Below, one piece after another: positions 1 through 59,507 of a stretch of DNA of 59,507 bases. Under the pieces are notes generated by a model that had not been told where the DNA came from, made no database searches, and saw only the letters and a program-made list of their open reading frames with translations. Source of the stretch: a virus; the IMG/VR virus record IMGVR_UViG_3300022690_002018, positions 1-59,507 of that record; one strand, written 5' to 3'. Each line of letters begins with the position of its first letter. Within the stretch, counting starts at the first letter, position 1. The translations under genes and the position numbers were made by a program.

Positions 1-33
1 TTCAATATTTTTCCTCGATATTGTCTCTATCAC

Positions 34-72
34 AAAAAAGTTGATGGGACCAAGGCTCGCCATCAACTTTTT
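34..72. terminator. Bidirectional intrinsic terminator hairpin
   Basis: An 8-bp perfect stem (GTTGATGG at 40-47, CCATCAAC at 60-67) is flanked by six A on the left and five T on the right, so it gives a stem plus U-tract on either strand. On the minus strand it would end transcripts of the accessory genes (4405 to 125) before the late operon. The same hairpin is present in the right-end copy at 59397-59435. Confidence 0.75.
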
Positions 73-122
73 ATCCCAGCTAATATCCCATCATCCCACT
101 GGGACATTAGCTGGGATAAAAA
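68..122. repeat. 17-bp inverted repeat hairpin sharing the terminator T-tract
   Basis: Positions 68-84 and 106-122 are perfectly complementary (17 bp), continued by TCCCA (86-90) with TGGGA (100-104). The T-tract 68-72 belongs to this stem and also to the neighbouring terminator, so the two hairpins compete. Neither strand has a U-tract after this larger stem, so it is not itself a classical terminator. It could be an anti-terminator, a protein-binding site or a packaging element. Confidence 0.7.
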
Positions 123-124
123 CG

Positions 125-277
125 TCAAGATGGGGGTGCAATTCGATTAAGTACATGGATAACGGTTTCAATTGATTTACTCTCTTGAAGACTTAGACCA
201 TTCGTATAGATAGCAAGGTGCATCAAAGTAAGACGACACTCGCGGTATTTTTCAATGGGGTACTTATCTTCTGGCAT
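125..277 (-). CDS. Small protein downstream of the Panacea gene (50 aa)
   Basis: An ORF beginning with MPEDKYPIEKYRECRLTL starts at the ATG at 277, preceded by TTAAGGTG as ribosome binding site, four bases after the Panacea gene stops. The body is a single amphipathic helical stretch with many leucines and isoleucines, ending in PPS. The tight spacing suggests co-translation with the Panacea protein. The last 20 bases lie in the terminal repeat, so the gene is whole only at this end. No known family is assigned. Confidence 0.7.
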   Translation of the reverse strand: MPEDKYPIEKYRECRLTLMHLAIYTNGLSLQESKSIETVIHVLNRIAPPS

Positions 278-281
278 CACC

Positions 282-770
282 TTAATCCCGACAAACAAAA
301 CAAGGTTTCTCTTTTAAACCGAGCCGACGATAATACTGGGCCATCGTACCATGTGCTATTACCTTGGAACGTTCATTTTTGCTATCAACACTTCGAACAT
401 AATATTCTCTGGCAAGATGCCAGGGTTCCTCTAACGTGACCAAATTCCGCAACCATTGAGAATTCCTAAATCCATAGAATTTAAGAACACTTATAATACT
501 TTCCGATTCAAAATGACTCAGATTGAGCCGATCACCTTCTTTGAATGAACTGGGAGTCAATACAAAGAGTCCTCTATGAGCAGCATAGAGGACAGGAACC
601 ACCGGCCCCATGTTCCACGCTTCAATGTCTTCTGGGAATAAAGATTTACCGTGCCACGCAAGATGCCACGCTTGCGCATAATAGATTAGTTTTTGAAATT
701 TCACAGCGGACACAGGAGACTTTTGAAACAATATTTCTTGGGCCACATCAAAACAGGTAAGATTAGGCAT
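282..770 (-). CDS. Panacea-domain (DUF4065, SocA/GepA-like) protein
   Basis: The 162-residue protein has the family layout: N-terminal FDVAQEILF helix, the signature KLQKLIYYAQAW-type segment (here FQKLIYYAQAWHLAWHGKSL, residues about 26-45), then EAWNMGPVVPVLY. Panacea proteins act as antitoxins of diverse toxins or, in Caulobacter SocA, as a protease adaptor; phage genomes often carry them alone. No toxin-like gene is adjacent: downstream is a 50-aa helical protein, upstream two zinc-ribbon peptides. A role in neutralising host toxin-antitoxin defences is inference. The gene overlaps the upstream one by eight bases. Confidence 0.88.
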   Translation of the reverse strand: MPNLTCFDVAQEILFQKSPVSAVKFQKLIYYAQAWHLAWHGKSLFPEDIEAWNMGPVVPVLYAAHRGLFVLTPSSFKEGDRLNLSHFESESIISVLKFYGFRNSQWLRNLVTLEEPWHLAREYYVRSVDSKNERSKVIAHGTMAQYYRRLGLKEKPCFVCRD

Positions 771-966
771 GTTTTCCGAATATCCTTTTTATGCCTTTCT
801 TTACTCGTTCGAATAAAGAATCGTAATATTCAATAATAGTCTTACCTTTTGGATCACGACATGAATCGCAATGACTGCAAATATTCCACTCATTGTAAAA
901 CATACAAAAATAACCAATTATCTTACCGCAAACAGTACATCTCATTTCTTCTTTATTCTTCGTCAT
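763..966 (-). CDS. Small zinc-ribbon protein (67 aa)
   Basis: The N-terminus carries CTVCGK and, about 20 residues later, CSHCDSC, a probable four-cysteine zinc site near residues 10-36. The C-terminal half is basic (VKKGIKRIFGK). It overlaps the Panacea gene by eight bases and the upstream zinc-ribbon gene by 14, so the three are probably translated together. Function is unknown; a nucleic-acid or protein-binding adaptor is plausible. Confidence 0.65.
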   Translation of the reverse strand: MTKNKEEMRCTVCGKIIGYFCMFYNEWNICSHCDSCRDPKGKTIIEYYDSLFERVKKGIKRIFGKHA

Positions 967-1078
967 CTTCGCCTATCCAAATAGCGTGCTCATTGCAAGT
1001 AGGGCATGAATCCCATTCATCCTCACCGTACCACTCATCGCATTTAGGACACCAATACCCGCCAACATCGTCCGCCAT
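953..1078 (-). CDS. Zinc-ribbon micro-protein (41 aa)
   Basis: The ORF starts at the ATG at 1078. It has two CxxC knuckles (CPKC at residues 10-13 and CPTC at 25-28) spaced as in a rubredoxin-like zinc ribbon, and an acidic tail GEDDEE. It overlaps the following gene by 14 bases. Paired CxxC motifs in so short a peptide argue that it is real. Function unknown. Confidence 0.6.
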   Translation of the reverse strand: MADDVGGYWCPKCDEWYGEDEWDSCPTCNEHAIWIGEDDEE

Positions 1079-1130
1079 TCTATTTCTATTATAATATCCT
1101 GTTTTCGGATTATAGATTTGCCCCATGAAT

Positions 1131-1370
1131 TTATCCCAGTTTTTCCAACGCTAAAATATTAACCAAGGAATCCTCGTAAGCCTTGCAGGCAATTTCATCC
1201 CTCTTGTCATATGTGAAATGAATAACATTTGAAGTTTTTAAGTCCTCAGCAATAGTGATCTGGCTACACCCATTGCCCTCAACGTACCGTAGTTTTGCAA
1301 TGCCATGTGTGTTAAATAAATAGGTGGCCCCCTCCGCATCAACAATCTTAAGCCATTTTGTTTTTATCAT
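1131..1370 (-). CDS. Hypothetical protein (79 aa)
   Basis: Starts at the ATG at 1370 with GGAG eight bases upstream. The N-terminus (MIKTKWLKIVDAEGATYLFN) and alternating polar/hydrophobic pattern suggest a small beta-sheet protein followed by a C-terminal helix. No family recognised. It sits in the accessory minus-strand cluster. Confidence 0.55.
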   Translation of the reverse strand: MIKTKWLKIVDAEGATYLFNTHGIAKLRYVEGNGCSQITIAEDLKTSNVIHFTYDKRDEIACKAYEDSLVNILALEKLG

Positions 1371-1452
1371 TCTTTATGCTCCATAGAAGACGCAAGAGCA
1401 GGACCACATACAGGCACGTATCTGAAAACCTACTCTTTAGTGCGTCAACTGT

Positions 1453-1761
1453 TTATTTTTTTTTAGACGTAGCTTTTTCACTGGGGGCAGCTAAATACAT
1501 CGCATCAAATTTTCGCATTTCCTTAGCATCCATAACGCCCACTTTAAACAGACCCTTTGCCATTTCATAGTCAGCTTTTTCACTGGGAGCAGCTAATTTT
1601 TCACTGGGAGCAGCTAATTTTTCACTGGGAGCAGCTAAATACAACGCATCAAATTCTCGCATCTCCCTATCATCAATAACGCCCCCTTTAAACAGAATCT
1701 TTGCCATTTCATACCCAGCTTCTACTATGGGGCTTTTCATTTTTTCTAAGGATACGTTCAT
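1453..1761 (-). CDS. HigA-type N-terminal motif protein with LAAPSEK repeats
   Basis: The protein contains two copies of a motif of the form YEMAK-LFK-GV-D-EMR-FDA-YLAAPSEK, near residues 17-48 and 64-96 of the ATG-1761 form. The block resembles the region before the HTH of HigA/NadS-type antitoxins (ADLHKAGVMDKKTMREFDALCL in that family), but the HTH itself is absent. LAAPSEK occurs four times, three of them in direct tandem, reflecting a 21-base DNA repeat near 1580-1640. A GTG at 1782 is an alternative start; neither has a clear ribosome site. Interpretation: a degenerated antitoxin fragment or a dimerisation decoy. Confidence 0.55.
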   Translation of the reverse strand: MNVSLEKMKSPIVEAGYEMAKILFKGGVIDDREMREFDALYLAAPSEKLAAPSEKLAAPSEKADYEMAKGLFKVGVMDAKEMRKFDAMYLAAPSEKATSKKK

Positions 1762-1762
1762 A

Positions 1763-1990
1763 TTACAAGTACGACTTAACACTGGATGCGTAACTCTTTA
1801 ACAATTCCAAATCTTCTACGGGAATCATCGCACACATAGGCACACCATACCGCGTAATGATCACAGGCTGTTTATAGCGTCCAACAGTATTCATTAGGGA
1901 AGGCAACGTTTGTCGTGCCTTTTCTATTCCCATGTAAGGATACCCATCAGGCCATTTAGGCTCTAACTTTTTACCCAAAAGAATACCCAA
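1763..1990 (-). CDS. Phd/YefM-family antitoxin-like protein
   Basis: From residue 20 the sequence follows the Phd/YefM fold: MGIEKARQTLPSLMNTVG, then a strand-turn-strand VIITRYGVPMCAMIPVEDLE. The family binds DNA through its N-terminus and neutralises Doc, YoeB or VapC toxins through its C-terminus. Here the toxin-binding tail is very short (about 10 residues after the core) and no toxin gene follows. Start is uncertain: TTG at 1990, overlapping the upstream gene by 20 bases, or ATG at 1933 at the domain boundary. Confidence 0.75.
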   Translation of the reverse strand: MGILLGKKLEPKWPDGYPYMGIEKARQTLPSLMNTVGRYKQPVIITRYGVPMCAMIPVEDLELLKSYASSVKSYL

Positions 1991-2522
1991 GAGCTAATGT
2001 GTAGGCTTGGTTTCGCATGGGCAGCGTATCACTCACTGTGGTGATAAAGCTCACGTGTTTACTCAGATTAAAAACACCTTTCAACGTAATGCCAGGATGC
2101 TTTGTGACAAAATTATGAACACTGCCGGAAAGGCTTACAAACTCATTAAATTGAAAGACTACTCCACCTGTGTACCCCATGTTTTTTTGAGATTCCATTT
2201 TCTTCGCTTTGCTCCAATCGTAATACAGTTCGAAGAATGGTTTGACTGGACCTATGAATACGCCTATCCCTTGAGTGAATCGAAACCGAAAACGACACTC
2301 TGCGGTCCGCATGGTTCTTAGTATGCTGTAAAACTTTTGACCTTCTTTGTATTTTACTTTGAGAAAATAATCAAAGTCTTTCGTAGAAATTCCATCGTCA
2401 GAACGTACGCCTAAGCTCACTTTCCAAGAATCAATCGTTTTTGTATTGGTTGTTTTTTGTACAGCTAAGACCGAAGGCATCATCGCTAATGCCATAGAGG
2501 CTATCAATAGTTTCTTCATCAT
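1971..2522 (-). CDS. Predicted outer-membrane beta-barrel protein
   Basis: 183 aa with a clear Sec signal peptide (MMKKLLIASMALAMMPSVLA, likely cleaved after residue 20). The mature part consists of alternating-residue strands rich in F, Y and G (KPFFELYYDW, GYTGGVVFQF, YTLALGYSFG) and ends in an aromatic-containing strand, as outer-membrane barrels do. About 160 mature residues fit an eight-stranded barrel. No closer family recognised. Its position in a phage accessory block suggests alteration of the host surface, for example superinfection exclusion. It is strong evidence for a Gram-negative host. Confidence 0.75.
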   Translation of the reverse strand: MMKKLLIASMALAMMPSVLAVQKTTNTKTIDSWKVSLGVRSDDGISTKDFDYFLKVKYKEGQKFYSILRTMRTAECRFRFRFTQGIGVFIGPVKPFFELYYDWSKAKKMESQKNMGYTGGVVFQFNEFVSLSGSVHNFVTKHPGITLKGVFNLSKHVSFITTVSDTLPMRNQAYTLALGYSFG

Positions 2523-2542
2523 TTTATTTTTCCTTTTGAGTT

Positions 2543-2595
2543 TTTTATATAAACCGTAGACATTGATTGTGCCGATGTCTACGGTTTATATAAAA
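2543..2595. repeat. Perfect 21-bp inverted repeat upstream of the outer-membrane protein gene
   Basis: Positions 2543-2563 and 2575-2595 are exact reverse complements around an 11-base spacer. It lies 20 bases upstream of the start of the 1971-2522 gene and downstream of the 2629 gene. Neither side ends in a convincing T-tract, so an operator or cruciform is as likely as a terminator. Confidence 0.8.
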
Positions 2596-2628
2596 CAGTA
2601 AACATAGATAGTATTTAATAGCCGCTTA

Positions 2629-2856
2629 TTATCTCACAGAGTGCCTGTTTTTCCAATAAGACAAACATTCATACAGAAGCTCAGCAATTAATTCTAAGCG
2701 GTCTTCTATCCCCTCAAGGGCTTCAATACCTGCACCTTCTCCAACACTTTTCAATCCCTCCATACCTGTGTTTTCTTGGATATCAGCCCATATGCTTTGT
2801 CGTTCTTTAGTTTTATGAGCACGCATCTTATCTAATCGAGCTTCAATTTCTTTCAA
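2629..2856 (-). CDS. Hypothetical helical protein (75 aa)
   Basis: A TTG start at 2856 is chosen because AAGGGGAG lies seven bases upstream and because it clears the upstream gene, which stops at 2873. The longer ATG at 2928 would overlap by 56 bases with no good ribosome site. The product is charged and helical (LKEIEARLDKMRAHKTKE), with a short glycine-rich middle (GLKSVGEGAGIEAL) and a second helix. No family recognised. Confidence 0.55.
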   Translation of the reverse strand: MKEIEARLDKMRAHKTKERQSIWADIQENTGMEGLKSVGEGAGIEALEGIEDRLELIAELLYECLSYWKNRHSVR

Positions 2857-2872
2857 TTTCTTTCTCCCCTTA

Positions 2873-3154
2873 TTAATTAACGGTATCTGATCCTTCAACC
2901 ACCGTGGGTTTATCTCGATATGTTTCATTATAATATTCTTTAAATATAGCCATAGCATCAATCACTGTTTGTCCAAAAGAAATTAACGCTTTTGCCGCAT
3001 CACTAGTAAAGCGTCCGTGCATCAAATCCACTATCTGTTTCGAAACTTCATCCGAATCTTTAGAGTTAGTCATCCCTTTAATAATTAATCCCAGTAGTTG
3101 TTCATCGGGGTCTAATTGATTAAACAATTCTCCCTCAGTTTCTTTTATTTCCAT
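2873..3154 (-). CDS. Hypothetical protein, paralogue of the next gene (93 aa)
   Basis: Helical, acidic protein. It aligns along its whole length with the product of 3167-3451: shared layout D(E/K)LL-L, SDEV at mid-protein, F-KxYYxxxYR and a common end in TVN. The two arose by tandem duplication. No family recognised; the pair may form a heterodimer. Confidence 0.65.
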   Translation of the reverse strand: MEIKETEGELFNQLDPDEQLLGLIIKGMTNSKDSDEVSKQIVDLMHGRFTSDAAKALISFGQTVIDAMAIFKEYYNETYRDKPTVVEGSDTVN

Positions 3155-3166
3155 TTAATATTCTCC

Positions 3167-3451
3167 TCAGTTAACCGTATTAGTGCCTTTTACAAGCTTA
3201 GAATTCTCACGATAACTATTTCTGTAGTATTGTTTAAACATACCAATTGAGTGACATACATTGTCCATCAGCATTAGCAAGCCTTTGGCTTCACTCTCAG
3301 TAAAATGAAAATTCATTAACTTACCTAACTCCTCTGCGACTTCATCAGACATATCTTTTTTATTCCATTGTTTCATCATCAGTGCTAGCAATTTATCAGC
3401 ACCCGTTAATACGTCCAACATCTCATTTTGTAATTTGTCTACTGTTATCAT
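3167..3451 (-). CDS. Hypothetical protein, paralogue of the gene at 2873 (94 aa)
   Basis: Starts at the ATG at 3451 and ends in KLVKGTNTVN, matching VVEGSDTVN of its paralogue. It is preceded by a 100-base leader that folds into a closed multi-hairpin RNA (3478-3558) and by a G-rich stretch with GGGGGAGGG as ribosome site. Function unknown. Confidence 0.65.
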   Translation of the reverse strand: MITVDKLQNEMLDVLTGADKLLALMMKQWNKKDMSDEVAEELGKLMNFHFTESEAKGLLMLMDNVCHSIGMFKQYYRNSYRENSKLVKGTNTVN

Positions 3452-3477
3452 TTTTAAATCCCTCCCCCTTTAATGGA

Positions 3478-3558
3478 GGGCATAGGCAAGCTCGTCACGA
3501 GACGATGGGAACTACCTGTCATCGCCCTGAATAAGCTTTAATCTAAGTGCCTATGCCC
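3478..3558 (-). ncRNA. Candidate structured leader RNA (three-way junction)
   Basis: On the minus strand an 11-bp closing stem (GGGCATAGGCA with TGCCTATGCCC, plus-strand positions 3478-3488 and 3548-3558) encloses two smaller hairpins: CGATG with CATCG (with an internal GG/CC extension) and CTCG with CGAG. It fills the whole gap between the stop of the 46-aa gene (stop codon at 3551-3553, inside the closing stem) and the gene starting at 3451. It does not match a riboswitch consensus I can recall. It could be a cis-regulator, a processing site or an independent small RNA; strand is inferred from gene direction. Confidence 0.5.
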
Positions 3559-3691
3559 CTTGAACGCGATTTAAATACTCATTGTATTCAATTTCTTCCG
3601 ATAGATTAGCAGTTAGAGAGCCAATATTGCTCAAATTTTCATCAATTTGCGTTACCAACTCATTTATCTCGTTTTGAAAATCCTTGTCCAT
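3551..3691 (-). CDS. Small helical protein beginning MDKDFQ (46 aa)
   Basis: Starts at the ATG at 3691, five bases after the previous gene ends, with GGAG before TAACGTTA. The product is an acidic coiled helix (ELVTQIDENLSNIGSL). The start region, about 39 bases including the ribosome site and the first codons, is nearly identical to that of the gene at 3697-3867, so the pair arose by duplication of the 5' end. Function unknown. Confidence 0.6.
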   Translation of the reverse strand: MDKDFQNEINELVTQIDENLSNIGSLTANLSEEIEYNEYLNRVQGA

Positions 3692-3696
3692 TAACG

Positions 3697-3867
3697 TTAC
3701 TCCTTTGTTTTATGAATAAATTGTTCTATCATTTTCTTTAGTTTTGGAAAATCTTCGTGAAGCTGCTCAACAATACGGTCAGAGTCATATTGCCAATCAG
3801 GCAGACGCTTTAACACTTTTTCAAATTCTTCTAACGCTCCCTCAATCATTTGAAAATCCTTGTCCAT
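3697..3867 (-). CDS. Small helical protein beginning MDKDFQ (56 aa)
   Basis: Starts at the ATG at 3867 and shares MDKDFQ and its upstream sequence with the gene at 3551-3691; the rest differs. The protein is predicted helical (EGALEEFEKVLKRL, then KLKKMIEQFI). Its GGAG near the stop doubles as the ribosome site of the next gene. Function unknown. Confidence 0.6.
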   Translation of the reverse strand: MDKDFQMIEGALEEFEKVLKRLPDWQYDSDRIVEQLHEDFPKLKKMIEQFIHKTKE

Positions 3868-3925
3868 TAACGTTACTCTTTTGTTTTAACTTACCCTTTC
3901 AGAATATCAATGAATATTTATTATG

Positions 3926-4405
3926 TCAAGACTTCTTTACATTCCCTTTAATCCGGCTACGCTTCTTGTATTTCCTAGAATAGGTAGCTTCAGCAATAGG
4001 ATGTGCAAAAAAAGGTTTGCCCTCTCTCCTGTCCTCCTCTATTTTTGCCGACTCTCGATATATCTCAGTAAACTGATCCACCTCAACAATAACTCCCAGT
4101 ACCTTGCCGCGACGTTTAAGGAAAACCCAATTACCGCTATGACATACTTCGTTCACTACCTCCGACATTTCTGCTCTAAACTTCCCCATACTTAAATGAA
4201 TCTCTGTTGGCTCTTTATCTACAAGAAAATGAGACGTGTCACATATCTCCTTAAAATCCTCTGCCCCAATCAACACAGCAAGAGGTCTATTCGGTGACAT
4301 AAGAATGATACGATGGCTGCCATATCCCACCTGGTTTAGTACTTCCCCCAAAGTCTCTCTTAATTCCGTCAGTTTCATAAATCGCGTTATTGGCGCACTT
4401 CCCAT
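3926..4405 (-). CDS. Tandem double Phd/YefM-domain protein
   Basis: 159 aa with two Phd/YefM-like units. Unit 1 is at about residues 8-62 (FMKLTELRETLGEVLNQV, strand-turn RIILMSPNRPLAVLIGAEDF). Unit 2 is at about 72-122 (MGKFRAEMSEVVNEVCHSG, WVFLKRRGKVLGVIVEVDQF). The tail is basic (YSRKYKKRSRIKGNVKKS), suiting DNA binding. Phd proteins usually dimerise on DNA, so this looks like a covalent dimer. It starts at the ATG at 4405 with AGGAG eight bases upstream and is the first gene leftward from the control region; no toxin partner is present. Confidence 0.78.
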   Translation of the reverse strand: MGSAPITRFMKLTELRETLGEVLNQVGYGSHRIILMSPNRPLAVLIGAEDFKEICDTSHFLVDKEPTEIHLSMGKFRAEMSEVVNEVCHSGNWVFLKRRGKVLGVIVEVDQFTEIYRESAKIEEDRREGKPFFAHPIAEATYSRKYKKRSRIKGNVKKS

Positions 4406-4520
4406 ATTCTTTTCTCCTATTTAATATTCAGTAAGTTCAGACAGTTTAACTGAAATAGGGATAATAATCAATCTCCGAAACGGGAATTCCCGGTTCGAAC
4501 CCAATTCTCACAGATGCAAG

Positions 4521-4543
4521 TGTAACGATGTGGGATCGTTACA
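4521..4543. promoter_or_regulatory. Palindromic operator TGTAACGAT-N5-ATCGTTACA
   Basis: A perfect 9-5-9 palindrome. Related half-sites occur at 4641-4656 and 4773-4788 (inside the long inverted repeat arms), at 4889-4910 (imperfect full site) and near 5059-5068. The repetition suggests a phage DNA-binding protein; the tandem-Phd protein encoded next door is one candidate. Confidence 0.65.
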
Positions 4544-4616
4544 TTAAAAATGTTATAAAACAATAACTTAAAAAATAATTTGTAATTATTCTCAAAATAA
4601 GAAATGCAAACAAGCC

Positions 4617-4812
4617 TTATAAAACAATAGGTTATCAATGTGTAACGATGTTACGATCTTATTCACCTAAAACCCCTGTAATATATAAATATAAATAAAT
4701 AATATAAGTAAATACTTCTTTACATGCTTTCTATTTTTTTTATATTTCTATACCTTTTGAGTGTGAATAAGATCGTAACATCGTTACACATTGATAACCT
4801 ATTGTTTTATAA
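4617..4812. repeat. Perfect 50-bp inverted repeat around an AT-rich core
   Basis: Positions 4617-4666 are the exact reverse complement of 4763-4812. The 96-base spacer is almost entirely A and T in its middle (for example 4680-4713). Both arms contain GTAACGATGTTAC-like sites. Such perfection over 50 bases implies selection or recent duplication/inversion. Could act as an origin (duplex unwinding element) or as a divergent operator. Confidence 0.85.
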
Positions 4813-4959
4813 AGACTTTCTCAAAGTGAGAATTAGTATAAATTTATCATAATCTATACTAAGTTACTGTTTTATAATAGTTTTTATGATACGATGTGAG
4901 GTCGTTACATTGGCATTTTATAGGGGATTATTGGCTATTAGAGCCTGAAAAGTAAAGAG

Positions 4960-5000
4960 AACTCTACAATACCGTTAACGGTCAGTTCATATGTAGAGTT
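4960..5000. repeat. Hairpin with inner 12-bp palindrome
   Basis: AACTCTACA (4960-4968) pairs with TGTAGAGTT (4992-5000) and encloses the perfect palindrome ACCGTTAACGGT (4971-4982). It lies between the long inverted repeat and the rightward promoter. Probably a regulator-binding site. Confidence 0.6.
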
Positions 5001-5115
5001 TTCTTTACGTACAAAACTCTTTACAATCTGTTAATACGCCACTAATGGACTATTCATGATCGTAACATTCGGTAAAGAGTTTTGTACTTCTCTAGATATT
5101 ATACGTAAAGGGTTC

Positions 5116-5144
5116 TTTACATCCTCCCTCAAATAAGCTATACT
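5116..5144 (+). promoter_or_regulatory. Early promoter P1 (TTTACA-N17-TATACT)
   Basis: Good -35 and -10 hexamers with 17-base spacing, 37 bases before the ATG at 5181. The stretch from TTTACATCCT to AAGTGGGATAA and AAAAACAAGGA is almost the same as at 5698-5755, so promoter plus leader is duplicated. Confidence 0.75.
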
Positions 5145-5180
5145 GATTAAGTGGGATAACAAAAACAAGGAAACCAAATA

Positions 5181-5690
5181 ATGAAAGACAGTATAGAAAA
5201 TCCTGAAATATTAAATATTGAGCTGCATCAAACACTCGAACAGACAGCACATGAATTCCATGAACAGTACGACGTTCCCGATCCTTTTAAGCACTTTATT
5301 TCTGATTTTTTAATGGAAATACACGCAGCTTATGTAAAGCTGCAAGTGCAAATTATTCAATTAAAAGGGAGAGAAAGCAAACCGATAAACCCTCCAAGGG
5401 TTAGAATTAGTTATGAGGAAGAACTATGCTATATATTGGACCGATTCAGTTTTGAAGCCATACAAAACTATCGATGGTTTTTAAATGACTCAGGCAGCAC
5501 CTTACCGAATTTAGAACTGGGCAAGTTAAACGCATTATTAAGCACCCTTCAAAGTACCCTGGGTTTGTTCAATAAAATGTTTAGTATGACAAGAAAAGAG
5601 TACGACCCCTCCTTCCAGGAAGAAGTAAACGATAGCTTTGGGGCACTGATGTGCGAAAAACAATACGGAATCAGACCGGATAATAAGTAA
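5181..5690 (+). CDS. Hypothetical early protein (169 aa)
   Basis: First rightward gene after the control region, with CAAGGA before the ATG. The protein is acidic and mostly helical with heptad-like leucine spacing in the middle (LMEIHAAYVKLQVQIIQLKG) and near LGKLNALLSTLQSTLGL. No family recognised. Its own strong promoter suggests an immediate-early role. Confidence 0.7.
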   Translation: MKDSIENPEILNIELHQTLEQTAHEFHEQYDVPDPFKHFISDFLMEIHAAYVKLQVQIIQLKGRESKPINPPRVRISYEEELCYILDRFSFEAIQNYRWFLNDSGSTLPNLELGKLNALLSTLQSTLGLFNKMFSMTRKEYDPSFQEEVNDSFGALMCEKQYGIRPDNK

Positions 5691-5697
5691 AGAGCTC

Positions 5698-5726
5698 TTT
5701 ACATCCTAAGCCAAAAGGGCTATACT
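5698..5726 (+). promoter_or_regulatory. Early promoter P2 (TTTACA-N17-TATACT)
   Basis: Second copy of the 5116 promoter, with identical hexamers and spacing and the same downstream TTAAGTGGGATAA leader. It begins eight bases after the stop codon of the 169-aa gene and reads into the small-gene operon 5764-7621. Confidence 0.75.
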
Positions 5727-5763
5727 TATTAAGTGGGATAAACAAAAACAAGGAGATAAAGAG

Positions 5764-5883
5764 ATGGAAAACCAAAGCGAAGAAACTAAAAAAAGATATG
5801 AATGGTTAATTGAATTTTACAAATTTAATGAAACAATGGTACTTGAACTTAAAAAGCTAAAGAAAGAAGGGTGGAAAGCCTAG
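5764..5883 (+). CDS. Small charged helical protein (39 aa)
   Basis: ATG at 5764 preceded by AAGGAGATAAAGAG. The peptide is a single highly charged helix (EETKKRYEWLIEFYKFNETM, then LKKLKKEGWKA). It stops at 5883, three bases before the ATG of the next gene. Function unknown; a good ribosome site and operon fit support it. Confidence 0.6.
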   Translation: MENQSEETKKRYEWLIEFYKFNETMVLELKKLKKEGWKA

Positions 5884-5885
5884 TA

Positions 5886-6275
5886 ATGACCATCAATAAA
5901 GTATTTATCAATATACCCTTAAAACGCAGACCCATCCCCACGTTACTCAGTACGGACATGTCGCCAGAGAAACTGTTACAAATCATTGATGAACTGTTTG
6001 TTATGGCCTGTTCACTGTTTAAGGTAATGAAGGAAGGGGATATCAACCAGTACTTAGATGAACTTTTCGTAAAAGAAAAGGTTCAGCCAGGGGAAATAGA
6101 AAAACTTCAAGACGTTGTTTATCGAGCCTATAATCTGATGGGGTGCGCACGTCGATGTGCAATGACCATTCCGCTTGATAAAAAAGAACTGTCTGTTTTT
6201 ATCAACATCGCTCGCCGTCAATTAAAACAACTGGCCAATCGATTAGATGAGCTGGAGGAAAACAATGAACCATGA
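5886..6275 (+). CDS. Hypothetical protein (129 aa)
   Basis: The ATG at 5886 is preferred over a GTG at 5871 because the AAGAAGG ribosome site lies upstream of it. Helical protein with a moderately hydrophobic middle (LLQIIDELFVMACSLFKVM) and a C-terminal helix (LKQLANRLDELEENNE). No family recognised. Confidence 0.65.
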   Translation: MTINKVFINIPLKRRPIPTLLSTDMSPEKLLQIIDELFVMACSLFKVMKEGDINQYLDELFVKEKVQPGEIEKLQDVVYRAYNLMGCARRCAMTIPLDKKELSVFINIARRQLKQLANRLDELEENNEP

Positions 6276-6396
6276 CTGGGAAAAACTTATTACAAAATCA
6301 CTGGGGAAGGGAATAGCTTTAATACTAAACACACTATTAGCAGCGATGAAATGGGTATGTATTGCTTACATTTTTAAATGGGTACTAGGGATATAA
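6265..6396 (+). CDS. Single-pass membrane protein (43 aa)
   Basis: ATG at 6265 overlaps the preceding stop region, with GGAGG six bases upstream. The sequence has one predicted membrane helix (IALILNTLLAAMKWVCIAYI). Small inner-membrane proteins of this type in phage early operons often alter host envelope function; here that is only inference. Confidence 0.6.
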   Translation: MNHDWEKLITKSLGKGIALILNTLLAAMKWVCIAYIFKWVLGI

Positions 6397-6407
6397 GGAG
6401 AAAGACC

Positions 6408-6614
6408 ATGGAATCTTTTAGTGAAGATTTTCAAACAATGTACGATGAAATAGACAGAGTAGTGGAAAAAATAGCACACAATTTTCTCTATAACTCAGGA
6501 GTTTCAGACGGACAGATAAATTACCTCTCACACATTATATGTAATCTAAAAGTAAACTGGACAGCACTTGAAAAATGCGTTGAAGATATATTAATTGAAC
6601 TTAAAAAGGAGTAA
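6408..6614 (+). CDS. Hypothetical protein (68 aa)
   Basis: ATG at 6408 follows AAGGAGAAAGACC. Acidic helical protein (MESFSEDFQTMYDEIDRVVE). No family recognised. Part of the small-gene operon. Confidence 0.6.
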   Translation: MESFSEDFQTMYDEIDRVVEKIAHNFLYNSGVSDGQINYLSHIICNLKVNWTALEKCVEDILIELKKE

Positions 6615-6618
6615 AACC

Positions 6619-6798
6619 ATGGAAACAGAAAAACTACATTATTATGTAATGACGAAAGAGTACACTATCTTAATGGACACCCACACACGCAATTACGATC
6701 AAGCGTTAGCCTATGCTAACCTCGTATTGCCAAACATTACTAAAGAAAACAACATACGCGACTACGTTATCGGAACGTGTCGGGAGATTACAGTATAG
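6619..6798 (+). CDS. Hypothetical protein (59 aa)
   Basis: ATG at 6619 follows AAAAAGGAGTAAAACC. Mixed alpha/beta composition (LHYYVMTKEYTILMDTHTRN). The stop codon overlaps the GTG start of the next gene (TAGTG). No family recognised. Confidence 0.6.
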   Translation: METEKLHYYVMTKEYTILMDTHTRNYDQALAYANLVLPNITKENNIRDYVIGTCREITV

Positions 6799-7178
6799 TG
6801 GACATAGATACCAGAGGGATTTTACAAAAACAATATGAACGTACTAAACCTGTAAGGGCATTTCAACTTCCCTGGGGATGCGAAAGAAAAGGAATAGACC
6901 AAGTATATGCCATTCTAAGAGATTTTGAAAAATGGGCGAGTCAGTGCGGTTTGTTGGGCGTTAACGCTTGTCCTTTTTCAGATAAAGAAACAGCGTATTG
7001 GTCCCTTGAGGAACACTTTAGAACTGAACTATACCAAATAGAAATAATTGTAAAAAAAGATTGTGAGCATACCGAAATGATTGCAAAACCTAACGATTGG
7101 GTAATATACGAATATAAAAAATGCTTTAGTGTTTTTACTGACGATGAATTTAAAAAACAGTATAAACAAAAAAGATGA
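6798..7178 (+). CDS. PGDYG-like (VEAFQ...GDWV) phage protein
   Basis: About 126 aa. It carries the hallmarks of a widespread phage family: an N-terminal strand with AFQLP (PVRAFQLPWG), a helix with a W-containing segment (FEKWASQCGL), the late turn NDWVIYEYKKCFSVFTDDEF and a terminal KKQYKQK. At least five more relatives are in this genome (10283, 11251, 11962, 27437, 28909). Molecular function of the family is unknown. The GTG at 6798 is chosen over the GTG at 6777 because it overlaps the upstream stop. Confidence 0.7.
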   Translation: MDIDTRGILQKQYERTKPVRAFQLPWGCERKGIDQVYAILRDFEKWASQCGLLGVNACPFSDKETAYWSLEEHFRTELYQIEIIVKKDCEHTEMIAKPNDWVIYEYKKCFSVFTDDEFKKQYKQKR

Positions 7179-7225
7179 AAAAGTCCCCTGGCGAACAATA
7201 TTAGATGAACCAGAAAGAGAACACC

Positions 7226-7621
7226 ATGAATGAAGACAATGACACGTTAACACAAGCAACTCATGATATTTTAGAAAACAGGACAGAAGCATGGGAGGTT
7301 TACGAAGGGCATCCCTACGATGTCGTTTTGAAAGCATTTGCATGCCTTTTTGAAGAACTGGAAAAACGGTTAAAAAGAGTTGAAGGTAGTATGAAAAAAA
7401 AACCACTCGTTCACTGGTCCTTAGAAGTGTCCCCTGTGCTGGACCGGCGAATAGATGAGATAGCAGAAGAATCAAACTCTACTAAGGAAAAAGTATTACA
7501 GAGAGCAATGATTTTGATAGATGTTGCCATGCAGGAACAGGAAAAGGGGAACCATTTGGCCATCGTGGACAAAGACGGCAAAATACTAAAAGACATTGTG
7601 GGCTTATGCGATGGCGATTAA
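7226..7621 (+). CDS. Protein with C-terminal ribbon-helix-helix-like domain
   Basis: The C-terminal part (WSLEVSPVLDRRIDEIAEES, then STKEKVLQRAMILIDVAMQE) has the strand-helix-turn-helix layout of ribbon-helix-helix regulators. It is followed by GNHLAIVDKDGKILKDIVGL, as in related phage proteins. The N-terminal half is helical and may give dimer or partner contacts. Very similar C-terminal ends occur at 7618-8331 and 28506-28733. The ATG at 7226 is preferred, with AAGAGA upstream. It overlaps the convergent gene at 7618 by four bases. Confidence 0.65.
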   Translation: MNEDNDTLTQATHDILENRTEAWEVYEGHPYDVVLKAFACLFEELEKRLKRVEGSMKKKPLVHWSLEVSPVLDRRIDEIAEESNSTKEKVLQRAMILIDVAMQEQEKGNHLAIVDKDGKILKDIVGLCDGD

Positions 7622-8331
7622 CCTAACCCTGGAATAATTAATCTTTCCGTTATCCCCGCTTTCGTGCGAATATAAAGCTCCTCACCGTTAGCCAATCGAT
7701 CCATTAAAGAAACCGTAATGGAAAGTGCAGCACTCACTGCCTCCGCTTTATTGGCACAATGGAATTTTTCTTGTAGCTTTTCTGCATTTGTAATATCTCT
7801 TTCAGTTAACCCCATTGAGACTAACTTGCCACTCTTGGGTTTGCTGTTATCGAGAGGAGGGCTAACCTTCAAACAAGCGGCACATAGAGGATCGGCAACA
7901 CACTCTGGTATCTGCGGGTCAAGCGTTTGGCATTTACTGCAAATTCGCGCACTCCGCAGATCAGGGTTCTCGTAGATATTACCCATTACATATATATCTT
8001 TCTTATCATAATCAACAAGGGGTTTTCCCACTGGATAACCAGGAGAATTGATACATAATCTAAGGCTCGAATTATAAGCATTGTAGGAAACAAAACTTTG
8101 TTCGGCGTAGGAGGCTCCTTGATAATTAAATTTAAAAAACTTCTGTACCCTGTCACTGGTAGCGAGAATAAACACAATATCACCTTCCCACATTTCTTTG
8201 TCATCAGCATCAAACACGTTAGTGCTAGCCATGTAATTACAGTCCTGAGGATACCCGGGGTTACCCGTGATATATTCCATCTTTTGTGGAATGGGATGCC
8301 AACATCGCCATTTCAGAGTGTCAATCAGCAT
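7618..8331 (-). CDS. YopX-family protein with zinc ribbon and ribbon-helix-helix tail
   Basis: 237 aa. Residues 1 to about 128 are a YopX domain: a WRCWHPIPQKMEY start, DADDKEMWEGDIV, and the family end VMGNIYENPDL. Next comes a four-cysteine ribbon (CSKC ... CAAC, about 131-155), then a RHH-like tail (ITNAEKLQEKFHCANKAEAV) ending in TERLIIPGLG. The N-terminus is almost identical to that of the 10283-11029 product but the C-terminal domain differs. YopX proteins are common phage and conjugative-element proteins of unknown function. The IS at 8353 lies 21 bases upstream of its start. Confidence 0.8.
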   Translation of the reverse strand: MLIDTLKWRCWHPIPQKMEYITGNPGYPQDCNYMASTNVFDADDKEMWEGDIVFILATSDRVQKFFKFNYQGASYAEQSFVSYNAYNSSLRLCINSPGYPVGKPLVDYDKKDIYVMGNIYENPDLRSARICSKCQTLDPQIPECVADPLCAACLKVSPPLDNSKPKSGKLVSMGLTERDITNAEKLQEKFHCANKAEAVSAALSITVSLMDRLANGEELYIRTKAGITERLIIPGLG

Positions 8332-8400
8332 TGTCTAGTACCTCTTTTTTTAGGGACTTATATACCTGCCTAGCCACAAAAAGCTTGACTAATTTTTACT

Positions 8401-9273
8401 CTATTTATTTTTAATAGTTTTCGGTTTTACAGGTGCATTTAATTGTAATATTTTATTCAGATACGGTAAGGCTTTTTTATCTCGTTTTGTAAAATATTTT
8501 GTCGATCTCTCAGGCATCCATATCTTAGCTACATGTTCTCTAAAAGCATGTAAATATTTTGCAGGATACATCTTAGCTTCTACTTCTCTTCCATCTTCAT
8601 ATTTATGCCAATAAGTAGGCATTTCGTCAGTATTAACGCCCTGATCCCTTAACCACTGCGCAAATATTAATCCTTGAGATATATCAGGAACCATATTACT
8701 AGGGAGGGTATACCCTTGTTGCTCTAAAGGAGCAATTAATACTAAAGTCATTTCTTGTAAGACAGAAAAATGATCTGCTGGGATGCGTCTCATATTTAGC
8801 ATATATCGTTTTAAATGGTATGGTAGCTCACTTTTTGGTGTTTTCCCCGAAAGCCAATCAAATACCCATTTAGAAACAGCTACAGCAAATTTTGGAGAGG
8901 CCCATTGTCCAAGATTCATAGCTACTTGGGGATGAACCCATGTTCCTTGAAGATTTGGTACTCCACCCTTAATAACATGAACTAATCCCGAAACGCGTAT
9001 ACGCGTTTCGGAAGATAGTTCCTCTAAAAACGCCTTTGTTGCAGGAAGTCTATACCAATTGTTGAACACCCTATTGCACGCTCTACACATAGCCGTAGCA
9101 TTTACATAGCCATCCTGAATTCTTTGGTAGATTATCTCACCTTCTTCTATGTGCTTAATAAGCGGGAATTCTAATTCTTGTTGCATATCTTCTTTCTCTA
9201 TAGGAGATACGACAGCTTTTGTCAATTCTTCTAAGCTAGCCTTTATTGGTTTTATGGTTCTATCTTTAGCCAT
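8401..9273 (-). CDS. KilA-N domain protein (IS passenger gene)
   Basis: 290 aa. Residues about 45-145 match KilA-N: DGYVNATAMCRACNRVFNNW, then KAFLEEL, GTWVHPQVAMNLGQWASPKF and VSKWVFDWLSG. KilA-N is a DNA-binding domain common in phage and large DNA virus regulators. The C-terminal half is unassigned and ends in a basic tail (KPKTIKNK). The gene overlaps the transposase stop by eight bases, implying translational coupling, and lies wholly between the IS ends. It may regulate transposition or be cargo that benefits the element. A 24-bp perfect palindrome lies in its coding sequence at 8988-9011. Confidence 0.9.
   Translation of the reverse strand: MAKDRTIKPIKASLEELTKAVVSPIEKEDMQQELEFPLIKHIEEGEIIYQRIQDGYVNATAMCRACNRVFNNWYRLPATKAFLEELSSETRIRVSGLVHVIKGGVPNLQGTWVHPQVAMNLGQWASPKFAVAVSKWVFDWLSGKTPKSELPYHLKRYMLNMRRIPADHFSVLQEMTLVLIAPLEQQGYTLPSNMVPDISQGLIFAQWLRDQGVNTDEMPTYWHKYEDGREVEAKMYPAKYLHAFREHVAKIWMPERSTKYFTKRDKKALPYLNKILQLNAPVKPKTIKNK
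8988..9011. repeat. 24-bp perfect palindrome inside the KilA-N gene
   Basis: Half-site CCGAAACGCGTA followed by its exact reverse complement. It encodes SSETRIRVSG in the loop after the KilA-N recognition region. A perfect palindrome of this length is unlikely by chance in coding DNA; it could be a binding site for the passenger protein itself. Confidence 0.75.
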
Positions 9274-10192
9274 TGATTAACTCTTTATAACTGAGATACT
9301 TATTGTCCATTCTTTTAACAGTTGAACTGATAAAATCCATGGTGTTAAGGTGAGCGGTATTATGCCGAAAAGAGAACTCATTTACATAACGATGTAGATG
9401 TTTTTCGCTCATGTGGTGATATATTCCGCAATACCCTCTTTTCAACAACGCCCAAAAGCTTTCGATACCGTTAATGTGTGCTTGATCCCTAACATACTCA
9501 CCTACTGAATGGTTTACTGTTTTGTGTTGGTAGCTATTCATTCCTTTATAGGAAGCAAATTCATCGGTTACAACCGTTGATCCAGCTTTCACATTCGCAT
9601 AGATAAAACCTTGTAATGTTTTTGCCGTTGTATCCTTAATAGGTTTTGCTATTACTGTTCCGTGTTCGTCTAACATTCCAATAACGGGTATTTTCCCTAC
9701 AGGGCCACGGCCTTGATTTAGTTTTTTATCAGCATGCTTGTTCTTTTCTTTACCACCTACGTAAGTTTCATCAACTTGAACATTCGAGCCAGTATCTCCG
9801 CCATTGTTCTTACTGTTGACCCACATTTCACGGATACGTTGAGCTAAAAACCACGCTGATTTTTGAGTAATTCCTAATTCTCTGGCCATTTGTGTGGAGG
9901 GAATGCCCTTGCGAGCTGTTGTCATCATATAGATAGCCATCAACCATTTATGAAGTGGCAATTTAGACGCTTCGAGTATGGTTCCCGTACGCACGCTGAA
10001 ATGCTTTCTACACGTTTTACAACGATAAGCCATTGGTTTATGGTCTTTGCACTCTGATATATGGACGCTTCCACAATGGCCACAAATGGGATTGCTATTC
10101 CAAAGTTTTTGTTCAAAATATAGCCGAGCTGCATTTTCATTAGGGAATTGTTGAAAGAATTTGTATAGACTAATGGTTTCCGGTTTTGGCAT
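9266..10192 (-). CDS. IS1595-family (ISXO2-like) DDE transposase
   Basis: 308 aa, intact. The N-terminal zinc ribbon has cysteines 37, 40, 58 and 61 (CGHC, CKTC). It is followed by a HTH-like region (STQMARELGITQKSAWFLAQ). The catalytic core has D141 (QVDETYVGGKEK), D210 (TVVTDEFASY) and E244 (NGIESFWALLKRG), with the IS1595 signature YVGGK. Full length and all catalytic residues are present, so the element is probably active. The stop overlaps the KilA-N start. Confidence 0.95.
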   Translation of the reverse strand: MPKPETISLYKFFQQFPNENAARLYFEQKLWNSNPICGHCGSVHISECKDHKPMAYRCKTCRKHFSVRTGTILEASKLPLHKWLMAIYMMTTARKGIPSTQMARELGITQKSAWFLAQRIREMWVNSKNNGGDTGSNVQVDETYVGGKEKNKHADKKLNQGRGPVGKIPVIGMLDEHGTVIAKPIKDTTAKTLQGFIYANVKAGSTVVTDEFASYKGMNSYQHKTVNHSVGEYVRDQAHINGIESFWALLKRGYCGIYHHMSEKHLHRYVNEFSFRHNTAHLNTMDFISSTVKRMDNKYLSYKELING

Positions 10193-10282
10193 GTTACTTC
10201 CTTTTGCTATAGAAGTATATTAGCCAATTTTTCAGAATTAGTCAAGCTTTTTGTGGCTAGGCAGGTATATAAGTCCCTTTTT

Positions 10283-11029
10283 TTAATCGTCTACTTCATC
10301 CGCCACACGCCAACTGTGGCCCTCTCGAATAACCCATTGGCCTATGCGCACTTTTAAGCACTCCACTCGTTGTAGATTTCTAGGAGTCCAGATAAAGTTA
10401 CAATACCCATCGTAGTATGAACTGTAAGACCACGTACCCTCGTCAAAGGTTCCGTTCAGCTTTGCTAATTCCTGCATAGTACTTATATCAAAGTCATTTC
10501 TCGTTGGAATCTGAAATGCTTTAGTAGCATCGCCTTTGAGTTTGCTGTTAATTTCTTTCAGACACTCAGCGCAAAGAAAAGCAGTCAGTGTGTACGCAAT
10601 TGGAATCTTTGGATTAAGGGTGTGACACTGAGTGCAAATCGTCACAGTAAGTAGGTCGGGATGCTCATAGATGTTGCCGACCACGTGTCGCTGTTCTTTA
10701 TCAAAACAAACAAGGTCTTCCCCTTCTGAATCTTTAGGAGTATTGAACCATATTCTAATGCTCGTATGATTGGGATCGTAAGAGATTGAACCTCGACGAC
10801 AATAGCATTTTCCTTCATAATTGAATTTAAGATGGTCCACAGTTCTATCGGTAGTAAGAATAAAAACAATATCACTTTCCCATATCTCTTTATCATTGGC
10901 ATCAAACAAACCCGTGTTGGCCATGTAAGGGACATCCTCCTGCTTATAAGCCGTGCCCCACCCCAATGTATATTCCATCTTTTGTGGAATGGGATGCCAA
11001 CATCGCCATTTCAGAGTGTCAATCAGCAT
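10283..11029 (-). CDS. YopX-family protein with zinc ribbon and PGDYG-like tail
   Basis: 248 aa. The YopX domain (about 1-130, ending VVGNIYEHPDL) and the following ribbon (CTQC ... CAEC) are paralogous to the 7618 product; the first 18 residues are identical. The C-terminal part differs: AFQIPTRNDFDI at about residue 175 and a late GQWVIREG segment make it a member of the PGDYG-like family. The stop codon lies in the IS target duplication. It overlaps the upstream gene by 11 bases. Confidence 0.78.
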   Translation of the reverse strand: MLIDTLKWRCWHPIPQKMEYTLGWGTAYKQEDVPYMANTGLFDANDKEIWESDIVFILTTDRTVDHLKFNYEGKCYCRRGSISYDPNHTSIRIWFNTPKDSEGEDLVCFDKEQRHVVGNIYEHPDLLTVTICTQCHTLNPKIPIAYTLTAFLCAECLKEINSKLKGDATKAFQIPTRNDFDISTMQELAKLNGTFDEGTWSYSSYYDGYCNFIWTPRNLQRVECLKVRIGQWVIREGHSWRVADEVDD

Positions 11030-11270
11030 TGTCTAGTACCTCTCTACACACTTCTTCATGCGATATTGTTTTCTGGGGATGTTTTTCCATTTCTTCGAGT
11101 GCTTTGTCTGCCTGTCTTATATCGTCTATATCCTCGAAACCATCCATTAATTCAAAAAAGTTAGTAATCACATGCTGAGCAAATTCGCTTTCGGATATTT
11201 TATAATGATTGCATATTTTTTGTAAGTCTTCTTCGTCTTCCTCAGAAAGTTCAATCGTTAAGGTCTTCAT
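11019..11270 (-). CDS. RelB/CopG-type ribbon-helix-helix antitoxin-like protein
   Basis: From the ATG at 11270 the protein reads MKTLTIELSEEDEEDLQKIC, a classic RHH beta-strand and first helix. Then follow ISESEFAQHVITNFFELMDG and a C-terminal segment DIRQADKALEEMEKHPQKTI with SHEEVCREVL, the layout of RelB/StbD-type antitoxins. Such proteins repress their own operon and bind a RelE-like toxin. The next gene downstream is a YopX protein, not a toxin, so this is a solo antitoxin or a recruited regulator. Confidence 0.72.
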   Translation of the reverse strand: MKTLTIELSEEDEEDLQKICNHYKISESEFAQHVITNFFELMDGFEDIDDIRQADKALEEMEKHPQKTISHEEVCREVLDNAD

Positions 11271-11526
11271 CCTTTTTCTCCTTTTTAATAAGTTCATAGT
11301 TTTTTCTAAAAACCTCATCAGCTATAATAGAAACTGTTCCATTATCAAGGATCATCCACTCGGATACCTCAACAAGACCGTCCGATAAAAATATGTGCCA
11401 TTCGTCTATCTCAAATTTTTTAAGATTACTATCCAGTGCCCATTTAAGGAAAAGTGTTGCCTCTCCTTTGGTTCTTTCCTTTGCTTGAAAAGCATTTATG
11501 ATGTGTTTATAGCGGTATTGAGACAT
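11251..11526 (-). CDS. PGDYG-like family protein (91 aa)
   Basis: Starts MSQYRYKHIINAFQAKERTK. It has the family AFQ strand, the helix with W (FLKWALDSNL), and a late WMILDNGTVSIIADEVFRKN segment in place of the usual PGDWV. It overlaps the following RHH gene by 20 bases. Function unknown. Confidence 0.6.
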   Translation of the reverse strand: MSQYRYKHIINAFQAKERTKGEATLFLKWALDSNLKKFEIDEWHIFLSDGLVEVSEWMILDNGTVSIIADEVFRKNYELIKKEKKDEDLND

Positions 11527-11527
11527 A

Positions 11528-11692
11528 TTATTTATTCCTCTTATCTATGTCGTCCGGTAAATTGTATTTTTCTTTAATCATATCAACGAGAAACTGTCTT
11601 ACTATTTCAGGGTCCATTTTCTTCAAGACTGTTTTTAATGGTTTTGATAAAGTAAGCATGATCGGATTATCAATATCACTTTCAATCGTCAT
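11528..11692 (-). CDS. Hypothetical protein (54 aa)
   Basis: The ATG at 11692 follows AAAGGACAATAAT. Short protein with MLTLSKPLKTVLKKMDPEIV and VRQFLVDMIKEKYNLP helices; the layout resembles a minimal RHH-type or antitoxin fragment but cannot be assigned. It lies between a basic RHH protein gene and a PGDYG-like gene. Confidence 0.5.
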   Translation of the reverse strand: MTIESDIDNPIMLTLSKPLKTVLKKMDPEIVRQFLVDMIKEKYNLPDDIDKRNK

Positions 11693-11693
11693 A

Positions 11694-12002
11694 TTATTGT
11701 CCTTTCTTTTCATATTTTGAAAGGATGGTTTTAATCCCTTCCTGCACATAATGCCCCATGGGTACGTTCGTCTTTTTAGATAAGCGTTTGAGTCGTTTTT
11801 TAAGCGACTCAGGAACTCTTATCGTAAGTTTTGATACAGTACCCATAGCTTTTTTCTTAGTGACTACTTCCTTAGCAGCTGCTTCTTCTTTAAGGACTGC
11901 CTTTACCGCTTTAACGGCCTGTCTGCGTGTTACCTTACCCACTCTAGGCGGTCGAAGGATTTTAGTTGCTCTCTCCGTTGTTTTCTTCTTCTTGGTATTC
12001 AT
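11694..12002 (-). CDS. Ribbon-helix-helix DNA-binding protein with basic N-terminal tail
   Basis: 102 aa from the ATG at 12002, with AAGGAG eight bases upstream. The N-terminal half is a long lysine- and arginine-rich tail (MNTKKKKTTERATK, then VKAVKAVLKEEAAAKE). The C-terminal half is a CopG-type RHH domain: SKLTIRVPESLKKRLKRLSK followed by NVPMGHYVQEGIKTIL. A basic tail plus RHH suggests a chromatin-like or strong non-specific DNA binder. The gene start lies inside the end of the upstream gene (41-base overlap). Confidence 0.72.
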   Translation of the reverse strand: MNTKKKKTTERATKILRPPRVGKVTRRQAVKAVKAVLKEEAAAKEVVTKKKAMGTVSKLTIRVPESLKKRLKRLSKKTNVPMGHYVQEGIKTILSKYEKKGQ

Positions 12003-12480
12003 AGTTATTCTCCTTTTTAAGATGTAGTATATTAATAATTTCACTCTGTAAAATATCCAGTATAAAATGCAATAATGACATTCCCTTTTTGTCAGCGGCT
12101 TTTTCTAAGAAAAATTTAAACTTCGTATTCATCTCTACAGATAACTTTTCAATTTCAATAAGCTGAGGTGTGGCATCTGAAAAACTGATTCGGTGCATTG
12201 GGTGGCAATCCAGCTTATAATCTTCTCGGTAAACTTTCTGAAAATAAGTATGTGTCATTTTTTTAAAATGTGTAAGAAGGTCTCCGTATTCCATTTCCTG
12301 TTTATACGCTACAATCCAATCTCCAGGGAAAACCTTAACAGTCCCTTCTATAACAACGTTGGTAAGATTTACTTCAAAACCTTCTAGGCCCACCTTTTGT
12401 GCCCATTCTATAAAGGGTACGAGATCAAAATTATCTTCCGGTGGAATTTGAAACGCTTCAACAACTTCTATATATTTCAT
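11962..12480 (-). CDS. PGDYG-like protein with C-terminal helical extension
   Basis: 172 aa. Residues 1 to about 90 are a well-kept PGDYG-like domain: MKYIEVVEAFQIPPEDNFDL, FIEWAQKVGLEGF, then VFPGDWIVAYKQE and a terminal YFQKVYRED. The extension (LIEIEKLSVEMNTKFKFFLE and MSLLHFILDILQSEI) looks RHH-like or coiled. This is the clearest PGDW motif among the paralogues. The stop lies inside the next gene. Confidence 0.72.
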   Translation of the reverse strand: MKYIEVVEAFQIPPEDNFDLVPFIEWAQKVGLEGFEVNLTNVVIEGTVKVFPGDWIVAYKQEMEYGDLLTHFKKMTHTYFQKVYREDYKLDCHPMHRISFSDATPQLIEIEKLSVEMNTKFKFFLEKAADKKGMSLLHFILDILQSEIINILHLKKENNYEYQEEENNGESN

Positions 12481-12665
12481 TCATCCTCCAACAATCCCGC
12501 CACTTTAGCCTTGGGGTAATTTTCATATTCATCAATGTAATTATTAATAACTTCCAATATACATTCTTTATAATTTAACCCCTTAAGCTGACCACTATAC
12601 TTATCTGCAATTAATTTTATTCTCTTTAAAAGCAGTAAAGGAATGGGTATATTAACATCGGGCAT
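12477..12665 (-). CDS. Small RHH-like protein (62 aa)
   Basis: MPDVNIPIPLLLLKRIKLIADKY-type start (strand then helix) and a second helix (YKECILEVINNYIDEYENYP) fit a minimal ribbon-helix-helix domain. It overlaps both neighbours by one to four bases, typical of a tightly packed operon. DNA binding is plausible but unproven. Confidence 0.5.
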   Translation of the reverse strand: MPDVNIPIPLLLLKRIKLIADKYSGQLKGLNYKECILEVINNYIDEYENYPKAKVAGLLEDE

Positions 12666-13162
12666 TACTCATCGCCCTCACCTTCATTTTTTTCTTTCGC
12701 TAATAATACTGTTCTTACTACGGGTTTGTCGGCTCTATCCGGTTCGTCCTCTTTCTCTCCCTCCTCGTCTTCAAGAAGTGAACGTTTATACGTATTAAAA
12801 TCATCTAACGGTTCAAAAAAATCATACAATTCATCGATTCCGTTACTCAAAATAGTGAACATCAATTCAGGAACCGTCAAATTCATTTTACGAGCTCGCG
12901 TTTCTAAGTGCTGTGCAAGATTATTATTATAAGGAATTTCTGTTATTAGTATTCCACAAATAGTTAATGTGCGTTTTAATTCCTCTTTTTCTAGTATTTT
13001 TTCAAGTTTTTCAGTTAATGTTTCGATTGAATCGCTGTCGGTAGCACATTCCTCTTTTTTAATATGAAGGTCCGAGTAACAAACAATTTGATCCGGCTCT
13101 TTTTTTTCACCTAGATTTGATAGTTTAGCTGCCCGTAAGGGGGTTTTTTCTATTTCATTCAT
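12665..13162 (-). CDS. Hypothetical acidic protein (165 aa)
   Basis: Acidic N-terminal half with a coiled segment (SIETLTEKLEKILEKEELKR). The middle has LTICGILITEIPYNNNLAQH followed by LETRARKMNLTVPELMFTIL, which resembles an RHH helix pair. The C-terminus is low-complexity acidic (EDEEGEKEDEPD). Start MNEIEKTPLRA at 13162. No family assigned. Confidence 0.55.
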   Translation of the reverse strand: MNEIEKTPLRAAKLSNLGEKKEPDQIVCYSDLHIKKEECATDSDSIETLTEKLEKILEKEELKRTLTICGILITEIPYNNNLAQHLETRARKMNLTVPELMFTILSNGIDELYDFFEPLDDFNTYKRSLLEDEEGEKEDEPDRADKPVVRTVLLAKEKNEGEGDE

Positions 13163-13184
13163 TCTATATTACTCCCGTAATGCT

Positions 13185-13403
13185 TCATTCAGATAGATAT
13201 TCAACGGTTAACCAGAAACCCAAAAAAAAAGCAATAGTCATTAGTAAAAACCCCCCTAGCCACCAGGGGTTTACGCGCAGAACATCTGAAAATTTAACAA
13301 CAACCCATCCAAGGAAGGTCATAATGGCTACAGCCAACAGGCTACAAAAAAAGGCTTTACTGAAGTTTTTTACAAGTTCTTTGCGTGTCATTTTTTTTTG
13401 CAT
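13185..13403 (-). CDS. Small two-helix membrane protein
   Basis: Two predicted membrane helices: FCSLLAVAIMTFLGWVVVKF and WWLGGFLLMTIAFFLGFWLT. The N-terminus is basic (KKMTRKELVKNFSK), so in-out topology with a cytoplasmic N-terminus is likely. ATG at 13403 or 13391; TTG at 13421 is also possible. First gene after the leftward promoter at 13431-13457. Function unknown; superinfection exclusion is a common role of such proteins. Confidence 0.6.
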   Translation of the reverse strand: MQKKMTRKELVKNFSKAFFCSLLAVAIMTFLGWVVVKFSDVLRVNPWWLGGFLLMTIAFFLGFWLTVEYLSE

Positions 13404-13430
13404 CCCTTTTTTTTGCAGCAACCCATTGAT

Positions 13431-13612
13431 AGTATGGCACTAAGGAATAATTGTCAACAACCTTTTACAAGTCACTCCTAGCTACCCCCCTAGCTTGCAA
13501 CCTAGCTACTTTGACCATTGAAAACAAAGGACTTTTTCTTATAATTAGCCAGTCCTTTTTAAAGCACTAGCTTATAAAAGATTGTTGACAATTATTACTT
13601 ACCTGCCATACT
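13431..13612. promoter_or_regulatory. Divergent promoter pair around a repeated operator-like stretch
   Basis: Rightward: TTGACA (13585-13590), 16 bases, CATACT (13607-13612). Leftward (reverse strand): TTGACA at 13452-13457, 15 bases, CATACT at 13431-13436. Both copies read GTTGACAATTATT around the -35 and GCCATACT at the -10, so the two promoters look duplicated in opposite orientation. The 125 bases between contain repeated CCTAGCTA elements (13477-13509) and no gene. The HTH protein at 13644 is the likely regulator. Confidence 0.65.
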
Positions 13613-13643
13613 GAGACCGGAATTAAGCTAAAAGGAGATTGTG

Positions 13644-14003
13644 ATGAAGGCTCAAAAAACAGAAGACCTAGAAGATATAGAAGGCACAACAGGCAGCGGG
13701 AATGTTTTTAAGGACATGGGTTTCCCAGATGCTGATGAACGCTTAGCCAAAGCAAGATTAGCTATGCGCATTAACGGCATTCTTGAACAAAGAAAATTGA
13801 GCAAAGTCAAAGCGGCAAAAACTCTTGAAATAAACCAGACACAATTATTCGATTTAATGAACGGCAGGTTAAGTGGCTTTCCTATGAAAAGACTGCTTCA
13901 TTTCTTAAGGCGACTAAATCAAGATATAGACATGAAGATTAGCATTAAAGCTAGGCGTGGCCGACCAACGACGCACGGTAAGTTAGAAGCAACGATTAAC
14001 TGA
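13644..14003 (+). CDS. HigA-type XRE-family HTH protein
   Basis: 119 aa from the ATG at 13644 (AAGGAG six bases upstream). It matches the HigA/XRE group: NVFKDMGFPDADERLAKARL, HTH near residues 58-80 (KVKAAKTLEINQTQLFDLMN), GRLSGFPMKRLLHFLRRLNQ and a terminal basic stretch. In the family this is the antitoxin and repressor of a GpK/HigB-type toxin operon. No toxin gene is next to it, and it has its own promoter, so it probably serves as a phage regulator controlling the divergent operon. Confidence 0.85.
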   Translation: MKAQKTEDLEDIEGTTGSGNVFKDMGFPDADERLAKARLAMRINGILEQRKLSKVKAAKTLEINQTQLFDLMNGRLSGFPMKRLLHFLRRLNQDIDMKISIKARRGRPTTHGKLEATIN

Positions 14004-14019
14004 GACACTACCCTATTTT

Positions 14020-16335
14020 TCATGATTTCTTTAACGCAATCCCTCGAACGCACCGAGTTATTTTCCCGTGGTCTCGTCGAGACACATTAAAATCAAGTCC
14101 TGGAAAATAGGTTGTCATGGAGTAACTGAAACTCTTACGACTTTTCACCTTCGTCATGCCACTGGCCAAAGACCAAGACACATACTTATCGTATAGTTCT
14201 TCCTTGCTGGTCATTGCGTCCCCCTTCAGCTCACAGCACTCATCAAAAAATGCCCTAAGCGGTTGTGTCCAGTTTTGCAACAGCTTCTTATGCTCTAAGC
14301 TACTGGGTGCTTCCATAATGCGCTGCTGATCCCACACACGCTTTAAACCGGCTAATATCCAATTAAATATACCACTCAACTCTGTTTTTAAACGGTTTAA
14401 CAGATTCACGTCTTCTTTGCCGAGAAAGCTTTTACCGAACGGAAAAACAACGAAGCGAGTGGCCAACGCCCCCGAGTGGTCAAAGAGATTAGGAAACTCA
14501 TTGCACACAATGTTAATTTTTTGCGTTCCTTCAATGATAAGATCGCTTTTGTATTTGCGTGAGATATCAATGCTGTCCCCTCCGCTGATGGTTTTGAGCA
14601 CATCCACAACACGGGCCGCCTTACGGCTATCCGTGGCACGCGCTTCAGGAATCAGAATAATGTATTTATTAACGATACCGGCCAGTCCAAAGTGCTCCGA
14701 CGGTTTATCAAGGGAGACGGTACAGCTTAACCCTTTAGTGACGCACTCTTGCAGTATCCTTATGATGATGGATTTACCGGCTCGTGGTGCACCCACAAAC
14801 ACACCAATCTTTTGTAGGAAGTTACCCTTGAGCAAACAATACCCCATCCATTGTTGAAGTTGAAATATTAATGCATCGTCGTTTTCCCATATGGATCGTA
14901 AGAATCCCAACCACCTAGGACACTCGGCTTGAATGTTTAAATCAAATATTCCTACGTCGTAACAAAATAAGCTAGCACAATAAGTTATGAAGCAATTTTC
15001 ATTCTTAACATAGGCTTCTGGCAAAAATAGACCATTCTGTAGAGGAATTGCCGAGGTGTTAAAGTGGGTGACAAAAAACTCAGGCTGATTATAGGATAAA
15101 ATACAAGGATTAATTAAATTGACTTGTTTAATGTACTTATATAAACCTTTAAGTCCTAGTTCAATTGTGGTCTGCTTAATGTCGTGATGTTGTAATTGCC
15201 GTTGATAGCGGGTTTTTAATAGCTCCCACGGCAACATTATCCATTTCGCTAATGAAGAACTGAACGAGTAACAGTTATCTTTATCGTCCATTAATAGACC
15301 TTCGGGATAATTTTGATTAAGAAAACAAGAATTATTTAAGGTGGTGTCTTTATCAGTATAGGGAATCACCACGGGTGGATTATCCACCGGCACTAAAGCG
15401 TGTGAGGTGTTTGGAGACGACGCACCGTCCACTGCTGTAAGCCCTGCCATGGCAGGTAATACGTAACTGGCGGCGTTAAAATTGGCTTGCTTCGCCAAGT
15501 GCATAAGATGGCCTGCGGTAGCCAGTGATTCATTTTGGTCAGTGACCGTTGACCATTTTTGGGCAATCTGTTCTTGTTGCCCTTCGTAGTGTGGGTCTTT
15601 CATGGACCACTCAACAAAATGCGCCAGCATCACCGGATCGCCTCCTGTGGCGTGATGGCAACTGAACATGAGAGTCAACCACTCGTCGTAGTTACTGAAA
15701 TTGATAGGATCAAGTATGTTCAGTAAGGCATTAACGTGTTCAGGACTGTATCTTGTAGTATTGGCGGTTTTTTTAGCACCTGCATAGCGCAATTTTTGTA
15801 CCAGGGCATCGGGCAACGAAGGAAGTGCGGTTAAATCACCCTTGTTATGCCAGGTATAATGCGTGCCGTTTGGGTGCAAACTGCCCGAAATCACTACATA
15901 CGACTTACCACTGTGCAACCAATCCACCCCTGGGAATTCTTTTATCTTTTTTCTTAATCGCACATCTTGAGGTACAGAGGCATAGATATGACAGCCCCCG
16001 CTACCCGTAATAACAGATGGATAGGTATTCAAAAGATCAAAGCCTATTAATTTACAAATGACTTCATAACTGTTAATTCCCTTTTTATAACCCCGTGGAT
16101 CGAAATCAATCACAATCTGCCCTGGCGGGACCACGTAGCCTAAGTTACAACCGGATTTAATCGCTTCGATTAATTCATCAAAAGGATACTGTTTATTTTT
16201 ATACCCTAGATCACGAGGACGTTTGGCAAGTTGGTGATTTTTTTCAGTATGAGGATCAATTAAGGGGAACAAAGAATAATTAGCATTAAAATAGGGTTCA
16301 ATATCTTCTACACGTACTTGTAGTTTATCGGGCAT
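14020..16335 (-). CDS. Primase-polymerase / SF3 helicase (P4/D5-like)
   Basis: 771 aa. The N-terminal prim-pol domain has the metal-binding pair VIDFDPR (D77, D79), SGGCHIY (H116) and SGKSYVVISGSLHPNGTHY (143-160). The C-terminal D5/SF3 helicase has Walker A GAPRAGKS near residue 515, Walker B IILIPEAR near 558 and an NEFPNL sensor further on. The middle carries D5-N-type sequence. It would prime synthesis and unwind DNA at the fork. It is convergent with the HTH gene. A TTGACA-like element upstream (near 16410-16420 on the minus strand) may be its promoter. Confidence 0.9.
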   Translation of the reverse strand: MPDKLQVRVEDIEPYFNANYSLFPLIDPHTEKNHQLAKRPRDLGYKNKQYPFDELIEAIKSGCNLGYVVPPGQIVIDFDPRGYKKGINSYEVICKLIGFDLLNTYPSVITGSGGCHIYASVPQDVRLRKKIKEFPGVDWLHSGKSYVVISGSLHPNGTHYTWHNKGDLTALPSLPDALVQKLRYAGAKKTANTTRYSPEHVNALLNILDPINFSNYDEWLTLMFSCHHATGGDPVMLAHFVEWSMKDPHYEGQQEQIAQKWSTVTDQNESLATAGHLMHLAKQANFNAASYVLPAMAGLTAVDGASSPNTSHALVPVDNPPVVIPYTDKDTTLNNSCFLNQNYPEGLLMDDKDNCYSFSSSLAKWIMLPWELLKTRYQRQLQHHDIKQTTIELGLKGLYKYIKQVNLINPCILSYNQPEFFVTHFNTSAIPLQNGLFLPEAYVKNENCFITYCASLFCYDVGIFDLNIQAECPRWLGFLRSIWENDDALIFQLQQWMGYCLLKGNFLQKIGVFVGAPRAGKSIIIRILQECVTKGLSCTVSLDKPSEHFGLAGIVNKYIILIPEARATDSRKAARVVDVLKTISGGDSIDISRKYKSDLIIEGTQKINIVCNEFPNLFDHSGALATRFVVFPFGKSFLGKEDVNLLNRLKTELSGIFNWILAGLKRVWDQQRIMEAPSSLEHKKLLQNWTQPLRAFFDECCELKGDAMTSKEELYDKYVSWSLASGMTKVKSRKSFSYSMTTYFPGLDFNVSRRDHGKITRCVRGIALKKS

Positions 16336-16665
16336 CGTCGCCTACGTTCCTTGTTAAACCGTAAATAACTTAAAGGGGGGTTCAAGGCTAGAGACTTACG
16401 AATATGTTGTCAACAATTACAAACGGGGATGAGAGAGCAGGACGCTACAAGGAAGATAGGATACATAAATGCTGAACAATAAAACATCTAATAAAAAACC
16501 TGCTCTCCATACCATTCCAACACGGATTGATGTACTTGTCAATACTATTAAGTTTCATTGTTTCACTTAGTGAAGCTGTCGTGAAACTTTTGAATGTAAA
16601 AAACTCTTGACATCTGTTCCAAAAGAGCCATACTGAAATAGACTCAAAAACAAGGAGAGTTGGAA
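16336..16665. promoter_or_regulatory. Divergent intergenic region upstream of primase and replication module
   Basis: 330 bases without a convincing gene. Rightward promoter at 16607-16634 (TTGACA, 16 bases, CATACT), 32 bases before the next ATG. Inverted repeats: GAGAGCAGG (16433-16441) with CCTGCTCTC (16499-16507), and GTTTCAC (16560-16566) with GTGAAAC (16581-16587), the latter just upstream of the -35 and possibly an operator. On the minus strand ATTGTTGACAA (near 16409-16419) matches the element seen at 13452 and 13581. Confidence 0.6.
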
Positions 16666-17070
16666 ATGAATGACAAAACAATTGTAATCGATAACCCCAC
16701 TATAGAAATAGGTGGAGAAATTATAAAGATTGAAGGCTGTGAACTTGATTCTACCTTTCTACCCCATTTAAATGATAGAGCCATTATAAATATTGAATTA
16801 GCATTCGATCTTTTCGATGTAGCACATGTTTCAGAAGACATAATTTTGTGCATAGAACGTTATATCAAAGAAAAAAAACGCCCAAACGCTTTCTTATATT
16901 CTATGTTAAGCAATAATTTATATCAGGCATATTGCTCTGCCAATGGGAAACAGTTATTTGCTATTCCCGCTATTCTTCACTATCTCGCAACAAAGGTGTC
17001 CGAGGAATATTGGGGATCACCAGAGAAAGTAGAAAAATGGTTACACGAAGGGCCAGAAGATGGAAAATAA
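16666..17070 (+). CDS. Hypothetical protein (134 aa)
   Basis: The ATG at 16666 is chosen, with AAGGAGAG upstream. First gene of the rightward replication operon. Mixed alpha/beta protein starting MNDKTIVIDNPTIEIGGEII, with a helical centre (YIKEKKRPNAFLYSML). No family recognised. Confidence 0.65.
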   Translation: MNDKTIVIDNPTIEIGGEIIKIEGCELDSTFLPHLNDRAIINIELAFDLFDVAHVSEDIILCIERYIKEKKRPNAFLYSMLSNNLYQAYCSANGKQLFAIPAILHYLATKVSEEYWGSPEKVEKWLHEGPEDGK

Positions 17071-17296
17071 GGTAACAAAAAATAGGGTTCACAAACCGCA
17101 ATTTGATCGTAAGTACATCACTGGGTTACTTCAGGATATGGAAGGTATGTGTATGCTAATACAATCAATTATTGAGAGTACTCAATTTCGGTCTTCATCC
17201 TCAGAAAATAAAGACAAAATACTTACTAAATACTGCGTTCAATTTACCTATTTAGCAGAAAGAATTGACCACACACTACTTAACTTGTTAACTTGA
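17060..17296 (+). CDS. Hypothetical helical protein (78 aa)
   Basis: ATG overlaps the end of the preceding gene. Basic N-terminus (KVTKNRVHKPQFDRKY), then two amphipathic helices. Position just ahead of the DUF2800 nuclease gene suggests a replication accessory role. No family recognised. Confidence 0.6.
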   Translation: MENKVTKNRVHKPQFDRKYITGLLQDMEGMCMLIQSIIESTQFRSSSSENKDKILTKYCVQFTYLAERIDHTLLNLLT

Positions 17297-17311
17297 TAGT
17301 GAAGTTAGACT

Positions 17312-18517
17312 ATGAATCTAAGTGACGTACTAAGACCCTCTAGTGCCCACCGTTGGTTAAAATGCACAGGCTCTGTTGAGTTGACATTAAAACTCACACC
17401 AGATTACCTGGCCTCTTTAACCAACGCAGCAGCCAAAGAAGGGCAACGGTTACATGAAAGAGCAGCAGACGTGCTCACGAATAATATGACACTGGAAACT
17501 ATTTCAGATGATGACAAGATACTAATACAACCCTATATCGACTACATAAACCACTACATAGATACTTATATTTCAGAACGGATTAGGTTAACTCCTCATC
17601 GATCTCAAAAGAGCATTCACGATAATCCAATACTTAATACATTTGGTTATGTTAATACGAATGATAACGACGAGCCTACGACAATGTGTGTGCTCGAAAC
17701 ACGTGTAAAAAAAACTTATTCCGATATAGAAATAGGCGGAACACCAGACTTTGCAAGCTGTCATACCAATGATACAGGCGTAACATACGTAACGATTGCC
17801 GATTTAAAAACTGGACAAATACCTGTACCTGTTATTGATAATGCTCAATTAAAATTATACGCGCTTTTATTTCTCAATTTCTTCAACTTTGTAAACCCCA
17901 AAACAAAACCATATTATATTAACTTTATGATTGCGCAAGCCAAATGCGAAGGTATAACAGAAGACCAAATAACCTATCAATCCTTAAAAGAATGGGAACA
18001 AGATACCGTAATCCCCGTATTAGAACAGATTAAAAATAAAAACTATACCTACAATCTAGGGGATCATTGCACCTATTGTCCAGCGCGTGCAATATGTCCT
18101 GAGCAGGAAAAGCAATTCAAAGCCGTACAATCCCAAACCAAAGAGATGATCAATGCCACCAATTTAGATTACCTTTTCTGGGTCGCAGAGAAAGAAAAAG
18201 AAGTTACTGACTATATAAAAACAGTCAAAGATTTCTTGATTCATGGCTTAACCAACAACACCATTAAGAGTAGTACTTATGCACTCACGCCGAAATTTGG
18301 TTATGCTAGATGGACCATAGACAGTGACAAAGTGATGGCTTGGATGGTAGAACGGGGAATTGATCCTATCATAAAAAAATTAATATCCCCTGCACAAGCT
18401 AAAAAAGAACTTATAGGGAATCTCCCTGCAAATATGACCGAACGCCCTTGCATTGGTTACAAGATTGAAAATTCACAAAAATTAGTTAATAAAGTGTTTA
18501 GTAAGATTGAAAAATGA
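17312..18517 (+). CDS. DUF2800 / PD-(D/E)XK nuclease-like protein
   Basis: 401 aa. The start VLRPSSAHRWLKCTGSVEL is the DUF2800 hallmark. A nuclease-type core follows (EIGGTPDFASC, then TIADLKTG at about residue 165, where D and K fit the D-X-K motif). A late four-cysteine block GDHCTYCPARAICPEQ (about 249-264), together with the N-terminal cysteine, resembles the Fe-S clamp of AddB/Cas4-type exonucleases. In related phages this gene stands beside the SSB and polymerase genes, as here, pointing to end processing or recombination. Confidence 0.85.
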   Translation: MNLSDVLRPSSAHRWLKCTGSVELTLKLTPDYLASLTNAAAKEGQRLHERAADVLTNNMTLETISDDDKILIQPYIDYINHYIDTYISERIRLTPHRSQKSIHDNPILNTFGYVNTNDNDEPTTMCVLETRVKKTYSDIEIGGTPDFASCHTNDTGVTYVTIADLKTGQIPVPVIDNAQLKLYALLFLNFFNFVNPKTKPYYINFMIAQAKCEGITEDQITYQSLKEWEQDTVIPVLEQIKNKNYTYNLGDHCTYCPARAICPEQEKQFKAVQSQTKEMINATNLDYLFWVAEKEKEVTDYIKTVKDFLIHGLTNNTIKSSTYALTPKFGYARWTIDSDKVMAWMVERGIDPIIKKLISPAQAKKELIGNLPANMTERPCIGYKIENSQKLVNKVFSKIEK

Positions 18518-18627
18518 CAATAGATTATACCTTTTCTCCTCTTACAGTCTGCCCTAAATGTTCAAGGGTATTTAACATGAAAAAATGTATGTATTGCCCT
18601 AAGTGTGGACTAAAGGCAGTCATATAA
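18514..18627 (+). CDS. Zinc-ribbon micro-protein (37 aa)
   Basis: ATG overlaps the nuclease stop (ATGA). Two knuckles, CPKC and CPKC, are separated by 15 residues and supplemented by a further CMYC. It is a compact zinc ribbon. Operon position and cysteine pattern support it; function unknown. Confidence 0.6.
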   Translation: MTIDYTFSPLTVCPKCSRVFNMKKCMYCPKCGLKAVI

Positions 18628-18628
18628 A

Positions 18629-18790
18629 ATGAAATATAAAACACATAGAAAGTTTGGAAAATTTCGATGTAAATGCTATGGCTGTAGTGACTTTCGCATT
18701 GGCCTTCTTATATTCACTTTTATGCCTGGAGTACTTTTTTTATACCCCTTTATAATAGCCCTACTAAACGCCCTAATAAACCTTATCTAA
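18629..18790 (+). CDS. Small membrane protein with N-terminal cysteine cluster (53 aa)
   Basis: Starts MKYKTHRKFGKFRCKCYGC and continues into a long hydrophobic helix region (IGLLIFTFMPGVLFLYPFII, then ALLNALINLI). It begins one base after the previous stop codon. Function unknown. Confidence 0.5.
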   Translation: MKYKTHRKFGKFRCKCYGCSDFRIGLLIFTFMPGVLFLYPFIIALLNALINLI

Positions 18791-18795
18791 AATGA

Positions 18796-18824
18796 TTGAC
18801 AAAATGTAAATCCTTGTTTACTCT
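18796..18824 (+). promoter_or_regulatory. Putative promoter of the SSB-polymerase genes
   Basis: TTGACA at 18796-18801 and TACTCT 17 bases later, 37 bases ahead of the SSB start. The -10 is weak; the -35 is perfect and the placement suits a promoter giving extra SSB. Confidence 0.45.
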
Positions 18825-18861
18825 CTTTAACCCCTAATTTATAAGTTAAAGAGGAAATACA

Positions 18862-19689
18862 ATGACTCAACCTGCTCATAATCAAACCGATCCAAAAAAA
18901 TACTTAACCACTCCCGAATTTAGAATTTCATACCCTTATCTTTTTGTTCCCCGTCCTCCCATGAACCCAAACGATAAAGCAGCTTTCGCTATGATGATGC
19001 TGTTTTCAAAAGAATGTCAAAGAATGCCTGAAGTTTTTCAACTGGTCATTAATGCCCTACCTTCTGGTTATACCGTTGATAATTTACCCCCTGGTTTTAA
19101 ATGGCCCATTAAAGACGGCGATACGCTCATTAACGAAAAAACAGGCGTCCCTTTTAAAGATACCAACCCTGAAATGATTGGCCATTGGGTTGTTAAAGCA
19201 AAAACAAACTGGGCCGTTCCTATTGTGGATCGAGATTTAATCCCCATTGCAATAGAAAACGCAAATCAAATATATCCTGGATGTTACTGCCGCGCTCAAA
19301 TTACTGCGTCTTATTATAACAATGTACAACGTGGAATCGGTATATATTTTAGCATGGTACAAAAGACCAATGAAGGTAAGCAATTAGGTGACCGTCCTGA
19401 CGCATTGAAAGTATTTGCTGAACCATTGGCCACACAAGATGAAGCTGTAAAACCGCAAGCAGAACAGGCCGATGTTGCGCAGCAATATGCACCTCCGGTA
19501 ACGCAACCTCCTGTTGCTACTCAACCTCCTGTTGCTACTCAACCTCCTGTTGCTACTCAACCTCCTGTTGCTACTCAACCTCCTGTTGCTACTCAACCTC
19601 CTGTTGCTACTCAACCTCCTGTTGCCCAAGGTGCTCCGGTGGGAAGTGAAAATGCAGGTGTGTTGGACGCATTGAAAAAGGCACAATAA
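18862..19689 (+). CDS. Enc34-type single-stranded DNA-binding protein (DUF2815)
   Basis: 275 aa. The N-terminal about 180 residues match DUF2815/Enc34 ssDNA-binding proteins (OB-fold): EFRISYPYLFVPRPPMNPND, MMMLFSKECQ, WVVKAKTNWAVPIVDRD, YPGCYCRAQITASYY and GIGIYFSMVQK. A linker of six identical PPVATQ units (19507-19614) precedes the tail SENAGVLDALKKAQ, which may bind partners as SSB tails do. It protects ssDNA during replication. AGAGGAA precedes the ATG. The polymerase gene follows at six bases. Confidence 0.88.
   Translation: MTQPAHNQTDPKKYLTTPEFRISYPYLFVPRPPMNPNDKAAFAMMMLFSKECQRMPEVFQLVINALPSGYTVDNLPPGFKWPIKDGDTLINEKTGVPFKDTNPEMIGHWVVKAKTNWAVPIVDRDLIPIAIENANQIYPGCYCRAQITASYYNNVQRGIGIYFSMVQKTNEGKQLGDRPDALKVFAEPLATQDEAVKPQAEQADVAQQYAPPVTQPPVATQPPVATQPPVATQPPVATQPPVATQPPVATQPPVAQGAPVGSENAGVLDALKKAQ
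19507..19614. repeat. Six tandem 18-bp repeats within the SSB gene
   Basis: Six identical copies of an 18-base unit starting CCTCCTGTTGC, encoding PPVATQ, followed by a partial seventh. DNA identity without drift suggests recent expansion by slippage, so copy number is probably variable. They build a flexible proline-rich linker. Confidence 0.92.
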
Positions 19690-19695
19690 TAAATA

Positions 19696-21747
19696 ATGAA
19701 GCTCTACGTCCTTGATATTGAAACACGTTCAGAAATTGATTTATCTAAGTGCGGCATACGTAACTATGCAACACATGATTCAACGGATGTTTTGTGTCTG
19801 TGGATATACGATGTGGCTAACAAAAAGTTTTATCCATGGCATAGAACCATTGAAAGCCATACCGAAGAAGAAAGAGTACAATACGATTCGGATGAAGAAT
19901 TAAAAAGTATTCTAAAAAATGTTAATTTTAAAGATGCACTTTTTATTGTACACAACAGATCATTTGAAGAAAATATCTGGTATGAAATTCTGTATAAAAA
20001 ATACTGTTTCCCTAAGATAGAACAGACTCAATGGTTTTGTACCATGGCACAGGCTGCATTTAATGGCCTCCCTCAAAGCTTAGAGCAGTTAAGTTTACTT
20101 CTTAAATGCACTCATACAAAAGATAAAAAAGGTCATACACAAATGCTTAAAATGTGTAAACCAAGGAAGCCCACTAAAAACAATCCAGCAAAATGGGTAG
20201 AAACCTATGAAGATGTAAAAATCTTAAGTGAGTATTGTATGCAAGACGTACGTACTGACTACGAGTGTTTCAAACGAATGCCCATGATGACACCATCAGA
20301 ATATGCAGTATGGCTGTTGGATCAAAAAATTAATCGAATGGGTGTCCCTGTGGATGTACCCTTTATTCAGGGGGCTACTCAATTAATTGAAACGCTAAAA
20401 AAAAGAACCGACGCACGTTTAAAAGAAATAACCGAAGGGTACGTATCAACCGGAAAACAACAAGCGGCGATGGTCAAGTATTTTAATCTGCATAATATTC
20501 CTATTAAAGATTCAACCCGTGAAACAATGCAAAATTTGTTAACATCAAATGTTGTCCTTGAGTCTAAATATAAAGATACCTGGTTAGAAATTATTAATAT
20601 TCGATTAGGCGCACTCTATACCAGTTTGGCAAAATACGAAAAGATGAAACAAAGCGTTACGCCCAATGGAAGAATACATTACAACTTCAATTACTATGGC
20701 GCATCAACGGGCCGCTGGGCAGGCCGTGGAGTGCAATTACAGAATCTTCCCAGAGGTGAAGTAAACATAGATGAGCATACTTATCAGGAAGAAATTAAAA
20801 ATAAATTAACACTTGATAAAAACTTCCAAAAAGAAGTGATTACCAATCTTACGAGTCCCAAAGTAACAGAAGCTTATCCCTATACTTGTAAATTGTATGC
20901 AGCGAGTATCAGACACACCATTAATACAATGAGTGAACCTGACACACTTTTTTTCGATGGTGATCTTTCTAATATTGAAGCGCGTATATTGTTGTGGATA
21001 TCAAAAGATCAACTCCACTTAGACGACTATCGACAAGGAAAAGACATCTACAAACAATTTGCCGCTTCTGTTTATAATGTATTGATTAATGAAATAACCG
21101 AAGAACAACGCCGATTGGGTAAAACGGCGATTCTTGGGTTAGGTTTTGGAATGGGTGCTGATAAATTCATGAGAACAGCTAAAAATTATGGCATCACCCT
21201 TTCTCTCCCAGAAGCAACTAAAATTAAAAACATTTATCGTCAAACGTTTACTGCTGTTGTACAAGCGTGGGCCGTGACAGGGCGTTCTGCAATCGAAGCG
21301 TTAACCACGAGGAACATAATAGTTGATTTTACAGGAATTCGATGGGAGTATAAGCAACTTAATTCAACGCCTTTTTTGTGTTGTACGTTACCATCAGAAC
21401 GTGAAATTAAATACCCCTTTCCTCAGATGGTTAATAATGATTTATATTATAGTACCGTCAGTCCTTATGCTAAAAAATCCGAAAATGTAAAAACCTACGG
21501 CGCAAAATTAGTTGAGAATATAGTACAAGGCATTGGGCGAGATATCCTGGTTGAGGCCATGTTGCGACTGGATAGCAATGGGTATAAAATAATATTGACT
21601 GCTCACGATGAAATACTATGTCAAGTCAACAAACACGGCTCAGACTTAAATAAGTTTCTGGCATTAATGAAACAAACGCCGGAGTGGTGTTCTGACTTAC
21701 CGATAGAAGTGAGTGGGTGGGAAGGGCAATTTTATAAGAAGGATTAA
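19696..21747 (+). CDS. Family A DNA polymerase with 3'-5' exonuclease
   Basis: 683 aa. Exonuclease domain: LDIETRSEID (D7, E9), HNRSFEENIWYEIL and YCMQDVRTDY (about 187-196). Polymerase domain: motif A DGDLSNIEARIL (D423), motif B RRLGKTAILGLGFGMG (K476) and motif C TAHDEIL (D638). All catalytic residues are present. This is the replicative polymerase of the phage; family, length and gene order (nuclease, SSB, polymerase, VRR-NUC, helicase) match Enc34/Chi-like and many Gram-positive phages. Confidence 0.95.
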   Translation: MKLYVLDIETRSEIDLSKCGIRNYATHDSTDVLCLWIYDVANKKFYPWHRTIESHTEEERVQYDSDEELKSILKNVNFKDALFIVHNRSFEENIWYEILYKKYCFPKIEQTQWFCTMAQAAFNGLPQSLEQLSLLLKCTHTKDKKGHTQMLKMCKPRKPTKNNPAKWVETYEDVKILSEYCMQDVRTDYECFKRMPMMTPSEYAVWLLDQKINRMGVPVDVPFIQGATQLIETLKKRTDARLKEITEGYVSTGKQQAAMVKYFNLHNIPIKDSTRETMQNLLTSNVVLESKYKDTWLEIINIRLGALYTSLAKYEKMKQSVTPNGRIHYNFNYYGASTGRWAGRGVQLQNLPRGEVNIDEHTYQEEIKNKLTLDKNFQKEVITNLTSPKVTEAYPYTCKLYAASIRHTINTMSEPDTLFFDGDLSNIEARILLWISKDQLHLDDYRQGKDIYKQFAASVYNVLINEITEEQRRLGKTAILGLGFGMGADKFMRTAKNYGITLSLPEATKIKNIYRQTFTAVVQAWAVTGRSAIEALTTRNIIVDFTGIRWEYKQLNSTPFLCCTLPSEREIKYPFPQMVNNDLYYSTVSPYAKKSENVKTYGAKLVENIVQGIGRDILVEAMLRLDSNGYKIILTAHDEILCQVNKHGSDLNKFLALMKQTPEWCSDLPIEVSGWEGQFYKKD

Positions 21748-21758
21748 TAAGGTCTCGA

Positions 21759-22151
21759 ATGTCATACCATGAAATTACTTATAAGTGTATCTCTTGTCCT
21801 GCTACTTTCCATTCGCCAACTAGTCAGATACCTTTTACTTCTTTCAGAGCATTCAATTCCAATGCGTATATATGTGATGCGTGCAACATCTATCCTTCTA
21901 CAATAATATCGTGCTATTCCTGTTTACAAGAAATTCCTTTTTATTTTCAAGCCCCTCAATGTGAAATAGATGAAGTGCTAGAAAAAATGAACTATCTATG
22001 CGAAAACTGCATCGATTATAAAAAAACAATATTCTATGGAAAAAGCTATTTTAATGGAAAAATAGTTGAAAACGATGGGATCTTTATTCAAAAAGATAAA
22101 CTATTAGCAGACTACTATGTTAGAGAGTTACCTAGAGAAACAGATTGTTGA
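21759..22151 (+). CDS. Multi-cysteine zinc-binding protein (130 aa)
   Basis: Contains CISC, CDAC, CYSC and CENC pairs spread over the first 100 residues, consistent with two zinc sites. The C-terminal part has FNGKIVENDGIFIQKDKLL. It overlaps the VRR-NUC gene by 35 bases. No family recognised; function unknown. Confidence 0.65.
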   Translation: MSYHEITYKCISCPATFHSPTSQIPFTSFRAFNSNAYICDACNIYPSTIISCYSCLQEIPFYFQAPQCEIDEVLEKMNYLCENCIDYKKTIFYGKSYFNGKIVENDGIFIQKDKLLADYYVRELPRETDC

Positions 22152-22398
22152 ATACGCTAAGTATCATGGTTGGTGGGTGTCCAAGATGATCGATGCGTCG
22201 TGTCGCGGTGCACCGGATAGACGCATGATTTGGCCCAAGACAGGGTTAACAGTCCATGTTGAAATCAAACAACCAGGGGGTAGACTTTCTAAAGTGCAAA
22301 AAGAATATCACAAAAAATTAAAAAAACATCATCAAATAGTATGGACGGTCGATAGTATGGCTTTATTTATTAAAAAATTAAAAGGACTGGAATTGTGA
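22117..22398 (+). CDS. VRR-NUC domain nuclease
   Basis: 93 aa, the length of stand-alone phage VRR-NUC enzymes. Motifs: N-terminal E (LEKQIVEYAKYHGWWVSK), GAPDRRMIWP (D33-R34 region), the catalytic VEIKQPGGRLS (E-x-K) and QKEYHKKLKKH. The family are PD-(D/E)XK endonucleases, probably resolving branched DNA. The nuclease lies between polymerase and helicase genes, supporting a role in replication or recombination. Confidence 0.9.
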   Translation: MLESYLEKQIVEYAKYHGWWVSKMIDASCRGAPDRRMIWPKTGLTVHVEIKQPGGRLSKVQKEYHKKLKKHHQIVWTVDSMALFIKKLKGLEL

Positions 22399-22634
22399 GT
22401 AAATACCGTAAAAAACTTATTGAAAAAGACGAAATTAATCTGGATGGCCACCCCTTATTGGATGGAGTACGAGCTAAATTCGGCGATGAATATTGTAAAA
22501 AACAGATAAAAGCATTATTAGATGATTCTCGCGAGCATGGTAACAACTCAGGAATGTTTGTCTCCCTAATGGGGATTATTCTTATACCTGTAGGTGCTTT
22601 AATCGGTTTTGTTATTTGTCAATTACTAAAATAG
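22395..22634 (+). CDS. Single-pass membrane protein (79 aa)
   Basis: GTG start at 22395 overlaps the nuclease stop (TTGTGA). Cytoplasmic charged N-terminal part (YRKKLIEKDEINLDGH) and one C-terminal membrane helix (SLMGIILIPVGALIGFVICQ). Function unknown. Confidence 0.6.
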   Translation: MSKYRKKLIEKDEINLDGHPLLDGVRAKFGDEYCKKQIKALLDDSREHGNNSGMFVSLMGIILIPVGALIGFVICQLLK

Positions 22635-22682
22635 TGAGCATTTAATATGAATAAACTAAAACAACTTTTAATGCAACCGAAA

Positions 22683-22787
22683 ATGCTAAAAAAGATACAA
22701 ATCATCCTTAAAAATACACTGGCTGTTGCCATCGTCGTAGAGGTTATCTGTATCGGAATCGTAATCATTGAATTCATTGTAGCGTAG
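22683..22787 (+). CDS. Possible membrane micro-protein (34 aa)
   Basis: MLKKIQIILKNTLAVAIVVE and a further hydrophobic run form one membrane helix. There is no good ribosome site, and an overlapping frame starting at 22648 stops after 13 codons, so this may be a short or frameshifted remnant. Confidence 0.3.
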   Translation: MLKKIQIILKNTLAVAIVVEVICIGIVIIEFIVA

Positions 22788-22797
22788 GGACTGCATA

Positions 22798-23016
22798 ATG
22801 GACTTTGACCAAGCACTTATATCAACAGCGTATTATTATCCCATTATTTACTGGTGGTTAGCTTTTATATTTATATTATCTCAGATAGACAGCGATCCTG
22901 AAAATGGCTGTCATGCCTTACATATCTGTACGAGAGTCTTTATCTGTATATCAATCGCTTTCTTATGTATTTGTATCGGACGCATTCTTTCCCTTCTAAT
23001 ACATATACAATGTTAA
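22798..23016 (+). CDS. Two-helix membrane protein (72 aa)
   Basis: Two hydrophobic segments: YYPIIYWWLAFIFILSQI and VFICISIAFLCICIGRILSL, joined by a short acidic/His-Cys loop. The stop overlaps the helicase start, suggesting coupling. Function unknown. Confidence 0.55.
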   Translation: MDFDQALISTAYYYPIIYWWLAFIFILSQIDSDPENGCHALHICTRVFICISIAFLCICIGRILSLLIHIQC

Positions 23017-24350
23017 AACTTCACTCCTACCAAAAAGACTTAGTGGACTACATCGAAGAAAAAGGGAACGTAGGGCTTTTCTTAGAACCTGGTTTAGGTA
23101 AAACACTTATAACTTTGGCGTATATACTGAGACAAAAGCTACAAAACATTCCGTTTAAGGTATTGATTATTGCCCCTTTGCGCGTTATCTATGCGACATG
23201 GCCCTCTGAAATAAAGCGATGGGCTCCTTTTTCCATTTTATCTTATGAAATCCTGCATCAAAAGAATTCTTTCAAAGTAGGACCAGAAAACATTTCCTTG
23301 ATCAATCCCGATGGGCTCACTAAATTTTTTAAACACAATCCACATCAATTGTTTGATCTATTGGTTGTAGATGAATCCACGCTGTTTAAATCTCCTTCTA
23401 CCAAACGATTTAAAGTATTGAAAAAGCATCTACGAAATTTTAAACAACGCATTATACTAACGGGCACACCCATACCGAACGGCTATCTTAATTTGTGGAG
23501 TCAAATATACATACTGGATGAAGGGAAAACATTGGAAAAATCTTATACTCAATATAAGAAAATCTATTTTTATTCTGACTACATGGGATATGTATGGACG
23601 TTAAGAGCAGGATATGAAAAACTAATACAAAATAAACTAACACATTGCGTCTCTCTAAAGGCGAAAAACCTAGTTGATTTACCGGATCGTATTGATCGAA
23701 TTGAACACAGTCAATTGCCAAACAAACACTTTAGCCAATACGAACAACTTCGAAAAGATTTTGTCCTTGAACTTGAAAATAAAACCCTCATTGCCCCTAA
23801 TGTATTGGTCAAGCTGATTAAATGCCAACAGTTTTCAAATGGGTGTATCTACGATGAGGATAAGAATAAAATAGAAATCCATACAGAAAAAATAGAAGCT
23901 CTTCTTCAACTGCTTGAAAATCTAGGAGGTGAAAGCGTTCTGATCTTCTATACGTTTAATTCTGATTTGTATCTACTTCAAAAATATCTAAAGGATTGTA
24001 CCCTTACGATTCTCTGTGGAAAAACCAGTCCAAAAGAGACGCAGCGCATCATTGAACATTGGAATAGCCAGAAAATAAACATTCTATGTGCTCAACCAAG
24101 TGCAATGGCCCACGGATTAAACCTACAGCAAGGAGGACATCACGTTATCTGGTTTGGGCTGACTTACAATTTAGAAACCTATCAACAGGCCAATGCTCGT
24201 ATCTATCGTCAATACCAAAAAGAAAACGTAATCGTTCACCATCTATTAATGCGAGGAACCATTGACGAAACCATTTATAGAATACTAGCCAATAAGGAGA
24301 TCACTCAGCATACCTTTATGGATACATTGAAAAAAACGTTTGTTTATTAA
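23010..24350 (+). CDS. SNF2-type DEAD/DEAH-box helicase
   Basis: 446 aa from the ATG at 23010. Walker A EPGLGKTLITLA (about 27-38), motif Ia APLRVIYATWP, motif II VVDESTLFKS, motif III LTGTPIPNG and motif VI-like NARIYRQYQKENV. The length and these motifs match the small phage SNF2 helicases found beside polymerase and VRR-NUC genes. It would remodel or unwind DNA during replication. The start overlaps the upstream gene; the end overlaps the convergent pentapeptide gene by four bases. Confidence 0.9.
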   Translation: MLKLHSYQKDLVDYIEEKGNVGLFLEPGLGKTLITLAYILRQKLQNIPFKVLIIAPLRVIYATWPSEIKRWAPFSILSYEILHQKNSFKVGPENISLINPDGLTKFFKHNPHQLFDLLVVDESTLFKSPSTKRFKVLKKHLRNFKQRIILTGTPIPNGYLNLWSQIYILDEGKTLEKSYTQYKKIYFYSDYMGYVWTLRAGYEKLIQNKLTHCVSLKAKNLVDLPDRIDRIEHSQLPNKHFSQYEQLRKDFVLELENKTLIAPNVLVKLIKCQQFSNGCIYDEDKNKIEIHTEKIEALLQLLENLGGESVLIFYTFNSDLYLLQKYLKDCTLTILCGKTSPKETQRIIEHWNSQKINILCAQPSAMAHGLNLQQGGHHVIWFGLTYNLETYQQANARIYRQYQKENVIVHHLLMRGTIDETIYRILANKEITQHTFMDTLKKTFVY

Positions 24351-24742
24351 CGATCTGGGTCTATATAGGTATGTTTTAAAGCACACCTATCAAATAACAC
24401 ATTTTGTTCTTGGGTAACATCTAAGTATGAAAAACTAAAATCACAATATGAAAAATCTGTTTCAAAAGTTATTTCAGGATCTCCAAGGCTAGCATGTCTA
24501 AAATTACAATGGTAGAATATAGCTCCGCGTAGCTGCGCATTGTCTAAACGCGCATAACTAAAATTACACCCATGAAATTGAGCTGAATTAAGAACTGATC
24601 TCTCTAAATTAGCATACGATAAATCTAAATTATTTAAAGTAAAGGAATGATCTATTATTGCCTGTTTACCGCACTTTGGGTCTATTAACCACTTTTCATG
24701 TTCTTCTATTATCTTATTAATTTCATATTGTTGAGGGCCCAT
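24347..24742 (-). CDS. Pentapeptide-repeat protein
   Basis: 131 aa. From residue 35 the sequence repeats A(N/D/Q)LxxA/S-type units: LDLSYANLERSVLNSAQFHG, CNFSYARLDNAQLRGAIFYH, CNFRHASLGD. This forms a short right-handed quadrilateral helix. Such proteins can mimic DNA (gyrase inhibitors) or act as scaffolds. Last gene of the leftward cluster 25674-24347. Confidence 0.85.
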   Translation of the reverse strand: MGPQQYEINKIIEEHEKWLIDPKCGKQAIIDHSFTLNNLDLSYANLERSVLNSAQFHGCNFSYARLDNAQLRGAIFYHCNFRHASLGDPEITFETDFSYCDFSFSYLDVTQEQNVLFDRCALKHTYIDPDR

Positions 24743-24745
24743 TCT

Positions 24746-24991
24746 TTAATCTTCCGGAAAAAAGGAAGCACCACTAGACCTAAGAGCCTCTTGGGTATTT
24801 TCTTCTAAACTTTTTATAGTTAAACTTAAATGGAAGTGGAGATGAACGGCTGTTTCCATATTTAAAACTTTGTTTAGTACTCTAACTAACATTCTAGGAG
24901 ATGTCTGCACACCGACAAAAACATATCCAGGGGTATTATGTTTTTTTAATAGTTCCTCTAATTCTTTTTTAAAATCATTATCGTCTAGCAT
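24746..24991 (-). CDS. Hypothetical protein, paralogue of the next gene (81 aa)
   Basis: Shares the layout FKKELEELLKKHN and YVFVGVQTS with the 24994 product (FEKELETLLQKYN, SVFVGVAS), plus a helical C-terminal part with LHFHLSLTIKSLEENTQ. Tandem duplicates; function unknown. Confidence 0.6.
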   Translation of the reverse strand: MLDDNDFKKELEELLKKHNTPGYVFVGVQTSPRMLVRVLNKVLNMETAVHLHFHLSLTIKSLEENTQEALRSSGASFFPED

Positions 24992-24993
24992 CT

Positions 24994-25236
24994 CTAATCT
25001 TCCTTTATAACGTGTAAGTTAACTTTTGGACTTACGAAATTACGATATCCGATTTCCATTTGCCGTAGCATTAAGTGCAATTGAGTATAGATCAAATTAA
25101 ATTCTTGAAAATTCACAGTAACAACGCAGCTTTCAATGTTACCAGTATCACTAGCCACCCCAACGAAAACACTGCTCTTAAGGTTGTATTTTTGTAATAG
25201 TGTCTCTAATTCCTTTTCAAATTCAGTATTATTCAT
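24994..25236 (-). CDS. Hypothetical protein, paralogue of the gene at 24746 (80 aa)
   Basis: Same start pattern and KSSVFVGVASD core as its neighbour, with IYTQLHLMLRQMEIGYRNF as C-terminal helix. It stops two bases before the paralogue start. Function unknown. Confidence 0.6.
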   Translation of the reverse strand: MNNTEFEKELETLLQKYNLKSSVFVGVASDTGNIESCVVTVNFQEFNLIYTQLHLMLRQMEIGYRNFVSPKVNLHVIKED

Positions 25237-25674
25237 CTAACCACTCCAATCTTCGGTAATTTTTCTTTCATCGCAAATATTACTTTTAGAAGTAATTAAA
25301 GCGCAATGTCCGCCGTAAAAACTCCCTGCACTATTTCTATAAATTATAGAGGCATCCCCTCTAGTGGTTTTTATAGCATAACCGAATATCTCATCTTTAT
25401 TTTCTTCGGTTTTTTTAATATCCTCTGTAGATATGCACCTGACTGCTAAGACAACGGCATCTAAAAGAAAGGCTACGCCTTCTATATCTTCAAACCAACT
25501 GTCAGAACAGCCACTTTCATCAAGTAGGTACACCAAATCGCCCCCATCTGTCCACTCTAACTCACCTCCATTAGCTTCTGATGCTCTAAAAGTGGGAGAC
25601 GTTTTAAAGCGTAAACATTGCTGATCTTCACTGAGATATATCTTTGTAATGAATTTTCCTACCAGCTCGTGCAT
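25237..25674 (-). CDS. Hypothetical protein (145 aa)
   Basis: First gene after the leftward promoter at 25706-25734. Beta-rich start (MHELVGKFITKIYLSEDQQC, LRFKTSPTFRASEA) with an acidic loop and a terminal RNSAGSFYGGHCALI segment. It could belong to a small phage family, but I cannot name one. Confidence 0.6.
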   Translation of the reverse strand: MHELVGKFITKIYLSEDQQCLRFKTSPTFRASEANGGELEWTDGGDLVYLLDESGCSDSWFEDIEGVAFLLDAVVLAVRCISTEDIKKTEENKDEIFGYAIKTTRGDASIIYRNSAGSFYGGHCALITSKSNICDERKITEDWSG

Positions 25675-25705
25675 TACCTACTCTTTTTATATTTATAACA
25701 AGACT

Positions 25706-25734
25706 ATGTTAGTCAATCTAACTTAAGATGTAAA
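25706..25734 (-). promoter_or_regulatory. Leftward early-type promoter
   Basis: On the minus strand TTTACA (25729-25734), 17 bases, TAACAT (25706-25711). The -35 context TTTACATCTTAAG closely matches TTTACATCCTAAG of the promoter at 5698. A second possibility on the same strand is TTGACT with TATAAA slightly downstream. Confidence 0.5.
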
Positions 25735-25745
25735 GAGTTTTTTAC

Positions 25746-26000
25746 TTAGGGAGAAGATAGGCGAGGGTATAGATCAATTCGAAGCTCAGAGGCATCAAGA
25801 CCTAATATATCGGCCAAAGGCAGAACGTAGGCGGGACTGACCCCGTATTTACTTGTCTTGCGCCAGAAATAATAGAGCTGTCGACTTATTCCCATAGTTT
25901 TAAAAAAAACTGCCTTGGTTCCGCAGTGGTCAATACCACGTTGCAATTCAGCAAGTGAACGTTCCCTAATTTCTTTCGGACTGTGGGTTTCAAGTTCCAT
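25746..26000 (-). CDS. Cro/YdaS-like HTH regulator
   Basis: 84 aa from the ATG at 26000. Helix-turn-helix: ELQRGIDHCGTKAVFFKTMG, then ISRQLYYFWRKTSKYGVSPA, as in YdaS/Cro-type proteins, ending PLADILGLDASELRIDLYPR. A small phage DNA-binding protein just upstream of an early promoter; likely a transcriptional switch component. Confidence 0.75.
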   Translation of the reverse strand: MELETHSPKEIRERSLAELQRGIDHCGTKAVFFKTMGISRQLYYFWRKTSKYGVSPAYVLPLADILGLDASELRIDLYPRLSSP

Positions 26001-26309
26001 GGTTCGTGTATATCCTTTTTTATGTGTTTCTTTAGAATGGTTTTAATTTTTAATCTCTCAGCAACATACACGTCAGAAAGCGTTGGCTTATCCTTTATTT
26101 CCATAGCGATATCTGATTCATTATATTATAAAGGGTGTGATAAGTAAATAGAATTTTACATCGTAAAAAAAAGAACGCCAAAGTTTCACCCTTGACGTTC
26201 CGATTGCATACCAGTACATGACCTTCAATATCAATAATTGGAGAATTAATGAAAAAAACAAAAGGCCATATCCAATATAAAACCATTCTATTAAGACAAG
26301 GTTAGAATG
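26001..26309. other. Intergenic gap between HTH gene and holin
   Basis: About 300 bases with no gene I accept. It holds an intrinsic terminator on the minus strand (26165-26200) for the lysis transcripts and, presumably, the promoter of the HTH gene in the AT-rich stretch at 26100-26160. Confidence 0.55.
26165..26200 (-). terminator. Intrinsic terminator of the lysis operon
   Basis: Minus strand: GAACGTCAA, ten-base loop, TTGGCGTTC (one G-U pair), followed by eight T. A textbook stem and U-tract placed 110 bases after the holin stop. Confidence 0.85.
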
Positions 26310-26822
26310 TCAAGTATTCTTTCCCATCAAAATAGTTTTAATCTGTGACCCATGGCTTGAACCAAAATAATAGGTAATGGACGATATCCAAGCACCTCCT
26401 AAACTCCCTATCATCACATCCACGATTTCCCGATGGGTAGATGGGAGAGAGAGGAACAGCATGGCAGCAAAACACCCAAAGAAGCCCACTGTCAGCAAAA
26501 TAGAAAGGATGGCTGGTATTTTATCTTTCACGACTATTTCACGCTGACGAGCACTGTCTCGATCTAAGGACGCTATTTTCTTCTCAGACAATCCAATTTG
26601 GGCCATCTCTTTTTTAAATTCAGTGTCCAGTTTTTTCATGCTCAACAGCATGGAAGGGGAGGCATTGAGTAAGGTATCCTCTAAGCTTTCATCCGATGCG
26701 TTTTCATCGCCTAAGAGAACCTTTTTAATGGCAGTCGCTGCCATGCCGCCCAACGGACCGCCTAGCATGGTTCCCAAGAAAGGAGCCACTGAGCCGACTA
26801 TTTTTTTAATACTTTCCCACAC
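26310..26822 (-). CDS. Three-TM holin (GTA holin / DUF3154-like)
   Basis: 170 aa, GTG start at 26822 with AGGAG ten bases upstream. A hydrophobic N-terminal segment (VAPFLGTMLGGPLGGMAATA) and two C-terminal membrane helices (PAILSILLTVGFFGCFAAML and VDVMIGSLGGAWISSITYYF) surround a helical cytoplasmic part with the family-like DSARQREIVVKDKIP. The holin forms membrane lesions that release the endolysin at 29412. Confidence 0.8.
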   Translation of the reverse strand: MWESIKKIVGSVAPFLGTMLGGPLGGMAATAIKKVLLGDENASDESLEDTLLNASPSMLLSMKKLDTEFKKEMAQIGLSEKKIASLDRDSARQREIVVKDKIPAILSILLTVGFFGCFAAMLFLSLPSTHREIVDVMIGSLGGAWISSITYYFGSSHGSQIKTILMGKNT

Positions 26823-26824
26823 AA

Positions 26825-27109
26825 CTATTTATCTCCTGGCTCTCTTTTATAAAGAGGAACAAAAGGTCTCATCATTGGCAACCCCATATCTCTAAGTTCC
26901 TTTTCAGTTTTAAGAAATTTATCATACTCACCTATTTCATAGGCTAAGGTAATGTTATCTTCTTTTGCGCCTGTGAAAAAATCAATCATACTTTTACGAG
27001 CAGTATGCCCATCAAATACCCTAATCTCTCTTACTGCGTTTAAATTAATCAACCCATATGAAGACGATATGTCATCAAAACTATAGTCAAACCGAAACCA
27101 ATTTTTCAT
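26825..27109 (-). CDS. Hypothetical protein (94 aa)
   Basis: The ATG at 27109, with AAGGAGAAAT upstream, is the real start. An in-frame upstream codon would run into the tRNA-like element. Starts MKNWFRFDYSFDDISSSYGL; mixed alpha/beta. Immediately precedes the holin (two bases). Function unknown. Confidence 0.65.
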   Translation of the reverse strand: MKNWFRFDYSFDDISSSYGLINLNAVREIRVFDGHTARKSMIDFFTGAKEDNITLAYEIGEYDKFLKTEKELRDMGLPMMRPFVPLYKREPGDK

Positions 27110-27129
27110 TATTTCTCCTTTTGTTAAAG

Positions 27130-27198
27130 TGGTCGGATGTGGGAGTTGCACCCACATTACTGGCTATGCCTGCACTTACTCGTTAGATGAATCCGACC
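27130..27198 (-). tRNA. Degenerate tRNA-like element
   Basis: Minus strand: perfect 7-bp acceptor stem GGTCGGA/TCCGACC and a perfect T-arm GTGGG-TGCAACT-CCCAC. A weak 3-bp D-stem and a collapsed anticodon region (GGC-ATA-GCC, no seven-base loop with T33) follow. At 69 bases it is too short for a normal tRNA. A decaying tRNA, or a tRNA mimic acting as a processing signal. Confidence 0.5.
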
Positions 27199-27218
27199 TT
27201 ATCTGTATTTCCTTTTTA

Positions 27219-27290
27219 CGTCGATACGGGGAATCGAACCCTGCTTACAAGCGTGACAAGCTTGTTTCTTAGCCACTAGAAGATATCGAC
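27219..27290 (-). tRNA. tRNA-Asp (GUC)
   Basis: Acceptor GTCGATA/TATCGAC with discriminator G, D-arm TTCT/AGAA, anticodon stem CAAGC/GCTTG with loop TTGTCAC (anticodon GTC) and T-arm CAGGG-TTCGATT-CCCCG with one A-C mismatch. CCA not encoded. About 80 percent identical to the tRNA-Glu at 28751. Confidence 0.88.
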
Positions 27291-27440
27291 CTCATTAATG
27301 TGTATCTCTCCAATTGAATTGCCTTGTAACTCTCCCAATTTTACGCTTTTAAGAGTAATAATAGGAATGTTAAATTCAGCACACCGTTTATCAAACAGAT
27401 GACCTGACCGCATTGTATTTCTACGATAGATTGGAATCAT
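27276..27440 (-). CDS. Small protein overlapping tRNA-Asp (54 aa)
   Basis: ATG at 27440 overlaps the preceding stop (ATGA), with AAGAAGG as ribosome site. Starts MIPIYRRNTMRSGHLFDKRC. The stop codon lies in the D-arm of tRNA-Asp, so translation and tRNA share 15 bases. Function unknown. Confidence 0.5.
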   Translation of the reverse strand: MIPIYRRNTMRSGHLFDKRCAEFNIPIITLKSVKLGELQGNSIGEIHINEVDIF

Positions 27441-27793
27441 TTTACCTTCTTATACTGACGTTCAAATTCCTTTGGTGTATAGACGGTAAAACATCGAGAG
27501 TATTCTTTAACAACCCAGTTTCCTTGATAAATACGTATTGCCGCTTTATCAAATAAGCATACATCGATATACGCATTACTTGGCGTTTCTGTACCCCCTT
27601 TTATAAAGGTTACATTCCAATAATCGGGTATTTCATCCCCACAAAACTTATGTACATAACGTAATCCTTGTTTTGTTGCCCATGCTTTAAATTCTACAAG
27701 GTTGTTGTCAGCCACATCAAACGCGTCTTCACCCTTCCATTCTATGGGCAATTGAAACGCCTCTACTGAAACCATTCTATTGTATTTTGACAT
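27437..27793 (-). CDS. PGDYG-like family protein (118 aa)
   Basis: VSVEAFQLPIEWKGEDAFD, helix FKAWATKQGL, then YQGNWVVKEYSRCFTVYTPK and a terminal FERQYKKVK. A clear paralogue of the early protein at 6798 (EYKKCFSVFTDDEFKKQYKQ). Function unknown. Confidence 0.72.
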   Translation of the reverse strand: MSKYNRMVSVEAFQLPIEWKGEDAFDVADNNLVEFKAWATKQGLRYVHKFCGDEIPDYWNVTFIKGGTETPSNAYIDVCLFDKAAIRIYQGNWVVKEYSRCFTVYTPKEFERQYKKVK

Positions 27794-27816
27794 TTAATTT
27801 TTCCTTTAATTATTTT

Positions 27817-28458
27817 CTAGGATAATAAAGCCCCATCACTTTCTATATTTAATATCAGTTCTTCTTCACTATTATCAAGATCATAATCACTCCCTCCATC
27901 TCTCCTATGTGGCTCTGGTAAGAAAGTATAGCGACGACAATGTCCCACATTAATAAACGAAAAACAGATGCTCACTGTGGCCAAACAAAAAGACAGGATC
28001 GCTAAGACCATAAAGGCAGTTACACTCTTAAAGACTTTCACATCCCCTTGGGTGACAGCACCAACCATTGCAAATATTGCTCCTAAACGGAAGCTCTGCT
28101 GACCCAGATCAACGACCGCTGCTATTGCATTCCAAGTGTTCCTTGTCGGATGATTTGGGCGAAACTCCAAGTTACCCATCGACATCCCTGTGTTATAAGA
28201 ATGTGAAAGCATAGATATCAGTGCAGAGCCAACAGCGATCATCCAAAGTGCAGGAATGGATACGGGAATTTGAAACGGATGATGATGCACTATACCAATA
28301 ACGACCACTTCCGTTAATAAGAATATCATCCTAGACACGTTACTGATGGTGCGAATAGATGTAACCCAACAATAACGCCCAACAGACGGTTTATGGTAGA
28401 AGGCCGACTTACTAATTAAAACATTCTCATCTTCTTGAACAGTTACTATTTTTCTCAT
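27817..28458 (-). CDS. Four-helix membrane protein
   Basis: 213 aa with four predicted membrane helices (about residues 38-60, 66-86, 105-128 and 137-165; for example VFKSVTAFMVLAILSFCLAT) and a basic, then acidic cytoplasmic tail (DLDNSEEELILNIESD). No family recognised. Located among lysis-region morons; envelope alteration or exclusion is possible. Confidence 0.6.
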   Translation of the reverse strand: MRKIVTVQEDENVLISKSAFYHKPSVGRYCWVTSIRTISNVSRMIFLLTEVVVIGIVHHHPFQIPVSIPALWMIAVGSALISMLSHSYNTGMSMGNLEFRPNHPTRNTWNAIAAVVDLGQQSFRLGAIFAMVGAVTQGDVKVFKSVTAFMVLAILSFCLATVSICFSFINVGHCRRYTFLPEPHRRDGGSDYDLDNSEEELILNIESDGALLS

Positions 28459-28505
28459 TTGAATTTATATCCTTTTTATTTGTTTACCTTCTCTATGGAC
28501 AGAAT

Positions 28506-28733
28506 TTATTTTTCCCCAAGAAGCCCTGGTATAAGTATCTGTGTTTGTCTCCCTTTCTTACCATGAATCATAATTTTATCACCCTGCTCTATTGCCATCA
28601 CTAACGCATATTGAAGGTCAACGGCTCGTCGAATAACATCTGAACGACTGGGCGCACCTATTTTTTCCACTGTTTCGTCGGCTTGATCAATGGTTATTGC
28701 TCTCATTCGAACTTGGATCATTTTTGATTTCAT
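28506..28733 (-). CDS. Ribbon-helix-helix regulator (75 aa)
   Basis: ATG at 28733 (AAGGA upstream, partly from the tRNA spacer). Strand KMIQVRMRAITIDQADETVE, then SRSDVIRRAVDLQYALVMAI, followed by GDKIMIHGKKGRQTQILIPG. The C-terminal half equals in layout the tails of the 7226 and 7618 products. The longer frame running into tRNA-Glu is rejected. Confidence 0.7.
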   Translation of the reverse strand: MKSKMIQVRMRAITIDQADETVEKIGAPSRSDVIRRAVDLQYALVMAIEQGDKIMIHGKKGRQTQILIPGLLGEK

Positions 28734-28750
28734 ATCTTTTTCCTTATTTC

Positions 28751-28822
28751 TGTCGGTACGGGGAATCGAACCCCGCTTACAAGGATGAAAACCTTGTTTC
28801 CTAACCACTAGAAGATACCGAC
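28751..28822 (-). tRNA. tRNA-Glu (UUC)
   Basis: Acceptor GTCGGTA/TACCGAC, discriminator A, anticodon stem CAAGG/CCTTG with loop TTTTCAT (anticodon TTC), T-arm CGGGG-TTCGATT-CCCCG. CCA not encoded. All stems fully paired, allowing G-U. Confidence 0.93.
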
Positions 28823-28827
28823 TCAAG

Positions 28828-28901
28828 TAGCGGGGGTAGGATTTGAACCTACGACCTTCGGCTTATGAGACCAATAAGCTACCTAACTGCTCTACCCCGC
28901 A
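28828..28901 (-). tRNA. tRNA-Met (CAU), initiator-like
   Basis: Anticodon loop CTCATAA and T-arm GTAGG-TTCAAAT-CCTAC. The acceptor stem has six pairs with an unpaired T1-T72 at the end, as initiator tRNAs have an unpaired 1-72. Variable loop AGGTCG and D-arm GAGCAG...GGTAGCT also match fMet tRNAs, but the anticodon stem has two G-C pairs and one U-G instead of three G-C. CCA not encoded. Confidence 0.88.
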
Positions 28902-28908
28902 TTGTGTT

Positions 28909-29400
28909 TTAGTCGTTTAATAATACTCTATATCGCTTACCGCGTTCAGCGTCAGGATTAGTACAATAGATACATCCTTTTTCAACTAAGTGTTTAAACT
29001 GTCTTAATATGTTTTTATTATAGGTTAGAATCCCCATTTTTCTATACACTTTAACAACATCATTTGCGTGCATACCGTTTTGTTTATCAGATTCTTCTAT
29101 TAATTTTAAAGTAGTATTTAATGATACATCAGTTTGCCTAGGCTTTTCATATTGGCACTGAAAAACATTTTCAAAAAACTCCGATTCTTCAGTTATGAAC
29201 TCTCCATCAGACTTTTTTACAACATAATCTAGGGGACATGCAAAATATGAACTGCAGATTCTTACACCTGAGTTAGATATCTCAAATTCAGTTAATCCAT
29301 TTTGAGTCGCCCATATTAAAAAAGGCTTTACATCCCATTTCTCAGAAGAAGGTAGTTTAATAGCTTCCACAACATTTAACTTTCTATGATATAAACTCAT
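28909..29400 (-). CDS. PGDYG-like protein with winged-helix-like extension
   Basis: 163 aa. The N-terminal about 85 residues match the PGDYG-like family (LNVVEAIKLPSSEKWDVKPF, FLIWATQNGL, PLDYVVKKSDGEF). The C-terminal part (LKLIEESDKQNGMHANDVVK, NILRQFKHLVEKGCIYCTNP) resembles a winged helix. The stop lies seven bases before tRNA-Met. Could be a regulator; function unknown. Confidence 0.6.
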   Translation of the reverse strand: MSLYHRKLNVVEAIKLPSSEKWDVKPFLIWATQNGLTEFEISNSGVRICSSYFACPLDYVVKKSDGEFITEESEFFENVFQCQYEKPRQTDVSLNTTLKLIEESDKQNGMHANDVVKVYRKMGILTYNKNILRQFKHLVEKGCIYCTNPDAERGKRYRVLLND

Positions 29401-29411
29401 AAAACAGTCTC

Positions 29412-29906
29412 CTATAAATCCGCAATACCATATTTTTTATACGCTTTAATGAAGTGGCGAACCGTCCCCTTACCAAGTCCCGTGTTGTAGTACGTCTTCC
29501 AATACTGCCCGAGTCCTTTAACGTTATCCGCTTCCGGTAGAGCTTCCGCATTGCGAAAATAATGTACTCTGGCCATACAAGTTGCTAGATATAAATCTCC
29601 GATCATAAAGCGTGATTCGCTGCGTATGTCTTTGCCAAAACGACGATAAAACATATCCGCTAATTCTTTCCTTGGGTTAATAAAATTAGCCCAAATGTCA
29701 TTATAGGTAGCTGGCTCCATTTGATATATGCCTTCAGCGGGTCCGTTTATTTGAACTAAATAATGTCCCATGGCACTTTCAACTGCTGCGGTCCCAAGTA
29801 ATAAGTTAATAGCAGCAGGCGTATCTATCATCTCAGAATAAGTGGATAGTTCCCTCAACAAAGGCATTATCACGTTTTCTTTTAAATCTTGTGGATTAAT
29901 TCCCAT
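29412..29906 (-). CDS. Lysozyme/transglycosylase-like endolysin
   Basis: 164 aa. Lysozyme-like fold features: LLLGTAAVESAMGHYLVQIN with catalytic-position glutamate (E38), then GIYQMEPATYNDIWANFI and YLATCMARVHYFRNAEALPE. This is the pattern of phage transglycosylase-like endolysins (AxESxLG, GxxQxEP). No signal peptide, so the holin at 26310 is required for release. Start ATG at 29906 with AAGGAG upstream. Confidence 0.82.
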   Translation of the reverse strand: MGINPQDLKENVIMPLLRELSTYSEMIDTPAAINLLLGTAAVESAMGHYLVQINGPAEGIYQMEPATYNDIWANFINPRKELADMFYRRFGKDIRSESRFMIGDLYLATCMARVHYFRNAEALPEADNVKGLGQYWKTYYNTGLGKGTVRHFIKAYKKYGIADL

Positions 29907-30041
29907 GGTTTTATCTCCTTTTAGTAAGAAAGCCTGCCTCTTTTACCCTGGGACAAGGGCAAGCAAGATAAACCAAATGAAAAATCTCACTGTTCAAAGA
30001 AGCAGCACTTTCACGATCCATCATATCAAAGTAAAAAAGTG

Positions 30042-30071
30042 TTGACAAGTTGGGTAATCTTGTGTGAGAAT
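30042..30071 (+). promoter_or_regulatory. Promoter of the secreted-protein moron
   Basis: TTGACA (30042-30047), 18 bases, GAGAAT (30066-30071), 34 bases before the ATG at 30105. The direction is opposite to both flanking operons, so an own promoter is needed. Confidence 0.6.
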
Positions 30072-30104
30072 GCCTACATTGTCAAAAACATTAAGGAAAA
30101 CCAA

Positions 30105-30512
30105 ATGAAAAAATTACTATTACTTTTAACCGGAATTTTGATGTCGTGTAGTGTGTATGCGCAAACATTTTCAACAGCTCATTTTACAACGTCTTTGCTG
30201 CCAACAGATGAGCCTATTTTGATTAAGTATGCTGGCAAACAGATGGGGCCATTTTTTTGTCATTTTCAAACAGGAGGGGACAATATCCCGATAACAATAA
30301 GTGGAATAAATGCAAAACCTTTGGACCAAGGAGACGGTCCATACGATAAATTGGGATCTTACACAATTCATTATCCTGGTATTACTAGGTTTCACCTTAG
30401 CCTAACGGGAATCATGCAAACGGAACAACCTTCTGTATTGATACAAAATAATGACTACACGCCAACTTCAAGAGAACATTCGACTTTAATTATAAAATGT
30501 GGAGAACCGTAA
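30105..30512 (+). CDS. Secreted/periplasmic protein, moron paralogue 1 (135 aa)
   Basis: ATG at 30105 with TTAAGGA upstream. Signal peptide MKKLLLLLTGILMSCSVYA (cleavage before QTF). The mature part has SLLPTDEPILIKYAGK, CHFQTGGDNIPITISG and a terminal NNDYTPTSREHSTLIIKCGE. Two cysteines of the mature part are shared with the paralogue at 30514, suggesting a disulfide. Beta-sandwich character. No family recognised. Confidence 0.75.
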   Translation: MKKLLLLLTGILMSCSVYAQTFSTAHFTTSLLPTDEPILIKYAGKQMGPFFCHFQTGGDNIPITISGINAKPLDQGDGPYDKLGSYTIHYPGITRFHLSLTGIMQTEQPSVLIQNNDYTPTSREHSTLIIKCGEP

Positions 30513-30513
30513 C

Positions 30514-30915
30514 ATGAAAAAACTACTATTAATATTAACAGCATTAATATCTTGTAACGTTTTTGCTAATACATTAATTTTACAAAAAACACTGCTACCA
30601 ACAGACGACCCCATTATTTTTGAACATATGTATAACAAAGATGATGTGGTTTGCTATTTCCAAACAGGGGGTGACAATATACCGATCAATGTATCACCGT
30701 TTAATTTTAAAATGAATCCAAAAGAAGCCGCCTACAGTGCTAAACCAGGGGATCATGTGATTAAATACCCTGGGGCAACCGCATTGTATTTTGGTGCGTT
30801 ACCCATCAATCCTGAAGTACCCATGCGTTATATAATTAGTAATAATGATTTCTCACCCTCGTCATTAACACATTCGTTACTGGTAGTCACTTGTTGGAGT
30901 CATCCTTATTCTTAG
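30514..30915 (+). CDS. Secreted/periplasmic protein, moron paralogue 2 (133 aa)
   Basis: Starts one base after the previous stop, GGAG upstream. Signal peptide MKKLLLILTALISCNVFA. The mature part mirrors paralogue 1: TLLPTDDPIIF, CYFQTGGDNIPINVS, terminal NNDFSPSSLTHSLLVVTC. About one third identical to its neighbour. Tandem duplication, both kept intact, implies function in the host periplasm or outside the cell. Confidence 0.75.
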   Translation: MKKLLLILTALISCNVFANTLILQKTLLPTDDPIIFEHMYNKDDVVCYFQTGGDNIPINVSPFNFKMNPKEAAYSAKPGDHVIKYPGATALYFGALPINPEVPMRYIISNNDFSPSSLTHSLLVVTCWSHPYS

Positions 30916-30930
30916 AGAAACCTAGATAAT

Positions 30931-30959
30931 AAATGCTGCCTTTGAAATGGGCAGCATTT
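30931..30959. terminator. Hairpin between moron and tail-fibre gene
   Basis: AAATGCTGCC (30931-30940) pairs with GGCAGCATTT (30950-30959), loop nine bases. Convergent position suits a terminator, but the T-tracts on both sides are short. Confidence 0.6.
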
Positions 30960-30978
30960 ATAAAGTTAGTGGTTTGTA

Positions 30979-32847
30979 TCACAATATTGTAGTATAAGTA
31001 GCTTTTTCAGTTATTGCCGGAATCTGAACAACGCCACCATTTCCAACAGGAACAAAATTATTACCACTAGAAAAATCAACATCACCTAGAACACTTGATC
31101 CTGTACTTACAGCACCAGTACCAAAATTACCGCCATTAAGAAAACGAGCGGAAGAGGAATGCTGTACCTCAATATCAGCACTTCCACTACCTGTAATTGT
31201 TATTATCTCTATTCGGCAAGAAGAACTAAAGTTTATAAATAAACCGAAATTAGCACCTGTTCCTTGGTCATTATCTATTGCTTTAACATCGCCCAAACCT
31301 GTTAAGTGGCTACTGCCTTCTACGTTTATTCCTCCGTCATTATCGGCTGAAAGTAATAATGTATTCACTGTCAACGCAGACGCATTAAATACATGAATAC
31401 CAAGACCCTGATTCGTCAAAACAATCATTGTATCCGCATCCATTTGGCTACTCAATCTTACTGAAATAGCCCCTTGCGTAACAGTTGATACATTCCCGCA
31501 GACAATGATTACATCAGAATCTAAATGCGTCGCTTCGATGTCCATTCCTTGTGATTCACAGCCATTTGTAATCAACGAATTTTTAACAATGATAGAAGAA
31601 TTTTTACACCTTAACCCTTCATCACCCGTTGCTGCTAAATAACCCGTACTGCTTTCACGAGAACTTAAAGTCGATTCATTCAAATTAATCGCATTGGGCG
31701 AAGCACCCGATGTTGTGGGCACACCCAGAAAACCCTCAAACGTAACCGATGCTTTGTTTAGTTTAAGAATAGCAGAATTAGCGAGTCCATCGGCTTCTGA
31801 AAGAATAAGATTGTTTAAACCGCCAAGAAAGGTAGAATCTACAAATAAACGCGAATCAGTCGTAAAGTCTAATCGAGACGGAAGGAACGTTACATTCCCA
31901 CTGGCAATATCAGCAGCCAGTGGCCTATTAGGATTATTGGGGTCTCGAAACGTATTTTCTACCGTAAGGGACACACCAGAAGAACCCGTAACCTTCCAAA
32001 CACCCTCGTGTTTGCGGTTATGTTCCTTATCCGCGTTTGAACCCGCAGGCGTAGTATCGTGGATAATAACGTAATCACCATTTTGCAAAAATCCTGGAAC
32101 AGAAGTAGATAAAGTATAAGTAACAGAATACGCCCCTGGCGATCCACTGGCATTATTAGCCGAAAGAATAACAACAGTAGTAAAGAGTTCACCTTCAACA
32201 ATAATGCGAGAGCCTTCAGAATGAGTCAACGTGGTTGTTTGAGTCTCCGTCACCTTTCCAATTATCTTAATACGAACCAGTACATTATCAAGAATATATT
32301 GATTACGAACAGATTCTACTGCGTCAAAAAACGTAGAAAACTGTTGACCTGCTCCTACCGTAATCGTCTTATTCTCTGTAATCATTCGGCTATTGCTACT
32401 GGAAGATATAATAAAATGGTTTTCTGTAAAACGAAAAGTGAGTTCGTACAATTCACCTTGGACAATCTCACCTGAAACTAAATCCAACCCATCGAGCATC
32501 TTAATGTCTTTCACACCCAAACTATCAACAGAGACGGTAACCGTTCCTGTACCATCATTAGTTTGGCTAGAAAAAAATCGAACACGCAACCCATCAAAAA
32601 AACTGGTAGGAATAGGAAAAATAGGATTGACTCTATTTAGGATTCGAGAATTTGCCGTTGCTCCCTCATCCGTGTAAAAATCACCCATCGCCACAAGATT
32701 AGACATGCTTTTAATCATTTGGTCTTGAGGTCCAGGGATTGTTTGTGCCGTTTTTTCAATAACGTTTCGCATTTCGTCATTAATGGAATTAAATTGAACG
32801 GCTGGCAACTCATCAATACCGTCTTGTTTAGCAGGGATATTATCCAT
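30979..32847 (-). CDS. Tail fibre / receptor-binding protein
   Basis: 622 aa, last gene of the late operon and directly after the gp48-like gene, the place of the fibre. N-terminal virion-attachment part (MDNIPAKQDGIDELPAVQFN; GTGTVTVSVDSLGVKDIKML). From about residue 150 on, repeats of short strands (ILKLNKASVTFEG, ITNGCESQGMDIEATHLDSD) suggest a right-handed beta-helix, as in phage tailspikes. No catalytic motif is evident. Determines host range. Confidence 0.8.
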   Translation of the reverse strand: MDNIPAKQDGIDELPAVQFNSINDEMRNVIEKTAQTIPGPQDQMIKSMSNLVAMGDFYTDEGATANSRILNRVNPIFPIPTSFFDGLRVRFFSSQTNDGTGTVTVSVDSLGVKDIKMLDGLDLVSGEIVQGELYELTFRFTENHFIISSSSNSRMITENKTITVGAGQQFSTFFDAVESVRNQYILDNVLVRIKIIGKVTETQTTTLTHSEGSRIIVEGELFTTVVILSANNASGSPGAYSVTYTLSTSVPGFLQNGDYVIIHDTTPAGSNADKEHNRKHEGVWKVTGSSGVSLTVENTFRDPNNPNRPLAADIASGNVTFLPSRLDFTTDSRLFVDSTFLGGLNNLILSEADGLANSAILKLNKASVTFEGFLGVPTTSGASPNAINLNESTLSSRESSTGYLAATGDEGLRCKNSSIIVKNSLITNGCESQGMDIEATHLDSDVIIVCGNVSTVTQGAISVRLSSQMDADTMIVLTNQGLGIHVFNASALTVNTLLLSADNDGGINVEGSSHLTGLGDVKAIDNDQGTGANFGLFINFSSSCRIEIITITGSGSADIEVQHSSSARFLNGGNFGTGAVSTGSSVLGDVDFSSGNNFVPVGNGGVVQIPAITEKATYTTIL

Positions 32848-32858
32848 TTTCTACACTC

Positions 32859-33467
32859 CTATAATACATATTCAAAAATCAAAACAACGTTGGCCGGACT
32901 AAATTTCCTAAACAAACATTCAATTAATGTTTTTGGCCCAGACGCAAAACACAAAGGAAAAGGAATCGGGAACAGGCAATCGTTAATAATTGTAGGCAAT
33001 TGTATAATCATTGTAAAGCGAGCAAAGGGAGTTCTAGTACAAAAAGGCAGAGGAAAGGGTAAAGGAAAAGTGATACATTCCGGTAAATGCTTTATGACTA
33101 CCTGAACTCCCAACAACAACCCTAAATCAATGTAATCCTGTTCAGTAAGCAGGGCGATTCCTAATTTTATAATGACGTTTCGTCGGCGTTCTTCTAAAGG
33201 CTCCTTCCCCGTAAAGCAATCGTCTGGGATACCTACCATACTTTCCCATTCCGAAATTAAATCCGTCGTGTTTCGAATGTCGTGTTGTCTTGACAACTCT
33301 TTAATCGAGCTTTCATCGCGTACAAATTCACTGGCTAATCCCAGCAATAACTTTTTTAATGTCGTTTTCTCAATATTCTTTGCCTCAAAAATAGGACCAT
33401 TCGGCAAGTAATCCGAAATACTTTTAGAATGTTCTTTTTGAGTATGGCATGTAAAGTCATTGCGCAT
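32859..33467 (-). CDS. Mu gp48-like baseplate/tail protein (DUF2313)
   Basis: 202 aa. N-terminal part (SISDYLPNGPIFEAKN, LLLGLASEFVRDESSIKELS, DLISEWESMVGIPDDCFTGK) matches the gp48/DUF2313 family that connects baseplate wedge and fibre. Order after gp47-like gene as in Mu. The C-terminal stretch contains a proline-phenylalanine repeat FPLPFPLPF, unusual. Confidence 0.85.
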   Translation of the reverse strand: MRNDFTCHTQKEHSKSISDYLPNGPIFEAKNIEKTTLKKLLLGLASEFVRDESSIKELSRQHDIRNTTDLISEWESMVGIPDDCFTGKEPLEERRRNVIIKLGIALLTEQDYIDLGLLLGVQVVIKHLPECITFPLPFPLPFCTRTPFARFTMIIQLPTIINDCLFPIPFPLCFASGPKTLIECLFRKFSPANVVLIFEYVL

Positions 33468-33479
33468 ATTGATTTACTT

Positions 33480-34841
33480 TTATGTTAAGTTAAAAATAAC
33501 ATTACCAAGGACAGCGATTTCGTCATTGTCTACTTCAATGTCTCCGTTAGGCGTACTCAGTTCAAAATCCGTTACTTTACTTCCCGTATCGTCAAATGCC
33601 TCAAAAACAGCACATTGATATAGAAATTGACTCATGGACGAACCAATAGGGTTTTGTTCCTTAAACAATTGCACTAAATTTGCCTTAACGGCTTCTCGCA
33701 AAGAAGAAGAATCGGGTACAAACACCGTAAAAATAAAATCAATCACTTTTGATCGCAATACTGGAAATATCACATTACCACTGGCAGGATCAATTAAACC
33801 CGTAGGATCACTACCGTTTACTGTACCCGCTAAAACATGCGCTGGTTTTATTTCTAAAACAGCGGCCTTTGCTAATCGTCGATCCGTTAGTGTTGGTATA
33901 ATGGTAGGGTCGTTATCCTTCGTAAAAAACACAGTAATATCGCCAGGGAGAGGGAAAGCCTCACGAACCAGTACCCGAGTAACGCCAGCGACAGTTTTAA
34001 CTTGTTGTTCTATTTGAGCTACATTGTAAAAACTGACAGGATTCTGATATCTATCAATGATTCGATTACGTAGGTCTTCATCCGATTCTAAGTCTTCTCC
34101 ACCACTAATTGTACTAAACTGAACAAATCCTGCACTATCAACGCCCGCTATGGGTGTAGTAAGCGTTAATGACGTTCCTGATTCTTGGTTGGCAATCTGC
34201 CCAAAATCTTGTGATTCTAAGGACACCGTAATACCGGTGAATTCAGCTTTAAGACTGCCGGTTGCAGGAGTAACTGGCGTTCCAATAATCCCATAAGTAA
34301 AGGTATCTTCACCCGTAGAAATTATTGTAAACTGTCCGTTATATTCAGGTTGATCCGCTCCTGAAATAATAACGGCTAACCCCGTCGCGTATTCATGCGG
34401 TGTCTCAGTTATTACGGTTACAATTTGCCCAATTCGAGTTAAAATACTAATATCTCTATTTAAATCTTTAATCTCAACCGTACCATTGGATGTATAAAGC
34501 GTTTGATCTTGCGTTTGAAAGTCAGTCCCGTTAGGAATAACTGACCCTGGCGTGCCGCCTATGGTAATTGGTCCCTCAGCAATAGTGGCTGCTTTTCTAA
34601 ATATATTCTTATAACTACCCCACCGTTCTAAAAACTGGCCTGTAGCAGTGTCCATAAACATTTCTGTCTCAAGAACTTGAAGCTGTAAGAAAAAATCAAA
34701 AACTCGACCTGAAAGGCCAAATGCTAAAGCACCAATAAATGAATTTCTTAAAAACGGATTTGATTGGGGAAGCTGCGCCCGTATATCATTCTTTATACGG
34801 TCGGTAATTTCCTTCCTATTATCGGGTATCTCAATTGACAT
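33480..34841 (-). CDS. Baseplate J-like protein (Mu gp47 family) with inserted beta domain
   Basis: 453 aa. Family marks: LPQSNPFLRNSFIGALAFGL near the start, ATGQFLERWGSYKNIFRKAA, and SGGEDLESDEDLRNRIIDRY (about 252-271). Between about 130 and 200 an extra domain is inserted (HEYATGLAVIISGADQPEYN, FTYGIIGTPVTPATG) that also occurs in the 46350 protein. Forms the baseplate wedge. Overlaps the upstream gene by 11 bases. Confidence 0.9.
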   Translation of the reverse strand: MSIEIPDNRKEITDRIKNDIRAQLPQSNPFLRNSFIGALAFGLSGRVFDFFLQLQVLETEMFMDTATGQFLERWGSYKNIFRKAATIAEGPITIGGTPGSVIPNGTDFQTQDQTLYTSNGTVEIKDLNRDISILTRIGQIVTVITETPHEYATGLAVIISGADQPEYNGQFTIISTGEDTFTYGIIGTPVTPATGSLKAEFTGITVSLESQDFGQIANQESGTSLTLTTPIAGVDSAGFVQFSTISGGEDLESDEDLRNRIIDRYQNPVSFYNVAQIEQQVKTVAGVTRVLVREAFPLPGDITVFFTKDNDPTIIPTLTDRRLAKAAVLEIKPAHVLAGTVNGSDPTGLIDPASGNVIFPVLRSKVIDFIFTVFVPDSSSLREAVKANLVQLFKEQNPIGSSMSQFLYQCAVFEAFDDTGSKVTDFELSTPNGDIEVDNDEIAVLGNVIFNLT

Positions 34842-35394
34842 TTTCCAACACCCCCGTATTATTCCAAATTTTAAATAAACGACTGTCTACGCGATCATTA
34901 AAGCGAAACAGTATAATATTCAGCAATAGCGCCCCATTTTCTTTCGACCCTACGACTTCAACGGATTTTAATAAATTGTCTTCAACCATCCATTCCAAGG
35001 CTTGATTGGTATAGTCCACTGCGGCGTTTACTTCCGTCTGTGTCAATCGCGCTTGAAACAGCAACCACAACTTCGACCCGATTTCAAAATTACCTATCTC
35101 ATTGGCTTCATTGCCAATCCAGCCGCGCCGTCTTTCAGGAACAACTTGCTCAGAAGCCGAGGCCCGTCGTTCACAAAATAACGTCATCTTTAGGGCCGTG
35201 TCAAAACTGGATTCGTGCGCAATATCCCCATTCTCATCAATATCGATATCAAACAGTTCTTGTTGACCAACTATCTCAGAAGATGAAACAAAACAAAGCG
35301 GAAATTTAATAGGAAATTTACAGCTTTTAAATACATTACGTAAACGCTTTGTTACTGTAATGTCTATAGCGCTTTCTGATTCTTCTAAGTGCAT
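34831..35394 (-). CDS. Mu gp46-like baseplate protein
   Basis: 187 aa. LFCERRASASEQVVPERRRG, WIGNEANEIGNFEIGSKLWL and VDYTNQALEWMVEDNLLKSV match the gp46 family (RRGWWGD, GSRLWLL, AxxxALxWL). Located between gp45- and gp47-like genes as in Mu. The N-terminal about 60 residues are longer than usual. Confidence 0.88.
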   Translation of the reverse strand: MHLEESESAIDITVTKRLRNVFKSCKFPIKFPLCFVSSSEIVGQQELFDIDIDENGDIAHESSFDTALKMTLFCERRASASEQVVPERRRGWIGNEANEIGNFEIGSKLWLLFQARLTQTEVNAAVDYTNQALEWMVEDNLLKSVEVVGSKENGALLLNIILFRFNDRVDSRLFKIWNNTGVLENVN

Positions 35395-35405
35395 TTTTTC
35401 CTCGA

Positions 35406-35984
35406 TTATAAAGGGGGTCCGCTGTTAACAGCCCCCGCTGTAACACCACTGTGAACATGCGTTTTCAACGAAATAGTCCCCGTCACCACATCATCACTCG
35501 CCGTTAAAGTACCTGTAATATTAACATCTCCATCGATATTAATCGTGGTCGCTTTAATCTCTACATTCGTTGCACTTTCAATGCTAACGTCTTCCGCCGA
35601 TTTTATAATAACGCCTTTCGTGGAAGTAACAATGATATTCCCTTCCGCATCAAATTTAACCGAGCTTTTTGTCAAGAGATTCCCTATCTCAATTTCTCCT
35701 GGCTTTAGTCCCTTGGCTCGATCTTGTGGAAGATAAAAAATAGCCGTTCGATTCTCCTCGTCCCCCAGGACAGTCCACATAAGACCCGTTGAGTTTATGG
35801 GTGGGTTATAGCTGATTCCATAGATTGAAACGACCTCAACATTGGCTATTTTTCCAAAATACTGTACCTGTACAACTTGGTAATTGTGCCTATCCTCTGC
35901 CGATTTTGTCACCGCGCAACGACGAACCAGATTGGTTATTTTGTTGGAAAGATTACTAATTAAAGCGTAAATATGTGACGACAT
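35406..35984 (-). CDS. Baseplate spike protein (Mu gp45 / gpV-like)
   Basis: 192 aa. N-terminal OB-like part, then a beta-helix (VIIKSAEDVSIESATNVEIK, TTINIDGDVNITGTLTASDD) and a C-terminal apex LKTHVHSGVTAGAVNSGPPL with the H-x-H motif that binds an iron ion at the spike tip in P2 gpV and related spikes. Punctures the outer membrane. Confidence 0.9.
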   Translation of the reverse strand: MSSHIYALISNLSNKITNLVRRCAVTKSAEDRHNYQVVQVQYFGKIANVEVVSIYGISYNPPINSTGLMWTVLGDEENRTAIFYLPQDRAKGLKPGEIEIGNLLTKSSVKFDAEGNIIVTSTKGVIIKSAEDVSIESATNVEIKATTINIDGDVNITGTLTASDDVVTGTISLKTHVHSGVTAGAVNSGPPL

Positions 35985-37153
35985 TATAAATCCCCACTGC
36001 CAGAAAGATTACTGTTGGCTGTTCCCATATTATTAGCTTGCTGTTTCAACTTGTTCACTTCCAATAACGCGGTATATACATCTTGAGGAACTAAGGTTAA
36101 CGTCGTGGTGGAACCGGCCCCCAACGTAAAATTATAAACAATTTCTGAAACAATCAAATCCGCATTAATGGCCGCGAACTCATCGCGTACTTTGACCAAT
36201 TGACCTCGTTCCCAAATCACACCACTACTGCTCACAAAGCCTTGAACCACGGGGGAGTATTTAGTCGTTCGAGCGATCCGTAACGCATTCTCCCATTTGG
36301 CCATTTTGGTCGCAATATCAACCGTCAGGGAATTGCCTGGAACAATAGAAAACTTTCGCGTCTTACGAATCTTATCGTCCACAAGACCCTGACCGGCTTG
36401 ATTGAATAAAGCTCCTACCTCATCTTTACCACACACATCAAGAGAAGGTTCGCCAATATTTAGTTCTGCGCAAGACTGTGACAAATTACTTTGCGAGGTC
36501 ACATCGTAAAGATTAAAGCGATGGCTATTATCATACGTAACACTCCCACTAATCACATTATTACTTTCAGGAAGGGCGCGTAAGTTAAGAATTTCCCCAT
36601 TACGAGAAGGGTTTTCAACACGAGTGAGTAGGATATTCCCATTCCCGTCATTGCTTATTAAGACTTGGCGTTCTTCAGCGTATTTATTAATAAAAGCAAA
36701 CCCCGATTCAGCGTGCTTTAAAGCCGCGATGTCATTAGATTTAAAACCTTCAATCCCACTAGTAGCATCAATAATTTTAATGTCTGTAATGCCCAAAAAA
36801 TCAAGAACTTTCTGTATCACCTCTTTAAGCTCAAATGGCCCCACCAATTCAATATCTTTAAGATGTGAATCTAGGATATCTTCCGTTTTATCCCGTCCCG
36901 CAATCCGAATCGTATGGCTTTTACTGGAATAATTAACTCGAATCGAATCGACGAAACCGTTAGCAACAGGGAGGGTGATAGTCCCATTTCTGATAAGCAC
37001 TTCCACTTTATCGCCCGCAGAAAAAGGGAAATCATTATTATTACTACTGGTTGCTTCAAATTCAAATTTACCAGAAATGGCTTGCAGGCTATTTGAAACT
37101 CGAATAGTGGTAAAGTTTTCAAAGTTTTGACCGTTTAATCTCAGCAGCAACAT
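35984..37153 (-). CDS. Baseplate hub protein (Mu gp44 / gpP-like)
   Basis: 389 aa. RVSNSLQAISGKFEFEAT near the start, GRDKTEDILDSHL, GFAFINKYAEERQVLISNDG and YDVTSQSNLS are typical of the gp44 hub fold (related to T4 gp27). Overlaps the spike gene start by one base, consistent with a hub-spike complex. Confidence 0.88.
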   Translation of the reverse strand: MLLLRLNGQNFENFTTIRVSNSLQAISGKFEFEATSSNNNDFPFSAGDKVEVLIRNGTITLPVANGFVDSIRVNYSSKSHTIRIAGRDKTEDILDSHLKDIELVGPFELKEVIQKVLDFLGITDIKIIDATSGIEGFKSNDIAALKHAESGFAFINKYAEERQVLISNDGNGNILLTRVENPSRNGEILNLRALPESNNVISGSVTYDNSHRFNLYDVTSQSNLSQSCAELNIGEPSLDVCGKDEVGALFNQAGQGLVDDKIRKTRKFSIVPGNSLTVDIATKMAKWENALRIARTTKYSPVVQGFVSSSGVIWERGQLVKVRDEFAAINADLIVSEIVYNFTLGAGSTTTLTLVPQDVYTALLEVNKLKQQANNMGTANSNLSGSGDL

Positions 37154-37158
37154 ACCCG

Positions 37159-38343
37159 TTATCTCGTTAAAATACTAAAATCACCATCAATAAACGATGG
37201 GTTGAACACCATATTAAGAGCCAATAGCTCATTCTCTAAATCTGTATCTCCATAATTATTAAAAGCAATTAATGCTACGGGTTGAGTTTGAACATTCACC
37301 GTATCAATACGAAACAAATTTACCGATTGTTCATTGAAAATAGAATTCACCGTATTACGCAAATCTTCCAGTTTATCAAGACTAACATTCGTCCCTCGAT
37401 TGCTATTTACTACATCATTAAACGCAGTATCTAATTGCTCTTGAACCTCCAATAAATCATCTTCCAAGGTAAAATCAATCAAAGACGCTTGGTTATAAGC
37501 TGCGCTCAAAGACATAGTGCGCATAAAATCCACATTGGCTTTTCGATTGTTTTGCCGTTGTTGGTTTGAAGGAGTATCACTGTCTAAATCAATACCAGTA
37601 CGATTGAAATCAAAACCAGAAGATAGAAAGTCAAATGCACTCTGAGGATTATCAAATAAATTTTGAATCTGATTAAATAAATCCTCTGAGCTGTCCGTAA
37701 ATCCCGTAGGATTCCTAACAAAGTTAACGACATTGGCTTCAAACTGTTTTAACGATTCTTCAAACTCATCCGTATTAGCCGATTGTCCTTTGGCCGATAA
37801 TGTACTGTTAAAGAAATCCCCTGTATTAAGATACTGATTAATCGCATCTTGAAAGTTCCCAAAGATATCCTTTGGTGTCTGAAATTCCCCAACGAAATCA
37901 TCTTTAACAGAACCGTTTACATCGCTTGAGTTTTGTTCTGCCAGGGCATTAGAAACAAAGGTTTCGGGTAAAGGCTGAGACTGTGCAACGGCTTCTTGAA
38001 ACGTTAAATCAAGAACGGCCATTCCGGTCTTTTGCAAATCTTCATTAATGGAATAGGGTAACGGCGTAACCGTTACGCGACCGTATAAAGGGTGCAATAA
38101 GATACCTTGCCCTGGCCGTTCCAGTTCCTGTAATAGGTTTTCTCGCTTAATTAAGTAATCGTCGCCTGTAATAATGGCTTTGATTTTAAAAATTCGATTA
38201 TCCAGTCCTAAATCTTCCACAAAACGTCTATCGGATCGAACAAACTCATGACTCACCACCTTACGACCACCCGTAGTCGTCCCCTTCTTCATTAAAAAAG
38301 GAATGTTTTGATAACTGGCGGCATGTAAATCATCAGGTAACAC
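37159..38343 (-). CDS. DNA circularisation / tail protein (Mu gp43-like)
   Basis: 394 aa. The N-terminal about 130 residues match the DNA circularisation N-terminal family: LHAASYQNIPFLMKKGTTTG, HEFVRSDRRFVEDLGLDNRI, QELERPGQGILLHPLYGRVT. The rest is helical with repeats of DFxxS. Tail component between tape measure and hub. Confidence 0.88.
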   Translation of the reverse strand: MLPDDLHAASYQNIPFLMKKGTTTGGRKVVSHEFVRSDRRFVEDLGLDNRIFKIKAIITGDDYLIKRENLLQELERPGQGILLHPLYGRVTVTPLPYSINEDLQKTGMAVLDLTFQEAVAQSQPLPETFVSNALAEQNSSDVNGSVKDDFVGEFQTPKDIFGNFQDAINQYLNTGDFFNSTLSAKGQSANTDEFEESLKQFEANVVNFVRNPTGFTDSSEDLFNQIQNLFDNPQSAFDFLSSGFDFNRTGIDLDSDTPSNQQRQNNRKANVDFMRTMSLSAAYNQASLIDFTLEDDLLEVQEQLDTAFNDVVNSNRGTNVSLDKLEDLRNTVNSIFNEQSVNLFRIDTVNVQTQPVALIAFNNYGDTDLENELLALNMVFNPSFIDGDFSILTR

Positions 38344-40070
38344 TACACCGCTCCATGGGCCGCTAAAGGCATCGTTGTTCCAACATCAACATTCGGTGAA
38401 CTGCTACTATGGGTCATCCGATCAATTTGAAGATCACTTTTACTGGTAATACCGATATTGATATTGGCTTCTAACCCTTCACTTAATGCGGGGAAGGCTG
38501 CGGATAATGCCGCTGTCAATGCGTCTACGCCCCCTCCAGGGGAAGTTAATGGAACTGTCCCCATGGGCATAACTGGACCCAATAATTTAGTTGTTGCTAA
38601 TCCAGTTGGCCCTAGCATTTTTGTAGCCAATCCAGTTGGCCCTAGCATTTTTGTAGTCAGCGTTCCCGTTGCATCAAGTGCACCAAAGGCAGGGAACATC
38701 TTTTTCAACCCCTCCCCAATGCTGTTAAAAAATTTCTTAATAGCGTTGCCCTTTGACAGCAACCAATCAAACGATTTAACAATCCATTGCATAGACGCTT
38801 TAATTATCTTAGTAAGCAACGGAAAGTGTTCCTGTGCTGCAGCACTCATTGCATGGAATACCTGTTTTGCTTTATTGGACAACCACGTAAACGCCCCCGC
38901 ACCTTTTAGCCATTGAAAAAGTTTTTTAAACCCCCACGCCAATAAAACAACAGCCCCAACAATTAATATAATAGCTAATAACAAGGGAGCCATAGCAAGT
39001 TCAGTTAAAATGATAGTACCCCTAAACAGAGCAACAATTATTTTTAAAGAAATTAAAGTAATGCGTAATGCAATAGCTGCTTTTCTTAAGAACCACATTG
39101 TACTGGCAGCTATTTTTATTATATTCCCTACAAAACGGATAGCAGTTCCTAATATAAAGGTAGTGACCATCATGGCTAGAAAGCCTGCAATAGCGAAGCC
39201 AATGACTTTAATTAGGGTTCCGTATTTTTCAATATAAGAATCAAAGTTTTTTTCAATCTTCATCACAATATCACGAAATTTAAAAGCAGCATGTGTTAAA
39301 TGAATTTGTTTTGCAACATATTCCCCAGTGACTGCGCTTAAAACTTGAAGGGAATCCCTTACCATCCTAAAAGAACCGGCAATCGAGTGAGCACCTTGTT
39401 CCTGCATCTTAAAGAATGTTCCCCCCTTCGAAGTCATTATAATAATAGCTTTTCTATAGGTTTTGAAATGCACCTGCCCTGCTGCAATCGCCTTCATAGT
39501 TTCTGCTGTTGTTTTCTTTAAAATGCCTCCAAGAACTGAAATGATAGGAGTTGTTTTCATCAACCCTCTCATAAAGATTCTTTGAACTTTATCCCCAGCA
39601 AATATCGCCGCATAATTTCTAGCTAAGGCTTCTACTGTTAGGGACGTACCCGACGTAATATCGGTCAGTCGACTTAACACCCCAGGGATTTGTTCTGCTT
39701 GGCCCTTAACTGCAAGAAAAGACCCCGCTGCCCTTCCTAATTCTAATGTAGTCGCCGCCCCAAATCGTTGAGACAAAGCGGTCAAACTCTTAAACAGTTC
39801 CTCCGCTTTCTTCTTATTTCCGATCATAGTCCGAAAACCAATATTCATAGTTTGAAATTGCGCTGCTGTATGAAATAGTGCTGCACCCAACCCAACAACT
39901 GGCAATGCTACTTTTCTAAAAATTCCACGACTAATACTTTGAAATTTCTCTGCTGTTTCAGATAATTTTTCAAATTTCTTAGTAACTTCAGCGGTTGATT
40001 TAGCAATATTGCGAGCCGTTTGACTGAATTTATCAATTGCTTGGATTATAAATGTTACATCAAAAGCCAT
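38343..40070 (-). CDS. Tail tape measure protein
   Basis: 575 aa. N-terminal coiled region (IAKSTAEVTKKFEKLSETAE), hydrophobic helices in the middle (VIGFAIAGFLAMMVTTFILG and LAMAPLLLAIILIVGAVVLL), a helical tail. Residues about 485-515 repeat KMLGPTGLAT units, matched by a 30-base DNA repeat near 38596-38655. By the usual about 0.15 nm per residue it predicts a tail near 85 nm. Confidence 0.9.
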   Translation of the reverse strand: MAFDVTFIIQAIDKFSQTARNIAKSTAEVTKKFEKLSETAEKFQSISRGIFRKVALPVVGLGAALFHTAAQFQTMNIGFRTMIGNKKKAEELFKSLTALSQRFGAATTLELGRAAGSFLAVKGQAEQIPGVLSRLTDITSGTSLTVEALARNYAAIFAGDKVQRIFMRGLMKTTPIISVLGGILKKTTAETMKAIAAGQVHFKTYRKAIIIMTSKGGTFFKMQEQGAHSIAGSFRMVRDSLQVLSAVTGEYVAKQIHLTHAAFKFRDIVMKIEKNFDSYIEKYGTLIKVIGFAIAGFLAMMVTTFILGTAIRFVGNIIKIAASTMWFLRKAAIALRITLISLKIIVALFRGTIILTELAMAPLLLAIILIVGAVVLLAWGFKKLFQWLKGAGAFTWLSNKAKQVFHAMSAAAQEHFPLLTKIIKASMQWIVKSFDWLLSKGNAIKKFFNSIGEGLKKMFPAFGALDATGTLTTKMLGPTGLATKMLGPTGLATTKLLGPVMPMGTVPLTSPGGGVDALTAALSAAFPALSEGLEANINIGITSKSDLQIDRMTHSSSSPNVDVGTTMPLAAHGAV

Positions 40071-40071
40071 A

Positions 40072-40736
40072 TCACACCTTCATCGCCCGTTGTATTTCGG
40101 CTTCAAATTTATTAGCAAAGGAAATATGTTGCTTTATCTGTGATAAGGACATATTTTGCAAAGTATGATAATCCAACGCACCCTTATAATAGACCATCAG
40201 TCGCGCTATTTGTTCATCTAGCGCGTCGAAAGTTTCTTGAGAACAGAAGTCATCAAAAAAGTTTCACAATACACCCCCATAAAGACCTCTAAGTCTTCAA
40301 TTGAGAGGTTATCGTAATGGGTTGAAGTCAACGCAACACTTCCATCAATCTTTACCAATTCTGAATACCCTGAACCACAAATTAATTCTTTAAATTCTTC
40401 CTGGAATTCGTAAAAGTCCTCGTCACTCGTATAAAGCATTAACATAATTTCTGCACTGGTTATCTTAAGAGGTGCATCTTCCTGCCCATCTTCCTGCCCA
40501 TCTTCTGCCTTTTCTTTAGACTTACTCACTGCTGCTAATCCAGGATTGGTAGCTATTAAAGACTTTCCCATATTCATATAAGCCTTCATTAATACTTGAA
40601 CAAAATGAAGTGTTAATTTCTTCTGTTTAACTGTAGGTCTCGAACACACTAAACGGGTACTTTCTTGTGCAACGTCTTCTTTATCTTTGTACTTTATAGG
40701 ACGATTTAACGTAATCTCTACCGTATCTTGATACAT
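40072..40736 (-). CDS. Tail assembly chaperone frameshift product (G-T type)
   Basis: A -1 frameshift at the slippery heptamer T-TTT-TTG (minus strand, plus positions 40254-40260) near the 3' end of the 40218 gene leads into an otherwise unused frame of 60 codons (DDFCSQETFDALDEQIARLM ... stop at 40072-40074), just before the tape measure gene. Predicted 221-aa product. This reproduces the lambda G/GT and Mu gp41/42 arrangement. The downstream frame has no start codon of its own that suits. Confidence 0.88.
40218..40736 (-). CDS. Tail assembly chaperone, zero-frame product (172 aa)
   Basis: Located between tube and tape measure genes. Starts with VEITLNRPIKYKDKEDVAQE; helical rest ending CETFLMTSVLKKLSTR. 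The short duplication EDGQEDGQED around residue 80 is a DNA repeat. Partner of the frameshift product; both keep the tape measure in order during tail assembly. Confidence 0.85.
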   Translation of the reverse strand: MYQDTVEITLNRPIKYKDKEDVAQESTRLVCSRPTVKQKKLTLHFVQVLMKAYMNMGKSLIATNPGLAAVSKSKEKAEDGQEDGQEDAPLKITSAEIMLMLYTSDEDFYEFQEEFKELICGSGYSELVKIDGSVALTSTHYDNLSIEDLEVFMGVYCETFLMTSVLKKLSTR

Positions 40737-41125
40737 TATGCCGCTGCTCTCCCGTGGAATTCTAACGAAATAGAACCCTCATTTTTAAGATTCACTTCAT
40801 AATTATTAGTCAATGCCATTTGGGCAAAGTTACGGTGTAACTCACTCCCAGGGCCGCCTGTGATTTCAATACGGTTACCATCTCGACTGGTTTTCCAAAT
40901 ACGCGCATTTTCAATATTTTTATCCGTATTATAAACATCAAATTTAACCATACTGAACTTAGTTTCCGCATTATCAAAAAAGACATTTTCCACAGAAGAC
41001 CCGCCAGCAGACTGCGTTTTAACAGATTGCTCGCCAATGCCTTCGTCGTACGAGAGTGAATTGGGAATGATAGCGACTGCTAACCCATTCACTTCAACCT
41101 GGGGATTTGCTAAACCAGTACCCAT
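40736..41125 (-). CDS. Tail tube protein
   Basis: 129 aa. Position between sheath and chaperone genes, size and beta-rich sequence (VEVNGLAVAIIPNSLSYDEG, TKFSMVKFDVYNTDKNIENA, YEVNLKNEGSISLEFHG) fit a Mu-type tube subunit. Overlaps the chaperone gene by one base. Confidence 0.85.
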   Translation of the reverse strand: MGTGLANPQVEVNGLAVAIIPNSLSYDEGIGEQSVKTQSAGGSSVENVFFDNAETKFSMVKFDVYNTDKNIENARIWKTSRDGNRIEITGGPGSELHRNFAQMALTNNYEVNLKNEGSISLEFHGRAAA

Positions 41126-41137
41126 AATATAATCCTC

Positions 41138-42769
41138 TTATCCATTGGTAGAAAACGTAAGTTCAAGTGTGCCAACAATTTCTCGAAGCTGAGTAACGAT
41201 AGGAATCAATGCAAAAATAATCACTTTTCCAGCTTCTAAATCTAATGTGACTGTAAGATTGTCTTTAAAAAACTTGGTTGCCCTTTCGCCCAATTGGGTA
41301 AGAACAAACTCAGGGCCAGCTAAATCCCGATATAACCCTCCTATAAACGCCTTGATAGAAGATACATTGGCTTGATTTCGATTTGACACTAAATCACCTT
41401 CTGTCAATCGAGACTGGGCATATCGAGATTTTAAATTATTGAAAAAATATTCCCGAACATTTGACATGGTATCGACGGCATTTAAAAAGAAAAAGGATTT
41501 ATCCGGTTTTCCATTTGTATTCGTTTTATAAAGCGTTACCGCATCTAACGATACTATTTTAGTATCAGCATCGTTATTTTCTAACATACTTAGCCCAACT
41601 TCTTGTAATTCTCTAATTTGTTTATTTTCAAAACCTGCATCTTCTCTAATCACAGGGAGGAGATCAAACGGGGTATTGAAATATGGAAGACTGGCTAATG
41701 CGGGACCGCCAAAATTGTCCAGTGCTCCACTAGTAGAAGTAACAAACTGTGATATATCTGCTCCTTCAGTTAATCGCAATCCTCGAATCGCCCCTATTTG
41801 AGAAGCAATCACATAATCTAATTCAACCAATGCAGACCCTTCTTGCGGTAAAATCCCGGTAGGACCTAATGTCTCCGCATTGGCATAAAGCGATATCACT
41901 CGTGTATCTAAAGATTCACCTTGTATTTTTTGATCTCCGAAACTTTGAGTAAATGAAATAATGGCTTGCCCGTCTCGTATTTCATTATCCGAATTGAAAC
42001 GAGTTTCTAAATCTTCAATCAAGGGTCTCCAACTATCTGCCGGGGTTCCAGTATCCTCATCATACGTTTGAGGCCAAACAATGGTCTGATATCGTTGACG
42101 TGCGATATCTTGAAATATACTCGTAAGATCGGGATTGGCAGTTGTTCCAGCAAAGCCAACAATCTCAACAGTAATTCCAAGAGGAATCTTTATAGTTTGG
42201 ATAGTAATATGTCTTGCCTCATTACCAGTATTAGCACCATTTAGCTCAATTACCCCTAAGCCTATATCGGTAGCAATAATGGGAACCGTTAAATCCGCAT
42301 TGATAAGATTAGGTAAGTTAGCGCCAAAAAAAGAAGCACCAGTAGAGCCTTTGGGCACTGGTAAAGTAAACGTATGGTTCCTTTTTGACCCAATTGCAAC
42401 AATAAATTCTCCATCTTCCGTAGAAGTCCCTAAAAAATTCAGCTCTGCATCTAACGCATCTCCTGCTGCATCCGGCAACACAAACGCATCAAAACGGGTA
42501 ACAGGGTTTACTAATCGAGCTTCCCGTAGCATAGCTGTAATAATAGAACGAGGACCATATAGAATACTATTTCCCTTTTCATCATCGGGAACGTTATTAA
42601 CAAGTTTTCCAGCCGTTGCAGGGTCAAACGTTCCAGCAGGATTACCGCTACCTACCGTTCCACCGTTCTTTATCATTTGTCCTACAAATAATATTTTTTG
42701 AGGTGTATTAGATACTCGCGTTCTCGCAGGGATAATATCTAGATTTATTTTAGGAGAACTAAATGTCAT
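41138..42769 (-). CDS. Contractile tail sheath protein, copy 3
   Basis: 543 aa. Mu gpL-like sheath features: VSNTPQKILFVGQMI, FDAFVLPD, IARQRYQTIVWPQTYD, MSNVREYFFNNLKSRYAQSR and the C-terminal FFKDNLTVTLDLEAGKVIIF. Very similar in N- and C-terminal parts to copies 1 and 2, more divergent in the middle (about 100-330). Sits next to the tube gene, the canonical place. Confidence 0.92.
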   Translation of the reverse strand: MTFSSPKINLDIIPARTRVSNTPQKILFVGQMIKNGGTVGSGNPAGTFDPATAGKLVNNVPDDEKGNSILYGPRSIITAMLREARLVNPVTRFDAFVLPDAAGDALDAELNFLGTSTEDGEFIVAIGSKRNHTFTLPVPKGSTGASFFGANLPNLINADLTVPIIATDIGLGVIELNGANTGNEARHITIQTIKIPLGITVEIVGFAGTTANPDLTSIFQDIARQRYQTIVWPQTYDEDTGTPADSWRPLIEDLETRFNSDNEIRDGQAIISFTQSFGDQKIQGESLDTRVISLYANAETLGPTGILPQEGSALVELDYVIASQIGAIRGLRLTEGADISQFVTSTSGALDNFGGPALASLPYFNTPFDLLPVIREDAGFENKQIRELQEVGLSMLENNDADTKIVSLDAVTLYKTNTNGKPDKSFFFLNAVDTMSNVREYFFNNLKSRYAQSRLTEGDLVSNRNQANVSSIKAFIGGLYRDLAGPEFVLTQLGERATKFFKDNLTVTLDLEAGKVIIFALIPIVTQLREIVGTLELTFSTNG

Positions 42770-42831
42770 TTTTTTAAACCATCTATTCTAATTTAAAGAT
42801 TAACTAAACCAATACTCATAATGTAATCCCC

Positions 42832-44460
42832 TTATCCATCGATAGCAAACGTAAGTTGTAATTCGCCAACAATTTCACGAAGCTGAGTAACAATAAGAAC
42901 CAAAGCAAAAATAGTCACTTTTCCAGCTTCTAAATCTAATGTGACTGTAAGATTGTCTTTAAAAAACTTGGTTGCCCTTTCGCCCAGTTGAGTAAGGACA
43001 AATTCAGAACCGGCTAAATCCTGATATAGACCACCCATGAACGCTTTAATAGAGGGTTCGTTGGCTTGATTACGACCTGTTGCTAAATCACCTTCTGTTA
43101 ATCGAGACTGAGCATATCTAGATTTTAAATTATTGAAAAAATATTCCCGAACATTTGACATGGTATCGACGGCATTTAAAAATAAAAATGATTTATCGGG
43201 ATTGCCAGTCGCATTTGTTTTGTAAAGTGTGAGTGCATCTAAAGATACTATTTTAGTTTCAGTATCATTATTTTCCAGTATACTTAGCCCAACTGCTTGT
43301 AAGTCTTTAATCTCAATATCTATAAATCCTTCATCTTCTCTAATCACAGGAAGAAGATCAAAAGGCGTATTAAAATAAGGAAGACTCGCTGATGCAGGGC
43401 CGCCAAAATTGTCCAGTGCCCCATTAGAAGCGTTAACAAATCTTGAAATATCCGCTCCTTCGGTTAAGCGCAATGCTCGAATCGCCCCAATCTGGGAAGC
43501 AATGACATAATCTAATTCAACCAATGCAGACCCTTCTTGGGGCAACAAGCCGCTAGGACTCTGAGTCACTGCATTAGCATAAAGTGATAACACTCTGGTA
43601 TCTAAAACTTCAGCTTGTGTTAGTTGCGCCCCAGCAGGTCTGGTAAATGAAATTATCCCTTGCCCATCGCGTATCCCATCATCCGAATTAAAACGCTTTT
43701 CTAAATCCCTAATCAACGGAATCCAACTGTTTTCCACTGTTACCAAATCTTCATCATAGGTTTGAGGCCAAACAATCGTCTGATATCGTTGACGTTCAAT
43801 GGCCGGAAATACAAATCCAAGAACAGGGTCACCCGTTGTGCCGGAAAAGAAATTAATTAAAACGTTAATCCCAGGGGGAATTTTTATGGTTTGAATCGTA
43901 ACATGCCCTGTTTCAAAACCCGTATTAGCTCCCTCTAACTGAATTACCCCGGGGCCACTACTTATAGCCTTGAGTGGAACCGTTAAATCTGCATTGATAA
44001 GAGAGGGTAAATTATCAGTAAAAAACCCATCACCAGAACCCTCGGGTACTGCTAAAGTGAAGGTATGATTCCTTTTTGATCCAAGGGCAACAATAAATTC
44101 TCCATCTTCTGTAGAGGTTCCTGTAAACGTTATGTCTGCGAATAAAACACCTCCCCCTGCATCTGGCAACACAAAAGCATCAAAACGAGTAATAGGATTC
44201 ACTTTACGACCTTCACGTAGCATCGCCGCAATAATTGAACGCGGGCCATATAGAATATTATTTGCTTTTTCATCATCAGGCACATTGGCAACAAGTTTCC
44301 CCTCCGTCCCAGGATCAAACGTTCCAGCAGGATTGCCACTGCTTATAGTTCCGCTGAACTTTATCATTTGACCTACAAACAGTATTTTTTGAGGCGTATT
44401 AGAGACTCGCGTTCCCCCAGGAACAATATTAAGACTTATTTTAGGAGAGGTAAACGTCAT
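42832..44460 (-). CDS. Contractile tail sheath protein, copy 2
   Basis: 542 aa, same architecture as copy 3 (PGGTRVSNTPQKILFVGQMI, RYQTIVWPQTYDEDLVTVEN, MSNVREYFFNNLKSRYAQSR). The last about 120 codons differ little from the other copies at DNA level. Intact; ATG start. Confidence 0.92.
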   Translation of the reverse strand: MTFTSPKISLNIVPGGTRVSNTPQKILFVGQMIKFSGTISSGNPAGTFDPGTEGKLVANVPDDEKANNILYGPRSIIAAMLREGRKVNPITRFDAFVLPDAGGGVLFADITFTGTSTEDGEFIVALGSKRNHTFTLAVPEGSGDGFFTDNLPSLINADLTVPLKAISSGPGVIQLEGANTGFETGHVTIQTIKIPPGINVLINFFSGTTGDPVLGFVFPAIERQRYQTIVWPQTYDEDLVTVENSWIPLIRDLEKRFNSDDGIRDGQGIISFTRPAGAQLTQAEVLDTRVLSLYANAVTQSPSGLLPQEGSALVELDYVIASQIGAIRALRLTEGADISRFVNASNGALDNFGGPASASLPYFNTPFDLLPVIREDEGFIDIEIKDLQAVGLSILENNDTETKIVSLDALTLYKTNATGNPDKSFLFLNAVDTMSNVREYFFNNLKSRYAQSRLTEGDLATGRNQANEPSIKAFMGGLYQDLAGSEFVLTQLGERATKFFKDNLTVTLDLEAGKVTIFALVLIVTQLREIVGELQLTFAIDG

Positions 44461-44475
44461 TTTTTAAATCCTATG

Positions 44476-46116
44476 TTAACCATTAACTGAAAATGAAAGT
44501 TGTAATTCGCCAACAATTTCTCGAAGCTGAGTAACGATAGGAATCAATGCAAAAATAATCACTTTTCCAGCTTCTAAATCCAGGGTTACTTCTAAGTTGT
44601 CTTTAAAAAACTTGGTTGCATTTTCGCCCAATTGAGTAAGGACAAATTCAGAACCGGCTAAATCCTGATATAGACCGCTCATGAACGCTTTAATAGAGCG
44701 TTCATTGGCTTGATTTCTATCACGAATTAAATCACCTTCTGTCAATCGAGACTGGGCATATCGAGATTTTAAATTATTGAAAAAATATTCCCGAACATTT
44801 GACATGGTATCGACAGCATTTAAAAAGAAAAAAGATTTATCGGGATTGCCAGTCGCATTTGTTTTGTAAAGTGTTTCAGCATCTAACGATACTATTTTAG
44901 TATCAGCATCGTTATTTTCTAACATACTTAGCCCAACCGCTTGTAAGTCTTTAATCTCAATATTAGAAAAGCCATTCTCAATAATCACAGGAAGAAGATC
45001 AAAAGGCGTATTAAAATAAGGAAGACTGGCTAATGCGGGACCACCAAAATTGTCCAGTGCACCGCTGGTAGAAGTAACAAATCGTGAAATGTCAGCTCCT
45101 TCAGTTAGGCGCAATCCTCGAATTGCCCCAATCTGAGAAGCGATGACATAATTTAATTCCGCAATCGCAGAACTGATTTGTGGTAAAGGTAGACCAGGGT
45201 TAAATACAAACCTATTTGCATATATCGAAATAACCCGAGTATCCAATGCCTGCGCTTGAGCTGTATGATCCGCCACACTTAAAGTAAGGCTAATAATCCC
45301 CTGACCGTCTAAAATCACATTATCTAAATTAAATCTGGTTTCTAATTCGTCAATTAATATTTTATAACTCAATTCCTTACTAGAAAGGTTCTGGTCATAT
45401 GTTTCGGGCCATACAATTGTCTGATAGCGTTTATCGCCAATATCCGTAAAAATATTGGTTAAAGTTGGGTTAGTAGGAGTGCCTCCAGGAAGGATATTAG
45501 GTACAGCGGTAACGGCTGTAATCCCTGGAGGAAGTGCAAGAATCTTAATAGTAAGATTTTCTGCTTCAAGCCCTCGATTGGCTGTTAATAAATCTATTTG
45601 TCCTGCCCCAAAATCAGTGGCCACTACAGGAACGGTTAAATCAGCATTTATTAGGGGGGGCAACCCTGCCGAAATTACAGCAACCGAATCACCTTTTAAT
45701 ATATTTAAACTAAACGTATGATTTATTTTAGAACCTATTACTAAAGTAGCCGTACCGTTTTCGGTAGCAGTTCCCGTAAAAAAAGTAACCCTATAAGAAA
45801 AATTTGAATCTACCGTACTGTCTGGCAACACAAACGCATCAATTCGAGTAACCGGATTAACTTTTCTGGCTTCACGTATCATGGCCGCGATAATGGAACG
45901 AGGACCGTATAGTGCATTATTCCCTACTTCATCATCAGGAACGTTAGTGACCAATGTTCCCAAGACCGGATCAAACGTGCCAATGGGATTATTAGTCAAA
46001 TCACTCGCATTGTTTCTAATCATTTGGCCAACCAATAAAACCTTTTGATCGGTATTCTTAATACGACTTCCCGCAGGAATAATATCAATATTTACTTTGG
46101 GAGAACTAAACGTCAC
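44476..46116 (-). CDS. Contractile tail sheath protein, copy 1
   Basis: 546 aa, GTG start at 46116 while copies 2 and 3 use ATG. Most divergent middle (SYKILIDELETRFNLDNVIL, LPGGTPTNPTLTNIFTDIGD), but C-terminal domain nearly the same as the others. Intact, so three sheath isoforms could mix or be used alternatively. Confidence 0.92.
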   Translation of the reverse strand: MTFSSPKVNIDIIPAGSRIKNTDQKVLLVGQMIRNNASDLTNNPIGTFDPVLGTLVTNVPDDEVGNNALYGPRSIIAAMIREARKVNPVTRIDAFVLPDSTVDSNFSYRVTFFTGTATENGTATLVIGSKINHTFSLNILKGDSVAVISAGLPPLINADLTVPVVATDFGAGQIDLLTANRGLEAENLTIKILALPPGITAVTAVPNILPGGTPTNPTLTNIFTDIGDKRYQTIVWPETYDQNLSSKELSYKILIDELETRFNLDNVILDGQGIISLTLSVADHTAQAQALDTRVISIYANRFVFNPGLPLPQISSAIAELNYVIASQIGAIRGLRLTEGADISRFVTSTSGALDNFGGPALASLPYFNTPFDLLPVIIENGFSNIEIKDLQAVGLSMLENNDADTKIVSLDAETLYKTNATGNPDKSFFFLNAVDTMSNVREYFFNNLKSRYAQSRLTEGDLIRDRNQANERSIKAFMSGLYQDLAGSEFVLTQLGENATKFFKDNLEVTLDLEAGKVIIFALIPIVTQLREIVGELQLSFSVNG

Positions 46117-46324
46117 TTTTCGAATCCTTTACCTTTTTTACAGATTTTTTACTATCGGATTTTTCAGGACTAATGAGTTCAACACAATGATCATGCTTGG
46201 AATCTTCAAATCGTCTACGCCAATACGAATCCAAAATATTACCATCACGACTCTTTACCCTAATAACGGAACCTTTTTTATGTCCTCGTAAATTATAATT
46301 CAATTTTAATTGTACTGTTTCCAC
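46106..46324 (-). CDS. DUF2635-like tail protein (72 aa)
   Basis: GTG at 46324 with CGAGG seven bases upstream is taken as start. LKLNYNLRGHKKGSVIRVKS and DGNILDSYWRRRFEDSKHDH match DUF2635 (YWRRRL-D), the small protein between tail terminator and sheath genes in Mu-like phages. The C-terminal tail is lysine/serine rich. Confidence 0.7.
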   Translation of the reverse strand: METVQLKLNYNLRGHKKGSVIRVKSRDGNILDSYWRRRFEDSKHDHCVELISPEKSDSKKSVKKVKDSKSDV

Positions 46325-46349
46325 AATATAACCTCGCGAATAGAATAAC

Positions 46350-47444
46350 TTATAATTGCTCACTATCCAAGTCAACAACCGCTGTCAATTCAGGGCTTAA
46401 ACCATCCGGTGTATCCTGTTTAATATTCAAATCTATTTCCCTAAAGGCAACACTCAACTCAGGCTCTACAATATCACAACTGTTAATATACGCCGTAATT
46501 TCAAACAAATACTGATGCACATAATACGGCCCAGTATACGCTGCTATCCCATCTTCAACAAACGACATCAAGTAAACATTTGTTTCGTTTACCTGAAATA
46601 CAAAATTAACGCCAAGAATCGATTTAAAAATTAAACGTCGAATATCTTGCGCTTCATCTCTTGCACCACGGGCAGCAATTTCATCTTTCGTCGGGAAGAA
46701 TACATATAAGGAATACTGTTCAAACATTTGTTGACGATACTCAATACCTGCTACCGGCGAATAAGTGGTATCATTATCGAACTGACGATTTTTAGTTGTT
46801 GATGTTCTCCCTGGAATGACAAAAAGCCAAAGGTCGTCAGTAAACGGTTGTTTACTATAAGCTGCTATAATGCGATCTATATCAACGCCCCCCGAAATTC
46901 TAAAATTCTTTTTTGCTGAAATAAGTCCGTGCGCGGGGCTAATGGGCGTCCCCACTAAAATATAAGTAAAAGTTGTTGTCGTCGGCACTGAAACCACTAC
47001 AAAAACTCCGTTGTACCCTCGATCTTTTCCATCGAAAACAATAATAGTCCCAGTAGCAGGTGTAACGGGCGTAGTGGCGATTTGATAAGTAAAGGTTTTT
47101 CGATTGGGAACGCTTAGTAAGTCAAATGCACCGTTATACTCCAGCTGATCGGCTCCTTCGATTTCAATTACTTTTTGAAAACCTTCTGTTAAATCATGAT
47201 TTTCAAAAGTAACGCCCGTCACAATATCGTCCACGCGCGTTAAGCTCTCAAGGGTCAATGGGGATAACGCCCCACTAATATGAACGAGATCATTTACTGC
47301 TAATCCGTGATCTACGGTCGTCGTAACGGTAGCCGTTGAGCCACTGCGCGTAATCTCCGTGACAGGAACCGTATCGCTGAACTTATCCGTTAAAATCGGA
47401 AGAACCGCAATAAGTTGATTGATAATAGTAGATACTTTAGCCAT
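46350..47444 (-). CDS. Neck/tail terminator-like protein with two inserted beta domains
   Basis: 364 aa. Core pieces: TIINQLIAVLPILTDKFSDT at the start and a late part with IRRLIFKSILGVNFVFQVNE. Residues about 28-180 hold two copies of an Ig-like unit (GADQLEYNGAFDLLSVPN, FTYQIATTPVTPATG; RGYNGVFVVVSVPTTTTFTY, GTPISPAHG) also present in the baseplate J protein. Position between gp10-like and DUF2635 genes suggests the tail terminator or a neck protein. Confidence 0.65.
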   Translation of the reverse strand: MAKVSTIINQLIAVLPILTDKFSDTVPVTEITRSGSTATVTTTVDHGLAVNDLVHISGALSPLTLESLTRVDDIVTGVTFENHDLTEGFQKVIEIEGADQLEYNGAFDLLSVPNRKTFTYQIATTPVTPATGTIIVFDGKDRGYNGVFVVVSVPTTTTFTYILVGTPISPAHGLISAKKNFRISGGVDIDRIIAAYSKQPFTDDLWLFVIPGRTSTTKNRQFDNDTTYSPVAGIEYRQQMFEQYSLYVFFPTKDEIAARGARDEAQDIRRLIFKSILGVNFVFQVNETNVYLMSFVEDGIAAYTGPYYVHQYLFEITAYINSCDIVEPELSVAFREIDLNIKQDTPDGLSPELTAVVDLDSEQL

Positions 47445-47995
47445 TATTTAACCTTGATACTCATCCCTTCTTTAGTAATAGTCGCCTTTACATTTTGTCC
47501 AATGTACTGCTTATAATAATTCAGTACGACCTTGGTAGACTCCGTAATAGCGGGTTTTAAGTAAGGACGTTTGCCAATTCTAGCTTTCCCTGGACCCGCT
47601 GTTGTCCCGCCCAATTCTAATATACGTGCATAAGATACTTCAAAACCTTTCCAACGCCCCGCCATAACTGGACCCCCTGCACCAAAATGAAGCTGCTGGC
47701 CCTTAACTAGAAAAGATACGGAATCTTTTAATCGCCCCGTAAAGTTTGCGGGAGATTCGCCAATAGCAGACGCTCGATGTCTCCTAAAGGGGCCGGTACG
47801 AGACTCAGGAGGAAATCGCCAATGATAAATACGTCCCGTCTTGGGAGGTTTTAAAATCTTAGTACGCGCCAGTTTGGTAAGATGCACACCTATTAAGTAA
47901 TTAGCATGCCGAATCCCTAACATCGTCGCCTCTGTCAGTTTCTCAATCTGTTTTAATCTTCTCGCACTTCCTGGCGTTAAACCTGTTGGCATCAC
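47444..47995 (-). CDS. HK97 gp10-like tail completion protein
   Basis: 183 aa. Basic protein with LTKLARTKILKPPKTGRIYH, SPANFTGRLKDSVSFLVKGQ, VSYARILELGGTTAGPGKAR and RPYLKPAITESTKVVLNYYK, the pattern of the HK97 gp10 family (tail completion/neck). One-base overlaps with both neighbours. Confidence 0.82.
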   Translation of the reverse strand: MMPTGLTPGSARRLKQIEKLTEATMLGIRHANYLIGVHLTKLARTKILKPPKTGRIYHWRFPPESRTGPFRRHRASAIGESPANFTGRLKDSVSFLVKGQQLHFGAGGPVMAGRWKGFEVSYARILELGGTTAGPGKARIGKRPYLKPAITESTKVVLNYYKQYIGQNVKATITKEGMSIKVK

Positions 47996-48384
47996 TACAC
48001 CTTCGTTACTTCAATATTATCCGGTCCACGAATAGTACAGTTCAATCGATGGTAGGTATTCGATTGCTGTAGATTCTCCGCTTCAATAATTCGATATCTA
48101 TTATTTTCAAATACAACAAAATCTTCAAACGTTACTCCTGGAATGAAACGTATAATAAAAACATGAGTAATCCGCTGAAGAATATTAAATTCATCAAAAA
48201 ATTGCGTTCCTGTTTTGGTATCAACATTCGCCCAGACCGTTCGCTGATTAATAAATTGTTCATTAAAATCAACCGTCTCTGTCTTTATGGGGGTGATTTC
48301 ACGTAAAAAGATATCAATACGTTTATTTAAAGCCGCAATACACGCTTGCTCTTTCTTTCTCTGAATCTTAATACATTTAGGCAT
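47995..48384 (-). CDS. Head closure / head-tail adaptor protein
   Basis: 129 aa. LNKRIDIFLREITPIKTETV, WANVDTKTGTQFFDEFNILQ, FIIRFIPGVTFEDFVVFENN and YRIIEAENLQQSNTYHRLNC follow the SPP1 gp16-like head closure fold. Between connector and gp10-like genes, the standard place. Confidence 0.85.
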   Translation of the reverse strand: MPKCIKIQRKKEQACIAALNKRIDIFLREITPIKTETVDFNEQFINQRTVWANVDTKTGTQFFDEFNILQRITHVFIIRFIPGVTFEDFVVFENNRYRIIEAENLQQSNTYHRLNCTIRGPDNIEVTKV

Positions 48385-48385
48385 A

Positions 48386-49057
48386 TCAACATAACCATTC
48401 GTTTTGCAACTTGTAAATTATAAAATCACTGTAAAGCATTTGAGACGCTTGGGGTAATGATGATGCACCAATACAGATACAGGCACAATCTCCTCGATTT
48501 TCATACAAAAAAGCAATGTGCTGCATAAGTCCTATCTTGATTGCATCGGGAATATCAATAGTTACTGGCGGCCCATAGCCTGTTGTAATAAAAATCTCAA
48601 CAGGACGAGGGACATCACAGTCAACGGTAGGGAAGTCGTCCACAGGAAAAATAAAGGGATAATGTGAGTTATTGCCCTCATTCACTTCAAACTCTGAAGG
48701 ATCCCACGTAATAGAAAGGCCATTTTCTAAAAAATTAATAGCAATCACTTCCCGTAAAGGAAAACGTCGAATCTCAAGACAATTTTTACCACCCGTTGTG
48801 TGACAATCACCGAAAAATGGAAAAAAGCTATTTGAATGTGGAAACCCTGAACACAGAATAGTATACGTCTTTTCCGTTAAATCCTGACCCGTAAAGGCTT
48901 CAAATATACGAGTAGCAGCACGAATCAATTGCTTAATTAAATCATCATCTTCAGTATTAGCTACTTTTAAATAGCTCTTTACTTCAATCAGGGTAACAGC
49001 AAGATCGGTGGATTGCTCGTCCAACTTATAATCGCAATGTACAAATTGGCCACTCAT
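48386..49057 (-). CDS. Head-tail connector (HK97 gp6-like)
   Basis: 223 aa. VTLIEVKSYLKVANTEDDDL, IKQLIRAATRIFEAFTGQDL and IPDAIKIGLMQHIAFLYENR are the gp6/SPP1 gp15 family marks. Cysteine-rich C-terminal half (CACICIGASS) is uncommon for the family. Confidence 0.88.
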   Translation of the reverse strand: MSGQFVHCDYKLDEQSTDLAVTLIEVKSYLKVANTEDDDLIKQLIRAATRIFEAFTGQDLTEKTYTILCSGFPHSNSFFPFFGDCHTTGGKNCLEIRRFPLREVIAINFLENGLSITWDPSEFEVNEGNNSHYPFIFPVDDFPTVDCDVPRPVEIFITTGYGPPVTIDIPDAIKIGLMQHIAFLYENRGDCACICIGASSLPQASQMLYSDFIIYKLQNEWLC

Positions 49058-49063
49058 TAAAGG

Positions 49064-49363
49064 TTACTTTTTAGGTTTTTCTTTCTTCGTATGCACAACT
49101 TCTTTGGTTTCTTTCTCTTGCATATTCGCTGGCGTTTGTTCAATTTTCTCTTGCACACTGGCTGGAGTTTGTTCAACTTTACCTTCTATTTTTGCATAAC
49201 CGGCTGCTATCATCTGCTTAACGTCCTTTTCAGGTAAATTTGTTTGAACCTCACCTTTTTCAAAATGTAAAATCTTATCAACATACACTATACGCCTCCC
49301 TACTTGTTTCTTTTCATAACGTTTAAACTGCCAAACACATTTTTTTAAAAATTTAATTTCCAT
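49064..49363 (-). CDS. Hypothetical head protein with EQTPA repeat (99 aa)
   Basis: Starts MEIKFLKKCVWQFKRYEKKQ; mid part EKGEVQTNLPEKDVKQMIAA resembles small phage head proteins next to the connector gene. The C-terminal third repeats VEQTPASVQEK / IEQTPANMQEK and ends lysine rich. Function unknown. Confidence 0.65.
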   Translation of the reverse strand: MEIKFLKKCVWQFKRYEKKQVGRRIVYVDKILHFEKGEVQTNLPEKDVKQMIAAGYAKIEGKVEQTPASVQEKIEQTPANMQEKETKEVVHTKKEKPKK

Positions 49364-49390
49364 AATTACCTCTATCGTGTTAATAAAATA

Positions 49391-49795
49391 TTAATCAGTT
49401 TCAGAATGCCTTAAGTGATCCGACACCACCAAAACACCTACCCGCCCAAACGTAGTTAAATCCGACGTAATGACTTCAGCACTGATAAATCTTTTTTTAC
49501 CGATATAGCCCTGGCTGTCTAATGAATTCGTCCCTACTATTTCTAAATTTGGTCCTATTAAGTCTTCTTGAGGAACTGTTCCATGAGTAGCTGCTACCTC
49601 ACTGTCCCCATGGCGGATAATCAATGCGTGATCCCCATCCGTCGAATCGTCTGCAGTGAAGATATAAACTTCTACTGACTGAGAACCCGCTGTGTCAAAC
49701 GAAATCCCACCTAAAAGACTACCATTAGAATTGATTTGAATGATATCAAAAATGAACTGTTTTTTTGTTATTGAATGTAAATCTCGTGCAGTCAT
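49391..49795 (-). CDS. Capsid-associated small protein, paralogue 5 (134 aa)
   Basis: Member of a tandem five-gene family. ARDLHSITKKQFIF start, DTAGSQSVEVYIFTADDS, GYIGKKRFISAEVI and a terminal VSDHLRHSETD. The family (DLHS, DTAGxxSVE, GYxGKKRF, xxPRH) commonly follows the capsid gene in HK97-like phages as a single copy; decoration or head-completion role is inferred. Confidence 0.75.
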   Translation of the reverse strand: MTARDLHSITKKQFIFDIIQINSNGSLLGGISFDTAGSQSVEVYIFTADDSTDGDHALIIRHGDSEVAATHGTVPQEDLIGPNLEIVGTNSLDSQGYIGKKRFISAEVITSDLTTFGRVGVLVVSDHLRHSETD

Positions 49796-49807
49796 TAAAG
49801 TAGCTCC

Positions 49808-50236
49808 TTAAAATAAAACTTCTTCATCAAGAGGGGTATGTCTACCAGTATCTACAATGACAAAGCACCCTATAAATTGGCCAACAGTAACGTTAGTAGC
49901 CGTTACTGCCACACTAATAAACCTTTTTTTGCCAATATAACCTTGACGAAACATTTGACTTGCACCCCCTGAGTTTAAAATTTGAAGGGATGGGCCTACT
50001 AATTGATCGACGGGAACATCGACATGTTGAGCAAAATTATTCGTATCGCCATGGCGGGGAACCAATAAAAAATCGCCATCGGTAGCAAGCGTCGTGTTGA
50101 AAAAAAGAAATTCTGCTGATCCAAGACCCGCAAGGTCTAGACTAAGGTCTCCGCTAAACGTACCATTCGATACTAAGTCGGAAATTGTAAATAAAATCGC
50201 TTGTCTAATAACTGAATGAATTTCACTGTTAGCCAT
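49808..50236 (-). CDS. Capsid-associated small protein, paralogue 4 (142 aa)
   Basis: NSEIHSVIRQAILFTISDLV start, DLAGLGSAEFLFFNTT, GYIGKKRFISVAVTATNV and a terminal IVDTGRHTPLDEE. Same fold signature as paralogues 1-3 and 5; divergent middle loops. Own ribosome site upstream. Confidence 0.75.
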   Translation of the reverse strand: MANSEIHSVIRQAILFTISDLVSNGTFSGDLSLDLAGLGSAEFLFFNTTLATDGDFLLVPRHGDTNNFAQHVDVPVDQLVGPSLQILNSGGASQMFRQGYIGKKRFISVAVTATNVTVGQFIGCFVIVDTGRHTPLDEEVLF

Positions 50237-50265
50237 TTTTCTATTCTCCGTTTTTAACTTATAAT

Positions 50266-50694
50266 TTAAGGTAGCGCACTGGTAGGGGCACGCCTGGGAG
50301 TATTGAGAATAATAAAAGCCCCTAATAACTCACCTCCGCCAGCAATAATGGTAGAAACAATATGGGCACTTAAAAACCTTTTCTGGCCAACATATCCACC
50401 GCGCAACAAATTATCATTTCCATCAGCTTCTACTATCTTAAGTGGACTTCCAAGAAACTCATTACTAGGAACCGTGCTATGGTTACCTACAACATTAGTA
50501 TCACCATGGAGAAGAATCAGTTCATAATCCCCATCGACAACTGATAGAAAATGATTAAAAAACAAGACTTCTACAGATTCAAAACCAGCAGTATCCACTG
50601 CAATATTCCCAAAATGAGTAGTATTTATACTTAACTCATCAATTTTAAAAATATTTTGTTGCAGAATAATTGAATTAATGTCTTTAGTGGCCAT
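50266..50694 (-). CDS. Capsid-associated small protein, paralogue 3 (142 aa)
   Basis: TKDINSIILQQNIFKIDELS start, DTAGFESVEVLFFNHF, GYVGQKRFLSAHIV and a terminal ILNTPRRAPTS. Shares most with paralogue 2 in the DTxGFESVE block. Confidence 0.75.
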   Translation of the reverse strand: MATKDINSIILQQNIFKIDELSINTTHFGNIAVDTAGFESVEVLFFNHFLSVVDGDYELILLHGDTNVVGNHSTVPSNEFLGSPLKIVEADGNDNLLRGGYVGQKRFLSAHIVSTIIAGGGELLGAFIILNTPRRAPTSALP

Positions 50695-50718
50695 GGATGC
50701 ACCTTTTTTAAGTTATTT

Positions 50719-51129
50719 TTATACACTTACAATAGAATGCCGTGGAGAATCGGCTACTGCTATCACTCCGACATGGCGACCAGAAGTAACACCGGAAGCA
50801 ATAATATTAGCACTAAGAAAGCGTTTCTTTCCGATATAACCTTGCTGCAAAATCTCATTGCCAGAAGAAATAATTAATTGTGATCCTAATAAATCCTCAT
50901 CCAAAACATCCGTATGTGAGCTAAAAACATTAGTATCACCGTGTTTCACAACCAAGATAAAAGTACCATCGCCTGCATCATCCGTACTTACCATAACGAT
51001 TTCTACGGATTCAAAACCCGTAGTATCCACTACCAGGTTTCCGTCCGTTTTAACTCCATTCGAGGTTAACTGATCAATACGAAACAGAAAACTTGTAATT
51101 ACCTTCGAATGGAGTTCAGTAGCCGTCAT
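50719..51129 (-). CDS. Capsid-associated small protein, paralogue 2 (136 aa)
   Basis: TATELHSKVITSFLFRIDQL start, DTTGFESVEIVMVSTDDAGD, GYIGKKRFLSANIIASGV and a terminal AVADSPRHSIVSV. Intergenic spacer of about 20 bases to the next copy. Confidence 0.75.
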   Translation of the reverse strand: MTATELHSKVITSFLFRIDQLTSNGVKTDGNLVVDTTGFESVEIVMVSTDDAGDGTFILVVKHGDTNVFSSHTDVLDEDLLGSQLIISSGNEILQQGYIGKKRFLSANIIASGVTSGRHVGVIAVADSPRHSIVSV

Positions 51130-51141
51130 AATTAGTCCACC

Positions 51142-51570
51142 TTAAAAACTGGGAGTGACATTAGGATTAATTGGATTTCGAATCGCACCATCTACAATGG
51201 CAATTATTATCATATCCGCTTGTGCCGTTCCTCCAACTGCGCGTAAAACAGGTCGAACAAAAAGCTTATGCCCGATATACCCTACCATTCGGGTAACCGA
51301 CAAGCCGCCGAACGATAATGAAGTACCTGCTTCCGTACCCAACATAAATTCTTGAGGAACATCTACAAAGCCCGTATCACTAATATCACTGTCTTGCATA
51401 AACAGAGTCCACGTGCCCAATCCAATCGTCAACGCTATCATCATAAATTCAATGGATTGTAACCCAACAGTTGACAATGGGGCCCCAAGGTGTAACCCCG
51501 GAGTAATGAAAGTTGTGTTCGGCAATGAAGTTATCGAATCAATACGACTGTGTAAATCCTTACTAGGCAT
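51142..51570 (-). CDS. Capsid-associated small protein, paralogue 1 (142 aa)
   Basis: SKDLHSRIDSITSLPNTTFI start, TVGLQSIEFMMIALTIGLGT, GYIGHKLFVRPVLRAVGGTA and IAIVDGAIRNPINPN at the end. The copy adjacent to the capsid gene and the one most like single-copy relatives in other phages (VRPVL segment). Confidence 0.78.
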   Translation of the reverse strand: MPSKDLHSRIDSITSLPNTTFITPGLHLGAPLSTVGLQSIEFMMIALTIGLGTWTLFMQDSDISDTGFVDVPQEFMLGTEAGTSLSFGGLSVTRMVGYIGHKLFVRPVLRAVGGTAQADMIIIAIVDGAIRNPINPNVTPSF

Positions 51571-51581
51571 TAGTCAGTTTC

Positions 51582-52865
51582 CTATACTGCGAGTTTCAAT
51601 TTCACGAACGCATCAAACAGTACAACTTGCGCACCCGTTTGTTTCTTCCAAATAAAGCGTACTTTACAAGAATCAGCCAGAGTGAATGGATCGCGAATTA
51701 AGGTCATTGAAAACCCGTCAACGATATTGTATCCACGTCTAAAGTCACCATAGATGATGGGAAAGTTGTCCGCAACACCAGTATCGGGCATGTCAATAAC
51801 CGAAATAAAAGGTTCGCCCGCAATAGTCGCTGGAATACCGCGTTCTAAACCAACATTTAGATTGAATAGGTACGCGTCCGTGCTGTCTTTTAGTTTACGG
51901 ACAGCAGCAATGGTACGTCGATTCAATGCAAACATTGGGTTTTGACCAGACTTTAACTCTCCAACTAAAGTAATGAGATTGTCACCGTCAAAATTGTTAG
52001 AAATACCCGAATTAATAAAAGGAATTTGTGTATTGAACATAAACCCTTCAGGCTGATTAACGGAATCTCCATTCACAAAGGCTTCGCCTTCTACCTGAGC
52101 AAATGTTTCGACTACATCTTGTCTAATTTCTTCTTCCATATTGAAAGCAGAATCATTCAACATTTCAGTGGTAGCTTGAACCACCGCAACCAATTTGTTT
52201 ACTTTGATTCGGTTTTCGCCATAAGTGGAATTACTTTGCGCTTTTGTGGCTGCTTCCCCAATGAACTCCGCATTGACCAGGCTTTCGCGTAAAGGAATTA
52301 CGAGTTCACCCGCTGACGTAGTTCGAATTCGAGAAATTTGACGAATAGGAGAAATCTCAGTAATTAACTTAAGAATCTCAGCTACAAATTCAGGGGGTGC
52401 TAAGAATCCACCCAAATCATTAACGTCAGTACGAAGTAACTTAACTTCTTCTGGTGTAAAGACAGAGGCTTCGTGGGGAATATATTGACCGCTTTTGTTT
52501 TCAACGGCCTGTTGTGGATTTTCCCAGGCTTTGCCATAGCGACAAAACTTTATAAAGGCTTTTAACTCTTTTTCACCCTTTTTATAGTTGGGAGAATTGA
52601 TCGGTAAACGAGTAAGCTTTGTTTCAAATTCTACAAGCTTCGCTTCCATTTCTTCGTATTTCTTAGATTTTTCTTCGGCAGCCACCACAATAGCGGTATT
52701 CGCTGCGTCTAATTCTTTTAGCTTAGTTTCGCAGTTGTCAGTAATTTGTTTGATTTCACCTTCAGATTTAACGTTTTTTTCAACGGTTTCGCGCAAGGTA
52801 GATAACGCTTCAGCAAAATTTTGCATATCAGTTTTATCAACTGATTCAACGGCTACAGTAGACAT
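51582..52865 (-). CDS. Major capsid protein (HK97 family)
   Basis: 427 aa; ATG at 52865 chosen because AAGGA lies eight bases upstream (the ATG at 52874 is too close). N-terminal coiled delta domain to about residue 115 (ALSTLRETVEKNVKSEGEIK), then the HK97 fold: FLAPPEFVAEILKLITEISP, ELVIPLRESLVNAEFIGEAA, QAT-TEMLNDSAFNMEEEIRQD and RDPFTLADSCKVRF near the end. The delta domain presumably scaffolds the prohead and is cut by the protease encoded upstream. Confidence 0.95.
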   Translation of the reverse strand: MSTVAVESVDKTDMQNFAEALSTLRETVEKNVKSEGEIKQITDNCETKLKELDAANTAIVVAAEEKSKKYEEMEAKLVEFETKLTRLPINSPNYKKGEKELKAFIKFCRYGKAWENPQQAVENKSGQYIPHEASVFTPEEVKLLRTDVNDLGGFLAPPEFVAEILKLITEISPIRQISRIRTTSAGELVIPLRESLVNAEFIGEAATKAQSNSTYGENRIKVNKLVAVVQATTEMLNDSAFNMEEEIRQDVVETFAQVEGEAFVNGDSVNQPEGFMFNTQIPFINSGISNNFDGDNLITLVGELKSGQNPMFALNRRTIAAVRKLKDSTDAYLFNLNVGLERGIPATIAGEPFISVIDMPDTGVADNFPIIYGDFRRGYNIVDGFSMTLIRDPFTLADSCKVRFIWKKQTGAQVVLFDAFVKLKLAV

Positions 52866-52907
52866 TTTTCCCATTCCTTAATGTGAGTTATTAAGTAATA
52901 AAGAATC

Positions 52908-53138
52908 TTATTTGTTGGATTCTTTACTAATATGTGATGCGAGATATACGCTCGCACTTTTGGAAAAAACGCCTGACTCTCTCAATGCTTTTTCAAATTC
53001 TCTTTTCGAACCTTTATAACAATTAACAGGTTCTTTAATACATAACGCAAGATAGCTATTCGCTTCTTTAGAAAAAACGCTTGACTCACTCAATGCTTTT
53101 TCAAACTCTTGCGCTAATATATTAACACCCTGATTCAT
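52908..53138 (-). CDS. Small protein with two internal repeats (76 aa)
   Basis: Two near-identical units of about 35 residues: EFEKALSESSVFSKEANSYL and EFEKALRESGVFSKSASVYL. The DNA repeat spans about 52945-53115. Between protease and capsid genes, where scaffold-like proteins occur; function unknown. Confidence 0.6.
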   Translation of the reverse strand: MNQGVNILAQEFEKALSESSVFSKEANSYLALCIKEPVNCYKGSKREFEKALRESGVFSKSASVYLASHISKESNK

Positions 53139-53142
53139 AATT

Positions 53143-54219
53143 CTACAACCCTAACAACGCTTTCATTGCAGTTATTTCTTTTATAATCGTACTTTTTTCT
53201 TGTTTAAAGCATATGTCGCCATTTCTTTCTAACTTTCTTTCAATAAAACGCTCCATAAAATATCGTAAATCTTCTGGCCCAAACGCTTTAGCTTGCTTTA
53301 AAAAATAAAAAATATCTTCCTTTGTCATGGATTTTGCATGATCTAAATCCCAACATTTATTATCTTGGAAAGGACTTTCACGTCCCATTTTTTTATAATA
53401 CTGTTCTACATGCCGAATAACTGAGGGTCGATCCGAACTTGGAATATCTACCCCGCCTCGCGCACCTAATAATATAGCCGTTGATTCGAATATCGCACGA
53501 GGGATAGCCATCAATTTACCATCAATAACGTCCGCAAAAGCAAGTTTATAGATACAAAGCGCATTTGGGTCTGCCTCATTAAACCAAAAAAAAGAATCTG
53601 CGTACTTGTCCGACAATAAATCTTCAGAACCAATAAATTTTCGTACCCGTTTAAGAGCTTCTACTCTGTCCCAGGGATAGGTTGAATCTGCTAAGGGTAA
53701 ATCTTTAAAACCAATAACCGATTTAATGTCTGTAATTTCTGCTTTCTCATTCGCTGGGAAAGTGACAAAACTCACTTCAAACAGATTAATCTCTTTAAGG
53801 GTACGCACACCAGAGCGACTAATATCAGAATCTTCGACTTGAAAACCAATGGACATACGATTAATAATGTCAGCCTTAATGAGAGCAACCACATCCTTCA
53901 CTAAGCTATGCTCTTTAGGCATAACGGCTTTAATGAATAAACCTTTTTCATCTTCCACCGCTTTAATGATCCTACCAATCGGCTTATGGGCATCATGCTG
54001 CCATAAAATTTTGATATTCTTGCCGCTTTTACCTTTTAGTGTTTTTGCAAACGCACCTCTTTCGATAACGTCATTCGTAAAATCTTTATTGTTAAAAGTA
54101 CTGGCATAGCCCGTTACACGAACCATATCGTCGTCTTCGTCGTCATGGTCCCCTTTTTTTTCAAATTCAAAAGGAAAAGTTAGATGCTCTAATTTCAAAG
54201 AAGAATTGGTAGATTCCAT
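53143..54219 (-). CDS. Prohead protease (S78/U35) with C-terminal extension
   Basis: 358 aa from the ATG at 54219. Protease domain about 30-165: RVTGYASTFNNKDFTNDVIE, KILWQHDAHKPIGR (H75), NRMSIGFQVED (S123) and LFEVSFVTFPANEKAEI. The extra C-terminal about 190 residues (YPWDRVEALKRVRKFIGSED, FAFADV-like KLAFADVIDGKLMAIPRAIF, SSDRPSVIRHVEQYYKKMGR) form a second conserved-looking domain, found fused in some phages. Cleaves the capsid delta domain. Confidence 0.9.
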   Translation of the reverse strand: MESTNSSLKLEHLTFPFEFEKKGDHDDEDDDMVRVTGYASTFNNKDFTNDVIERGAFAKTLKGKSGKNIKILWQHDAHKPIGRIIKAVEDEKGLFIKAVMPKEHSLVKDVVALIKADIINRMSIGFQVEDSDISRSGVRTLKEINLFEVSFVTFPANEKAEITDIKSVIGFKDLPLADSTYPWDRVEALKRVRKFIGSEDLLSDKYADSFFWFNEADPNALCIYKLAFADVIDGKLMAIPRAIFESTAILLGARGGVDIPSSDRPSVIRHVEQYYKKMGRESPFQDNKCWDLDHAKSMTKEDIFYFLKQAKAFGPEDLRYFMERFIERKLERNGDICFKQEKSTIIKEITAMKALLGL

Positions 54220-54229
54220 AGTAAAAAAT

Positions 54230-54271
54230 CCTTTACGTATAAATAGCACTGCACCGACAGTTTATAACATT
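54230..54271. repeat. 42-bp direct repeat, copy A
   Basis: Identical to 54622-54663. On the minus strand it contains the last six codons and stop of the minor head gene sequence (copy B is the functional gene end) followed by a leader with a ribosome-site-like AAAGG. The gene at 54273 lies exactly between copies. Confidence 0.93.
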
Positions 54272-54272
54272 T

Positions 54273-54614
54273 TTAAGGCGTAAATTCCTCTGAAGATGAA
54301 TAATCTTCACCGTAATCATCTCCAATATTAATTATACCGTGTATGTCTTGATCCCAAAACTGTGGTATTTTGTCTTTACCTTCTTCAAATAAGTTCATTG
54401 GCCAAAACTTATTAACTTTTTCAGGACTGCGCATTCCAAGTAAAGAAAGAATCAATACAAAACAGCATTCTATGATAGTACTTACACTAAAAAACAGCAC
54501 TACTTTTTTCTGATCACCAGAATCCATATGATTAGCAATATTTAAAAAATAACAGGATGTCCCAATCACCACTAGACTGACAACAAAGAAAAGTCCGTAA
54601 TGCCTTTTTCGCAT
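54273..54614 (-). CDS. Two-helix membrane protein (inserted cassette, 113 aa)
   Basis: ATG at 54614. Helices YGLFFVVSLVVIGTSCYFLN and VVLFFSVSTIIECCFVLILS, then an acidic soluble tail (DDYGEDYSSSEEFTP). Membrane proteins are unexpected between minor head and protease genes. The flanking 42-bp direct repeats indicate that this gene entered as a cassette. Possible superinfection-exclusion or moron function. Confidence 0.7.
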   Translation of the reverse strand: MRKRHYGLFFVVSLVVIGTSCYFLNIANHMDSGDQKKVVLFFSVSTIIECCFVLILSLLGMRSPEKVNKFWPMNLFEEGKDKIPQFWDQDIHGIINIGDDYGEDYSSSEEFTP

Positions 54615-54621
54615 AATGATA

Positions 54622-54663
54622 CCTTTACGTATAAATAGCACTGCACCGACAGTTTATAACATT
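54622..54663. repeat. 42-bp direct repeat, copy B
   Basis: Identical to 54230-54271. Codes for the end of the minor head protein (CSAIYT, stop) and the leader of the next gene. Confidence 0.93.
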
Positions 54664-55371
54664 GCTAGGCCCCGCACCTAAACTGGTATCACCTGGTCGC
54701 ATTAATCGTTCGTTCCCCACAATAAAAGGTTTATCAATCGGCCTAACTTGCCCATCTGCTAGAAAATGGTTGCGACGAATTCTATTATCTAAAATACCTA
54801 CCCATTGCTTTTGCGTTACATTCGGCTGAGTAATGACAAGCTGCTGTTTTGTTTCCTCTGTAATATCTTGCGTTTCCGACATGGCAATCGTATCCACTCG
54901 GCCCACTAAAATCTTATTGTATTGCTGAAATGCTAAATCAGCCAACTCACTGATGTCAAGAACGCGCCCCGTTTCAATCGAAGCAGAAATAATATCTCGT
55001 ATCTTATCAATAAGCTGACCATTGGTTGTGTTAATAATAAAAGATATTTGGCGAGGAAGTGTGGTAGCGATGTATGCGTCGATCCCTTCGTCTGCCTGTC
55101 GTAAGTCCTCGTCTTGCTTTTGTTGTTCAATAAATTCTTTTCGAAAAGCAGCTACTGTGCGTTTATAAGCTGCAAGAAGAACCCGAGTTAAGGAAGGACG
55201 AAGGACCACCGCATTGAGAATAACCCCTGTTTTTCTAAATTGGCTTCTAAAATCTCGCATGTATCGCCCAAACACACGCCGTAGAGCCGATTTTAATTTG
55301 GCTTCTAATGCTAATTTTAATCGATTATCTCTATTCGCGAGAGCACGCGCTTGCCTAGATACCGTCGCCAT
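54625..55371 (-). CDS. Minor head protein (SPP1 gp7 / Mu gpF-like)
   Basis: 248 aa from the ATG at 55371 (a GTG at 55401 is the alternative). Long helical N-terminal part; the C-terminal domain has KILVGRVDTIAMSETQDITE, TQKQ-type VTQKQWVGILDNRIRRNHFL, ADGQVRPIDKPFIVG and GPSNVINCRCSAIY, with H and C residues that form the family's conserved block. Needed for head morphogenesis. Overlaps the portal end. Confidence 0.88.
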   Translation of the reverse strand: MATVSRQARALANRDNRLKLALEAKLKSALRRVFGRYMRDFRSQFRKTGVILNAVVLRPSLTRVLLAAYKRTVAAFRKEFIEQQKQDEDLRQADEGIDAYIATTLPRQISFIINTTNGQLIDKIRDIISASIETGRVLDISELADLAFQQYNKILVGRVDTIAMSETQDITEETKQQLVITQPNVTQKQWVGILDNRIRRNHFLADGQVRPIDKPFIVGNERLMRPGDTSLGAGPSNVINCRCSAIYT

Positions 55372-56803
55372 AAGCTGCTTTCGCTTTTTCCAACAGCTCA
55401 CCGGCTAATAAAGGCTTACCATCCGAATTAACAATATCAATTAACTTGGTATCGTCGTCTTTCGGTGGTGGTTGTTCCGTGGAAGGGTCCGTTAAGGAAG
55501 CCGCTTCAGACACTGGGATCAATGTAGCCGAGATATAAACGTCGTCTCCCCCTTCTTTCAGGTCGTCTCTACCCAGCATTTGTCTAATTTCATTTAATGT
55601 CAGTACGTTAAGGTCTTTAATCTTATTTAATTCGGCATTACGACGCGGTTCCAATGCAGGAAGTTTCCCTTCTTCAAACGTAATTTGTAAACCGTTTGAA
55701 TTGGGATAGCGAGGCATTAAAAATAATGTCAGTTCCTTGAAAATACCCTTAGCCAAAGGAATGACTGCATTATCATAAAGTGTCAGTACAGAGTTTTCTA
55801 AATTATTCAGCGTCATCGTATCGGCACTCACCAAGGGGAGAGGAACTTTAAGTCCTGCTACAATGGTGTCAAAGACAGCTCGACGTAAAACGTCAAAATC
55901 CATGTCTAAGTTACTTTGTGTCATCTTCGTAAATTTCAAATTCATCGATAGAAAAGCACGACCCGCATTTTTAGCCCCCGTATAAAAACGCTTTATTTGA
56001 TTTCTAATTTCATTCTGTTTGTCTTGGCTCAAAAGAAGCGCATCATTATCCGGTGTAAAAATTCCACCGACAGTAGTTCCTCGCTTCAGCAAGCTATTAT
56101 TATGAATGGACGCACTAAGGTATTGCTCTATTTCAATTCCTAAAGGCGTTAAGGGAGAAAACCCACGTAAAGAATGGAGGACAGGGGAGAAATCCTTAAT
56201 ATGCCATAGCTCTCTATCACCACTGTTATGAACAAAACGCATCTGACCATTAATCTCAACACGCTCAAAAACAAAAGAAATTTTATCTGAATCAATTGTA
56301 AACCGTCCAGGGAAATCGTCAATTCCTGATTCATCTACCGTTACCTGAGCTGGATTAACAACAAAAAGTTCCAGTGGAGGACGCGTAATATTTCCCGTCG
56401 CCATTATAAAGACTTCACCCGTAACGTAAAAAAAAGTCGAAATGCCTTTTAAAAATTTATCCTGTGTCATTTGTGCATTGGGTCTTTTCAATAATTCCAA
56501 AACCGGATGAGGGATAAATTGTTCAGCCTGATTCTCTATCGCTGGTGGAATCGTGGCAAATTCTTCCGTCACTCGATCCACCGCCAGGGCCACAGGGGCA
56601 ACCGTTCGATAGTATTGTAAAGAGATGTGAGGACTTAGGCTGGTATTAACACTAAACCCCTCGTTCCCTCCCAGGAAACCAGCAGGAAATAAAGCAGCAT
56701 CTTTGAAATTAAGTAAAGAAGTCCCGTAAATTTGATTGATTTGATTTTCTAAAGAAAAAGCTTTTTGTTTCCGTGTAAAGATTCGTTTTAAAATATTAGC
56801 CAC
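55355..56803 (-). CDS. Portal protein (HK97 family)
   Basis: 482 aa. RTVAPVALAVDRVTEEFATI, HPVLELLKRPNAQMTQDKFL, EIEQYLSASIHNNSLLKRGT, FLSMNLKFTKMTQSNLDMDF and ILTLNEIRQ-like LNVLTLNEIRQMLGRDDLKE are typical of the phage portal family. Forms the dodecameric DNA gate. Starts one base before the terL stop region. Confidence 0.92.
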   Translation of the reverse strand: MANILKRIFTRKQKAFSLENQINQIYGTSLLNFKDAALFPAGFLGGNEGFSVNTSLSPHISLQYYRTVAPVALAVDRVTEEFATIPPAIENQAEQFIPHPVLELLKRPNAQMTQDKFLKGISTFFYVTGEVFIMATGNITRPPLELFVVNPAQVTVDESGIDDFPGRFTIDSDKISFVFERVEINGQMRFVHNSGDRELWHIKDFSPVLHSLRGFSPLTPLGIEIEQYLSASIHNNSLLKRGTTVGGIFTPDNDALLLSQDKQNEIRNQIKRFYTGAKNAGRAFLSMNLKFTKMTQSNLDMDFDVLRRAVFDTIVAGLKVPLPLVSADTMTLNNLENSVLTLYDNAVIPLAKGIFKELTLFLMPRYPNSNGLQITFEEGKLPALEPRRNAELNKIKDLNVLTLNEIRQMLGRDDLKEGGDDVYISATLIPVSEAASLTDPSTEQPPPKDDDTKLIDIVNSDGKPLLAGELLEKAKAAYGDGI

Positions 56804-56804
56804 T

Positions 56805-58181
56805 CTAACAACTCACTATCATAGGTTCATCGCCTAAACGTTTACGGATAAAATTAAATGCGCCACTGGTTCCGTCAATTACATCATCATGACTTTGCGT
56901 TTCCGTACCGAAACTCTCCGATTCTGCAAAAAAAGATTCATTCCAATGACCCCGCACTACTTTAACGCGTTTCGCGGACGCAATCGAACTGAATGATTTA
57001 TAACGAGTCAATTTATCTTTAGTTTCTATCTCTAATCGAACTTCACACCCTGGCGCACCCTGTACGATATCATCTAACAAAAAAGCAGCTTCCGCTTTTC
57101 CGGCTTGTCCCGGGTCTTGCGCTAACACGCATACAGTAAATGGTTCTTTCTTAGCAATATCAATAATTCTCTGTTTTACCATGTGCGGGCCTTCCCAAAA
57201 TTGAATCATATCAAGAATGTAATACCCTCCGTCAACGTAACACATTTTAAGACCAACGGTGGCATCGGGACTTCGATTCCGCGAAGTCATTTCAGAAGCC
57301 GCCCGATCCCAATAACGCACCGTAAAACTGTTTACCGGAGGAATATCAACAATCTCTACCCAGTCTCGACTAAACCAGTCGCCCCGTTGTGCAACCAGTT
57401 TCCAATTTCCCTCTAATAAACGTCGGCGTTCAATGGGAACCATCGACCGAAGATTCGCTAAATATTCTGGGTTAACTTCTAATAGTTTCGGATTATCAAA
57501 AATATTCGCTGAAACAAACGTAAAAGATTTTGCGCCACAATCTTCACCGTATTTTTTAAATGCTTCTTCTTCAGTGTCTGTCCAAAAAAGATTATCTCCA
57601 ATCGTTATTACCCACCGAACAACCCCAGAGCGATCTTCATCAGGGAAACCGTCTTTTTTTAGCCACCAATCAATATAATTTTTAATCCATGAATCATGAA
57701 TTGGATTGCAAGTACATCTAATATAAGGGACGATCCCAGAACTTGAACGATTCCTGCTCCATAGATAACTAAATTGTGTTTGTGTAAAATTTTGCAGTTC
57801 ATCAAAGCATAATAATCCAATCTGTGCCCCTTGGTAATCGTATTTGTTGTGCTCATACAACATGTGACAAAACTTAATCTTCATACCGGATGGAAACTCT
57901 ATTTCCATTTTACTGTCTCTAAATTTCGCCATTCCTTTATAAAGACGTTGCGCTTCTTCCCATAAGCCCCCTTGCGTTCGAATTTGAGGAGAGCTGCGCC
58001 GAAAAATAGAGACCCCAAACAGACCGTTGTTCACATGACGAAGGGCTTCGATTAAAAGGGCCATGGTCTTACCCGCACCGGCGGCCCCGCCATAAAAGAC
58101 TACATCTGCCGAGGAGGCCATGAAGGCCGTTTGCTTGCCGGTTTGCGGTTCAAAAACAATTCTATCGGTTTCCATTGGCAA
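56805..58181 (-). CDS. terL: Terminase large subunit
   Basis: 458 aa. ATPase: Walker A GAAGAGKT (32-39), Walker B LLCFDE (123-128), coupling region SYLWSRNRSSSG. Nuclease: YWDRAA (D292), LAQDPGQAGKAE (D356) and HDDVIDG (D432, D433). All catalytic residues present. Cuts concatemers and pumps DNA into proheads with the small subunit encoded at 58594. Confidence 0.95.
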   Translation of the reverse strand: MPMETDRIVFEPQTGKQTAFMASSADVVFYGGAAGAGKTMALLIEALRHVNNGLFGVSIFRRSSPQIRTQGGLWEEAQRLYKGMAKFRDSKMEIEFPSGMKIKFCHMLYEHNKYDYQGAQIGLLCFDELQNFTQTQFSYLWSRNRSSSGIVPYIRCTCNPIHDSWIKNYIDWWLKKDGFPDEDRSGVVRWVITIGDNLFWTDTEEEAFKKYGEDCGAKSFTFVSANIFDNPKLLEVNPEYLANLRSMVPIERRRLLEGNWKLVAQRGDWFSRDWVEIVDIPPVNSFTVRYWDRAASEMTSRNRSPDATVGLKMCYVDGGYYILDMIQFWEGPHMVKQRIIDIAKKEPFTVCVLAQDPGQAGKAEAAFLLDDIVQGAPGCEVRLEIETKDKLTRYKSFSSIASAKRVKVVRGHWNESFFAESESFGTETQSHDDVIDGTSGAFNFIRKRLGDEPMIVSC

Positions 58182-58196
58182 TGTAAGAAAACCCTA

Positions 58197-58577
58197 TTAA
58201 CCTTCCAGTGGCAACGTAAGCTGCTCTGGTTCCGATTTACCTCTCCTAACCCTTCCCGAGCGTCTATCCATTTCATCGAGTCTTTGTATTTCTTTACTCA
58301 AAAGCTCTTCATGAAGCCTTGCTATTTTTATGTCCTCTTTTAACCCTGGCGACTCAACAGCATCGTCATCGTACTCTGGGAGTATGAGACCTTTTTTATC
58401 AAATGCAAAATAGGGGGCTACTCGTTCAATGGCTTCCTCCACCCTTTTACTATCCACTATTTTTAAATAGTGGTGTTGCGGTTTATCTTCTGGTTTTTCT
58501 TTTATACAACATATTTCTCGTATTTCTTCTCGTACCCAATTATTAAATTCCTTGAGTAACAGCCAATGCAGTTCCAT
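58197..58577 (-). CDS. Hypothetical protein between terminase genes (126 aa)
   Basis: ATG at 58577. Starts MELHWLLLKEFNNWVREEIR; the centre has HHYLKIVDSKRVEEAIERVA; a basic/acidic tail with KEIQRLDEMDRRSGRVRRGK. Size and place suggest a DNA-packaging accessory protein. It overlaps neither terminase gene. No family recognised. Confidence 0.6.
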   Translation of the reverse strand: MELHWLLLKEFNNWVREEIREICCIKEKPEDKPQHHYLKIVDSKRVEEAIERVAPYFAFDKKGLILPEYDDDAVESPGLKEDIKIARLHEELLSKEIQRLDEMDRRSGRVRRGKSEPEQLTLPLEG

Positions 58578-58593
58578 AGTTTTTTTCCTTATT

Positions 58594-59058
58594 TTAGTGT
58601 TTATCACGCCCATTATCGGGCAGGTTTACAATGACCTGAATAGACCTTTCGGGCTCACTGTCTTCTTTGGTAGGAGGTCCGTACTCTTTGGGCCAGCAAC
58701 GTTCCAGCAACTTAATCGCGGCTTTCCAATTAGATTCTGCCTCAGAATTTGCCACTTTCCAAACAACCTTTAAGGCGCGTTGTTGTGCCCTGGCAGTGGC
58801 AAATTCTAATTTTTTGTACAAATCAACAAGCTCGAAGGGCGCGTCACTCTCTAGAGATTTTCGATACCAATTGCTCTGGGTACTACTCGGTATGCCCGCA
58901 ACTCCAAACGCACGCGCGTCGGACAAACCCATTTCTTTTGCTTGTAAAACGATACTCACTGTATTGGCATTTAGATATTTCGGTCTCGGCCCTGTTTTTT
59001 TCTTAATGGCTTTGCGTTTATAGGGCTGTTTTTTTTTAGCTTTCGTTTCTTCAGGCAT
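58594..59058 (-). CDS. terS: Terminase small subunit
   Basis: About 154 aa. Basic N-terminus (KKKQPYKRKAIKKKTGPRPK), then HTH TVSIVLQAKEMGLSDARAFG and VAGIPSSTQSNWYRKSLESD; then a helical oligomerisation part with ATARAQQRALKVVWKVA, and a KEYGPP end. The ATG at 59058 (AAGAGAT upstream) is preferred because typical family N-termini begin there; ATG at 59097 (AAAGGCG upstream) is equally possible. Recognises the packaging site, perhaps the palindrome and repeats just upstream. Confidence 0.85.
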   Translation of the reverse strand: MPEETKAKKKQPYKRKAIKKKTGPRPKYLNANTVSIVLQAKEMGLSDARAFGVAGIPSSTQSNWYRKSLESDAPFELVDLYKKLEFATARAQQRALKVVWKVANSEAESNWKAAIKLLERCWPKEYGPPTKEDSEPERSIQVIVNLPDNGRDKH

Positions 59059-59142
59059 CGAATTGATCTCTTTTAAAAAGTAACGGGTTCTTGACATTAA
59101 AACGCCTTTAGTATAACGCATTGATTAAATGGAGGTCAAAAG

Positions 59143-59163
59143 TGTCCAGATTGAATCTGGACA
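59143..59163. promoter_or_regulatory. 21-bp perfect palindrome upstream of terS
   Basis: Half-site TGTCCAGATT, one central G, then its exact reverse complement. It lies 85-105 bases upstream of the chosen terS start. Candidate operator of the late operon or terminase recognition site. Confidence 0.75.
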
Positions 59164-59212
59164 GTGGAGTAATACGCCATGCTCCCCGTTGTTTAAACAT
59201 GGTTTTGGCATG

Positions 59213-59256
59213 GTTGCATTAGTTTTACTGCAACGTTGCATTAGTTTTACTGCAAC
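59213..59256. repeat. Two tandem 22-bp repeats, each an inverted repeat
   Basis: 59213-59234 and 59235-59256 are identical; each unit has GTTGCA and TGCAAC arms around a ten-base AT-rich centre. Iteron-like, upstream of terS; a binding site for terminase small subunit or a regulator is plausible. Confidence 0.85.
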
Positions 59257-59279
59257 GTTGTGTGGCTTTCCAATTAAAC

Positions 59280-59363
59280 CTCAAGGCATAATTTACAAAA
59301 CCTTGAGATATCAATAAATATGTAATTAAATCAAATAGTTAATATCAAGGTATTTCAAGGTAT
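59280..59363. other. AT-rich region with short repeats before the terminal repeat
   Basis: Inverted repeat CTCAAGG (59280-59286) / CCTTGAG (59301-59307), and the 10-base unit CAAGGTATTT twice in tandem (59346-59365). No gene. Together with 59143-59256 this forms a 220-base non-coding block that would suit a packaging or regulatory site. Confidence 0.55.
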
Positions 59364-59507
59364 TTCAATATTTTTCCTCGATATTGTCTCTATCACAAAA
59401 AAGTTGATGGGACCAAGGCTCGCCATCAACTTTTTATCCCAGCTAATATCCCATCATCCCACTGGGACATTAGCTGGGATAAAAACGTCAAGATGGGGGT
59501 GCAATTC
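59364..59507. repeat. Direct terminal repeat, right copy
   Basis: Identical to 1-144, including terminator hairpin and the truncated 3' end of the 125-277 gene (59488-59507). See left copy. Confidence 0.97.

Follow-up and report, generated by a model that had tools for sequence, protein, structure and literature searches.

Five tandem genes between the capsid and head-tail adaptor genes

The window, by which we mean the whole stretch of DNA analysed, comprises the 59,507 bases of an IMG/VR record of an uncultured virus and has about 38% GC. It carries a contractile-tail module comprising an HK97-type major capsid protein (MCP), a prohead protease, a portal, a terminase, an adaptor, three sheaths, a tape measure and a baseplate (Table 1). 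A first-pass annotation had described five tandem paralogues of a small post-capsid protein in this module, and its coordinates proved exact: five intact open reading frames (ORFs) of 134-142 aa occupy positions 49391-51570 of the minus strand, and the array starts directly after the MCP gene. The copies are referred to as c1 to c5 in transcription order.

Table 1. Coordinates of the features discussed, with the evidence for each
Feature	Position	Strand	Evidence or remark
c1, 142 aa	51142-51570	-	ORF; PHROG 5707 E 4.6e-8; first gene after MCP, most divergent copy
c2, 136 aa	50719-51129	-	ORF; PHROG 5707 E 1.7e-10; AlphaFold2 model
c3, 142 aa	50266-50694	-	ORF; PHROG 5707 E 5.5e-5
c4, 142 aa	49808-50236	-	ORF; PHROG 5707 E 3.5e-6
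c5, 134 aa	49391-49795	-	ORF; PHROG 5707 E 1.8e-4
HK97-type MCP, 430 aa	51582-52874	-	Pfam Phage_capsid E 3.5e-56; PHROG 10 E 8.9e-52
Prohead (head maturation) protease, Peptidase_S78	53143-54249	-	Pfam E 1.8e-32
Head-tail adaptor	48386-49057	-	PHROG 442 E 8e-15; end of head-coat block
99-aa gene after the array	49064-49363		Two adjacent 33-nt repeats (85% identical) in C-terminal part
Protein encoded upstream of the sheaths	46350-47444		PHROG 9998 domain
Three tandem tail sheath genes	41138-46116		67-70% identical
Baseplate J-like protein	33480-34841		PHROG 9998 domain
Three tRNA genes (Asp, Glu, Met)	27219-28901
PHROG 98 paralogue	10283-11029
IS1595-family transposase	9266-10192		Inside phage record
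KilA-N protein	8401-9273		Strong match to BstA abortive-infection family (PHROG 6287, E 1e-52)
PHROG 98 paralogue	7618-8331

Each of the five copies has an ATG start, a TAA stop and a Shine-Dalgarno-like stretch, and a spacer of 11-29 nt sets it apart from its neighbour. In pairwise comparisons of c1-c5, conservation is always highest at codon position 2 and nearly always lowest at position 3, the pattern of constrained genes. By these signals all five copies look expressed and constrained. A profile search of the whole record found no sixth copy.

The first-pass annotation had named pseudogenes or unexpressed copies as an outcome that would undo its reading. We found no point in favour of this, and it is scarcely credible given that all five frames are full-length, possess start and stop codons and ribosome-binding sites, and are best conserved at codon position 2; the same features, together with mutual similarity, rule out chance ORFs. 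Assembly duplication is likewise ruled out, as the copies are only 20-45% identical.

Two other parts of the window deserve mention. For the repeat-containing 99-aa gene that follows the array, no family was found. In a separate region, the transposase and the KilA-N gene are flanked by the two PHROG 98 paralogues.

Similarity and divergence among the copies

Compared with c2, the copies c5, c4, c3 and c1 give E-values of 3e-31, 2e-29, 5e-25 and 2e-6, respectively, a similarity in sequence far above chance. The copies c2-c5 share 37-45% of their amino acids with one another, and c1 shares 20-28% with the other four. Three conserved cores quoted in the first-pass annotation are approximate: DLHS is literal in c1 and c5 only and DTAGxESVE in c3 only, while GYIGKKRF stands as quoted in c2, c4 and c5 and is replaced by GYVGQKRF in c3 and GYIGHKLF in c1. 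The most conserved element of the whole family is a G-Y-x-G-x-K-R turn with the start of the next strand, plausibly an MCP contact or a structural turn.

Third-position identity among c2-c5 is 34-47%, and because synonymous sites are near saturation, a positive-selection test would be uninformative. Identical positions among c2-c5 number 12 of 55 in beta strands and 18 of 81 elsewhere. Identity is as frequent in strands as outside them, so none of the loops can be singled out as a region of variable display, and no hypervariable loop was seen among c2-c5 in this comparison of strands with the remainder.

Homology to capsid decoration proteins

All five copies match PHROG 5707, a family whose function is listed as unknown, at E 1.7e-10 to 1.8e-4, and so do all 40 relatives in the family profile. 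Relatives were gathered from phage records, viral contigs and bacterial genomes. The family is a widespread post-capsid one, with 250 matches in one viral scan. None of the copies matched Pfam at E up to 1, including other decoration families such as the lambda gpD type and Ig-like domains, and a PDB sequence search with the five copies alone gave nothing useful. When the profile of the 40 members was compared with the PDB, the only sensible match was the 'Capsid Decoration Protein' of Cobetia phage Carin1 (8cjz_B, E 1.1e-4, residues 4-127), spanning that protein's whole length.

The relation also appears in the reverse direction, as Bbp16 of phage BPP-1 matches PHROG 5707 at E 2.4e-8 and the Carin1 cement protein at E 8.5e-6. 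The Carin1 protein and its relatives (epsilon15 gp8, BPP-1 Bbp16, phiV10 and others) belong to PHROG 427. An hhalign comparison of our family profile with the Bbp16 family gave a probability of 94% (E 1.1e-7, score 47.4), compared with 16.1 for the best of 100 column shuffles and 12.3 for the reversed version. On this profile evidence the five copies are homologous to jelly-roll capsid decoration proteins of the Bbp16/Carin1 type, and a structural role for all five is strongly supported by sequence. The small post-capsid protein had earlier been taken for a virion structural family, a view that this homology upholds. Furthermore, two phage records label PHROG 5707 members 'capsid decoration protein' or 'capsid cementing protein'.

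Among the known systems, Bbp16 (PF21190, PHROG 427; PDB 3j4u_H) resembles the window copies in being all-beta, about 140 aa long and encoded directly after an HK97-type MCP, the position that Carin1 gp42 and epsilon15 gp8 also hold. It differs in being a single gene of a podophage, with PHROG 427 as its primary family, an MCP of permuted topology, and a homology that is remote, at about 10% identity in the aligned core. Carin1 gp42 (PDB 8cjz), matched over its whole length, is also a single gene, and in the annotated Carin1 record a distinct head spike base protein follows downstream. Closer in family are RHph_X2_25, Azospirillum phage Cd gp34, Mycobacterium prophiGD02-2 gp88 and Streptomyces phage Chymera gp07, all PHROG 5707 members from the post-MCP region. 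Unlike the window, these four have one copy each, two of them annotated as decoration or cementing proteins, and prophiGD02-2 has two small genes between the MCP gene and gp88.

Predicted structure

AlphaFold2 reached a pLDDT of 74 with 11 sequences and, in a model of c2, of 86 (pTM 0.77) with 40. The better model is predicted to be an all-beta sandwich, jelly-roll-like. Searched with Foldseek against 350,542 chains, the first, weaker model had the Carin1 cement protein as its best match and that of BPP-1 as its second, both with weak E-values. The better model placed generic jelly-roll and TNF-like proteins first and Carin1 17th (E 2.1e-3, TM 0.48-0.50), and BPP-1 was absent from its best 50. 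With Carin1 only 17th, the fold search supports a jelly-roll-like fold only; it is the sequence profiles that single out the cement-protein identity, which fold alone does not.

Copy number and gene position among relatives

To place the array in context, we examined 123 loci that contain the domain, after discarding known duplicates. The loci were found by queries from the decoration family and the sheath, and thus form a sample of relatives and no census. Of two genome scans, the first found no locus and the second gave 14; c2, the MCP or the terminase, used as single queries in viral contigs, found no close relatives.

The expectation that the family is usually present as one copy holds, with 116 of the 123 loci single-copy. 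Only the window has five. Two tandem copies follow the MCP gene in L021, L055, L174 and L175, the last two of which look like one related pair, and L049 has three domains in two ORFs, likewise in tandem after the MCP. One further apparent multi-copy locus, L037, was rejected as a palindromic assembly artefact. We found no described case of a paralogous decoration array in the open-licence literature.

The domain lies near the MCP in 122 of the 123 loci. Among 127 same-strand pairs of MCP and domain, 120 have the domain at most 300 nt downstream of the MCP; the remaining pairs are second or third copies, or one case parted from the MCP by a homing endonuclease gene.

Two of these records show additional arrangements. 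A single ORF of L049 (1364-2476) has a decoration domain on either side of a PHROG 9998 domain, a natural fusion presumed to lie on the capsid surface. The PHROG 9998 domain, about 70 aa long, also occurs in two proteins of the window (Table 1), and we read it as a mobile domain of virion proteins. In L071 (7511-7915 of L088, the same record), a second intact copy lies away from the head genes, between endolysin and replication genes. It shares 52% identity with the head gene of another phage (L010) and 35% with the copy in its own head module, so that acquisition from outside is suggested; the arrangement suggests a moron-like second coat gene.

Duplication history

A phylogeny with homologues, which the first-pass annotation had put forward as a check, was run as two trees. 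Both recover c2-c5 as a phage-specific clade (support 100/99) on a long stem of 0.94 and 1.15 changes per column, and the clade thus indicates tandem amplification in this phage's lineage. Copy c1 falls outside, on a long branch near the L055 pair with modest support, and in BLAST it matches single-copy genes from other phages best. A topology constrained to unite all five copies in one clade is not rejected by the AU test (p 0.46). Copy c1 is the original gene, kept since, or else an earlier duplicate. The two copies of L055 group together (support 98/87) and therefore look like an independent duplication.

The first-pass annotation had linked the array to a triple sheath, proposing a phage with a systematically diversified virion exterior. 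The triple sheath is real. Among other records with this sheath, 44 of 45 have a single gene, the exception being the palindromic assembly L037, and both expansions are unique to this phage in our sample. The sheath copies are, however, far less diverged than the decoration copies, and because divergence is so unequal the two expansions look like separate events and not one programme. L021, L055 and L049 moreover have a single sheath gene beside their additional decoration copies. The idea of one programme that diversifies the exterior is thus not supported. Multiple sheath genes have precedents, with two in some phages and three in the Afp system (PMC9230969).

A probable mixed coat on the mature head

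Bbp16 is one of the two most abundant proteins of the BPP-1 virion and is required for infectious particles; it has a jelly-roll fold and forms dimers outside the shell at two-fold sites (PMC3863775). With homology, gene position, intact frames and a lineage-specific expansion observed in the window, we propose that c1-c5 are very probably decoration proteins made together, which attach to the outer face of the matured shell, bridge MCPs and give a mixed coat. Since five copies stand here against one in nearly all relatives, the head is probably coated by a mixture.

In this mechanism, the original post-MCP gene, perhaps c1 or its sister, would have duplicated, and one daughter would have been amplified in tandem to c2-c5, the copies diverging under protein-level constraint. 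The five genes would be translated together with the MCP from one late head operon. Their products would bind the outside of the matured HK97-type shell, presumably that built from the MCP encoded next to them, as small oligomers (dimers in BPP-1). Such oligomers would link adjacent MCPs and brace the shell against the pressure of the DNA inside, and five related proteins would make up the mixed coat of the mature head. For location, oligomer state and stoichiometry, Bbp16 serves here as the model. Shigella phage Sf14 offers a partial precedent, since its head bears decoration proteins of more than one kind; its two proteins differ in fold (beta-tulip and Hoc-like) and are not paralogues (PMC11821841).

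Several observations count against this proposal. The homology to Bbp16 is remote, and generic jelly-roll and TNF-like proteins outrank Carin1 in the better fold search. The lone copy of L071 sits away from any head gene. In addition, Bbp16, the Carin1 protein and two relatives cross-match PHROG 9522, annotated 'major tail protein', and the same fold can therefore also serve on tails.

What the additional copies contribute

Three accounts of the extra copies are sub-questions of the mixed-coat proposal, and our estimates for them do not compete with it. The first is that interchangeable copies raise supply or persist as redundant duplicates, giving a random mosaic with no new function. The two-copy cases (L021, L055, L174/L175) indicate that the gene duplicates readily, and divergence is spread alike over strands and loops. 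Compact phage genomes, however, usually lose redundant copies, and here all five are intact with coding constraint and c1 has been kept as a separate lineage. We regard this account as possible, if rather doubtful.

According to the second account, each paralogue favours its own quasi-equivalent positions on the shell, or the paralogues pair as defined heterodimers; quasi-equivalence would then be a matter of separate genes and not of conformational flexibility. Five constrained copies have been kept long-term at 20-45% identity, the T=7 shell of BPP-1 has seven non-equivalent decoration positions with dimers across two-fold sites (PMC3863775), and the L049 fusion joins two such domains covalently, which implies that neighbouring unlike domains are tolerated. 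Against this, one BPP-1 protein fills all positions with nearly identical conformers (PMC3863775), the single-copy loci manage with one gene, and nothing in the sequence indicates position-specific interfaces. Such specialisation is unlikely, and its definite form, with the five paralogues at different genetically specified positions of one icosahedral head or in fixed heterodimers, is improbable.

The third account holds that some copies cement while others mainly present different outer faces, for example for weak binding to glycans or host surfaces as has been suggested for Hoc-like proteins. Decoration proteins are able to act in adhesion (review PMC7602432), the structural matches of the model include a TNF-like lectin domain, the N-terminal domain of BC2L-C (E 4.5e-4), and L049 displays its extra PHROG 9998 domain between two decoration domains. 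The lectin resemblance is nevertheless at fold level only, with 7-10% identity, extra domains are absent from every window copy, and c2-c5 are without loop hypervariability. We consider a diversified surface of this kind unlikely.

Alternatively, part of the array might decorate the neck or tail tube instead of the head. In PHROG 9522 the domain lies towards the C-terminus, at residues 138-238 of 241, where Bbp16, the Carin1 protein and some PHROG 5707 members match, and heads and tail tubes may both be decorated by this beta domain. No window copy matches the PHROG 9522 profile, however, the two relatives that do so match weakly (E 1e-4), and all five genes lie between the MCP and the head-tail adaptor, in the slot that head decoration genes hold in nearly all MCP-domain pairs. 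A neck or tail location is very unlikely.

Implications

The homology assigns a function, through solved cement proteins, to PHROG 5707, a family that previously had none listed, and the array is a natural example of decoration-gene amplification at its extreme. Should the copies only mix, one head can carry several diverged paralogues at once. If instead they occupy distinct sites, separate genes would code for quasi-equivalent sites that are elsewhere filled by one flexible protein, and the array would offer a genetic way to probe quasi-equivalence.
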